Shown: one piece after another, positions 1-64,000 of the stretch
Layout: each line of letters starts with the position of its first letter
Position numbering within the stretch: the first letter of the stretch is position 1
NCBI RefSeq assembly: GCF_030463565.1
Contig: NC_134643.1
Coordinates: 122,556,309-122,620,308, forward strand
Reading direction: 5' to 3'
From: Pelecanus crispus
Taxonomy: Eukaryota; Chordata; Aves; Pelecaniformes; Pelecanidae
Length of the DNA: 64,000 bases
Translations under genes and position numbers: made by a program
Notes under the pieces: model-generated
What the model was told of the DNA's origin: nothing
The model's database searches: none
The model's input: only the letters and a program-made list of their open reading frames with translations

Positions 1-3000
1 TACCCCTGTCCCCGTATTACCGCCCCGTTGACGACTCTGTGCAGCTAGCCAATGAATGGGAAAGTTCAGCCATTCCAGCTGGTAAGAGGGGACAGAAACT
101 TGCAAACAAATGGTCTAGGAGTGAAGAGTAAAAACTTTGCAGAGCAGAAGCCCATCCTGTTGTTCCTAAACATGCAAAATAAATTCTGTCCCATCCCAGG
201 TATTTTTTGCAGTTAAAACCCGTGTACTAATCAGATTGTAAACATTCTCTTTTTATCTCAAATTGAGGCTACACATTTTTCTTATGCATAAAAATGAGGC
301 TATGCATAGTCCTATGCATATCAACAGTATGAAAGAATAAGGTGCATGATGCACATTCATGCTCCGTTAAGCCTACTGCTTAAAAATAGTAGTAGGACAG
401 GCTTGAAGATCCAGTGACACTGTTGCCAGCTAAAGTAACTCACCATGCTGGCAACTCAGTCAAATAATCACTTCCTTTTTTCCCCCAAAGTAACGTATTC
501 TAATACTACTGTCAGCTGAAAAAAAAAAAAAAATATACAGCATAAAGTTTTACATGGGAGCAGGCAAATAGAACAAGCCATATATCATATGTTCAAATAA
601 AATGTAACTATTTTATAACAAAATGTGAGTAAACAATAAGTTTCAGCCGTTTGTTTTGAAACTCAGTATTCTTTGTGCATCCCACAAGTGGTATCCTATA
701 GCAACTTTTATTTAGGCATGTGGCTTGAGAAGAACTTCTGGTGGCAATCCCAGTTTAGGAGGCTCATATCTAGCAGTTGCAGCCTTTCTTTTTCACACTG
801 ACATAAAAAGATGTCATGTAGGCCCTCTGCTGCCCAGCAGTATCTTGCATTAAATATGAAAATTCCAAGAGGCGACATTTCTTTTTATTTTGTCAGTAAT
901 CCAGGAGCAAAAAAAATTTTCTCAAAAGGCCAAAAGCCATTCACAGGGTAGATATTTCTTCTGAAGATCTTCTTCTGTGAGGATTATCACACACTCAGGT
1001 TTTTTTTGTAAGCAATATGTAAAATCCTTAAACTCCAAAACCATTCCCAAACAAGGTACATAATTACCTTAAGCAACCATTGTCTACTATTGTAAAGAAG
1101 GAAGACAGATATGTTTGTTTAAATGATGTTTTAAAATAAAGACAGGTGGCATTTCAGGCAAGGGTCTATCACTAGGTCCTTATAGGAAATAAGAACAGGA
1201 AAGCAGAAACAAGCGAATCACTCCATGTATCCAAGAGGAGAGGACACGAGGATGGAGTGAAGACAAGTCGATTTCCAGAGCCTATCCCTGCGGTTGCCAA
1301 TAGTAAGTCAGCAGGGATGAGCACCAGCCTAGAGACCTTTATCCTCCACAAAAGGTAGGGCTCACCAAGGAGCAGGGCAACTCTTCCACTAGGTCAGGGC
1401 CAGTGGAGCAGAGAAAATAAAAGTGAGGAAGGCAAAACGAACAGTGTCTGATAGCCTTCTCCATCCTGACTTCTTCACAGGGCACACTGAGATTTCAAAT
1501 ATAGGTAGAAGTGAGACGAGGTTACTAACTCAGCTGCTGCCCCTTCCCTATTAACAGGGAAGGGACAGGAGCCATTGACTCTTCCTTGAACTGAGCCTGT
1601 GCACAGACTTGGGGGTTAAACTGAGCTCCTTGGTTGTATTTATCAAGGTAACTGTATAAGAAAATGTAACCCCCTTAAGCAATTTCTTCCCAAGTTTCAG
1701 TTTCCTATCGTGTGTAGTGCAAGTTACCTAAATGTTTTATCTCAACTAGGTGGAATCTCGTCATGAGCCATTGCCTTATTACCTCACCCTTAACTAAAGC
1801 AGTAAAAAGGTGCAATTAAAATAAGATCTATGCAACATAGCACAAACAGTAAAGGGCATGACTGGTGGCACCTCACTGCTTCAGACAGTGTCTTTTTTTT
1901 TTATTTTAAAGTTAAGCTCCGATGCTGTTGGCTTTCTCTGTGCTCCTCCATTGAGAGACCTGGGTGGAGTGTGTTTTGCTTTGGTGAGCCAAATAACACC
2001 AAATCTTGAAAACCTGTGTGGAAAAGGTGCCACAAAACAAAGTAGTTTCAAAAGATACGTTTTAGTGCCTTAGTTTCAACAAAATCCAAGCTGAGGGTGA
2101 AGTGACAATGATAACACTTAGGTATATTTAAAATGTTACACTGTGCAGCATCCAAAGTGCTTTAGCCCTTCACTAAAAGGGACTTGCTGCTCAAGCAGGT
2201 TTACACTGTGCTGAGAAAATTTACGTATGCATTAATGCAGGACCCATTCACACACCTTGTTGTCATTGGAAGGGGATGTCGTGAATGCAGGCACATTTTC
2301 CCCTTCCTCGTACTGGCTCTGGTGCTCACCTAAGCATAGTCAATTCACTGAGATTTCATAAAACTAATCTGAGGGGAAAAAAAAAAAATACCCCAAACCA
2401 CACCCAATCCAAAACAGACTTCTGTAAGCTGAACTGGCTTAAAGTGCAATCAGCCAAGGTCTAGAGACACTAACAGTGAATGGATGGGACAACAGAGATG
2501 AGCAGAAGAACTTGAGGGCAAGACCTGCCTTTCAGGCAGCAGCAATCTACTCTCATCACTGCACACATAACATTTAACCTTAGCTGCCGCCTATTTAAAA
2601 GCTGCAATACCTTAGCTTCCCAACACTGGGATTCAGGAAACCTGATGCAGGCATTCAAGTTTCTTTATACAAAAGCCATGGTCCTTGCCCAGAGCGTCTT
2701 AACTCCTACCTTTCCTAGAGCCTAGGCTAGGCTACAAAATGGCCCAGCAGTGACAGCACTTCCCCCAAACACAAAAAACCAAGCCCAGTGTCACCGAGGA
2801 GGTTCAAACCCCACCCCCACCCCACCCCCAGTCCCTGGAGAAGAGCTTTTATCACTTGGCTTTGGACTAAATGAGAAGGTTCATTCTTCCTCTTGAAGCT
2901 AGGCAGAAGGAAAAGAAACGAGGGCTCACAGGAGACAGCAAGAACACAGAACTGGGAAGGCTGTGCAATTCAGCTGCCTCCCCACCGAGTGTAGTACTAG

Positions 3001-5200
3001 TTTCTAGCCCTAGCAGTCAGGACCATTTATGCGCAGAGACCTGTAACGGGATAAAACATTGAAACAACCACTTGGAGAAGCAGCCAAAACCTGGGACTTC
3101 CTCATCCCAACTTCAACAGCTAGGCTGCTGCCACAGTCCCTCCCGGGAACCTGCCATCCTTTACTCGGCTTCTGAACTCGCCGGCAGCCAGACTGCACGG
3201 TCCCAAACCCCCTCAGGCTGAACCGGGTTCTTCTGCTTGCTGAATTAATGCTCTAATCAGCAGGCCGAGTCATTTCTTAAGAGTCCACTTCACGTTATGA
3301 GCACACACATATCTCGGTACACATGAGGTGAGCTCCGAGCTGGCCTTCTCAGTGACTCTCTGCCAACTGCTGGACTCCGCTCAAGCTTGGAGACCAACCG
3401 GAGCCTGAAACGCGCAAGCTGCAGGTCACCGACTGGAGTTTCACAACTGGCTTGCGCTGCCCTTTGCCAGTGCAGCTTCCCATTGGTGCCACCAACTTCT
3501 CCACCTCCAGTCTCTCCTTCCCTCTCTCACCCGTGTGTGCCAAGGATGTGTGGTCATTTGGATCAGGCAGCCAATAGTGCTGGAAAGCTAACACTACAAG
3601 AGTAACCAATGCAGTAAAGTAAATATATATATATATGCACATAAAAAGGAAATACTTTTCTGCCAGTTCAGTGAGCTAAACCAACTCACTGAGGGATGAA
3701 GTGATCACCACAGCCAGTACAAGGGAAGCAGCAGCAGAAGGCAGGCAGAGAGGGTGAAAAGAGCTCAGTTTTGCTGCAGCAAACTGCTCATCAGCCCAGC
3801 TGTCCTGTACACGGCACCCTCAGATCATCTTGATTGACTGAGAGACCGTAATACAACCGGCGGCAAACACTGCTTTACAATTTACCTTCTCACCCAACTG
3901 CTCGTTCCCACCTCTTGCCCCAGCCTGTTTATGGTCACAGGGCAAGTCGAATCAGAGAATCAAATGAACGCTGTGGAAGGGAAGAAATCCATGTCTCTCC
4001 ACATTTTTTTCCTATATGGATCAGTTTCCTGAGGGAATTCACCGTACCAATTGTGCAGGCAGCTCTGCTGGTGCAATGCATGGTGCAGAAACAACCAACC
4101 ATGGTGCCTAAACTGGCAAAACGGCGAAAACACGATGATGGAACTGCAAGTTTAGGCTAGGGCAGCATTAAGTTCATTCTGAAGGAAAACAGCACGGCCT
4201 TTAGAGAACTTTTAATTTCCTCAGCTTTCAATACTGTAAAGAATTGCTTAAGGAGTTCAGAGGCCTCCAGAATCAGGGGGCAATTATGGTTTCTAGTTAT
4301 AGCTTTGGGTTTAAATAAGCTTCTTTTGCTCATGCATTTTATTTAGGACTAATTCCTGGCTCTCACCTGGCCACATAGTGTGGTGCATCAGCCAGCTTTA
4401 TAAAACAAAAAAATCCAAGAAAAGTCATTATTATCTGTGTTTCATCCCTGCAGAAACCAGAGCATCATACTGAAGGCCTGACTCAGAGCTGAAAAGAAAA
4501 CATATGTCTTTAATGGCCTGAATCGAAGATCTGCAAGGCAGGCATCTTGCCTCCCGGTGTGATCCTCCGAACGGCTGGATTGTGTGTTTCCTAGGCAAAA
4601 TGTTACTGCAAGTTTCACTACTAAAAATAAATGGACCTTAAAAGTTTTATCACCCTCCCCAAAGTACTGAATTTTGACACGTTGAACTCTATGAGGGAAG
4701 CTGGAAGCACTCAGTATCCTTCACCATCAAAAAGCCTGAGCAGAAGCTACAAGGTGAGAATCAGAATGAACGAGGGAGGGAAAAATGCCCTTTCTGTGTT
4801 ATTATTTCAGTTATGCACACAACATAGTGAAATAAGTATTAACTCTGCTCATTAATTTCAAGTATCCACTGGATAGATTAAAAAAAAAAAAAAAAAAGAC
4901 GGCCAATGTTAAAGTTGGTAAGCCCCCAACTTCGCAAACAGCAGAGAGAAGAATCAAAATGAGTCAAAGTCCAAAACGAGAGAGGTTAAAAGTTTAATAT
5001 TTAGTTTAAAGCAAATATTTCACCACTTTTTCAAAGCCAAACAGAGCAGAGGGGGAAAAAAAAAAAACAAAACAACAACCCCTAGGAATAAAAGCCACGT
5101 GCGTTATCAAATACTTTAATGTGCAGTACGTTTAAAAACGCTACGCACCAAGCTCCCCAGATGTAAATCTGGTCAGGAGACGCGCAGTTTAAATAAGTGT
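1..5200. other. Non-coding 5' stretch, no supported exon
   Basis: I see no open frame longer than about 100 codons here and no segment resembling the first coding exons of GART, the leftward gene expected next to SON in vertebrates. The sequence is mostly AT-rich with short homopolymers (A runs near 519-531 and 4880-4897) and a short TA repeat at 3622-3636. The likeliest reading is the first intron or 5' flank of a leftward GART whose coding exons lie left of the window. That rests on synteny, not on anything seen here. Confidence 0.4.
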
Positions 5201-5558
5201 ATAAATGAATAAGCCGTCAGCACCGGGTCACCACACGCCCCTCCGCGGTGCGGGGCAGAGCAGGACGCGGGACGAACGAAAGCCGCCCGGGTTTTTAGGC
5301 GAGGCCCGCTCTCCGCGGCGGCCTGGGTGCAGCGGGGGCCGGCAGGAAGGCGCCGGGCCGCTGCCGGGCCCCCCCGCCATTTTACCGCCCGGGCAGCGGG
5401 CAGCACATGGCCCCGGCCCCGCCGCCGCCGCCTCGCCCCCCCCCCCCCCCCGCACTGCCGCCGAACAGCCCGGCCAAGGCAGGCTGGCTACGGGCGGCGA
5501 CAGCGGGACGGAGCGGCCCGCGGAGCCTGCCCTTCTCCAGAGCGAAAGAAAAACTTAC

Positions 5559-5700
5559 TTTCCTTCAGGGGGATTTTAAGGAGCGGGAAGGCATCCTCCG
5601 CCGCGCCGCCAAAAACTACAGTACCCAGGGGGCACCGCGACATGGCGGCGGGTCGGCCCGGGGGCGGGGGCCGGGAAGCGGGGCGGGAGGGAGGGAAGGA
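5559..5700 (-). other. Candidate leftward non-coding first exon (GART?)
   Basis: On the minus strand the sequence ends in GGAAA followed by the near-consensus donor GTAAGT at 5558-5553. The exon edge is 5559; the 5' end (about 5700) is a guess from the CpG-island core and the ZNF143-like site. No start codon with a meaningful frame is obvious, so it would be a 5'UTR exon. GART has a non-coding first exon in mammals, but there it starts very close to SON; here the two promoters would be about 3.3 kb apart. It could instead be a lncRNA. Confidence 0.35.
5614..5628. promoter_or_regulatory. ZNF143/THAP11-type element
   Basis: AACTACAGTACCCAG closely follows the ZNF143 (Staf) consensus ACTACAnnTCCCA, which is found near transcription starts of housekeeping promoters. 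It sits in the CpG-island core, 50-65 bases from the candidate minus-strand donor. Confidence 0.5.
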
Positions 5701-5760
5701 AGGGTGGTCAATGTCTCGGCTTGCGGACCCATTAATTGGCTTTTGCACGTAAATTCTTCA

Positions 5761-7640
5761 AGTCTAGAAATATCTTCCGCTCGGGGCGGCTGCTGCCTGC
5801 GGAGCGTGCTGAGCCGGGCCGCGAAGGTGCTAGAGCCGGCCGAAAAACCTTGCCTATATGTAGGTTATTGTTTTGCCTTTATCTAGGAAGTAGAGTATCG
5901 CTCCAGAGGGCAAAGGTGACAGTTTATTAAGCTGGCTGGGTAAGACTGTACAAAGATTGATTTTGTTTCTGTGTCCCCGCAGGGGGAATGCTCCTGTGTA
6001 TCTTTAAGTACTGGGTAGGAGCAACTCCTTAGTTTGTACCACACTGAGCTTTCTACATTATGAAACCAAAGAATATTGGGCAACGTTTAGGCCAATTTAG
6101 CATTAAAATGGTGCAACAATACTGTTAATGAATTAAAACAGATTTGATCCGTAGTTTTGCTTCTCCCCCACCCCCAAGAGCTATAACGTGAAAACCTCAG
6201 TGTTCTTTGTAAATCAGCTTATGAAATACAGGTTTAATAAATATCGTTTGCATGTTTAATCACACCTTTGACTCTTGCTTTAAAAGGGAACAGTCACATG
6301 AATAAATGCTCTAAGTAGTACTGACAATTGCAGCAGAACTGCTATTAGTAAAGTCCCATAATACTACGTTTACAAATTGAACAGTAAATGTATTGGCAAC
6401 AATCACTGGTCTTGACAAGATGAAAGTAAAATACTTAACTAATCTGAAAACTACCTAACACCTAAGTGAATGAAGGTGTTTAACTGAAGGGTTGTGGTTT
6501 TTTACAGCAACGGAGATGGGAAGGCAGAGCAAGAATTGTTATTTTCTTGTGGGGCTGTGGATCCTCATTTCTATGAAGAGTGATTTTTGTGGTTATTACT
6601 TTGTCCGTGTTAATTTTTAGGGAAGCAGAGCGAAATATGCAGCACGCATTAAAATCCTTCCCTGGCTTTTTTTTGTACCTTTCTTCATGGTTTTCCTTGT
6701 CTAGATGGAGGCCTACACTGGTAGGGATGCAGTTAATACAAATTAACTGCGGTTGAAAAGGGTCCCTTTCCTGAGGGTGGGCATGTCCATGGCGTGGGCT
6801 CCCCTTGGCCTGCATAGGAGGTGTGATCCCTGCCTGGAACAGCTTTTCTGACCGAAGCCCCTAATGCAGGCTAAGTCACGCCAGTCAAACCTGCTGTTCT
6901 CTTGAGTACAGCTGGGGTTTTTTTGGAAAGTGCAAGTTAGGATCACGTGCTGAAAGCCTTTGCAGCTTTGTTGTTACGGCAGGGTCCTTACTAGCAACCT
7001 TATGCCTACACAGAACATAACTACTTGTTTCTGCGTAAAAGCATGCCTGGTCTAGACAAGGCCATTTGCATCAGGGGAATCTAAATATGTCTGAAATTGT
7101 TCAAGTGAAACGTTTTCAATCTTTAGCCGATTGAACACCAGAAATTAGATACCGTATTCTGTTGGCAAGACTTAAAATGTATCAATGTTGGCATGGCATG
7201 AAAGGTACGGGTTATTTGTAAAAGGGCCTCTTAAATAGAGCTGCTTTCTGTTTCAAATGTAATAAATTGACCGTGACATAAAAGTAAGCGAATTGATCCA
7301 AGTATCAAAATTTTCCAAAGTTAATACCAAGGCACGCCGCCTCCCAGCAATACACGGTAAAGAACAATGCTGCTTTTAAAGGGTCTTGCGAGTGATTATT
7401 AAACCACGTTGAACTGGAGGCTGACGTTGCCAATAAAGACCCCAGCAGCAATTAAATGGTTATACCCGGGTTTTGAGTTATTTTAAATTTACTTCAGGTC
7501 AACTAATGCCCCTAAGTTACTACTTCACAACACCAGAAGAAACTCTATGCGGGAAGAGTCTTCCAGCTGTAGGATTATTCGGTTTTACACGGAGGATGGC
7601 CAAGTCGTATTTGTACACCTACATACTCGAGAATCGGTTT
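5761..7640. other. Spacer between two CpG islands, nothing recognised
   Basis: AT-rich single-copy sequence between the two islands. The only open frames are short and lack coding character. A leftward transcript from the second island or an upstream SON exon could cross it, but I find no convincing exon. Confidence 0.4.
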
Positions 7641-8150
7641 CGGGGCAGCATGAAGGGGACCCCCGAGGTGGCTGCAGTCGGGACAAATTTCGGTTTGCAA
7701 AACACCCGGCAGAAGACACGGCTTTGCCGGTGGGCTGAGGCCGGGGCCGCCTTTCGCTCAGGTGCCATTTATTTATTGGCGGCGGCGTTTTCCTCCTCTT
7801 TCTTTGTTCCTTTAATTCCCCTGCCATCTCGCGGGGCGCCCGCCCGCGCCGCCCGGCCCCGCAGCCAGCCCCCGGAGCACATGTGCGTGTCACAGCCGGG
7901 CCGCCCGCTCTGCCGGCGGAGGGGGAGGGCGCCTTTCGCATGGAGCCGCTCGGTAAGTGAGGGCAGCGCAGCGCCGGGCCCTGTGATGCAGCACTCGTGT
8001 GCGGGCCGGCCCCCCTGCTAGGCGCTCGGCACACGGGGCGGCGGAGGCGCGGGGCTTGGCCCCGCTCCATGGAGACCAATGGCATCGCTCCCACCCGCCC
8101 CCAGCGGCCCCGAGCCCGCCGGCACGCACAGCCGCACGCTTCAGCCCACC

Positions 8151-8191
8151 ATGGCCCCGCCGCCGCCGCCGCCGCTCCGGCCCTCGGCGAG
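8151..8191 (+). other. Candidate alternative SON first exon (coding part)
   Basis: A start codon in excellent context (CCCACCATGG) opens 13 codons beginning MAPPPPPP, followed by a strong donor (GCGAG/GTGAGT at 8192). The open part is 41 nt and ends in phase 2, exactly the phase that SON exon 2 (9921) accepts, so splicing to exon 2 would give an in-frame SON with a proline-rich N terminus in place of MATNIEQIF. A second plus-strand donor (CTCG/GTAAGTG) lies at 7953. There is no independent support; phase agreement alone has a one-in-three chance. Confidence 0.25.
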
Positions 8192-8918
8192 GTGAGTGCC
8201 GGCCGACGGGGCTTCTCCGCGGAGGCCCCGGCGGCTCCGGGCCCCGGTGGTCGCCGGAGACGGCCGCCATCGCGGCGGGGGAAGCGGGGGGGAAGGCTGG
8301 CTGGCTGGCTGGGTGGGTGGTTGTACGTGGGGGGGGGCGGGAGACGGGGACTGGGCCGCGGGGACCGGCGGCCACCGGCCACCATGGTGTCCTCCACCGA
8401 CTCCCCCTTCTCTCCCTCCCCTCCCCGGTCTCCCGGAGGCTCAGGAGCAGCTTTTGGGCGTACGGGGCGCGAGAGGGGCCGAGAACGGCGGGGAGGGGGG
8501 GAGGGGACGTCGGTGTGGGGGTAGAACGGCAGTTAACGGTTTCATCCGTTGGGGGGGGGGGGGCAGGGCGGCCCGCCGGGGCTTTGCCTCTCGCGGGGTG
8601 GGGTGGGGTGGGGGGTGCGGTGGGGGTGGGGGTGCCGCCGCCGGGAGGCGCGCGGCCGCCCGGTTGTGGGCGCGCGGCCGGCGGGGTGGGGGTGAGTGCG
8701 GCAACATGGCGGCGGCGCGCGCTCCTGCGGGGGGAGGGGGGGGAGCGGCGAACTTCGCCGAGACACGAGACTTCCCCCCCTCCTCCCTTCCCCCCCCCGG
8801 AAGCCAGCCGGCGCTGGCGCTCTATGGCCTCGGCTCAGCGCTAGAGCGGCCCTCCGGAGGCTCGGGCCGTTCTCTTCCCCCGCCCCCCAGCCCCCGCAAC
8901 GTCATCCGTTAGAGGGCA

Positions 8919-8996
8919 GCCAATCGCGAGAGGGTATCTAGCGAGTACGTCAGCAAAGGGCCCTCGGCCCCTGGCTGCGGCGGTGCATTGTGGGAT
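8919..8996 (+). promoter_or_regulatory. SON: SON core promoter elements
   Basis: In order: CCAAT box (GCCAATCG, 8919-8926), CRE-like TACGTCAG (8946-8953) and ZNF143-like GCATTGTGGGAT (8985-8996). They lie 80-160 bases before the start codon, so the main start site is probably near 8990-9030. There is no TATA box, as expected of a housekeeping CpG promoter. Confidence 0.5.
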
Positions 8997-9075
8997 ACCG
9001 GAGGCCTCGCGTCTCGGCAGGAAGGAAAGCGGAGCGCGGAGCGGGGGGGCGGGCGGGCTGTGTGGTAGGGCTGTC

Positions 9076-9164
9076 ATGGCGACTAATATCGAGCAGATCT
9101 TTCGGTCCTTTGTGGTTAGCAAATTCCGGGAGATCCAGGAAGAGCAGCAGCAGCAGAACAGCGG
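9076..9164 (+). CDS. SON: SON coding exon 1
   Basis: The start codon at 9076 has G at -3 and +4. The 29 complete codons encode the conserved SON N terminus, ending in a glutamine run. Donor AGCGG/GTAACG, phase 2. The in-frame continuation stops at once in the intron, confirming the exon edge. Confidence 0.95.
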
Positions 9165-12100
9165 GTAACGAGCCTGCCCGGGGCGGCGGGGGAGGCGACG
9201 CAGCCGCGCTGGCGCCGGGGCCGGGGCCTAGCGCGCGGGGAGAGGAGGGGTGTGCTGGGGGTGGGGGGGCGAAGTGCGCGGGCCCCGCCTTGGGACGGAG
9301 GGAGACGGGCCGGGGCCTAGGCCTCTTGTGGGTTGTTTCGGCGTCAACAGGGCGAGGCCCGGGGGCTCGCGGCCTTGCGAGCGCCTTGAGCGAAAAGACA
9401 GCGGGGGAGAGGTGGGGGGAGGGGCGGGCGGGCGCACGCGTTGTCTCCTGGTGAATGCGCACCCGTTTTCACTCGGGGGTTTTCGGTGTTGGTCTCTTGT
9501 GTCGAGGCAAGAGGGGAAGGGGCGAGCGTCTGTGTGATTTATCTTACTGCTCTTCCTACATTTAAGCTCGCCTGGTTTTCCCCATCCTCATCTCACAAAG
9601 TAACCAAAATTGCTGGAGAAGAGTGAGTGATGGGTGCTTATTTTGTGAGGGGAGCCTGTACAAGTTCTCACATAAAGCACGGGGACTGTGGCGTATTCGA
9701 GAACATATTTTCCTCCCTTGTGCCTAATACTCAGTTGTCACAACGTGTTCTGTTGTGAATAAATTAAAGTTAATCAAGAGGTAGATGTTTCACTATAAGC
9801 ATGGCTTCTTCAGGAGGCTAAATACTGTTTTGAAGGGTTGAGTATAATAAATGCTTATGAATTAAAAGGTCAAAAAAGGCTCAAAATTGCTTGTATTATG
9901 TTGATATTTTTTTTGGTTAGTGGAAAGGTAGAAGGCCAGCCCAATGGTGACACAATCCCAGCTGAGCAAGCCAACCCTTCAGATGACACTGGTGCTGGTG
10001 CTGGGAGTCGTCAGAATGATCAGATAGTGCAGAAAATAGAGGAAGTGCTCTCTGGAGCCCTTGATACAGAGCTGCAGTGCAAATCAGGTAAATGAAAATG
10101 CATTTGGCAAATATATTCTTGTTTAAGAAGCTTGTCATAGTGCTTAAAATTGAATCAGTTTTACGGAGATAAAAAAGTACTTTTCAGTACTGCTCCTCTC
10201 ACCGAGCTTCGTCTGACAAGTTGTATGTTTGTTGTAATGTTTGTTAAGTGGTTTTTTTTTTTTTTCCTGTTGTGATTTACAGCCATAGATGGACAGAGGA
10301 ATACATAATGTAAAAATTGAAGCTGGTTATTATATGGAAGCATTACTTAGCATGCGGAAAAAGTTATTTTTCTTTTCTTTCCATTACAATAATGCTAAAA
10401 CATAAATTATATCCACATATATGTATATATAATTGTGCTTTATTTTGTATATCCCTACTTCAGGGTCTCAATGAGCAGTTCTTACTAACAAAGCTAGTAC
10501 TGATGGATAGAAGCATTGTTTGTTGTGTTGTTTTGGATTGGTTTGCACAATTATTTCTAAAAATAATTTATTAGAATTCAGAACTGTATAATTAACTCTT
10601 CTGTCAGAGTAAGATGCTTTGTTGTTTTAAAATGAATAATGCACTTATCTTTAAAAGGTAGATACTCAGATTGCAGTCTTCCAAAGGTTAAGAAATTTTT
10701 GTGTAGCCATCTTGTAACTTCAATAAATTGCTGTATTTATTGTGCCAAAAAGTTGCATATGAGTATCCCTTCTCATGGGACTAGTCCTTTCTGTAAAATT
10801 CCTGAATTGTGAGAGTTAGTGAGATGAAGGCTTTAATTATTGCATTTCTAAACTTCTGGAGTTCAAACATAGGTGACTGCTGTGTGCTTGGTAAGTATAG
10901 TTCCAGAGTGATTTTTTTTTTTTTTTTTTAAGAGGCAGCATAGAAAATTGTTTATTTCATACATTCTGTTTGCATGGTTTTGGAATTGCTTTTTCTTTCT
11001 GTTATGCACAGTGGTTTGTTTACCTTGAGCATTTTCAACAGTCTTTTGCTTATGCTGTACAAGCAGCGCTTTAGGCTGGCTTTTTTGGGGAGGGTTTTTT
11101 TTGTATTTTTGTTCTTCTGTTGTGGAAGAATGAGGCAAGCTAACATGGTAATAAATAGGACCTATTAACCTGCAAGTTAATAAACTTAACCTGTGGTAAA
11201 CGTTCCCACTGTTCATATCTGGGGGAAAAAAGAAACCAACATTGCTGTTGGACAACAGATTACCTGAAAATGCTATGTAGAAAAGTTCACTTGACTCTGC
11301 TTCCATTGTCCTCTTTCATTGCATTTACAACAATGTTGGTGGAAACACTATTTTTTTGTTAAACTGCTGATTCCGTAAAAATGTGTGTGCTTAAAACTAC
11401 CCGAGATACTTGTTTATGGAATCTTAAGTCATGTTCATTTAATAGGATTATAATTACCAATGGTTTTTGAATGATTTTGCATTGTTCACTTGAAAGAGTA
11501 TGCTTTGTAATCACAGCCAGATTATAATTGGAGAATCCATATTGCTGCACTGGCCAGTATAAACATAATCATTGAAGATAACATACAAGTAGACTTGAAT
11601 ATATAGCTCAGATTTAATAGAAATTATAACATGTTGCCTTTAATAGAAGTACCTTTCTCGTGAAAACATGGCACTAGATCCGAAGAAGGGTAAGAACCTA
11701 CCACAGGTTAAATTCAGAGGGAAATGAGATACAGAAGTAAAAGAAGGTGATTTAAACGTCAGTCTTCCTCTTTTCTTTCCCCCTCAGTGGTTGCTTGTCC
11801 CTGCAGTCACCTGAGTTTATTAGTTACTTTCCTGTTGGAAGGAAAAGCTCTGTTAGGTACTTGCAGGTTTGCAGTTGCTTGTGGCAGCTGCAGTCCAGTC
11901 TGAGCAGCTGGTTGCCTGCAATGCTTTAAAGCTTGTTTGGGATTGGGGAATTAGATGCTGTTTCCCCAAATGTGTTTGAAGAACTTAGCGAGGAACTTAG
12001 TAAATGTGCTTAGATGATTTCTAATACTCTAGTAATATTGGGCTCACTTACAAGTTAAAGCCTGGTAGGGGATAATGGGCTGGCCACATTTCATACAGTA

Positions 12101-15100
12101 AGCACTTAGATAGTTTGTCTGGAAAATGGGAGTTCTTGTTTCACTTCCATGTGCAGCTTGCTGTAGTTTAAAAGCACATTTCCAGCCTCCTGGAAGAATG
12201 CACTGCCCAGCTGAATACAGGTGGAAGTATATCCAACTGCTTCTTGGAAAGAGTCATGTTGCCACTGGAACTGTGTTGCTGACCAAGAAGATTTAGTTAA
12301 CTTTATGTAAAAATAACTAATTCTTCTTTCAAAAAGTGAATCCTGAGAGGAAGGGTAAGAGGGCTGAAAGAGAGTGTGTGCTATTTGTGTATGGTAGTTT
12401 AGTGAAGGTGGCATGGGTTTCAAGTTTAAATTTTTTGTACCTTTGTCCAGGTGCTTGGTTGCTAGTCTGACAGATCTTTTTAAATGTAGTTTTAATAACA
12501 TTTACAAGGAAAATACCATTTTTTTTCTAGATGTAGACAAAAATACTGTGAAAAATAGTACTCAGTCTACAAAAAGAAGCTCTACTGGTGAAGATGAAAT
12601 TCCTAGGAAAAAATCAAAGAAGAACAAGAAACACAAAAGCAAGAAGAAGAAGAAAAAGAAGAAGAAAAGGAAGAAAGAGAAAAAACATAAAAAGCAGCCA
12701 AAGGAGTCAAAGTTGAGTGCACGTCATGGAGAACATGCAGACTTGCAGCCTGCTTCTCACTTGATGCCGGAGAAATCAAGCTCCAATTTGAGCGTACAGC
12801 ATGGAGGATTTGGAGATGCAAATCTGGCTGTCCATGTGCAGCCAGAAGAACTGTGCTTAAAAGCAAGTGAGGAGCTTGATAGACAAGCTTTAGGAGTTGT
12901 TTCTCATTCAGGAACTGATTCTCAGCAATCCACAGAAAATCTTGGAAGTGAGAAGGGGACTTTGTGTGCAACAAATCCTCCATTGAATTTAGAAGGCAGC
13001 CAATCTGATATCCAAGAAAATGCTAGCATAACTCAAACTAAAATTTGCACTAGAGATGAACAAATTAAACAGTCTCACGAAAGTATTTATCCTGTAGCTA
13101 TTCATGCGAGTGAAAAGGGTGTTCTTGTTGATACTGGAAGTGATACTTCATCTAGCATCCCATCTGGAGTTGCCAATAAATCTGAAATTCAGAAAGATTC
13201 AGCAGCAACTCTAGCTTCAGAGGTAATAGAAGCACTAAAAGGTTCAGAAGTTACTCTGAAATCTAAAGGCACTGGGGAAGTAAAAGCTTTGGATACAGCT
13301 CTTGAGTCTGAGACCATGGAGGTGTTGAAATATTCAGAAGCATCTCTACAATCTCTGGCACAGGGGGGAGCAAAAGAGTTAGAAGCAACTTCAACATCTG
13401 TGTCTTTGGCAAGTGATGTGACAACAATTCCTAAATCTGCAAATCAGGCAGAACTGAATACTGTGAAGGTAGCTCACATGTCTGTGGCTGTGGAAGAAGT
13501 GAAAATTCCAGAAGCAGCTGAAAAATCTCTGCATACGGGAAATGTGAAAAATGTGGAAAGATCTTTGGAATTAGGGAGCGTGAGCAGAACTTTGGAGCCA
13601 GCCCTGAAGCCCTCAATTATATCTGATAGTTTGAGAGTGATGCAGTGCAGCCCCACAGAGGGTTCAAATGTCTTGAAGGCAGATGTATCATTGCAACATC
13701 CTTTTAAAATATCTGCAGCCACTGCTGTGACCCAGGTGGAAATAAAAAGTGCCAAAATACCCCTGGGACCAGGAGCTGTTACAGAAGTGAAGGATACTGA
13801 ATCAGCTAGAAGCTCTGCGCATATGGAAAATGTGAAAGCTTTGGAAGAAGCTCTGCAGCCAATTGCTGTAGTAAAGCCCAAAACTTTGGAAACAATAATG
13901 GAACCTGTGGGTGTTACAGCAAAAGATCTCCAAGCAGCTCGAGAATGCCTGCAAGTTGAAGTAGTCAAAGATACGGAAGGTACCACTGATCCTGCAACAG
14001 TGCTGAAGGCATCAGGAGTGTTTCTACAACCTAAAATCTTGACAGAAACAAGAAGTGTGGATAGAACCCAGGAATCTGCACTTCCAGCAGAATTGACAGA
14101 TGTGAATGTGGTTGCAGAGCCAAAAGGTTTAAGAGCAACTTTAGAACCTGTAGCAGTTGTGCAGACCTTCATTCCCCGAACAACTCCAGAAATCCAGATG
14201 GCAGAGGGTGTTAAAGGTCCACAAGCAACCATGGAAGTTGCAGCACTAACAGGAGTAAAAAGTCAAGAAACAAGTCAAGCTACTCTGCAACTGGAAAATA
14301 CTAATGCTTCAAAAACTTCAGAATTTACTCTCAAGCCTGTAGCTGTAATAGAGGCAAAAGATTCACAAGGTACTTCATTACTGAGACAACCAGAGGAGCT
14401 GAGAGAATCAAGATCTGAGGGTGAATCAAATCTGAGAGGTTTGGAAGCAACTCCCCTGTCTCTGCAGAAAGAAGACGTGAAAGGTGCAGGAGGAGTCCTA
14501 AGACCAATGGCTGTGGAGGAAGCAAAAACTTTGAAAACAGCTTCACTGTCTTTGCAAATGGAAGGTGTGAAAACTTCAGAAGAAGCTGTGTGTGGTGGGA
14601 CTGTGGCCAGAGGTTTAGCAGCAACACTAGATTCAGCAGCAGTGTCAAAAGCTTCAGAAATAAATCTAGGTAGTATGGCAGGAGTAGAAGCAGGCTCAGA
14701 TGCCAGTCTCCTAGCGATGAAGGTTGGATCTGAGAGACCAGTGAAAAGTTTGGAAACAAGTCTAGGACCTGTAGCAGGGACAGAAAGGAAAGATTCAGAA
14801 GCAGACCTTGAGGGAGCCAGGACAGAGATGAAGACATCTTCATCACACCTGCACACGAAAGGTGTGAGAGAGATAGGCGATCCAGCGTCTGTAGGTGTGG
14901 CAAAGATACAAGCTCTGGAAGCTGTCTTGCAGCCTGGAACCATTGCAGTGGCAAGGGGCTTAGGGCAAGATGTGTGTTCTGAAGCCAAAATTGGTAGCCA
15001 AGTCTTGGAAGCAAGTCCAGGACTTCTTGCCTTAGAAGAAAGGTCAGAAAGGACTCCTGAATCTGCGGTTGCATGTGTAAGCATGGAACCAGTTAGAGAG

Positions 15101-18100
15101 TCTGAGGCATTAGCAAGAATGATGCATTTGAAAAACACAGCAGAGAGAGAATCGAGACCTGCAGAAACAGTCACAGAACCTCTTGGTGCAAGCAAAACAA
15201 AGAGTTCCATCATTTCACAGTCTCAGGTCATGACACATACAAGAACCTCACAAACTGAGGTGGTAGGGGAGATAAAGGATTCTGAACTAGCTGCCAGTTC
15301 TGCCACTGTAGAAGTGAGAGGTTTAGACAACTTGTCGGAAGTTGAGGCAGTTGCAGAGGTAAAAGATGTGGAAACAAGATCAAAAACTTCACCCTTAACG
15401 CAGATGAAAACTTTGGAAATGGTTGTGGGATCTGAAACAAGGACACTAATGCAAGGCTTGGTAAGGACATTGGCGTCTGAGGTGGTTACAGAAATGAGTC
15501 ATTCTGAAGTTGCTCCAGAAGATCCAAATGAAGCAAAGGCAAGGAGCAAAGAAGCAGTACTAGAACCTGTGCAAACAGTGACGGTGCAAACTTTAGAAAC
15601 AAGTTCAAAATATGTGCAGGAACAAATAGTAGGTCATTCAGAAGCAGTATTAGAGTCTTTGCCCAGAGTAGGGGAAAAAACTGTAGCATCAGAAATAGTG
15701 ACAGAAGTGAGAAACTTGAAAGGAACTTCGGAATCTAAGATTGCGACAGATGTGAGAACTCAGGGACCTACTGTAGAATATATAATTGCAACAAGGAAGA
15801 CAAGTACAAAAAAAAATGAGCCCTCGCTTATGAGTATAAAAGATTTGGAAGAAGCTTCAGAAACGGAGAAAGCAATGAAAGCAAAAGATTTGGAGCCAGC
15901 ATCAGAAGCTAGAGAAGTGAGGTTGTTGGAAAGTATGAAAGAGTCTGCAACAGTAGAGGTGCAGGGTTCTGAAACAGTTGAAGAGCCTGAGGTACACATG
16001 GATATCCAAGATTTGGAAACTTCCCAAAAGTCTGAAAATGCGGGGGCAGTGCATGTTTTGGAGGATGTTTCAGAAGGTGTTCCAGGATCTTTGCACACTG
16101 AAAAGCAAGAACATCTGCAGGCAGTTCTAGAAGCAAAACCTGCAGAATGGAAGAGTACAGAAGAGGCTCCAGAAATCTTGAGTGCTGCTGATATGAAATC
16201 TTCTGAAGCAGTTCCAAAACCAGGGGACATGAAAGATCTGGAAACAACACTAGAACATGAAGTGGCAGCAGAAGTACAGTGTGCAGAAGGGGTGCAGGGT
16301 CAACAAATGGAGGATGAGAGAGTTCCAGATCAAGCTCAGGAATGCGAGATACTGGTTGAGAAGAAAGATGCAGAGCAAACTCAAGCATCTGAGCCTTTAA
16401 TAGCAGGAACAATTTTTAGTTCTTCACATACAGCAGATGAAAAAGATTCAGCAGGGACTCCTGAATCTGAAATAATCAGCGACACAAAACAGGTGGAAGC
16501 AGCTCCAACTCATGTGGCAGAATCAAAAGACTTGGAAACAGCTCCAGTACCTGAGACTGTTGTAGAGTTGAAAGATACAGAAGCTGCTGTGGGGTTGGAG
16601 GCAGAGACAAAAGATTTGGAAGCAGCTCCAGTACCTGAGACCGTTACAGAAGCAGTTCCAGTACTTGTGGCAGAGGCAAGCCAGTCAGAAGCCATTCCGC
16701 AGGCTGAGGCTGTCAAAGAAGCAACTCCAGAACAGGATTCGGAGAAAAGAGATTCAGAAACATCTGATGTGCAACCTGATGTGGCAGCACGAATGAGGGA
16801 GACTCTGATGAGACTTGAGAAAGTTATTGAAAAAAGTAGCCATAGAAGCAGTGATAAAAAACATGATGCAAAGAAACAAAAAAGGAGTCGCTCCAAGTCT
16901 CAGTCCAGGTCTAGGAAGCGGAAGAAAAAATCAAGGTCGCATTCTACTTCCAGGCGTTTGACCTCCAAAAGAGCACGTTCTAGGAGCAGAAACTATTCAG
17001 ATTCCAGAAAAAAGCATTCCAAATCTAGATCCCGATCTGTGGAGAAGAGAGAGAGACGAGCATCTTCCCGGAGGTCCAGGCGTAGACGTTCCAGGTCGTC
17101 TGACCGTTACAGGTCTAAATCCAGATCAGCAGAAAAAAGAGGGAGCAGATTGTCGTCTGGGAGATCCAGACGAAGGCGTTCCAGATCATCTGACCACTAC
17201 AGGTCTAAGTCCAGGTCAGTGGAAAAGCGGCTGTCCTCCCGAAGGTCCAGACGTAGACGTTCCCGGTCTTCTGACCGCTACAGGTCTAAGTCCAGGTCAG
17301 TGGAAAAGCGACTGTCCTCGCGAAGGTCCGGGCGCAGACGTTCCCGGTCTTCTGACCGCTACAGGTCTAAGTCCAGGTCAGTGGAAAAGCGACTGTCCTC
17401 GCGAAGGTCCGGGCGCAGACGTTCCCGGTCTTCTGACCGCTACAGGTCTAAGTCCAGGTCAGTGGAAAAGCGACTGTCCTCACGAAGGTCCGGGCGCAGA
17501 CGTTCCCGGTCTTCTGACCGCTACAGGTCTAAGTCTAGGTCAGCTGAAAAGCGACTGTCTTCGCGAAGGTCCGGGCGCAGACGTTCCCGGTCTTCTGACC
17601 GCTACAGGTCTAAGTCCAGGTCAGCGGAAAAGAGGGGGAGCAGGTTGTCCTCCTGGAGATCCCGCCGCAGACGTTCCAGGTCCTCTGACCGTTCTAAGTC
17701 TAGATCCAGGTCTTCAGAAAAGAGAGGGGGTAAAGAATACTCATGGAGGTTCAGACACAGAGGGTCTGGGTCCTCTGATCGTTCAAAATCTAGGTCAAGA
17801 TCTGTTGAGAAGAGGGGTCGGAAGGCATCTCTACGGAGGTCTAAACGTCAGCGCTCAAAGTCCTCTGACCGTTACAAGTCTAGATCCAGATCAGTAGAAA
17901 AAAGAGATCGAAAGCAATCATCGCGGAAATCTAAACGTCAGCGCTCAAAGTCCTCCGACCGTTACAAGTCTAGATCCAAATCAGTGGAAAAAAAGAAGGA
18001 GTCCTCACGAAAATCTAAGCGTCGCCGCTCAAAATCTTCTGAACGTTACAAGTCTAGGTCTAGGTCTGTTGAAAAAAAGCGCAAGGAATCTTCAAAAAAA

Positions 18101-21100
18101 TCCAAACGGAAACGTTCCAAGTCCTCTGATAGTGTTAAGTCAAGGTCCAAATCTATAGAAAAAAGGGAGAGTAAGTTATCCTCAGTGAAGTGCAGTAGCA
18201 AGCGTGTGGAGTCTTCTGAACTTCAGGAGTCAACCAAATGTCCTGATAAAGTAGAAGTTCCTGAACCTTCTTTTGCAAGTGAAGACAGCTCCTCCAAATC
18301 CTCTAATGGTCCCACGTCAGTAGCTTTGCCTGTTGAAAGAATAAATGGCCCAGAGCTGCCGCCAGCATCTGAAAGTGGATTTTCCAAAACTTTTGATAGT
18401 CTTGAGAAAAGCTCCTCATCTGTTGAGAAAACAGCGGGTCTGCAGCCTTCTGTGATGTCTGAATTTGATAGCTCCAAAACCCCAGATGATGAGGAATTGA
18501 GATCCATGCCTGTGGAAAAAACGCAGGTTTCAGAGCTTTCTGTGACATCTGAAAATGGGTCAGCTGAAAAAGCAGTGACTATGGAGTCTTCATCACTATG
18601 TGAACTTACATGCTCCACATCCAAGTCAAGATCCTCATCTGTTGAAAAAAGGGGAGATCCAGAAACTTCTTCGGTAACAGAATTTCAGCTCTCCGCATCC
18701 CATGAAGATGAGTCGAGATCTGCCTCTCTCAAAGAAATAGAGGGTCCAGAGCCTCTTCTGACACTTGAAAGTGGATGCTCTGTATCTTCTGATGATTACA
18801 AGACAATCTCCTCATCCTCTGGAAAAATGGAGGTTCAGGGGTCATCTCTGATGTCTGAAAGTGTACTCCCTGACTTGTCTGATGGTCATGAATTGAGACA
18901 TATCCCTGTTGAAAAAACAGAACTTCAGACTTTTTTGCAAGTACCTGAAAGTGATTCTACCAAGTTGGCTGACAGCCCTGAGTCAAGGTCACTATCTTCT
19001 GAAACAGTAGAGGCTCAAAAATCTTTTGCAGCACCTGAAGTTACATGCTCTGTGTTCCCTGATGTCTGCGAGTCAGCCTCCTTGCCTATTGAAAAGGGCC
19101 AGATGCAGGAGCTTTCTCTGGCTTCTGACAGTGGGTGCTTCAAATCTCCTGATGGACATGAATCAGGATCCAGCTTTGCTGCACAAATAGAGGAGCTTCC
19201 ATTGACGTCTGAAGGTGGGTCCTTCAAGTCACCTGATGGAAATGAACAAAGATCTTTGTCTGTTGAAGAAGTCAAGGCTCCAGATGTTTCCCTGACATCT
19301 GAGTGTGGTCCTGCTGAGATCTCGGATGACCTCATTTCAGTGTCATCTTTTGAAAAAATGCAGGAAGTTGCACTGGCAACTGTAGGTCAGAGCTGCAAGT
19401 CTTCTGAAGTTCATGAGTCCAGATCATCTGCTGACAAAGATTTAGATGGTCCGACACTTTCACAAGTGCTTGAAATTGACTGCTCTGAATCTTCTGAAAT
19501 GCATGAATCCAGATACCTGCCTGCTGCAAAAATAGAGGGTACAGGATCTTTATTGATGTCTAAAAGTGGAATTCCTGTGTGCCATCAGGGCCATAAATCA
19601 AAACACAATTACTTTGAGAAAACAGAAGGTGCAGTACTGTCGTTGGCACCTCAGCTTAGGTGTTCTGTCTTCCCTGAAGGCTATGAATTGACATCCACTG
19701 CAGTTGAAAAAACGGAGATACAGAAGCCTTCTCTCCTTCTGGAAAGTGAGTTTGTCAAATCTGCTGATGTTTGTGAATCAGTAAGCACACCTACTGAAAA
19801 ACTACAGGCCCCAGTGACTTCTCTGATATCTGAAGGTGGGCTTTTCCTGTTGCCTGATAGTCATGAATTGAGACCTATCCCTGCTGAAAAAGTAGAGGTG
19901 CAAAAGTCATCTGAACTGAAATGTATTGTATCCCCTGATGGCCACAATTTGAGATCTGCCTATGATGAAGAAATACAGGTGCAGGAGGCACCTCTGATAC
20001 CAGAAAGCAGATGTTCTGTTTCTTCTCATGGTCATGAGTTGACATCCACCCCTTTTGAAAAAGTTGAGGTAGAGGAGCCTTCTCAAATGTCTGAAAATGA
20101 ATACACAATAGAGCTTGATGGCCCAGGGTTGACATCAACCCCTGCTGAAAAAACAGACATGCGGGACCTTTATCGGATGTCTGAAGAAAGATGTTCAGTG
20201 TCCATTGAGAGCCAGGAGTTGCGGTCACCTGCTGTTGAAAAGGTAGAAGTGCAAGAGCCTGCTCTGACATCTGAAAATGAATATGCTGTATCTTGGGAGG
20301 GCCAGGAGTTGACATCTAGCTCTCCTGAAAAGGTAGCAATGCAGGAGGCTTCTGTAGTACCTGACAACGAATATGCTGTGTCTTCTGAAGATCATGAATT
20401 GCCATCTTCCCTTGCTGAAAAAACAGAAGTACAAGAGTGTTCTCTGCTGTCCGAAAATGAATATGCTGTATCTCCTGAGGGCCAGGAGGTGACAGCCAGC
20501 CCTGCTGAAAAAGAGGTGCAGGAGCCTTCTCTGACATCTGACAGTGAATGTACCATCTTCCCTGAAGGCCAAGGATTACAGTCTACCCTTAATGAAAAAA
20601 CAGTGGTGCAGGAGCCTTCACTAGTATCAGACAGTGAATATGCTACATCCCCCAAAGGGCAGGAGTTGTTCTCTGCTCTTACTGAAAAAGCAGAGGTGCA
20701 GGAGTATTCTTTGCTGTCTGAAAATGAGTATGATGTATCCCCTGAAGGCCATGATTTGAGATCCAGTCCTGTTGAAAAAGAAGAAATGGAGGAACCTTCT
20801 GAAACATCTGAAAGTGAAAGTTCAATGTCCGCTGATAGCCAGGAGTTGCAGTCTGCTGTTGTTGGAAAAACAGAGGTGCAGGAGTTGTCTTTGTCTGAAG
20901 GTGAATGTGCCATGTCTCCTGAAGGTCAGGAGCTGCAGTCTAGCCCTGCTGAAAAAATAGAGGCTAGGGAGCCTTCTCCAACATCTGAAAATGAACATGC
21001 CATGTCCCCCGAAGAGTATGAATCAAGATTGACACATGCTGAGAAAACAGATGATGTGGATTCTTCTTTGACATCTGAAAATGACCATCTTTTGTCTTTC

Positions 21101-24100
21101 GAGAGCCAGGAGGTAAGATTCACCACTGTCCAAAAAGCAGATGTGCAGGAGCTTTCTCCAACACCTGAAAATGAACATGCAGCATCCCCTGATGGCCAGG
21201 AGTTGAGATTCCCCACTGCTGGAAAAGTGGGCAGTCTTGAACCTTTGACGCTAAACGATAGAGCCTCCATGTCCCCTGATGACAGTGACTTGAAATCCAT
21301 CCCTGTTGAAAAAATGGATGATGCAATGCCTTCTTTAATGCCTGAAAGTGGGTGCTCCATGTCCCCTGGTGGCTACAGTGTGAAATCTGGCCCAGGTGAA
21401 GATACAGGGGATCTAGAGCCCTCTTTGATATCTGAACGTAGACATTCCACATCCTCGTATCAGGAAGGTCATGAGCTGAAATCTCCTATGGAGGAGGAGG
21501 GTCTAGAGTCCTCTTTGACTTCTGAACATAGACGATCTGTGTCCCCTGAGGGCCATGACCAGAAATCTACCGTAGATGAAGAAATGGATGATCTGGAGCC
21601 CTCTTTGACACCTGAACATCGGCGCTCCACGTCCCCTGATGAGCATGAGTCAAGATCTAGCATTGGTGAAGAAGCAGAGTATCTGGAGCAGCCTTTGACA
21701 ACGGAACGTAGATGCTCTGTGTCTTCTGATGAGCATGAGTCAAGGTCTACCACTGGGGAAGAGGTAGAGGATGCAGAACCCTCCTTGACAGCTGAACGAA
21801 GAGACTCCACATCGTCTGATGAGCATGAGTCAAGGTCTACCACTGGTGAAGATGTAGAAGATGGGGAGCCCTCTTTGACAGCTGAACGTAGACACTCCAC
21901 GTCGTCTGATGACCATGAGTCAAGGTCTACAACCGGTGAAGAAATAGAGGATTTGGAACCTTCTTTGACAGCTGAACATAGGCGCTCCGTGTCTCCTGAT
22001 GGACGTGAGTCAAGGTCAACCACTGGTGAAGAAGCAGAGGACCAGGAGCTCTCTTTGACAGGTGAACGTAGACACTCCACATCCTCAGACGAACATGAGT
22101 CGAGATCTACTGCTGGTGAAGATGTGGAGGATATGGAACCCTCCTTAACAGCTGAACGAAGAGATTCCACATCATCGGATGAGCAGGAGTCAAGATCTAC
22201 CACCGGTGAAGAAGTAGAGGATATGGAGCCCTCTCTGACAACTGAACACAGACGTTCCACATCCCCTGATGGGCGTGAATCGAGGTCTACCACTGGTGAA
22301 GAAGCAGATGATATGGAGCCCTCCTTGACAGCTGAACGAAGAGACTCCACATCGTCAGATGAGCAAGAGTCAAGGTCTACCACTGGTGAAGAGGGTGAGG
22401 ATGGAGAGCCTTCTTTGGCAGATGAAGATAAACAGGATTCCATACCTCTCGAGAGGTTGGAGGAACAGGACTCTTCCTTTATACCTGAAAGTAGGCGTTC
22501 TGAGTCTTCTGAACGTGAAGAATCTAGATCCAAATCTGTTGATAAAATATCTGACAAAGAGTCTTCACGAAGATCTATAAGCAGACGCTCAAAATCTCTT
22601 ACTCGCCAAAAGAGTCGATCCACATCTGCTGAAAAAGTGACAGACAAAGAGTCTTCACGGAGATCTAGACATAGACGTTCCAGGTCTGCTGCTCACCAGA
22701 AGAGTAGATCCACATCTGTTGAAAAAACAGCAGACAAAGAATCTTCACGGAGGTCTAGACGTAGACGCTCCAGGTCCACTGCTCGCCAAAGGAGTCGATC
22801 AACATCTGTTGAAAAAACAGCAGACAAAGAGTCTTCGCGGAGGTCTAGACGTAGACGCTCCAGGTCTGCTGCTCGCCAAAGGAGTCAATCCAAATCTGTT
22901 GAAAAAACAGCAGACAAAGAATCCTCACGGAGGTCTAGAAGCAGACGCTCCAGGTCTTCTCAGCGCAGATCCCAGAGATATGATACAGAATCTCGCTCTA
23001 GACGGAATCGCTCCAGATCAGTAACACGGAGAAGAGCATCAAGATCAAAATCTAATCGTCGCTCTCGGTCTAGCTCATTGTCACGTTCAAGGCACAGAAG
23101 GAGGAGTAGGTCAAGGTCAGCATCAAGAAGGCGACGTTCTTTATCAAGAGACAGGCGTAAGAGGTCTCAGAGAAATCGATCAAGATCCACTGACAGAAGA
23201 AGAAGAAGATCGGATTCAAGAGATCGTAGAATATCACTCAGATTACGGAGCAGGAGTCGAACGCCTCTTCGTCAAAGGCGATCAAGGTCCAGAGGAAGAA
23301 GACGGAGCTCTAGTAGGTCACCAATTCGACTACGGCGATCAAGATCTTCAGGGAGAAGAAGATATAGCAGATCACCTGATCGCCGTAGGTCGAGGTCATC
23401 AGAACGATTTTCAAGCAGGTCACCTAAACGTCTTACAGACTTGGGTAAGTGATAATTTTATTTTCAGTAGTTCTATGGTTGGGTGATACTGTGCTCATTC
23501 ACTAGTCTTATTTTAACATAACTCTGTAGCTTTCATAAGGAATTTCTTGGAAGTAGTTTTGTTCATTACTTTTAGGCAGTGACTTCCAGTAGGAACTTTT
23601 ATGTTGGAGCTGAATCAGTGCTTACCATTTGGATGAAAGTGTATTTAGAGCATCTTGGTTATAGAGCTCTTACACGAAGTTAGTGTGTTGCAGTCTGGAG
23701 GAACACGGTTCATTGTACTAGTAAAGGCCAAGTACTCTGTAAGAAACTAAAGAATTTCTAGTTTTCCCGAGAACAAATTGCTCATGAAAGAACATTTGAA
23801 CGTAAGTGCCAGTGGGAGAGTTCTTAGCTGTGTTGTCAGCTGTAATGCTTGTTTATCTGTTTCCATTACTCTGGCTTGTCTCTTTCCCATGGTAAGAACT
23901 TAATGGGAAGGGAGACTCGTTTCTGAAAATATTCCCAGGCCCAGCTGACTGGAAAAGAAAAGAAAAAATGCTAATGAATTGCATCTTTTCTCTGTGACTG
24001 GAGGAAGAGAGGCCTTGTAGTTTCCTTGGGTAGTAAATTATGTAAGGAGAAAGAAGGTTTTAATTTTGAGAGGCGAGCTTTTGCACAGTGTATGAGGAAA

Positions 24101-27100
24101 CCTCCTTTTGTGGACCTCGGGTTCTGATTCTTTTAGTCCTGTTACCATGGAAGCCCCTCTAGTAGCGAAGTATTTTTGTACAGAACATGAGAATTAATGA
24201 GCATCCTTGAATCTGCCTTCATGCTTTGATTACACAGCAAGTACGTATCTATATACTTCTGTTGCTTAAGTAATAAAGGAATGTTGTCCTTTTAGGATTC
24301 TTGTAAAGCTGTATGCTTGCAGAGACAGTGGTAACTCATTTATTTGCAAACTGGCAGATCAAATAAGATGTACTTTATTTTTATTCCATATTTCTGTGAT
24401 AGGGCCGCATGTGCTTTTTTCCTTAATAAAGCAAAATACTGTTTTATTAAGTTTTGTGTGTAATTGTATTTTATGCAAGTACACATATTATTCAGTGCTT
24501 ATTCTGTTGTAAGTAGCTTTCAGGCTACATACTGGGGGATTTCCTCAAGACCTTTGAGTGCTTTTCAGAGATAGCTAAGAATTAGACTTTGGAATTTATG
24601 CTGTGTAGAAATGACCCAGTATTCCAAAAATAGAACTAATTGGTGAAGTGAAATAGGAACTTCTGGGGCTTGAAGGATTTTGAGTGCTGTAATTTGGACT
24701 CACATGCTTTGTGTTAAATTTGCAATTTCACTTGTCTGTTGTGTAGACCAAATTTAAAAAAGTCTGGAGCAACTTAGTACAATTTTAGTTATTTTCACAG
24801 AACATAAAAATGCACAGTGTGGGTAAAATCTGTTGTTTTCTCTTTGTGCTTTGTTTAGTCTGCCAGAAATGCTTATTTGTTATTAAAACAAGAATCTGTA
24901 AAAATAATAATTCTTCTTAAAAAAATAATTTTTTTTTTTAGACAAGGCCCAGCTACTTGAAATAGCCAAAGCTAATGCAGCTGCCATGTGTGCTAAGTCT
25001 GGTGTTCCCTTACCACCAAGCCTGATGCCTTTGTTATCTCAAAAGAAAGATGACAAAGCCAATCAGAAGTCATCAAGAGACACACTAAAGGAGCTCACTG
25101 AGGTAAGTGAGAACAACAGTATCAAACCTGAAAATAAGCAAATTGGGTTTTTGTGACTTCTAGGCAAGCTGTTGTTCTGTGTGCTTGGTTTGCATGTAAG
25201 CTGACTTGTCGTTTGAGCCCTTATGCTCTACACAGCTCCTGCATCATCAGTGACCGTTCTGAAATACCTGTTTAAGGCAATAACATCTGAAATGAAGCAA
25301 TGTCAGATTTCTGAAAAGTAATCTCTTTGTTGTGTGTGGACTAGTGGAAGCAGAAGTACTTATTAGTAAAAAAGCTGAGATTGTGCAGATACAGTGTGCA
25401 GAGGTCTTAAGTTGTTTATCACGTAACCTGACCAAGATCCAGTGTAGCTAGTGCTAATCTGGAAGCCCAAAGCCTGCCCCTACCTAGCCCTTTCCAACTG
25501 TGGGAATCTGTTGGACAGTTCCTGTTCTGTTGAATCAAAACTGGCCACAGAAGCAGTGTGGGCCATTGTCATATGGTAGTGTGCCCAAGTGGAGAACCCT
25601 TCCAGAGCCTGTTCAGCTTCTTGCAAAGCTAGCTGCATTGTCTTTCCTCTCTGCAATGTAACCCACAAACTGCTTCCAGTTAGTTGGGAGCCAGCTAATG
25701 AGTGTAGATAATACATTTTGTTGATTAGCTTTCCAGATAGTGGAGGCTTTTCCTGCTGCCTAAAGACTGTGCTTCAGTCATTGTTTGGAGGTGTCTTAGC
25801 ACAGGAGAGCGTAGGAATCTCTTCTAACAAGGACTGATGAGAACAATGCCATCAATGTGTCTTGAATTTTAGTGGTGGAGCTGCCTGTTTGCTCCTTATA
25901 TGTATGCCAACAATCAGGTCGTCAAACAGGTGTGACTTACAATGGTATGAACTTAAACTAGAATTAAATCAGATGATGGCTTCACTTTACCGGTATTATT
26001 TCCTCAAATACTACATTCTCAAATGTATTGTAAGTCTGCAGTATACTTTTCAGGAATGGGGACATAACAGAAGCATGATACTAGACTATAATATTCTCAA
26101 ATGCATTTTAGGCTGACTAGATTTTACTGATCATGGTTATCTGTGCTGAGTGTTTACCAGTATAGTGTTTTTCATCATAAAATTCTAGCCTCTCTAGAAT
26201 TTCTTTTTTCCCCCTGGAGGTTCTCTTCTCATTTCTGCAGTATCCCCATAGCACCTGCATATTTTATATTCCACTTCTGTTGAATGTAAAATGGGGATGT
26301 CTTGCATACCTGGCCAACATCAAAATATTTCAGAAGAAATCTGAGATCTTTTGGAACCATTGCTTCTGAATAGGTCCCTGCACTACCAGTGGAACTTAGA
26401 ATTAGTAACTAATAATTCTTAGATTTTCCTGTGTCGTAGTTTTGTGAGTTATACTGAAGTTTCTATCAGATTGCAGTATGCTAGTTATGTGGGATGCCAA
26501 ACAACCGGTGAGTTCCTACTCTGGAATGTTTGCAGCCTTAGACACACATTCTGCAACTAGCACTGTGTAGCAAGTTTTACACTGCTGACATCTTATGTCT
26601 GTGAAATTATTCGCTGCATGAGTGCCTAGCAAACCTTGGTAGCTATTTGATAATGTGTAGAAGACGTCAAAAGTACATATATTGATGACGTTGCTAAAAG
26701 GTTTTCTCAAATTATACCTCCTGCTTTAGAAAAGAAAAACACTTTTGTAGAAGTGTTCTTTTTGTATGTTTTGGTTGAAAGTCCAGGTTTATTCAGAGTT
26801 GTAATTTTTTTTTTTTTTAAGAAATGCAAGAAGATTGCTCAAAGCACAGATGATGTGATAGTGAACAAACCTCATGTTTCTGATGAAGAAGAGGAGGAAC
26901 GTCCTTTCTATAATCATCCTTTTAAGCTCAGTGAACCCAAACCTATTTTTTTCAATTTAAGTGTGAGTACTTCTTTAATTTTCAGTATTTTAAATTGTGG
27001 TTATTTTTAAATAATGCAAGTAATTTTACAGAAATTAAACAGGGCTTGATAATCTTGGTGAAATTGCACTGGAATGTTGTTAAAAGTACTCTTGCTATAA

Positions 27101-30100
27101 TAAGAAACTTACCTGCAGTCTATGAAATTGTGGTAGTTCCCATAATTGGATTGAAACTTTTTTTTCATTGATGTCTGCAGCTTTTAAAGGTTAAATAACA
27201 TAAAGAGGATTGGTTTTACTTCACGTTTTCATGGCAAAAATATCAGTATGAATATCAGTATGAATATACAAACATATACATATATCAGTATGAATTTACA
27301 AACAGCATTAGAGTTGGGAAGTGCTTTTGGAACAGGATTATTTGTCTTTAAAAGACAAACAAAACATCTCTAGCAAAATTCTAAAAGCTTTTTGAGTTCT
27401 TCTAAATAAGATGATGCCATCTGCTTTGTGCAGACTCCAGATCTTGTATGTCTGCTTCTTCAGTAGATCTCAAGTGTTCACTAAAGGAGAAGAAAGTTGT
27501 TAGTTTTGAGATTAGCCAATAGAGAAGTAAATGCTATGTTAAGAATGAGGATCATTGATGTTGCCTCATACTAAGAGGGTCTAAATGTCCCAATAAACTT
27601 CCACCTTGCGGGGCTGCTTTTAACTGTCAGAGCTTGTGTTGACACTTTCTGGGTGTGAGCATGTTGGAAGGAATAAAATGAGGGAGTGTTTCTTTAAGTG
27701 CATCTGCACTTCACATGCTTTGAAGCATGGATTAGAATGTGTGTAGGTTGGGGTTTTTTTGTTGTTGGTTTTTTTTTTTTTTTTTTTTAAACAGTTGTAT
27801 CTTTGGGGGGGTTTTGTGCCCATGAAAGTCTGCTCTGATTTTGCAGGGTATAAAGTATTAATATGCTAAATGAAAATAACAAATAGCATTTATTTTTTTT
27901 ATGTGCAAATATATATAGCTGGTGGCATATATAAAACAAGCAGTAATAAACATTTACATAAGATGTAAGGTAGAAACAGATTTATACTTTATATTGTTCT
28001 GTTAGGAAGTGGTACAAGGACTGAAGAAACCTTGGGATTCCATACAGGCTCCAAAGAGGAATGTTCTTTATGGGCTATTCGTTATGGGCTGCTCTGCCTG
28101 TTTTCCACAGTTTTGATGCTTTTAGTATGATTCTTTCCATTCTTTCTGGATTCTAGTCTTGCTACCATTCCCATCCATGTTCCTCTGATAGTAGGAGTTT
28201 ACCCAATATTGTGAGCTGTCTGGGCTCTGCCTCTTAGAAGAGGAACCTTCCAGTTTTCTGCAGACTCTTAATATATTAACAATACTTTCTAAAGAACACA
28301 AGCTCATAGACTTAATTTACTTTGAAATTCATGCTGCTATTAAAAATAATAAAAACCTAGAAAACAAAATGTTGAAATCTGCTTTCTCTATTTATAATAA
28401 TGTAGAGCTTTTTATCATCATGGGGATATCACAGCCAATGTTTTTTGCTGCCCAGGCTTTTTATTTCTGGAACTTTCCATTACAAAAATGCATGTGTGGC
28501 AGATTAAGATTGTTCTTTTTATGATGGGATGGAGGGAAAGCTGGAAGGTTAGTTGTGAGAGTGAGGTTTTGCGTAGTTTTGGCTGCTGAGGCTGATTTAA
28601 GCGATTTTTAGCTTCTGGCTGTTTCATCTTCTATACTGCAATTTGTTGCTTACTTGTGTGTTTTTAGGGCTGTGCTAAAATGATTTGTTATAAAGGATTT
28701 CGGTTGGATGTTTGTAAGAAGGATGACTTTTATGAAAACTTAATACCAAGTGTATGCAGTAAATTGTTTCTCAAAGATATGTTGTGAGTATTGTGTGTTT
28801 TCAAGTTCTTAACTCTTTCTAATTTTATTTCTTTAAGACTCCCAGCATAAAACCAGCACCGCCACCACAACCAAAAAATCAGGTCAGCCTGTCAAAGGAA
28901 TTTCCTGTGTCATCTGGGTCTCAACATAGGAAAAAAGAAGCGGACAGTGTCTATGGAGAATGGGTTCCAGTTGAAAAAGGCAAAGAAGAAAGCAAGGATG
29001 ATGTTTTTCCCAAACCATCCATTGAGGTAAGGAAGGGAAGGAAGGCATATCATATAAGAAAACCAAAACCATTACCTGGTCAGTCTGCTATCAAATTGCA
29101 GTCTGTGAAAAAAAAACGCTTACATAGGTAGTATCTAACACTTCAATAAGCTAATTATCTGAACTGCTGTGGTCTTCAAATTTGGTTGCCCTGCTCACGT
29201 GGGCAATGATGAAAGCAACCTGTTCCCATACTGTGTGCTTTTGTCAACTAGTGACTTCTTTGTCACACTAGAATTTGAACTTTTGCCTGAAGATGAAAAG
29301 CAAGTTTCTGGTCCAGTTTCCTGCAGAGGTTAATACCCTAAGTTGAGATTTTCATAATCATAAATTTAATAATAATTAAAATTGTCCTACCAATCTTAGA
29401 GCAATAGCATTGCATTGACATGTAATCCACTAAAAATAGATTTGAAAGTAGTTTCTAAAGCTGCCATTTCATCTGGATGTATCTACTAAATTTTTAGCTT
29501 TACAGTCACATTTTCTTACATAGTTGTCTTCCATGTGGCCTTCCAAAGGAAAATCTAACTGTATGTATAATAAACTAAGGAAAAAAAAAAAGCAAATGTT
29601 TTTCCCCTTGAAATGTCTTCAAAAGGATATTTTGTGGGGTTTTTGTAATTAAGTAAATTAAATATTTAAGGCAGATGTAAATTTTTTCAAGTTGATGTTA
29701 ACCTCACTTCATCTGAAGACTTGTTCTCATATGTTTCAAAGCAAATAAACAAAAAAGCTTTGGCATCAATTTCTGATGAAAGAATCTTTCCACTTGGTGC
29801 ATTTTGTTTTTCAAGAACTTTCTAAGATTGTACAGTTCACTTCCTGAAACACAGAAGGTATTTTCTTCTGTGTCTCTTACAGCACCAAAAGCACAGTGAA
29901 TATAACTCATTCACCAGAAATTTTCACGGTATACCACCGAGTTTGTCAGTCAGGCACCCAATTCGTTGTTCACTCAGTGTAGATAACTGCTGTTTGGTCT
30001 TTGTCATGAACCACTAATAAGACAAACATTCTGAAATGTTTGTGCAGAATGTCATTCCCAGGTACTAGCATATATGTAAAAAGTCCAGAGCATAGAAACA

Positions 30101-33100
30101 TTGTATACTAACATTTGGCCATGTTTTTACCAGGTGGTAAAAAGTCTTGTCCTTCAAATGCTTAATGATATGCTCACAGTTCAGGCGAGCTCTGTAGATA
30201 TCTGCATCCAGGTTGCCAATGACGCTAGGCTTGTGTCTTTGACAAATTGGGTTAGCTAAGCACTGATGGTTTGTGTATTGATTATGTAGAAGAGGCCTTA
30301 AAAATTGACATTGGAGTAAATATATTAAACATAACTTTCTTTCCTTTCTGTCACGTGTATCTTTATAAATGCTTGTAACAATGTTGTCTGTTTTTATATT
30401 TTGTAAATAAATATTTTTATTTGCATTTACCTTAACTTGGTTTGTGTTAAGGGTGATTTCAAGGGTCATTAGCTGGCAGCAGAGCATACCATCCCCTTGG
30501 GTTTGGCAATCCTTAATGTTGAAATACAGGAATACTCATAGTAGCAGAATCCCTGTATGTTTCTCCAGGGAGTCTGAAAGGTAACAGAGTGCTTCTCTGC
30601 TTAATTTTTAAAATGCTTATGAGGACTCTTTGAGGATGAAATGGCTTCCTCTGAGCAAAATAAGCCAGAGAAGCTCCTTTGCTGTTGGAGTAGTGGGGGA
30701 GCATGCTTGGATCCTCAGGAAGTCTGACATGTAATTTACCTCCATTCATTGTTGCTAATTTTGAAATCTGATTGTGATAATTCTGATGCAAGTCTATATT
30801 GACATTAAAAAATCCGTAATTGGTTTTATTGTTATGTTTTTATTCAAGTCACAGAATTAGTTACGGGAATAAGCGGTCTGAAATGGCCCTGCTAATATAT
30901 TACGGATTGTTTTAATAAAACATTATGCTCTTAATATAGTTGTTCGTGGTAGTAGGAGATGAAGGAAAAAGTCTTGCGTAATCTGAAGTATCAGCATGTC
31001 TCTAGAAACCAGAGAAACCTATGAGAAAGAAGCTATATTTGAAAGTCTGAAAGTAGAGAGTTGAAGTGTGGTATTTAAGTTTAGAGTATGCACAGGTGAC
31101 TATTATGCAGAGAAGCCGACGTGATCTAAAAATGTAGTAAATGCATTTGGTGTATTGGTGGACCTATGAAATATGTCAAAAATGCCTGCTTTCTGTTGTC
31201 AGCCACTTCTTGCTTCAATATTTGTGATTTGTGTCTGTGGGGAAAATGTTATTAAAAGTCAGGATTGGAAAGGCAGAACTCTTATGGAGAATAGCATGCT
31301 GAACTTGAAACTGTTTTACTTGACTAAATAATAACAACTTTTCATACTTCAAGCAGAGATTTTTTTTTCAAGATCCAAAGCTGCCATCGAGTGTCTTGAC
31401 ATAATACAAAGCCATGATGGTCTCCAAAATGGTGACTGACCATGTGGGGAAAGTGTATGGGAATTCTAACTAACCAGGGTATCTACTAATAGGCCCCAGT
31501 CCGGTAAAGCACTAAAGTACACATGTATGTTTAAGTATGTGAGTGGTCCCAATGTGGTTTCAGTGGACTACTTGCATGCCTATGTGTATTGCTGGATTGA
31601 AGCTTTTGGTGAGTAGAATAACTTTTATTTATCTCCTGAACCAGTTTCACAAACAAAACATTAAAGAATTATTTTAATTATATAAGGGGAACTTATTAAC
31701 ACAAGAAAGCGTATATTGTAAACAGGCATTCTTTTATGTATGTGACTGTCATGCTAGGTGATTGTTACAAAATCTTTCAATTCTTGTGCCTTGTTTATGA
31801 TCTGTGTTTTTGTCAGCTGGGACAATACATAAATACTGAAGTCAGTTTCATAGACACAGGACTTCTGGGATTTTAAGTCTGTCTTGGTCAGTGCCAGATG
31901 TTTCAGTAATGATCTTCCCCATGGAAATACTTTTTGTCCTAAACAGTAGAAAAAAAGTCCCCCATCTTAAAATAGCCAGACCACAAAAATAATTACTCTG
32001 TTTTATGCAATTGTAGACATTCCTGTCTGTCTCTTACTGTTTTTCAATATTTACTAAATTCTTGACCTGGTTCCTATGACAGGGATTTTGTGGATTAACT
32101 GTAGTTTTCTGTTCAGCAGAGTCAATTTTAAATTAGTTTCAGTTTCTTCTAACTGGCCCTTTAGTATAATGTGTGAGAGGCTAAGGTTATGAGATAGTGA
32201 CTAATAAAAGATACAAGTCTTTTGTAATACAAATTAAAAAAAAAATTAAAGCATGGACTTACTTTATGTCTGTATGCCACCTTCTGTTTTGATTATCAGG
32301 CTTCTTCTGTGCTTCAAACAGGTCCAGCCCTTTCATTCTCCTTCACATTCTCATCTCCAAAGAATTTTCACTTGTCTCTGAGCACTGTTCTTTTTCTTCT
32401 TTCAAAATAGAATGATCCATAAAACGCACATCATTTGAAGAACAAGGCACAAGTAATTTTACAAAAGAGCTGTGTACTAGCCATAATTTGTTACATCATT
32501 ACATCCCCAAATGTTTTGGATTTCTCTCTTGATTGCTTTGCACATAGAGTAGAGGTTTGCATTGAGCTTCTTCATTTGGTCCATATTTTTACTGAAATGA
32601 TTCTGATTAGTATGTGTGAGATAGTTTCAAATTTATTTTTCTTTAAACTTTGTTCTAGTTCAGCAGCACAGATCGAAATAATCCTTTCCAAAACGGTCAA
32701 TTTTGAGGTGCCAGTCTGGTTTTACTTTTATGCAAGTCTGTTTTAGGCTGTAGATTAAGATTTAAAACACTAAAGTGAAGTTCATGGAATACATGTGATT
32801 CTTGCTGTAAATTTTATACATATAACTTGAAGTTTTAGTGTGACTTAATAGTAGGGTGCTCATGTGAACAGCTCTGTATGAAGGCTTTTTTTTTTTTTTT
32901 TAAATTCTTAGCTAAATTACGTTTAATTTTGTCGGTTAATAAGATTCCATTGAACAATAATATGCTTCTCTATTTAAGTATTATACACTAGAACTTTTCG
33001 TGACCAAAATAGTTCTCTGAAAACAATGCTTTTGATATTTTGTATGTACAGGTGATACTAAATTATCAGGGTGTTACACTTTAACTTCAGATTTTGTATT

Positions 33101-36100
33101 TGTTTAGGAAAGCCCATATTGTATGTACTTAACAAGTAGTCCCAGGATTTTTTTTCATGTTGCCTATTTATATATCAAACCAAATATTTGATGTGTAAAC
33201 CAACTTTGTAGTATTTGTAGCATTTATTCTACAACAGCTTTTTCCAGATCAAATGGATATTATTGTGGTTTGATGTGTTTTTTAAAAATAATCTTTTTCT
33301 TCCTAGGGTGTGGACATAACTACAGCTATGAATGATCGAGCGGTGGCTCAGAAAAGGCTTAATGAAAACACATTTGATTTAGAGGCCATGTGCATGCTAA
33401 ATCGTGCACAGGAACAGGTATGTTGCACTTATTCATGAGCATTTTGATGAACTTAAAGTAAATGTTTACTCTTCATACCAGCTGATTTTTCTTACATATT
33501 AAAGTACAGGTTTTTGGAAGCCCAGTTTATGGGCACGTGTTTAAAAATTCTGCCTTTATTTTGCACTTCATAACACTGATTCTGAGGATAGGCAAACCGT
33601 GAACTTGCTAGACTTTGAGCTCAGGCTTTAGGGTTAACATACAAAGATGCTCAGCTTTTTGGAGCATCTGCTTACAAATGAGTGTTAATGAACACAGCAC
33701 TAAACATAGGTGAGGAATCATCATGAGAATTATTGAGAAGCAACAGAGAATTGCAAAGGAAAAATGTGCATATTTGTGTTTTGGTCTTACACTTGATTTT
33801 TATTTTATAGATTGACGCCTGGGCTCAATCAAACTCCATACCTGGCCAGTTCACAGGAAGTACTGGAGCACAGATACTGTCCTCAGATGAGCTGACCAAC
33901 AGTGGTCCCCAAGCATGGATTAGAAAGGTAGAAGTTATGCAGACATACTTGTCTAACTATCATATGTTAAATAGCAGTGGAAGTATTGGCAAATGCAAAA
34001 AGCGTGCCTTAAAAACCTGTGGTAATGCATGTGTCAAATACAGCAGGTTGAGTTAAATCACTGTCTTTGATGAATTTAGATACTTGCTGCTGCTGTGTCT
34101 GTTCTGTTGTGCATTAAGGTGTTGGCTCATGACATAGAGAACTTCAATAAGGTGTGCGTCTGGTATTTGAGTCAGATCGGTTCATATATACTGTTACCTT
34201 ACACTGAAACGACGTTCATGATATTGGTATGGTTGCAGTGGTAGGTCCATCACTACTTTTACGGGATTGGGACAGATCAGGCAAGGTTTGATCCTGATGT
34301 TTTTGAAGTCAGTGATGTTTTGGCATCAACTTCAGTGAACCAAGTCCCAAACTGCTGTTTTGTTTGACTTGGTTCTATCTGATTGTTACTTTGCCTCTAT
34401 TTGTATCACCAGGGTTTTCTGGGAGCCAAAGATTTGGAGTATAAAACCAGGAGTTGCAGTTGGGTTAATAAATTTAATGTCATCCTACAGTGAAATAGTT
34501 ATCTCTTACTGCAGAGTAATACTGGCTTATTTTTGGGGGTGTGGTGCGTCATACATACATGTGTTTTATAAGTTCAATAATTCATGCTTCATCTTTGAAA
34601 ATTAATACTGAACTGGTTCTCTTTCAAGAAGTAGAACTGAGGAATTCAAGCAATATCCACCTTTCAGGCAAAAAGAATAATGAGTTACGGTGGTCAATCT
34701 TGCGAGTAATGTAGTTGAGTATATGCTGTATCTGCTTATCCTTCCAGAATGCAGTGTTAAGACAACCCTCAAAACTGGTAGGTTAGATTTGAGGCTTAGT
34801 TAGAAGTTTCCATAAAACTCGGTGTAAACTGAACACAAAAATCTGGAATTATAACATCCTAAAAATAGAAATATTTTTGCCAAGATTTAATAACTTGTTT
34901 TTCCACTTTATGTAGCCAAGCAATACAGAGAGCCAGGCAACACAGAGATCCAAGTTACTTGCTTAGATGGCAATCTTTGGGGCTCTTTCAGTATTAATAC
35001 AGAGTGTAGATGATAAAGTCTTATTTTAACAATTACTAACTTTTGAAATTGAAGCAAAATGGTGGCTTTGATGATTACAGTAATTGTCCCTGGCAGAGGA
35101 ACTTAGAAATATAAAGCATTCAGCAGGGATGTATTGGTGAGAAAAGGAGAGCTTTTCTGCCATGAGGCTTGTGAAAGAGATCAGCAAGCCTGGGAGTGTT
35201 CTCCCTTTCTGCATACCTTGAGTGGGTTCCCAGGGCAGCAGAACGGGAGCGTCTGATCATCTCCTTCCCAAGCCTCCTCTTCCCATCCCGTTTTCATTCC
35301 TTGAGGTTCTGTGGTGGTCTTCTGTGCCTTACAGTAACAGGAGTGTCCACTAACAAAAATTAAGTGGAGAAGGCAAGTGTGTTTACCTTCTGTCTTTTAA
35401 TGTCATTCTGTGATCTGCTTTAAAAAAAACAAACGCAAAACACCACCACCCCCCCCACCACCCCCCCCAACAAAACACTTTATAGGGAGAAAATGAGAGA
35501 AGAGTCTGGTCTCTGGCTTGTGGACATGACTGTTGTGAGGAGCAGAAGCGTATTGGAACATTTTGTTGAATCTAGAAATAAAAGTGAGCTGGCAGAAGCA
35601 CTTCTGTCCTTCCCATAGCTGTAAAAATGTAGTGGTTTGCAGTAGTAGGCGTCCTTCCTAGCAAGCATCATGTGGTTTGTCAGAAAGGAGACTGCTACTG
35701 GAAACAAGAAGAGTTGTGGGGTGAAGAAGATGAGGACACAGTCCTCTTTCCTGCTCTGGCATTCCTCAGCTTGACTTCTTTTGCTCTTTCCAGGTTCCAT
35801 ATTCGCACGCACATTGCCATCAAACTCATGAGATGACAAGTAGTTACAGTCATGCGCCCTCTACAAAATGCATTAGGGGCTATACAAGACTTGCCCTGTG
35901 TGTTTTAGAAATGGTGGGGCCTGTGAAAGCCTTTGCAAAACTTAGGTTTGATGAACTTAATGTGGAGTCACATCTTGTGATTAGAGAATGTTTTCACAGA
36001 AAAAAGTGAAGTAGGGATAATGGGTTATGAATGCATGTTATCTTTCTCAGTGAATGCAAACCAACCATGAAATGCAAAGTACAGGTTGTATTTTACTTAG

Positions 36101-39100
36101 GCACTTGAGTTGTGTAACTTAGTTCTTGTTAATTATGCAATGTAGCACTGAGAAGTCAGACTTGCACTCCCTTTTTTGTCCTAAGAAAATGCCTTTTAAC
36201 ATTTAAAAAAAAAACCTAGTATTTTTAAATTTTTCATCTGCTAGTAGGGCCCTGGAGTTTCTTCGAGTATGTTGTGTGTGTAAATTAATGCATATTTCTG
36301 ACTGAAGATGACGTTTACTGAAGGTGTTTTGCTTGAGAGATTGCCATAAGAGGACTTGTGGATGGGCACTGTTTAGCAGAAACGGCCCATGTCAGCTAGT
36401 TGTTTGTGTATTATTGAACAAAGAATTAGAACATGTACAGCCATTGTGCTTGACAGAGATAATCACAAAACTAGATAGGTGTAACAAAACAGAAGAGCGG
36501 TGTCAGGAGGGGAGAAAGAGTAAAGTACTTGGGGAAATTGTTTGATAAGTGCTGTCTTCACTTTGCATTTCTTGGATTTCAGCTTGCTTTTTTTTTTTGG
36601 ACTTTAAAAATTACTCTGGAGAGGTAATATGTACTCAAACCAAAATATGCCTGCAATTTCAATTTTATCTCAATAAAGTTTTGAGGGAATTAGTTACTGA
36701 AGTGGCATACTTGAATGATCGACACACCAATTAGAAGTAAGGTTTATTTTTCCAAGTAATGTGCTACTCATGCATAGGGTTCTGAGCAGTATTCATAAAG
36801 GAATAATATGTTGTTAGGTTTCTTGTATCATTAAAACAGATTTATGAACAGTGTTATCTTTCTCTTTTGAAAAGTGCTTCCTGTTTCAGTTTATCATCAT
36901 TGGTGTAATCAGTTCACAAAAATGACTTGCTTGTTCTGGAGGTTGCTTCTTTTTCTTTCTTTCCTTTTTTCTTACAAATATACTATGCTGCTGAATAAAC
37001 ATCAAATCAGAGGAAGTGGTCAGATATTTTTTTCCAAGCAAATTCTGTTGAGGTCTACTTACTCAGACTGTCCCAGACTCACTACTTGTTTCTGGATTTA
37101 TCAGCTTAATTTTCTAGCCTAAACTTGCTCTCCAAAACAAGGTTTTTGTAACGTTTTATGTGCACAGGGTAATGCTTGGAATCTGTTCCATTCAGTTGTG
37201 CTAAAGCATGACACACAGTTTTACTGTGGCCATTAGAGTGCTCTGCTTTGCGTAGCAAGTTCTGAAAAGTTAAAGCGTTCCTTCCATTCTTCCACAGTCC
37301 TAGCAGGTGAGTAAAACTCACGCTAGCGATGGAGGTGAAACTAAGTCTTGTGATTGTCACTTGCACAAGGACTGCTGACCTTCTAACAAGGCCGCCTACC
37401 AAAACACTTGTATTCCTGTTGCCTTATATGACACAATGAGCTTTCCTTGGAATGAAGGCCACATGGCAAGGCAAATCAACTGTATGTTAGTTATATTGCA
37501 CTGGCTCCCTGTTCAGTCCTCAAAATGTTTTTTCTCCAGCTATCCTCAGCTTGCTTTCTACTGATTGTATGTAAAAGCTGTGAACAGAAATCCTGAAGCT
37601 GATTGTGAGCATAGTTTTTGTAAGGCATTTGGTGGGATTCTTCAGAAAGGTATTCTTCCTCTTGTATTGAGGAAGGAATGTGGCTGCTGCTAAAAGTGTC
37701 AGTTTATTTAATGGAAAATTCAGCTGCTTTGCAGAAGTTTTGCCAAAGATAGATGCTTGTTCCTGGTACTTGACTCGGAGAAATTCGTTGCTTAAAGTAA
37801 TCTTTAAGACAGCCCATTGTGCTATAGCTGAAACTGTTCACCTACTGCCTTTAAGGCTTTGTTGTCTTTTTCTTAATAAATTATTGCTCAAAAGAAATAA
37901 ACCTTCCTTCTGACAGAACTCAAGTTTCTGTGCCATGTCAGCATTGTGAGAAGGAACGGGTATTTTCTGAGAGCAGAAATTGGTGATGTTTTTTAAGATC
38001 TCTCAAATAGTTATGGCTTTAATATTTTGGAGGTTATGGGTATGGTTTTATAGATTGTTCAGTTCAGTCCTGCATGCCATCCTTTTCCCAAAGACAGCTG
38101 TTGCTGTTAAATAACAATGACTGTCCAACTTGTATTGGGTTTCAGCAAAAAACCTGTAAAATGATCTTTCAGGTGTGATATTTTTTTTTGTGTGTGTGTG
38201 TGTGCTTGTTTAAGCCCTTAAACACTAATTCAGGCATTCATGTCCCCAAAATTTGTTGCCCTAAAGTAGCTTTAAAAGAGGAATAGTTTTAATTAAAATT
38301 ACTAAAAAACCCTCTGAAGTGATCAGGTTTTACTATGTAGCCTTCTTTTTAAAGAAAAAGTGTTGGCACAAGAATGTGGCTTATTAGTTGTCTCCATCTG
38401 CTGGCAGAATGGAAGTGTGCTTTATTTGGCTGACCTTTCATGGAATTTAGAGATCAAAAGATAAGAAAAATGATACTAAATTTTCATGCAGACTTACTCA
38501 AATTGAGATTAGTGAATGAAAGAGAACGATTCTTTTGTAAATAATAAGTTAATTCTGACAACAGTAACCAAATACTTAGAAACATGGGGATTTACTGTAT
38601 TACATACTCTTGAATTTGATATCCTCCTTATGGGCCAGATCTACAAGGGTACATAGCTGCTAAATAGTTTTGTGAGACTTGGCCTTTTATGATTTTTAAA
38701 ACAGAAATGTGTATCTTGGTTCCCTTCTCTTGTTAATGTTTCTGCTATTTTTAACATTTTCAAATGTAATTACAAACACAGCACTAGTTTTTACCCATAC
38801 TCTATTAAATCATGGGTTGAGTGAAGTTGTCTGTCACTAAATTATAAAAAAAAATAGTTAAAGAGAATATAATTGTACGGGTGACATTAGAGATGTATAT
38901 TCAGTTTGTTACTAAAAAAAACCCCAAAACAACAAAAAAAACCCAAAACAAAACCGAAAGAAGAACTTTTTCCCCTGACGCAGGCCACCTTTGCTTCTTC
39001 AGTAAACTGAATCAAAGTAGGCTTCTCCTGGTGCCTTTCATATTTGTACCAGAATTACTTCATTTAGCCTTTTAGTGTGATGCACAAGTACAGCTATTCT

Positions 39101-42100
39101 GTAATGAAACAACTTTCATTTCTAATTCCTTGTTGTCTTGATTCTGTTGTAGATGCTTAAGAGTCAGCATAGTGTAAAAAAATTGTACTAAAGTTATCAG
39201 ATTGGATTCTGAATTCACACATTAGAAGAGGTGCTTTTAATAAAGTACACTTTGGAATTTAGAACTCTCTTTATTTCCAGTATTTGGAATTTGTTCAGGC
39301 TCTGGTAATTCCTATATAGGAACTCGGGGCTTTGATTTTTAGCTACGAATAGCAGTATTTTGATTCTGCTCTCTCCTTTCTACACCACTCCTAACCCCCA
39401 AATTAGCACATTTACAGGTGTGAGGAGAAAGCTGTGTAACATTAAAATGACCTCATCAAGAAATTGCACTCTGTCATTTGTGAACTGAATACACGCTGGT
39501 GATAATGAAACAGGTGTTTATATTGAAAATTCTATCATTGCAAAGCAGGTACAAAAGAGGAATCGGAACCCAGGGTGACATTGACTGGGGTTTGTATGAT
39601 TCTCGGCATGGTTGCCCTTTTCTTATGAGAGGTTCCTGGAAAAGAGAGGGGAGGATGAAAATGGAAGTAAGTAAAAGCCATTCTAGGTGTATAGATTGAG
39701 GCAGTTCATATCGAAGAAACTGATTGTCTCTGTGTACACACACACACTGCATGGTCTGCACCAGTCAGAAAAAAGTTGAACTGGAGAGGTGCACTTAGCC
39801 TCTCTATTCTTCCATCAGAGCACTTTGTTATTGAACGCAGCATCCAGTTGCATGATTGATAGGTATTTACTGTTTAATAGGTAAATATTTGGAGAAGTCC
39901 TGCCACAATCTTCAGCAATTATTTTTTGCAAAAATTTTTTAACACCATGTAGAGTGGGGATTACACACATATGCATCATTGCATTATTAGTGTGTGTCAG
40001 TTGCCAATTTCAAATCCCCGTAAAAATATAATATCCTTAGTCTCTGCAAAAGTAAGACTTCTGGTTTTGTTTACATACAAATTGAAACCAAGGACTTATC
40101 AGTCCTTTGTCCAAATCTGGGAAATGCTTACTTTTGCAAGCACAACTCAAAATAAAGGAAAAAGAAGCAAAAAAAAATTGTTCTAGTAATTTGCTTTGAT
40201 AGTAAGTAAAATTTTCACAAAAATACTAGGCATTGTATCATCTAACTTACTATGCGAAATAACCGATGGACTTATCAGTGCCAGTGTGTAAACTTGTATA
40301 TTTTAAGGCAAGCAATTTTTTGCTGTGATGGAAATGATTGACTTACTTACTTGGGTCAGCGGGGGGGGCAGAAGAGAGATGATAGTTCACAGAATAACCT
40401 GTGAACTTTCACCCCTCTATATGGAAACTTGTTTCAGGGTCAAATCCTTGTAGCTGCCTTCTTGCCACGGTCAATGCCAGCCCTACTATTCACAACACTG
40501 CGGCCATCGAGGCCTAGGTACGTAAACATTTAAGGAGTTTTTAAAGTTCTTTACATCAAAACAGATTTTTAAAATTTCTGTTTATAAGCTTTCACCATTT
40601 AACAACTATTATGTTAATGATGATTTGAAAGAATGTGAAGACTACTGCTGCTAAACTGTGTGGCTAAGCGCCTTTTTTTCCTTTAAAAAAAGAAAAGAAA
40701 AACCTGTATGTTTCATGTGGATTTTCAGAGTAGAACTTGAATGTGCAACTGCTGTATAATAAAATGGGGAAAAGTTTTGGTTTTTTTTATATTTAAAAGA
40801 CGCCTAAACACTATGTGAATGTCATTACTAAATGTGCTTGTATTTTGTTCAACAACTAGGTACACTTGGCACACATGTTGCCAGTTAAACAGTTAACACT
40901 GCCTCCTTTCACAAGATGAGAAGAGATGCATTGGAACCAAAGTAGTGTGTTTAAAAATGGACGGTTATCATTTTATTAAATACATATGTCTGAAATGGGT
41001 CACTTGCCACTTTTGGATTGCATTAGAATTTTCTTAAGTTGTTCTTTTTTGAAAAGATTGATTTGTGTCTCGTGTGTCTGCGTGAATTCTGGTTTATACA
41101 AGATGTTAATGTACATAAAGCTAAGGTGTATTTTTTTTGAATTGAGTCTGTGAAAGGTTGTTAGAAACATTTTTTGGAAGCTCCCCCTTATTTTTTAAAA
41201 CCCCAGTGCTAACTTTAGGACTTGTTTTACTTTTCTTTTTCTGGATAGGATCAGTTCTTAAGAGCAGCCCCTGTAACTGGAGGAATGGGAGCTCAGCTGA
41301 TGAGAAAAATGGGCTGGAGAGAAGGAGAAGGGCTTGGAAAAAACAAAGAAGGCAGCGTTGAGCCTATTATGGTCGATTTTAAGACAGATCGAAAAGGTAA
41401 GCCCTTCCTTAAATGTCTTACGGCAGTATAAACTTCTCATGTCTGGACACAGGCAAAATAACTTTGAAGTAGTAAGCTTTTCCTGGGTACAGCTTCACTG
41501 TAAAAATTAACAGAATGATGTAGATGATTTTGGTACTAGTTTTTCAAGCCCTGGATTATGCATATGGGTATTGTCCTTATGCCTGTGAACTCTTCCAGAT
41601 GTTCTTTAACTTCCCCTAACCTTCACCTTCCATTTTAAAGAGTGCTTCTCAGTGGCTCTTAAATTAGGGATGTGCTTCAGTTGGATGTACGGAGAAGGCA
41701 CAGACAGGGAAATGAATTGTGGAAAAGACGTTGTGGTTGGTCTAGAGAAGGTGGCTGAAGCAGGAATGGGGCAGGATAGATGATTGAGTAGTTCGATCAG
41801 TTTTAAACTGGGGTGAAGGACAGAGGTGAGAGCTACGGAATTGAGTTACTGTCGCCTTTCAGCTGAAGTCCTGACATGATTAGACTGTCACACTGATGTT
41901 TTTAGGTCTTCCAAATGGATTCTGTTTCCTTTTTTGTCCATCTGATCTCTCTGCTGTTCCATCTCCTAGTTTGATCTGCTGCCGGCACCTCTGCTCAACT
42001 ACAGTGTTTCCCTGATTGTTTTCAAAGATTGCTTTAGCAATCTTTCTTCCTCTTCTTTATATAGTCCATGGCCACAGGTGGAGAACTGTTGGCACTTGTC

Positions 42101-45100
42101 TCATTTGACTCAAAAGAACTACCCTTTTATTTACAGGCAGCGTGGTTTCTATGACTGGCCATCTTACTGGCATATTCAGCAAGAGTTCTGTTTTCAGAGT
42201 GAATGTTGATGAAAATTTTCCATCTGAAATACCTATACAAGTTCTAACCATTTTAAATACAAGATACAGAATTTCAGCAGTCAAGATTTATGATTTAATT
42301 GCTCTATTATGCATGTTACCAAAATAAACAATTTAACACTGGCTGCAGGAAAACATTCTTACTGTTGTTCTCCTAAGTATTTTTTAAAAACTATGAACCT
42401 TTAATATATTAAATAGATCGCATCTAATATTAAAGCATGAAAATACTTTGAATTATGGGTTTGTATTAGCCTTTGTCAATGCTCATAATTGAGCTTGGAA
42501 GAAAACAGCACATAAATGCAAACGTGAAGTTAATTTGCAGAGATGCTGTTGGAGGAATCTTTGTGTCAGTCGCTAGTTCTCAATACAGAGATAGTTCAGT
42601 ACTGCTCAGGTAACCAAGCTAGCAGTGAAAATATAATTTAAACATTTAAATATTAAGGGCCAAGAGGTAGAAAATGAGAAAGCAAGCCTATGTTACGGAA
42701 ATATCCATTGCTTTCTAAATTCTGAACACCTTCTAGCAGCATAATATGGTTTTATAAATGGGGAAATGCAACAGTCTCAAAGTACAGAACACAATAATAG
42801 ACACCTTTGTTTTATATGAACAATGACCAAACTTGCTTTTCAGCTGTTTTTCTTCTGTGCAACCTTTCTGCCTAAAGAAAGAAAGAAAGAAAAGGGGAAA
42901 ACAAAAAAACCCCAACCAAAAAAAAAAACCTGGTGACAGTGTGATTGCCAAGAAAATACATGAAAAAAATTTTGTCGCTTTTACATAGTTACTGTGATCT
43001 TTGTAGATGTTGTTTTGTTAAGTTCTTGCTGCTGGTAAGAGTTCCTTCAGTTTAGCTTGATTAATATCAGTCAGAGGGAAGAAATTGAAAACAGTCAATT
43101 TCAGTATTATTTTCTCAAGCAGCCTGCATGACACAGTGATGGATTTTGTGGTGAGGAGGGAAGAGTTAGCTCTGTTCATCATGTTGCTTGCTTTTTGTCA
43201 CATCATGGGAAAGAGGCGGTATTGCTGCACAACCTGAGAATGTTTTGAACATTAAAAACATCTTGGTGATACAAAGCTGTGTCACAGCTCAAGTTTGTGG
43301 TTCTAGAACTGTGCCCCAGGTTCCTCATGTGGTTTCTGACAGAAATTTCTTTAATACCTGCAGAACTTGATACTGAGGTTTCAAGGATCAAGCCCTAAGG
43401 CCTGAGACAGGATCAGGTCCTCATTGTGCTGGGCATTCTGTAACAGACAGTTTGCTCTTTCTGCTTCAGAACACTCATTCTTCAATAACAATTAAAAATA
43501 TTAGGTGGAGTTAAAGGATGCCTCTTCTGGCACGTGATAGATTCGTCTGAAAATACTGATAACCTTAGTGATGGCCGGGCTTTGCTTTAATTTCATAGTT
43601 TTAAAATATTTGATTATTATCATATATGCAATCTTGTAATTTCAACAAAAAACCTAAAGGTGTTCTGTATTGATAAAGAATGCTTTTTAATGTTGAGCTA
43701 ACCAAGTCTGTAACATGGGGAGACAACCTGCATTATGAAGCAGCAGCATGTATCATGCATTACAGAGAAGCAACTGAACAGTGATTATACATTTATGACA
43801 AGTAGCTGAAAAGCTTTCTTGAAACATTAGTGTTCTTTGATGCTTAAATGTATCAAAAGTCAATTTTTTAAAGTTCTGTGTAGAGGTTTAAAGAAAAATC
43901 CTAAATTTTTAAAAGGAGTCTGTCTGTTACTAAGTAACCCGTTTTTGTTTTGTAGGGGTCTTCAAGCACATTTTTAGAACTTATCACCCAAATAAAATAC
44001 TATTTCTAGATACACGAACAAGCAGTTTGCTAAGGAGTTACTTAGTAGGCTGCACTAAGACATGAACCAAAAGGTTGTCTGCCTTTGCCATAGCTTTCCC
44101 TTAGATCCTGGTTTTTTTCTACTTGCTGTATTCCAAAAAGCTTGGCCCATCGGCAGAGCCTGTTGGAGTGCATTGCTGCTTCTTTGAAAATCCCCCTTGA
44201 GGCAGCAGGGACAAGATGTGGAAGACAAGCATCAGTGACTTAGAGTGAGGGAGACACAGTATTAATGCGGAGAATGACATAAGAGTTTTTTTCTTTGGTG
44301 GAGATCTTTGGTTATTTTTATACAGATATAAAATTCTGTAAGGTGGGGGGGAAGAAACTTTGTTTCAGTGATTGTTGTCTGTGAGGGTTTCATGCCACTT
44401 GAAAAGTCCCAACTTAGGAGCTGCATGAACATTAGGATGAAAATCTGGTAAGGAGGGAAGGATTTTCTTTTAAAGCAAAACAAAACAAAACGGCAGCCAA
44501 AAAAAGCTGAAGGAACAGGAAGAAACTGGAAACAATTGCAGTATCTCCCTGTCTTTATTCACCAAAGCCAGGAACAGAAACAAATTGAGGTAAGAAACAA
44601 AGTAACATTGAAGGATTTGGAGGCCAAATTCTGAAAAACCAGTCAGGCATTTTGTTTACCTGTATTTAAGGTAATAGCAAAATGAATGGAAAGAAACTTG
44701 AGTCACTTCATAAGCATAGCGTGGTTACTGGCATTTGATACATTTTTGGCAATTGTTACATTTTATTTCTTACTCTTGTAAGATTTTAAAAAGAAAAATG
44801 TTCAGCTTCAGTGTTTCACAGTGACTTCCATTGGAACTTATGCCCTTTGTATTGACTTGGGGCCCAGTTGCATGCTTTTCTGCTACTTCAAATTCGGATG
44901 TGATGGAAATCGTGGTAATTGGGCTGTGAACTTGCACATAAAGGATAAATATTTGAATACTGTTAAAGAGAGTGCATGTTGTAAGAACACCGCTCTGTTA
45001 CTTGTACCATAAAAGCACATGCTAGGTACACTTTTTACTGTTTAATGGAAATACTTCAAATGCTTAGTATGTTAGAGGCAAACTGTTAAGGTAGTGGATG

Positions 45101-46496
45101 ACTTTTGGGTTGCACAAAGCAAACACTGAATGAGAGAATGTTTTTTAAGTTTATCTCTCGTTCCGTGTTTCTCCAGAGAAGGCACGGAAAACCAGGTGTT
45201 TCCTGGCTTGTATAAGACTGCTCAAAGTTTTCTACTACCTGGCTTGTTAAGAGTCTTACTGGAGCAGTTGAGAAGAATGTTATGTGTAGTATGGAGGGGA
45301 AAAACCATGCTGGATGAAAGGGAGGTTTGAAAGACTTCTGAGAAGACAGTTGTATGGTGTCTCCAGGTTTCATCTCCACTAATACACGTTACCGCTTTAC
45401 TGATGAGAATACAGAAATGGGGTGGGAATCATAAATGTGAACTTTATTGTGTTTTGTTTAGGGCTTGTTGCTGTGGGAGAGAAGGCACAAAAGAGATCTG
45501 GACATTATGTTGTGATGAAGGATCTTTCAGGTGAGATTCTTATTTGTCTAAAAAAAAATCTCATTTAAAATGATTGCTTTGATAGCTGCATTGAAATTTC
45601 AAATACATTTTATCTTCAAGGTAAACATCCAGTTTCTGCGTTGATGGAGATCTGTAACAAAAGAAGATGGTCACCACCTGAATTTGTGTTGGTGGATGAT
45701 AGTGGGCCTGATCATCGCAAACACTTTATCTTTAAGGTGCGTTTGCGTTTCCGTGTTTGCTGTTGGTTTCTCTATTAAAGGTGATGTAAATTCATGTTTA
45801 TATTTGTGTATAAACATGCAGGCCACCTCAGGGGTGGCTGAAGACTGCTAAGCAGTGTCTTGATGCTAAAATTTCAAAGTCCTGTTTCTGTAAAGGCCAA
45901 ATCGGATCTCTAGAGCACATTAATCTGTAAATGCATCAAGAAACATACTCTTGCACCTCTTACTAAAATTATTAACCTGTGTGGTATCGTGGTCTTGCTG
46001 TTTACTTGCAGGTGTGGTGTTAAGTCTTGCTGTTGTAAAGGTAGTTTGTTTTTTTTAGTTTTTAGTTATTTTAGTCTATTTAGTTTTAGGTTTTTTAGTT
46101 ATTTTTGTCCTTCAGTTATCTTACGATGTGGGCTTTCTTTTTCACGTAGTATCTTGTATTAGCAGTTCCTGTTTGGAGATGATTGGGCTTACAGACCAGG
46201 CATGGGTTTTGTCTGCCCCTAAATAGGAATTGAATAGAGAATGTGTGTAAAGGAGCTCTGTAGTGCTGCCTCGAAACAGAATTGAAGAGGCGCTTTCTAA
46301 CGCTTTTCTTTTTTCCTCTCTCTCTTTCATAAAACAGGTGAGAGTCAATGGAAACGAATACAGGCCTACTTTTGCCAGCCTTAATAAGAAGCATGCTAAA
46401 GCCACAGCAGCAACTGCGGCTCTCCAAGCGATGGGACTTGTACCAAAGGAAAGCATGGTTAATACCACCATGTTTAGGAGTGCCTCACACCGCTAG
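9076..46496 (+). CDS. SON: SON, nuclear-speckle RNA-splicing co-factor (12 coding exons)
   Basis: Coding exons: 9076-9164, 9921-10087, 12531-23444, 24942-25102, 26822-26962, 28838-29026, 33307-33417, 33811-33927, 41249-41396, 45462-45530, 45621-45736, 46338-46496. They total 12,381 nt, or 4126 residues plus stop. All introns are GT-AG and every junction keeps frame. The N terminus MATNIEQIFRSFVVSKFREI is essentially identical to human SON. Then come a lysine-rich block, degenerate repeats, RS arrays, a conserved stretch starting LLEIAKANAAAMC, a G-patch (about 3964-4012) and a C-terminal dsRBD (about 4036-4115). SON is a speckle scaffold that promotes splicing of weak-site introns in cell-cycle genes. 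Human SON is 2426 residues; the excess here is all in exon 3. Confidence 0.97.
9921..10087 (+). CDS. SON: SON coding exon 2
   Basis: Acceptor TTTTGGTTAG/T; the exon encodes GKVEGQPNGD and then the conserved segment IVQKIEEVLSGALDTEL, matching human IVQKIEEVLSGVLDTEL. Donor AATCAG/GTAAAT, phase 1. The open frame to the left of 9921 is intron read-through. Confidence 0.95.
10088..12530. other. SON: SON intron 2
   Basis: A 2.4-kb AT-rich intron ending in a long pyrimidine tract and CTAG. It holds a T run at 10913-10930 (A-rich on the minus strand). The open frame that runs into exon 3 from 12413 is intronic up to 12530. No other feature recognised. Confidence 0.8.
12531..23444 (+). CDS. SON: SON giant exon 3: repeat and RS-domain exon
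   Basis: One uninterrupted coding exon of 10,914 bp (3638 codons), phase 1 in and phase 2 out. Order: a lysine block (12600-12700); degenerate 13-16-residue repeats rich in VK, LE and AxE motifs (about 13200-16750); a first RS domain with 27-residue repeats (16860-18160); a long degenerate 30-residue array (18240-21630); nine acidic 30-residue units (21638-22447); 30-residue RS repeats (22500-22960); and a free RS region (22960-23444) ending KRLTDLD across the junction. The mammalian repeat families (MLASxTMDSQ, DPYRLxx, RSMMSxY) are absent. RS domains of this kind are SR-kinase targets and drive speckle association; the role of the acidic units is unknown. Confidence 0.95.
16860..18160 (+). 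repeat. SON: RS-domain tandem repeats in SON, incl. five 81-bp units
   Basis: A 27-residue (81-bp) RS repeat with core SKSRSVEKRLSSRRS. Five units at 17216-17620 keep exact 81-bp spacing, with unit starts at 17216, 17297, 17378, 17459 and 17540; the middle three are almost identical in DNA. Flanking units are more diverged and vary in length. The near-identity points to recent unequal exchange or gene conversion. Confidence 0.9.
18240..21630 (+). repeat. SON: Degenerate 30-residue repeat array in SON
   Basis: Roughly 37 diverged units of about 90 bp with the pattern SPEGQEL..S.. then AEK..VQEPSL and then SENEY. Spacing is close to 30 residues with small slips. Units are acidic and rich in S, E and P. 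The array joins smoothly to the near-perfect acidic units that follow. Confidence 0.8.
21638..22447 (+). repeat. SON: Nine acidic 30-residue (90-bp) tandem units in SON
   Basis: Exactly nine units of 90 bp begin D[ED][HGQ]ESRS and continue GEE.ED.EPSLTAE. Units alternate loosely between an ending of the STSS type and one of the HRRS.SP type, suggesting a 180-bp higher-order period. The motifs SxSSDE and TTGEE are typical casein-kinase-2 style acidic phosphosites (inference). Confidence 0.9.
22500..22960 (+). repeat. SON: 30-residue RS repeats in SON (90-bp units)
   Basis: About five units with the core SRSTSVEKTADKESSRRS; the phrase coding EKTADKE recurs at exact 90-bp steps (22721, 22811, 22901). 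Unit length equals that of the preceding acidic array while the charge is reversed. Confidence 0.88.
23445..24941. other. SON: SON intron 3
   Basis: A 1.5-kb intron. Donor TTGG/GTAAGT; acceptor a long T run then AG. It has an AATAAA hexamer near 24425. Retention would end the protein after only GK (stop at 23450-23452). No other feature recognised. Confidence 0.8.
24942..25102 (+). CDS. SON: SON coding exon 4
   Basis: Encodes KAQLLEIAKANAAAMCAKSG, nearly identical to human SON, ending in ELTE. Phase 2 in, phase 0 out; donor GAG/GTAAGT. Confidence 0.96.
26822..26962 (+). CDS. SON: SON coding exon 5
   Basis: Encodes KCKKIAQSTDDVIVNKPHVS, a run of glutamates and FKLSEPKPIFFNL, matching human SON. 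Phase 0 at both ends. Read-through past the donor (AAGT/GTGAGT) adds 16 hydrophobic residues before a stop. Confidence 0.96.
28838..29026 (+). CDS. SON: SON coding exon 6
   Basis: Encodes a proline-rich start and then SLSKEFPVSSGSQHRKKEAD and VYGEWVPVEKGKEE, conserved with human. Phase 0 at both ends; donor ATTGAG/GTAAGG. The open frame continues 35 codons into the intron as a lysine/arginine-rich tail (see findings). Confidence 0.95.
29027..33306. other. SON: SON intron 6
   Basis: A 4.3-kb AT-rich intron. It begins with the in-frame basic extension (to 29131) followed by an AATAAA at 29569-29574, a possible intronic polyadenylation unit. The remainder shows only short frames and homopolymers. 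Confidence 0.7.
33307..33927 (+). CDS. SON: SON coding exons 7 and 8
   Basis: Exon 7 (33307-33417) encodes GVDITTAMNDRAVAQKRLNE and then FDLEAM. Exon 8 (33811-33927) encodes IDAWAQSNSIPGQFTGSTGA and QAWIRK. Both are phase 0 at each end and conserved with human. The exon 8 donor AAAG/GTAGAA is weak, fitting regulated splicing into the long intron that follows. Confidence 0.95.
33928..41248. other. SON: SON intron 8 (7.3 kb)
   Basis: The longest SON intron, AT-rich. It contains a candidate cassette exon at 40438-40517, a TG repeat near 38190-38206 and C/A-rich low complexity at 35435-35475. No transposon recognised by eye. Confidence 0.7.
40438..40517 (+). other. SON: Candidate SON cassette (truncating) exon
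   Basis: An 80-bp segment with good splice sites (TTGTTTCAG/GG and CCTAG/GTACGT). Entered in the exon 8 frame it is fully open and encodes GQILVAAFLPRSMPALLFTT plus a short arginine/proline tail. Its length is not a multiple of three, so joining exon 9 gives a stop after ISS. The product would lack the G-patch and dsRBD. Truncated SON isoforms from alternative exons are reported in mammals; correspondence is inferred. Confidence 0.6.
41249..41396 (+). CDS. SON: SON coding exon 9: G-patch domain
   Basis: Encodes DQFLRAAPVTGGMGAQLMRK followed by MGWREGEGLGKNKEG, a full G-patch signature (GW, GxGLGK) that binds and activates DEAH helicases in other family members. Phase 0 in, phase 1 out; donor AAAAG/GTAAGC. 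Confidence 0.96.
41397..45461. other. SON: SON intron 9
   Basis: A 4.1-kb AT-rich intron with a short GAAA repeat at 42874-42894. No exon-like segment recognised. Confidence 0.7.
45462..46496 (+). CDS. SON: SON coding exons 10-12: C-terminal dsRBD
   Basis: Exons 45462-45530, 45621-45736 and 46338-46496. They encode GLVAVGEKAQKRSG, then the dsRBD: HPVSALMEICNKRRW, the strand segment around PDHRKHFIFKVRVNG, and the terminal helix NKKHAKATAATAALQAMGL. The lysine-rich KKHAKATAA motif at the start of the second helix is the canonical RNA-contact region. The stop is the TAG at 46494-46496 after RSASHR. Confidence 0.96.
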
Positions 46497-47390
46497 ATAT
46501 TGTTTTTTATATTGACATTATTTCAGATAATTTTACTCTGCACAAAAATGGTATTTGCCCTTTCATGTTGTAAATACATTGGCAATTCCCACGTTGTAAA
46601 AACTGTACAGACACCTTCAGGTTTTTCTTTTGTACCATCAAAATGTATTTAAATCATACTTAGTTTTTGGTATGTTTATATTGTTTACATTAGTGATGTA
46701 ATTATTTCTTAAATGACTAAATCAGACGACAGACTCTGGAGGCATCAGTAATCTAAACCCTTGTTTTAAAACTCATGCAATTTCTCTTCAATACGGAATG
46801 TTAACACTTTCATACTGTTTTGTACTACGCTGCAGTTTTCCCCGGTCTCGGTAAAGCTCCTCTTGCACTTTTGCCGACAGCTGGTGAAAGGTCGTGCGGC
46901 TTACCTTAGTCTAGTCGAGGCTGGCGTGTACTGCTGGACGGATACTGGGCCAGTACTGTGACCCCTGCGAGAAGGTGCGCGGTGGCAGCCCTGTTGTACA
47001 GTGTTAACGCTGCGGCTTCTCTTTGCGTTTTGTTTGGGGGTTTAACTCGGTGGCGCTCTGCAACTGGCCGTACAGCCCAAGCTCTAGGACGTAGGTGGTT
47101 AGGCAAAAGACTTGCTTTCAAAGGGATGGCAGAAAGTCCAGCAACGGAACCGATGAGGCTTGCAATGTAAAGGTGACTCTCCCTGCATGTTCTGAGAAGG
47201 GAGACGATGGAGTGGTCTATTCCAAACAAATTAACACACTGCCTGATGTTGATTGTATGAATTTGTGGTTAATGTGAATTTTAAACTCTTAACAAATCTA
47301 CAACTGGATTCGGGGGGAGGGAGGGGATAGAATGATGCTTAAATTGTTGTACCCAACTTGGTCAATAAAGCAGCACAACTTCATAATCTT
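46497..47390 (+). other. SON: SON 3' untranslated region
   Basis: Follows the SON stop codon; an AATAAA at 47364-47369 predicts cleavage near 47385. A second AATAAA at 48147-48152 could give a longer form. The middle of the UTR (46840-47120) is markedly more CpG-rich than its flanks. Confidence 0.7.
47364..47369 (+). terminator. SON: SON polyadenylation signal
   Basis: Canonical AATAAA, 868 bases after the stop codon, in sequence running from UTR into featureless intergenic DNA. Confidence 0.65.
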
Positions 47391-50300
47391 AATCACTGGT
47401 CAGTAAACAGTAATTAAAATGTATGCCAAAACAACTTTTTGAGGAAACGCACAGTATAAAAGTATGCTTTATGAAGATTATCAACAGCTGTTAGGGTTGC
47501 AGAATCAGTTCTAGTCATTTTTGGTTGCTTTGGACTATTACCAAATTTAACTCCTTGGGCTTAAATTTTCCATAATGGTACTCTGCCCTCAAGGAGACAG
47601 CCTGATCCCAAGTTTTGGCAGTTTGACAAGGGAGAGGACGTAGAAAGCTTTTCCTCCTTTTTTTTTTTCCTTTTTTTTTTCCTTTTTTTTTTTTTTTTAA
47701 TTTAAGAAGTATTAGTACTTTAGCTATGTGCACTTTGAATTGGAAAGGGCATTGTACACCTCTTGCCAGATTTGTCTGAGTTAGGAGCAGATTGCCAGGA
47801 CTTAGGGACTCTAGTAGTTCAGGTGCTTATTTCAGAAAAGTCTTTTCGAGGTCTCTTTGTTTTACATCTACTGACCAGAGCTTCGTCCGGGACAGGAACA
47901 AAATACAGTTTGTACGCAGTAAGGCTGTGCTCAGGCCTAAAGTGAATGACCTTTGCAATGGTAGTAGGAATGTGGAGGTGAAGAATTACTAGTACCTCTT
48001 CTTCCACAAAGTAAAGTGACTTGTGTGTATCTGTCAACTGCTACGGAACAAGGTGTCTGTCTTTGCCCTCAAGGGACAAGGATCAATGTCTCATGTTGTG
48101 TACAGCAGAGAAATGGTATTTGGTTCTCCACCACACACTTCTGAGAAATAAAGCCCCTTATTGGTCTGTCAAAGCGCTCTAGAAATGCCTAAGTTAATTT
48201 TCATGGACGTAGCTGTCTTTAATTAAACTTTTTTCCCTTTGGCTTCTCGCCTTCAGTCTCTGACTAAATATTTGAAGATCTCCTTGCCTTGTTTGCTGAA
48301 CTAGTTGCAAGGTGTGTAGAAAAACCAAAAGTAAATATGATGATACAGCAATGGAAAGATCTACTCTGGAAGAACTGGGTGTTGTATCTGTCTTTAGCTG
48401 AAGTCTGGCTTTTTGATGTACGACTTAAAAGTAATTAACTTGGGATGTGGGAGCAGCTCTTAATCAGACTTTTGTTTAAATATCTGGCTGAATAGAGCTA
48501 AAGTATCAGAGATGCTGATCATTCTGTTTAGTCTACGGTGTCCGTGTAAGCACTGGTTTCATAGCTGTACAGTATCAAATCTGGGAACATACAATCTCTT
48601 GTACTTGTTGTTTTGTTCTTTTTTTGCTCAATAATTCCCCGTGTATAATGTAAAGATACGTGTTATCTCACAGCAGCAAGGAGCAGATGAACTCGGTCCT
48701 GTTGAAGACTCCATTTAAAAAATAACTGTTTAGGCAAGTTCTGGATTTCATGCCTTAAAAGATGTGGCACTGTATGTGGGTTTAACCTTTGGTCTGAAGG
48801 AAGAGTTATTAAAAAAAAAAAAAAAAAGAAAATAATTAAGGTCTGTAATACCCGAATTATGACACTTCTTGATTTTGAGGTTTCTGTTTTAGTTTCATTC
48901 CTTGTTGTTTAGAACGATACATGAATCTAAAGCTAGTGCAGCGATGTTCTTCTGTTAAATTTGTAAATTTGAATTGGTTTGCGTGTTCTTTGCATGCAGG
49001 AATAGATAAGTAGTGATATATTAAAAAGAACAACTAGGAAACTCTCTCTTGGAACCTGGTTATTTATGCAGCACTTTAGCTGTCTTAAAGGTGAATAGTC
49101 TGTGACTCCTGCTGATGGAAGACGTGACCTGCTTGGCTGCTGGATTTCCTTTTGCTGCAGAATTATTTTCCTAGAAGTAAGCCTGCTGAAAGTGCTTCTG
49201 ACTTCCCTGTCATGCGAGGGAGGAGCGTTTTGAAATGGGTGCCTGAGAATGTGTAGCCAGCTTCTATGAGCACGATTTCTTGGCGGTCTTCTAATGTGTA
49301 ATTTTTAAGTAGTTAGGACTGGAGGAGCAGGAAGATGAAGTTCCTATGCCTTGGAAAAGTCGGAATTGCCTCTTAAAAGTGCAAAAACTATATGAAGTCT
49401 TAAACAACTGCTACAGTCTCTAGCTCTCCCAGACAAATAGCTCTGATGAAAATTCACCCATTTGGACAGGTCAAATAAATAAATCTTACGGCTCTACAAG
49501 CATCTGAATAATGGTAGTATTTACTGAAAATACCTTTAGGTGGAAGAGCAGCAGACCGGGTAATGTAATGCTGTAGCTTTTACAGGGGAAGTTCATTGGA
49601 GCCACGTGTGCTTCAAGAACGGCACCGAATCCCAGAGCTGTAAGCAACTGGAATATGCTGCTGAAATTACAGGCAAAGTTATGACTTAAAACGAACAGGC
49701 AGACAGTTTACAGTACAAGGAGGAGCTACAGCTTGGGTAATGGTGCAAAGCACGCGATAAAGAATTTGGTGGTAAATTTTTGAAATTACATAGTTCTAGA
49801 CTACAAGAATGTAATCGCAATTTGATTTTCTTTAAATGACTGCAAGCCATTAATTGGTGTTAGTGTCTCTCCATAACTCTAACATGCTAGATGGGAAAAG
49901 ACAAACTGGAACTGAAATGGATAGTAATTATTTCCTGGAAACAGATAGGCTGAAGTCCACATAGCAGAATGGTTATTGGCTTGATTAAAGTTGCTTTCCC
50001 ATAGGGGCAGCTACAGCGTGGCTTTTTCCTGTTGCTCTCAGTGACTCGCTCTGCGTGCTGACACGCTCTGTAAGTAGGCCCGTTCCTCAAGCACGCGCTC
50101 GGAAGACGCTGCCTGTTCCAGAACTGGGGCGGTCGCTCTGAGGTCGTGAGCAGCTTTCAGGAGGGCTCGCCCCTGTGACGGCAGGGGAAGCCGCGCGCTC
50201 TTCGGGGCCCCGGGTGTAGTCGCTGTCAGAACCGGTCGAGGACCTGTCGCGTGGGACCAGAGGGTATTTTACAGCAGATTGCAAAGCACGGTAGCAGAGG

Positions 50301-51740
50301 CTCTGACTGATGGAGGCAGACAAGCCAGATAGAAAAGGCATCGAGTTAACCGTTACTCTCAAAAAGTGACTGGAAATGGAAGCGCAGTTAATGCACCAGC
50401 CGCTTTAGAAACCCAGCCACCTGGTACTCCCCAAGATGCCATTAGCACTGGATTTTCACTTTTCATGTCCAATACTAATCAAAGGGAAAAAATGCAGTAA
50501 TTTGCTTCTACATTAGTTAGGGAGAAGTGTAAAGATTAATGGAAGTCGGATTGTACTACCCTGAACACCACCAGAAACTGAGTATTTGACATTATCAGAC
50601 TACTTAATGTTCTAAGGTGCCACCTTCCATCGTAAGAGAGGGACTTGCCCTTTATCCTGGTTTTCTAAATGTTGACTTGTTCGGTGTACCACTAGGCCGA
50701 CAGTGTCGTGGTTGTTCTTTACAGTAACTAAGGTAAACAAAGTATGCCAGTGTAATTGTATACATGCTGTATTTTTGGGGTAGGGTACTTACAGAGTGGT
50801 GTTGATATAAAGTAACTGGAGGGACAGGAAGCTTTCATCATGCCCCAGTCTGCAGTAACTTGTTTACATGCCCACATTTTTAAGTTTACAGGTTGCTTCC
50901 TCCAGTGAGACCTGGCTATGGTCTAAGGTTAACTGTTGCAGAATCACAGCTGGATTCTGAGGTGGTGAGCAGAATGGTGCTGTAGTGAAGATGAGGGTAG
51001 CTGACCACATGGTGTGGGAACCGCTTTATTTTCTGTGCGCCGTTGAAGCAGGAATCTTGCTGGAGCGCACAAGCATGACTCTATTATATGTATTGCTCTT
51101 CAGATTAGTATTCTCTGCTGCGGGAATCTGTCACCCGACAGCTGTGTAAGAAGTGACACACACGCCTCCAGAATAACAGCTTTGACTACCTGAAACAGAC
51201 TGTGTTAAACCTATTGGTAGACTCTACTATTGCTATGAACAGAGTCAGATCAGCAGCCCCCTGCTGCCTCTCATTTTCTCTGTCTCTGATCAGGTGGAGC
51301 AACTGTGTTACTGCTCCAACTTGTTCAGATTCAGGTTATAGTTTGTACAAACTGCTTTTTAAAAGTCTAGCTCATTTTAACTTAAGTGGCTAAGGGAATA
51401 CTAGACAGCCATGCCAAGCAGTTCTGTGGAATCTTAACCTTTTGATCTGATTCAGCTGCAGCCAGAACTCTGCGCTTGCGTCCACCTGACTTTCATCTAT
51501 CTTTGTGGAGTTCCAAGCTGATTCTCAACCAAGAGGTGCCAATGTACCATGGCGTAGCTATCGAGCTTCTGGCAGGGTGCTGTAAGCAGTCTTGGAAGGG
51601 GTTTCGCCAAGAATTCCACCCATCCAAAAATGGTTATGGGTTACCACACAGAGCAGTAGCAGAAATTCTGTACTTCAGAATAGAATTTGCATGTACGTGA
51701 AGAATACAGACCTTCCAGATGCAATTCAGACCAGTAAAGT
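47391..51740. other. Intergenic region between convergent SON and DONSON
   Basis: About 4.3 kb between two 3' ends. It contains T-rich low complexity at 47660-47700 (A/G-rich on the minus strand) and an A run at 48811-48827. A GC-richer patch lies at 50080-50250. I see no coding exon, RNA gene or clear transposon. Confidence 0.6.
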
Positions 51741-51762
51741 AGATAATCATGTTTTATCAAGT

Positions 51763-51768
51763 TTTATT
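51763..51768 (-). terminator. DONSON: DONSON polyadenylation signal
   Basis: AATAAA on the minus strand, about 225 bases after the DONSON stop codon, predicting a short 3'UTR ending near 51745. Confidence 0.7.
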
Positions 51769-51991
51769 TAAAAAAGGCTTTCTAAAATACAAAAGGAGAT
51801 GTCCAAGGCCTTTTCCTTCATTTCCTTCAGAAGACATGTTTTACGATGGGTGATGTGCAATAGCTGTCCGTGATGTGCAACTAGATCGTATCCCTCCAAG
51901 TACTGCATAGGTGCTGCCTGCGTAGACCCGAATGAAGTACAGCAACTGCATGCTAGAGAGAATTCTTTTCCATTAAATGGAACTAGCATAC

Positions 51992-57796
<5,805 letters not shown>

Positions 57797-57840
57797 GGCG
57801 GAGCGGAGCGGAGCGGCCGGGCGGGAGCCGCTGTCCCGGC

Positions 57841-57852
57841 TTGGCGCGAAAA
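57841..57852 (-). promoter_or_regulatory. DONSON: E2F site in the DONSON promoter
   Basis: The minus strand reads TTTTCGCGCCAA, a full match to the E2F consensus TTTSSCGC extended by CCAA. It lies about 45-56 bases before the start codon, where S-phase genes commonly carry it. This fits DONSON as a G1/S-induced replication factor. Confidence 0.6.
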
Positions 57853-58060
57853 GGGGCGAGCCCCGCCCCTGGGCGGCGCTGGGGGAGCGCGGCCGCCGCC
57901 GCCGCCATTTCCTGCGGCCCCGCCGGGCGCCCAGCGGCCCCGCGGGCGGCGGGGACGGGGTCCCTGAGGGGGCGCCTCGGTGGGGCGGGGCGAGCTCTTC
58001 CCGCCGGCCCCGGGGACCGCGGCCGCTGCCCTGCCACCGCTCTCCCACCCCGCTTCGGCT

Positions 58061-60496
58061 AGTAAATAGGAAAAGCGTTACTGCTGAAAGACGTAAATGG
58101 GTTTCTGAATCCATTCTGAAACCGGCCTGAATGGATTTCTCCAGTCAGGTATGGGGGAAATCGCCACACGGCTGCACCAGGACAAAAATCACCCGTGAAG
58201 ATACTAGAACACGGCTACGGTTGTGTGAAATGTGAGACTAAACACACACTGCGCATATTTGGGGTAGAGAACTAGTTCTGATTGCGATTTGCAGCACTGG
58301 CCGGGGCCCACACTGGAGGATTTTGCTTCAGGCTATCTTGCAGCAAGGCACCTATCCCCTCACCACCAAAAAATGGGCAGCAGTTTTCAGCCCATGCCAG
58401 ACAGATGATCCCTTCCTGAAGGCCATTCAATAAAACAACAATGGATTATAAAACTAATCCAGACACAAAGCTGGTTTTGAAGACACGTGGCTGCCCTTAA
58501 TGGCACTCTACGCGTCATCCACACGTCATCTGGCTGCGTGGGGCTGGAGCTCACAGGAGCAGAAGCATCCTCGGCAAAACCCGGGCAAGAGCCTGAGCTG
58601 GCACGGCTCCTGGCGTGCCCCTCGGGGTTATTAGCGTCACGGGAGACCACGGGCAGCCTTCACAGGGCTGTCAGGTCAGCGTACAGGTAGCGGCAAGGTG
58701 TACGAGACTTCCTTGTCAAAGCTACGAAGGAACAGGCAAGCATCTGGCAGCCTTTCCCTCCAGCGCTGGAGAGCCTTGCTCTCGTGCTCAAAACTACTTT
58801 CTCCTTTCTTCTGTCAGGGGATGTGTGAAAGAGGCACTTGCTTTGGGAGCCTCATGAATCCTCTTGTTAAGCACATGTAAATCTAAACCTAGCGTTATTA
58901 AAGAGCATTAGAAAATGCTGAGACATCTCAGCCAACTAAGCACACCAACAGGGAGCTTCACGCTCGAAGTGCAAAGAGACATTTGCTTCATAACCTGACC
59001 CAGCTGAAAGACTAAGACCACTTTGGCAAAAGCTAGCCTCTTGTACATGGGGTTCAAAAAGCATTTATATATGTAGTAAGGAGCAACATATCCACTGACA
59101 AAAGAGCTAGTAAAATAAAAACTATACTATAAAATCTTTCTTCTGCAGTTTTGTCAGTGGTTGTTCCTGTTTTATTAAACCTTATTTTTTAACTCTTGTT
59201 TCCTCTGATCTACTTTATTTTGCAACATTTAAGCTAAAACGAACAACATCAGGAAAAAATAAGCATTTGGGTACAAAGCTTCAGAATAAATATCAAACTA
59301 ACAGAGGATTCACATGCTTTAGATATGTGTGTGTACACAGGTGCACAAAAGCATCACTTATTTTCAAGGCTGCATTACATCACATTAGTAGTAAAATAAG
59401 ATTTACTCATGCTTTTTTATATGCTTCCCTTGCATCGTTTATCAAGAACCTACTACAAGTCCAGTGAACAAGAGAAGATAGATTAATCATGGTTCTAGAT
59501 AATCTATGTTCACTCAAATGTTCCAACTTCCTGCACTGGTTCAAAGTGCTAGTGTTCACTGTTTGAGCCATCCACACAGTGAAAGTGAGTAGCACACTTG
59601 AACAGAAAAAGTATTTTTGCTCTCAAATAAGAGCAAGTAGGAAGCCATATGCTTTGAAGAAAGAAAAACAGCAGTTCCTTCCCTGCTGCTGATTTGCAGA
59701 TGGTTCACGGTAACAGAGGGTGCCGGATAAACAGATTTGAGCTGTGCTAGGCACAGGACTGCGGTTAAAAGATGGGAAGTGAAAGTGCACAGCATAGGAA
59801 GGTCTTACTGGAAAGACATCAAAGAAAACATTACAGTAACAAGATCCATAAAGTGCCTCTAGCATCTGAATGACATGATCAGCTTATGGACTCTAGATTT
59901 ACTAGGTTTACTGCCTGGTTGCTAAATGAAGAAAATCAGCTGTAGGGGGAACTCTTACTGTCAGTGCCACATCGTTCCCCTCTAGCATCCTTGCCAATTC
60001 TGAGGGTTTTGCCTGTCTTCCAATTAAATAACAATTTTAAAAGTGGATTAGAAAGACTTAAGCGTACCGCAGAGAATACTCAGTCTCAGTGTGGTCAAAA
60101 GCAAAAGGTAACATAAAGGTGACTATTGGTAGGGGCTGGAGATGGGAGGACTAATAAAAACACCCAATTTTTTTTTTCCTTTAATTTCTTATGGTTGATA
60201 AACAACAGCAACTGAGTTTGCCTGTAGATGTTACTGCTATTTGTAACTGGGGCAGGGGAGACAAGATTTGTGTGTCAAGACTGCCTCTTTAGAAGTTGCT
60301 GATGGGAACATTCTGCTCAACTGGATCAAAAAAAAAAACCCCTGAAGTCACAGGAGCTTCGCAGACCATTTGTGCTGAGGTACAAAAGATCTTTAAATTC
60401 TGGTTACAGAATTATTTTAAAGTGTACACTAATTTACTTCTCAAATACATTACGTTTCTTTATCTTCCACAGGCTTAGAAATCAGGAAATTGTGTG
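58061..60496. other. Spacer between DONSON promoter and CRYZL1 3' end
   Basis: AT-rich after 58100. The part just below 60496 is the CRYZL1 3'UTR; the end is uncertain because the nearest hexamer on the minus strand is a variant ATTAAA at 60180-60185 and a canonical AATAAA occurs only near 59213. No other exon or RNA gene recognised. Confidence 0.5.
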
Positions 60497-63400
60497 TCAG
60501 AACTGGATGACTTGTCTTTTTCTTGCTTGATTCTTCTGAACTATTTCCATAGAAACTTTGGCTTCATACAATGGGATCGGTTCATCCAGCTGAGGCCTAA
60601 AAATGGAACATTATGTCAGAAATGTCTGGTGAGCATGCTCAGATCAACAGAAATATTGCAAGACTACCACTATAGACTTTACTTTCACTATGTAAACTTT
60701 ACTCCTTAAACAAAATAAAAGTTTTATAGCATTGGTTGGGTTCACAGAAGAAGGCAAGAGCCCTAAAGCAAACAGGAAACAGAAGTTAATTAAAAGATAT
60801 CCTTCCTACGGGGGGGGGGGGGGGGGGGGGGGGGGGAGAAGGTGGTGGTGAGGCTTTTGCTCGACAGCAGTACTGTTATCCTGCATTAATAAAAAGGATC
60901 TTCCATTCCCACCTCATTATGGGAGTCTTCATATCTAGTGAAGCTGTCACTTCTCAGACAAGTATTAGACAGACCTAACGTCTTTTACAGCCAACACCAT
61001 TTTTCAATCAGACACACTGCTGAGCAGCCAGATATATGCTCTTCCTCCACCAAGAAAAGAATGTGCTGCCTCTGTTAAATTTTGACATACAGCGTAATTG
61101 TGGAGTTTACCAAGTTTCTTTGTGCTTAGCCTGCTATATGACAAACAGAAACAGATCATAAACTGCTCCATATAAACTATGCGAGGCATCTTTTCCTGAG
61201 CATCCCAATATGAATGTGCAGCACAGTGCTGGCAAGAGTTTTCTACTAATGATGAATTTAGAAAAGAAAAAGAGAAAAAAAGAAAAAGAGGAAAAAAAGA
61301 AAAAGAGAAAAAGAGAAAAAAAGAATCATCACATCTCTCACCTGAAAATCCTCCTTGATAATTTCTCCATTATATCTTCTAAGATGGGTATCTAAGAGGA
61401 CTGTCAAGGTAACAACATATCTACAGATAAATCTTTCTATAATCACATTTGCTGGCAAGAGCCCTGTATTGATACAAAACCAGTAGGATCAAGGCAGAAT
61501 GAAAACTAACCTTAATTCCAATCTTTAGATTGGATTTGTGCACGTGTTCATATATCAGAAACCTCCTTTCATGAAACAGTATGCAGAATTGAAATATGAA
61601 AAATGGAATTTTGAAAAACAAAGCAAAAGGGTTAAGACTGACAAATGCAGCCCACGCTAGTACAACGTTAATCAATCAGAATGGCAGTTGCATTTTTTGT
61701 GCAGAATGAAGATGACAGACTTTAGTACCAGTTAACTGTCCCTACTATTCATACAGACATCTGAGGTAAAAATCAAAATAAAGTTGAGAACATAGCAGGG
61801 TCTGTAAATTCTTGGAGCACCACTGTGCATCTGTAAGGGATCTTTGAGTTAATGACTAACATTCATTACAATGCAACAGATGAGGCTGTATTTAGTCTTT
61901 ATATGAAACTCAAAAAATAACATTCTTTCCTTCATTTTAAGAGCAATCTGGTTAATATTTGAAGCTCAATCCATTTTAAAAAGCAGTCACCTTGTGATTT
62001 CTTCAGATGATATTAATGCCATATGCTCAAGAATTTCACAAGATACGGGTACAAAAAAAGAAAGCAGATTTTTCCTTTCAACTTTTAAAGCCTGTTGTGA
62101 TAAAACGTGCTGCTGTTATTAAAGATACCCCAGGGGAATGACAGAAGAAATCTTACTGTTTGGTCAGCTTACTTTTTATATGTGGATAACTACTCAGTAA
62201 GCATTCAACAAAAATACCAAACCATAAAGCAATTAATGATAACCTGCATCCCATAAATATTTCCTTATGTGCCTGACCTTGCCTAATCTACTTTGCAGTT
62301 TAGTGGAGGAGGGGAGGGCTTCCTTGCAGTGTAGTTAGTCGTTTCACAGATATAATGACTTAATCCTCACCTGCCTCTGCCATTCTGCTGAACTGCAAAA
62401 GTGATTCAGCAGATCTTGATCTGCAGTGCAGTACAGAACAGGGAGGGTCCTTAAAGCCATAAACAGACAAACCTTCCATTACTTGAAGCAATCCAATGAA
62501 AACTGTCATGCTGGTAGAAAGCTCAGAGTCCAGCTGCTTAAGACCAAATGAAGGTAATGCAAATAGAGGAGGCGTTCCTCTTCTCACACCCACATCTTTG
62601 CTCAATAAATTTTATGTACGTAACATTGCAAATAAGGAAAAGGTTACAAAAGCAAAATATTTTAACTTTTACAGTTAAACTGATTGCATTAAGATTTACA
62701 GATGATGCATCTACTGCCCAAAAGTACAAAAAAAGTTTCAAAAATGTCATATGCATGATATAAAAGCTTATAGAATCAAATCTTCAATTAATTGGTTCAA
62801 TCTTGAACCAAAACATTGCATTTTCTCCAGAATGGGTGTTTTCTATTTCAGCACTGTTTTTAATGAAGCATGCAGAGACACATATTTAGAAGGAATGCAG
62901 AGACTAGCTTAAAACATGAGTGTATATTATTTTTTAGTTACACTGTGTGCTTAGCTCTGCTGATCTTTAAGCCTGTGGTTACATGACTGAGCAGAAGAGG
63001 ATCTATTAGTTGGTTTCTCCATTATACTTCCGTCCACTCATATTAGCAGTCAGTATTCAAAATGACCATCAAAAGGATATAGAGATACTTTCCTTGCTGT
63101 ATATTGGACAAGTTCCATATCTCATCATTCAGAAAGGAGACTGTGGCTCCTTTAAGAAACAAGGAATGGCTATCTGGAGGATCCAGCTTAAAAAAGATGA
63201 AGAAAAATGTTATTTAGTTCTATTTTCCTATTAAAAAAATAAAGGTTAAATGGTTATTTTATATTGATGGTTAAAAAAACCAAACAAAACCCCCACACCT
63301 TGTCCATTTTCAGAACTTAGCAAACTTGTAATATTTACAGCTTTAAACGATACTTTTCTGTCTTGTCAAACAGTTTAATACCCTGAGCCAAACAAAACAG

Positions 63401-63789
63401 CTCCTTCAAAATTTGTCACTATAGCCAAGCTACTAACGTAACTTACTATCATCTTAAAGAAGACAGCCCCAAAATTGTCCCAAAGGAAAATAAAAACCTT
63501 TATTATTAAAGCATATAGATGCTTCCCATTTTCTGGATGTGAAAGTTTTCTTAAGTGAAAACTTATGTTATTTAACAGTGGGGAACCATTCAGCCATGAC
63601 AGAAGCTCAGGGACACATCCATATATATACCATGGTACAAACTAACTTACTGACACAGTATCTTTACCTGAAGATTTTTTTCTGTTGTTATCCAGTGTCC
63701 CCCAACACCAAGAAGAGTAATGATATCATGCTTATGAGACAGCAACTGTGATTTTGAAGCTGATTCATCTTCATCACTATATAATTTCA
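60497..63789 (-). CDS. CRYZL1: CRYZL1, quinone-oxidoreductase-like protein 1 (last four exons; 5' part outside window)
   Basis: Exons in coding order: 63789-63668, 63186-63081, 61387-61342, 60596-60497. The partial protein begins [20 protein letters not shown], continues [40 protein letters not shown], the segment [20 protein letters not shown], and ends RKRQVIQF, aligning end to end with human CRYZL1. This is the C-terminal half of a medium-chain dehydrogenase/reductase fold related to zeta-crystallin; the [11 protein letters not shown] segment belongs to the nucleotide-binding region. The intron after 63081 is an AT-AC U12 intron. The rest of the gene lies to the right of 64000. Confidence 0.95.
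60810..60836 (+). repeat. 27-base poly-G run
   Basis: An uninterrupted run of 27 G on the plus strand (C on the transcribed CRYZL1 RNA), about 215 bases before the last CRYZL1 exon acceptor. It is G-quadruplex-prone and its length is easily mis-sequenced. Confidence 0.9.
61258..61326 (+). repeat. Purine (A/G) low-complexity tract
   Basis: A GAAAAA/GAGAAA-type tract on the plus strand, which is a U/C tract in CRYZL1 RNA starting about 15 bases downstream of the donor of the 46-nt exon. Confidence 0.9.
61342..61387 (-). CDS. CRYZL1: CRYZL1 46-nt small exon after an AT-AC intron
   Basis: The exon encodes, with split codons at each end, (S)[14 protein letters not shown](R), against human CILKDVMEKLSTGVFR. 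It only keeps frame if the intron before it ends in AC at 61389-61388. The downstream donor TTTTCAG/GTGAGA is a normal U2 site. Confidence 0.9.
61388..63080 (-). other. CRYZL1: CRYZL1 AT-AC (U12-type) intron
   Basis: On the minus strand the intron starts ATATCCTTTT directly after codons for GKYL, the textbook U12 AT-AC donor. It ends TACCTTGACAGTCCTCTTAG then ATAC. CCTTGAC matches the U12 branch consensus CCTTRAC and its branch A lies about 15 bases from the terminal AC. No GT donor near the end of the upstream exon gives a correct frame. Confidence 0.88.
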
Positions 63790-64000
63790 CTGCGGGGGGG
63801 AAGGGAGAAAAGAACAAATTAATGAGAGCTCAGAAGATGATTCTGTTCAGAATGAAATGTCCATCTCTTCCTGTACTGAAAACCACATATCTTGGCATTC
63901 TTTACAGTCCTATGTCTTCATATTAAAAACAAGTTGCAATATATGAATACATACAATGAAAGATGACTGTCTGGAACAGCACTACAATTAAATTATGCTG

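Follow-up and report, generated by a model that had tools for sequence, protein, structure and literature searches.

The large third exon of a gene that we take to be SON carries one continuous array of 30-residue units, in which basic RS-type ends flank an acidic middle, and all units of this array very probably descend from one ancestor, as judged from its sequence. The fuller explanation, in which this diverged tandem array provides phosphorylation-tuned cohesion, is rated below common descent alone because it includes a mechanism, and we give it a probability of roughly 0.55; the function of the gene and the disorder, phosphorylation and cohesion of the array are presumed. The window, that is, the whole stretch of DNA analyzed, comprises 64,000 nucleotides, and all features described below lie on its forward strand.

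The gene and the layout of the array

The gene in the window is presumably vertebrate SON, a name that we draw from the order of its domains and from features that we take to be typical of it. The putative coding exon 1 (9076-9164) begins MATNIEQIFRSFVVSKFREIQEEQQQQN, reads in frame and stop-free into exons 2 and 3, and encodes from position 9076 the N-terminus MATNIEQIFRSFVVSKFREIQEEQ, which we take to be that of SON; exon 2 (9921-10087) has a splice acceptor and donor and keeps the joined frame open, and exon 3, of 10,914 bases (12531-23444), is bounded by the acceptor TTTCTAG and the donor TTGG/GTAAGT. The RS-rich region of exon 3 lies upstream of the G-patch and ends with SPKRLTDL, an ending that is presumably a mark of SON; AQLLEIAKANAAAMC comes next, in ORF 24929-25156, which also matches Pfam RSRP below the cut-off (24.4 vs. 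27 bits). Pfam profiles recovered the order expected of SON, a G-patch (41249-41431; PF01585, E 2.8e-17) and then a double-stranded RNA-binding motif, whose first part (45569-45778; PF14709, E 1.7e-10; PF00035, E 1.3e-05) and remainder (46251-46496; PF00035, E 1.1e-05, profile positions 31-65 of 66) lie in separate ORFs; these three pairs of coordinates are ORF bounds and not exon ends. Relatives with solved structures were, by name, only other dsRBM and G-patch proteins. The sole Pfam match on the exon-3 ORF, LeuA_dimer, was rejected because its 14.8 bits fell short of the cut-off, 24.9.

A circular 30-column profile tiled residues 1540-3528 of the ORF at 12413-23452 (window 17030-22996; numbering starts at the first ATG of this ORF, at 12413, and not at the start of the protein) into 68 units and a partial 69th. 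All four motif classes of the initial annotation are present in this ORF, and the span that it gave, 17040-22960, was off by no more than about 40 bases. Trained on the same stretch that it scored, the pooled profile reached 2736 bits; in 30 column-permuted trials, the mean was -631 and the highest score -427. Units 1-14 are basic, units 15-50 (36 units) degenerate, units 51-63 (13, counting the 26-residue border unit 63) acidic and units 64-68 (five) again basic, and five blocks, RS1, D1, D2, A and RS2, were used in the tests. RS1 (17030-18205; units of 27-30 residues, unit 1 being partial) has a net charge of +141 over 392 residues; the degenerate, mildly acidic units of D1 and D2 (18206-21355) together have -134 over 1,050 residues, A with the border unit (21356-22498) has -70 over 381, and RS2 (22499-22948) has +35 over 150, with unit 64 nearly neutral (+2). 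Partial unit 69 and further RS sequence form a C-terminal tail (22949-23443; +64 over 165 residues) in which the register is marginal (residues 3513-3677; 7 of 200 permutations equally good), and the array does not extend into the lead at residues 1466-1539 (151 of 200 permutations equally good).

In the RS-type end units, lysine or arginine occupies at least two thirds of the copies at 14 of the 30 columns, whereas most of these 14 columns are acidic or neutral in the middle units, giving a chain with basic ends and an acidic middle. Serine persists in the middle units at columns 3, 11 and 23, in about three of every four copies, as does the x-E-K/E core, and border units 14-16 and 63-64 are intermediate in type.

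Autocorrelation picked out lags of 27, 54 and 30 residues in RS1, of 60, 90 and 30 in A, and of 30 in each of D1, D2 and RS2, the peaks of each block exceeding the maxima of 200 shuffles. With Tandem Repeats Finder, RS1 yielded DNA arrays with periods of 81/84/90 bp, the acidic block 90/270 bp and RS2 90 bp, and the degenerate middle from 18165 to 21576 yielded no array. In block A, the 90-bp repeats are grouped into a higher-order period of 270 bp, and the copies of an 81-bp amplification within RS1 match at 95% in DNA. When DNA copies were sought across the window (nhmmer, E <= 1), 68 of 71 matches fell inside 17000-23000, and the three outside it had E values of 0.031 (the RS tail in the same exon), 0.47 and 0.47.

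Kinship among the blocks

Separately trained block profiles aligned best in the same register in all 10 pairs, with scores of 16.8-49.0 at the best shift and 4.2-10.0 at the second best. None of 2000 column permutations matched the observed score in nine pairs, and 8 of 2000 did so for RS1-A; for four of the ten pairs, 7-13 of 1000 chunk-permuted profiles scored as high as the observed one. Decoding one block with the profile of another scored higher, in all 20 directions, than the reversed target and than the best result from 60 column permutations or 40 target shuffles, with a negative absolute score in nine of the 20; the acidic profile placed only 255 of 371 RS1 residues in register. Four RS1 units are mis-gapped in the blocks behind the block-pair, cross-block, codon-class, consensus full-codon, 15-residue, flank and chunk tests, and the pooled decode that yields the 68-unit tiling uses their corrected gapping.

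The initial annotation had set in advance, as a test of common descent, that a single profile should match both RS and acidic units. An HMM of the degenerate units does so, with domains of at least 5 bits in all five blocks (RS1 4, D1 15, D2 20, A 12, RS2 3), although those in D1 and D2, its own blocks, arise by construction; the reversed protein and 20 block-shuffled decoys gave no such domain (best decoy 3.4 bits). The alignment behind this HMM came from the pooled decode, which saw all blocks, and decoding trained block by block agrees with it. Single-unit HMMs of the acidic and RS1 units did not match each other above decoys (the acidic HMM reached at most -2.4 bits on RS1), and acidic units scored no higher than decoys with the RS HMMs. 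The opposite outcome named beforehand, no significant similarity between RS and acidic units beyond shared serine content, is seen with single-unit models of the acidic and RS1 types and contradicted by the alignment of block profiles; on these comparisons, acidic and RS1 units appear to be bridged by the degenerate units.

At the codon level, unit-averaged identity at each codon position, including the third, was higher in the shared register than in any of the 29 false ones for all 10 pairs. The following permutations count related units as independent: in nine of ten pairs, serine codon class (TCN or AGY) agreed by column better than in any of 400 permutations, with A-RS2 at chance level (58/400); non-serine codon identity was at chance level for RS1-D1 (14/200) and RS1-D2 (20/200), as was arginine codon class for D1-D2 (98/200), D1-RS2 (110/200) and, marginally, D2-RS2 (10/200). 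Consensus third positions agreed at 18 of 30 for A-RS2 (best false register 10), 19 of 30 for D1-RS2 (13) and 18 of 30 for D2-RS2 (13), and RS1 did not exceed its best false register with D1 (12 vs. 12), D2 (10 vs. 10) or A (11 vs. 12); apart from these three RS1 pairs, the block-consensus silent-site test was passed, in 7 of 10 pairs. Full-codon identity of the consensuses by column was significant only for D1-D2, D1-A, D1-RS2 and D2-A (7-13 of 2000), the other six pairs being at chance level. Codon-level kinship is weakest for RS1.

In a 67-unit tree, one split (SH-aLRT 98) sets RS1 and RS2 together apart from the other units; the tree is unrooted, having no outgroup, and gives no direction of change between the RS and acidic states. 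A free tree built from third positions alone required five charge-class changes, and a third-position tree with the basic units held together outscored the tree from the free search (p-AU 0.85). The initial annotation had counted about 65-70 units of one descent that split into opposite charge classes, which agrees well with 68 units and a partial one in a single register and with the profiles, codons and tree.

Exon 3 also holds a second degenerate array of approximately 15-residue units (12770-16807; consensus LESEAVAEVKDLEAT), recognized by autocorrelation at lag 15, with a circular-profile score of 837 from a motif seed, as compared with 231-312 for 12 shuffled sequences from random seeds. 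This array, in the N-terminal half (residues 120-1465), was considered as a source of the 30-residue unit and rejected, the permutation tests being unsupportive: profile comparison was equaled or bettered by 1746 (RS1), 612 (D1), 1022 (D2), 92 (A) and 605 (RS2) of 3000 permutations, and gapped decoding by 89, 10, 31, 7 and 77 of 150, respectively. Shift 15 was the best self-shift in none of the five blocks of the 30-residue array. Block A is nominally the closest of the five to the 15-residue array, a kinship that the permutations do not support.

Charge pattern, divergence and rival explanations

Over units 1-68, the SCD was -175.7, which none of 200 unit-order shuffles reached (mean -9.5, minimum -48.4), and exon 3 as a whole is near neutral, with a net charge of -11 over 3,637 residues. 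The blocks are unequal in strength, with charges per residue of +0.36 in RS1, -0.13 in the degenerate units and -0.18 in the acidic units, and the middle, far longer than the ends, carries the weaker charge. Computed phosphorylation of all RS/SR serines moved the SCD from -176 to +588 and abolished the contrast; the charge contrast is a property of the unphosphorylated sequence. The earlier suggestion that such a polymer is suited to self-association is consistent with the SCD and with the near neutrality of the exon, and it is weakened both by this loss of contrast and by the nucleolar destination of blocky R/D domains reported in excerpts of PMC9324279.

We propose that a 30-residue (90-bp) unit in SON exon 3 multiplied by repeated local duplication and then diverged, and that the array is most likely a multivalent, phosphorylation-tuned cohesive segment of SON, the nuclear-speckle scaffold. 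As long as the RS serines carry little phosphate, the basic ends would be able to bind the acidic middle, either within one molecule or between neighbors; RS kinases would neutralize the basic ends and weaken this pairing. A bolder and rather unlikely extension is that one ancestral RS unit gave rise to its own counter-charge by duplication within the exon, yielding a self-complementary scaffold switched by RS kinases, with selection acting on charge balance. If this were true, the length of the array would be free to change as long as balance was retained.

The dN/dS values were 0.14 in RS1, 0.32 in A, 0.39 in RS2, 0.57 in D2 and 0.66 in D1, and are rough because dS is high; RS1 and A lie below the degenerate blocks, and RS2, with an interval of 0.19-0.85, overlaps with both D1 and D2. 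At codon positions 1/2/3, identity was 0.82/0.78/0.53 in RS1 and 0.81/0.78/0.58 in A, and was alike at the three positions in D1 (0.52/0.54/0.51).

An independent origin of the RS and acidic arrays, with their period and serine positions due to convergence of low-complexity, serine-rich sequence, appears highly improbable. The failed single-unit HMM comparison of acidic with RS1 units and the RS1 consensus third positions, at or below the best false register in three of four pairs, speak in its favor. However, one continuous phase runs across 68 units, acidic and degenerate units are akin to RS2 at silent positions (18 of 30 for A-RS2, against 10), and serine-codon class agrees by column in nine of ten pairs; moreover, the serine- and glutamate-rich 15-residue array, a natural control in the same exon, gave no convincing match to the five blocks.

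Two further explanations concern what the array does. It is conceivable, though doubtful on sequence grounds, that the acidic middle is an intramolecular brake on the RS ends until RS phosphorylation or RNA competition, with a net anti-cohesive effect; occupied RS ends would be kept from binding RNA or condensing. An exon 3 of almost no net charge, encoding basic ends and an acidic middle, would suit such a brake, but the middle is longer and weaker in charge (-0.13 to -0.18 vs. +0.36 per residue in RS1). It is unlikely that the array represents mostly neutral turnover, its charge blocks being a by-product of whichever unit was last amplified in a protein that tolerates changes in IDR length. 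Parts of PMC7671692 put SON at 610 to 5561 aa among metazoans through IDR extension, excerpts of PMC7906411 describe zebrafish Son as lacking the repetitive region of human SON, and the 81-bp, 95%-matching RS1 amplification, the dN/dS of 0.57-0.66 in the degenerate units and the even identity across codon positions in D1 point the same way. Against this, RS1 and the acidic units keep their amino acids while third positions diverge, and exon 3 is nearly neutral in charge, although a single gene cannot establish a selected balance. We favor a single diverged tandem array with phosphorylation-tuned cohesion.

Relation to known systems

The repeats of human SON are other short motifs than the 30-residue unit, and the open-licence literature searched contained no account that we found of a family of 30-residue units with blocks of inverted charge. 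Which condensate a disordered protein enters is believed to be influenced by its charge patterning, and the origin of opposite-charge blocks is rarely traceable; here, about 68 related units in one speckle-scaffold gene would connect RS with acidic sequence, with intermediates preserved, and the array makes it testable whether evolution keeps charge balance during sequence turnover. One parallel comes from ASXL1, a protein that to our knowledge is unrelated to SON. Its IDR, similar to the array, joins a basic segment and an acidic charge block within a single disordered chain and acts on condensation (PMC13042807), whereas no repeat family is mentioned in the corresponding excerpts. In other vertebrates, SON is a nuclear speckle scaffold with domains named for human and zebrafish, and zebrafish Son, unlike the SON described here, lacks a repetitive region (PMC7906411, in part); speckle formation requires SON and SRRM2, according to parts of PMC7671692.

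R-MCDs resemble the array in being charged, low-complexity nuclear-speckle sequences in which charge patterning is important; in excerpts of PMC9324279, blocky R/D domains relocate from the speckle to the nucleolus and alternating R/D domains go to speckles. RS1 lacks the interspersion of arginine and acidic residues in one domain that defines R-MCDs, having a charged fraction of 0.53, a net charge of +0.36 per residue and most acidic residues in other units. Whereas R-MCDs consist mainly of R and D according to the same excerpts, the basic units described here are of the RS type with few acidic residues, and most of their counter-charge resides in a separate block.

Tiling, exon context and charge of the repeat array

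A single 30-column profile divides residues 1540-3528 without a break into 68 units plus a partial 69th, residues being counted from the first ATG (12413) of the open reading frame (ORF) 12413-23452. The array falls into five blocks: RS1, basic units 1-14 (17030-18205); D1 and D2, degenerate units 15-50 (18206-21355); A, acidic units 51-62 with border unit 63 (21356-22498); and RS2, basic units 64-68 (22499-22948), followed by an RS tail (22949-23443). Charge shifts gradually at the borders: unit 14 remains basic (+7), units 15, 16 and 17 carry -6, -1 and -2, and units 63, 64 and 65 carry -5, +2 and +8. The 27-residue RS form described in the initial annotation is accounted for by a three-residue gap common to RS1 units 3-7. 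Tandem Repeats Finder detected arrays in RS1, the acidic block and RS2 and none in the degenerate middle, which is what an older or less constrained middle, with later amplification of the other blocks, would produce. A 270-bp higher-order period (three units) accompanies the 90-bp period at 21595-22426 in the acidic block, which is also spanned by an antisense ORF of 392 codons (21469-22647) that is probably a side effect of recurring codon use.

The ORF is the body of exon 3 (12531-23444, plus strand; 10,914 bases). Exon 2 (9921-10087, plus strand), whose splice sites are in frame with exon 3, and exon 1 (from the ATG at 9076, plus strand), also in frame, lie upstream; joined, the three exons give an open reading frame with no stop, beginning MATNIEQIFRSFVVSKFREIQEEQ... 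This N-terminal sequence and the end of exon 3 are presumably those of SON. Downstream of exon 3, one ORF carries a G-patch and two ORFs jointly span a double-stranded RNA-binding domain; this domain set, as in human and zebrafish SON, together with the presumed N-terminus and exon-3 end, marks the gene as a vertebrate SON, presumably from a bird or reptile. PMC7906411 names the human and zebrafish domains as RS domain, G-patch and DSRM. A lysine-rich stretch early in exon 3 (12617-12684) is encoded by a short tandem repeat of AAG type. The N-terminal half of the exon is occupied by another degenerate tandem array (12770-16807; units of about 15 residues, consensus LESEAVAEVKDLEAT), so the greater part of the 10.9-kb exon derives from repeats. 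A GC-rich minus-strand ORF (57134-58144) appears similar to the DONSON N-terminus, which would suit a gene order with DONSON beside SON; a Pfam search of 57134-58114 at E 0.1 returned no match.

Net charge is +141 over 392 residues in RS1, -134 over 1,050 in the degenerate part, -70 over 381 in the acidic part, +35 over 150 in RS2 and +64 over 165 in the RS tail; units 1-68 together carry -28, and exon 3 (residues 41-3677) carries -11. Charge in units 1-68 is segregated far more strongly (SCD -175.7) than in 200 random unit orders (mean -9.5, minimum -48.4). When 18 basic units were compared with 48 acidic-side units, the switch from basic to acidic or neutral occurred at defined columns: column 8 is K/R in 0.94 of basic and D/E in 0.81 of acidic-side units, and column 27 is K/R in 0.67 and D/E in 0.91, respectively. 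Columns 3, 11 and 23 are serine in both classes (0.94-1.00 basic, 0.77-0.79 acidic-side), column 15 is acidic in both (1.00 and 0.83), and acidic-side units retain K/R at columns 10 (0.62) and 16 (0.64).

Evidence for common descent of basic and acidic units

Each block was aligned separately by circular profile training, and profiles were corrected for block composition before pairwise alignment. The best alignment fell at the same shift in all ten pairs, and none of 2000 column permutations scored as high as the true alignment in nine pairs; in the tenth, RS1-A, 8 of 2000 did. The start phase of the seeds was picked by eye, yet the peak was not created by it, because all 30 shifts were compared. 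With the true order excluded, none of 1000 chunk permutations did as well as the real profiles in six pairs; the counts per 1000 for the others were 13 (RS1-D1), 10 (RS1-D2), 12 (D1-RS2) and 7 (A-RS2). In all 20 directions, cross-block decoding beat its controls (column-permuted, shuffled and reversed), with absolute scores below zero in nine; the acidic profile put only 255 of 371 RS1 residues in register. The 15-residue array, taken through the same comparison, gave no convincing match to the 30-residue blocks (between 92 and 1746 of 3000 permutations did as well), which indicates that a composition rich in serine and glutamate is not enough to yield the block result.

The initial annotation had inferred a common ancestor for RS and acidic units, which a single profile matching both would support. 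A HMMER model of the degenerate units is such a profile: it matches all five blocks with domains of at least 5 bits (RS1 4, A 12 and RS2 3, besides 15 in D1 and 20 in D2, its own training units), and no such domain occurs when the protein is reversed or in any of 20 block-shuffled decoys, the best of which scored 3.4 bits. The acidic model matches acidic and degenerate units and fails on RS1 (best -2.4 bits) and RS2 (2.8). RS models matched RS-rich decoys equally well and are uninformative. Judged by these profiles, the degenerate units are the bridge between acidic and basic units. In an unrooted tree of 67 of the 69 units, built from 90 columns and with most of its forks unresolved, RS1 and RS2, the basic units, lie together on one side of a split (SH-aLRT 98) and one change suffices for charge class; amino-acid likeness may contribute to this grouping, since the tree takes in replacement sites. 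The free tree from third positions only requires five charge-class changes, and a tree constrained to keep all basic units on one side outscores the best of that free search (p-AU 0.85).

Codon tests use information unseen by amino-acid alignment; the serine, non-serine and arginine permutations count related units as independent. Serine-codon class per column agreed beyond all 400 permutations in nine of ten pairs (A-RS2, 58 of 400 as good), and non-serine codon identity exceeded all 200 permutations in eight of ten (RS1-D1, 14 of 200 as good; RS1-D2, 20 of 200). Arginine class was above chance in seven of ten pairs (0-2 of 200 as good), marginal in D2-RS2 (10 of 200) and without signal in D1-D2 (98 of 200) and D1-RS2 (110 of 200). 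Unit-averaged third-position identity between blocks (0.37-0.51) exceeded all 29 false registers in all ten pairs. Under a stricter test with one consensus row per block, 18-23 of 30 third positions agreed in the six pairs that do not involve RS1 (D1, D2, A and RS2 with one another; 10-13 at the best false register), 14 of 30 in RS1-RS2 (best false register 10), and only 10-12 of 30 between RS1 and D1, D2 or A (best false register 10-12). The acidic-basic link at silent sites consequently depends on RS2, and, on this codon evidence, RS1 connects via RS2 and via codon positions 1 and 2. Full-codon identity of the consensus rows was above chance in only four of ten pairs.

Constraint, possible function and relation to known systems

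Pooled Nei-Gojobori dN/dS within blocks was 0.14 in RS1 (bootstrap interval 0.01-0.26), 0.32 in A (0.20-0.47), 0.39 in RS2 (0.19-0.85), 0.57 in D2 (0.37-0.84) and 0.66 in D1 (0.38-0.89), values that are rough because dS is high (up to 1.4); intervals come from up to 100 column bootstraps with infinite values dropped and, for blocks with at least 40 pairs, 40 random pairs per bootstrap. RS1 and A look to be under more constraint than the degenerate blocks, from which RS2 is indistinguishable. The array may alternatively reflect neutral turnover.

In the unphosphorylated chain, the basic ends could pair with the acidic middle, within or between molecules, and RS kinases would neutralize those ends; such pairing, tuned by RS kinases, would most likely be how the array works. 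Computed phosphorylation of every serine adjoining arginine takes RS1 to -19 and SCD to +588, so full RS-serine phosphorylation would reverse SCD and the block contrast belongs to the unphosphorylated chain. PMC9324279 speaks against a simple reading of block pairing: model domains left the speckle for the nucleolus once their R and D were segregated into blocks, and local neutralization, by phosphorylated serine as well, was proposed as needed for speckle localization. The array may alternatively have an autoinhibitory role, as reported for ASXL1 (PMC13042807).

Among the papers listed by searches of open-licence literature, none described the 30-residue family, nor blocks of inverted charge arising in a single family; in the parts available, PMC12629991 concerns codon bias of R-MCD messages and PMC9470157 maps of low-complexity regions, not the 30-residue SON array. 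Repeats and length change are already known for SON. According to PMC7671692, nuclear speckles depend on SON and SRRM2, and the length of SON in metazoans varies between 610 and 5561 residues, with IDR extension.
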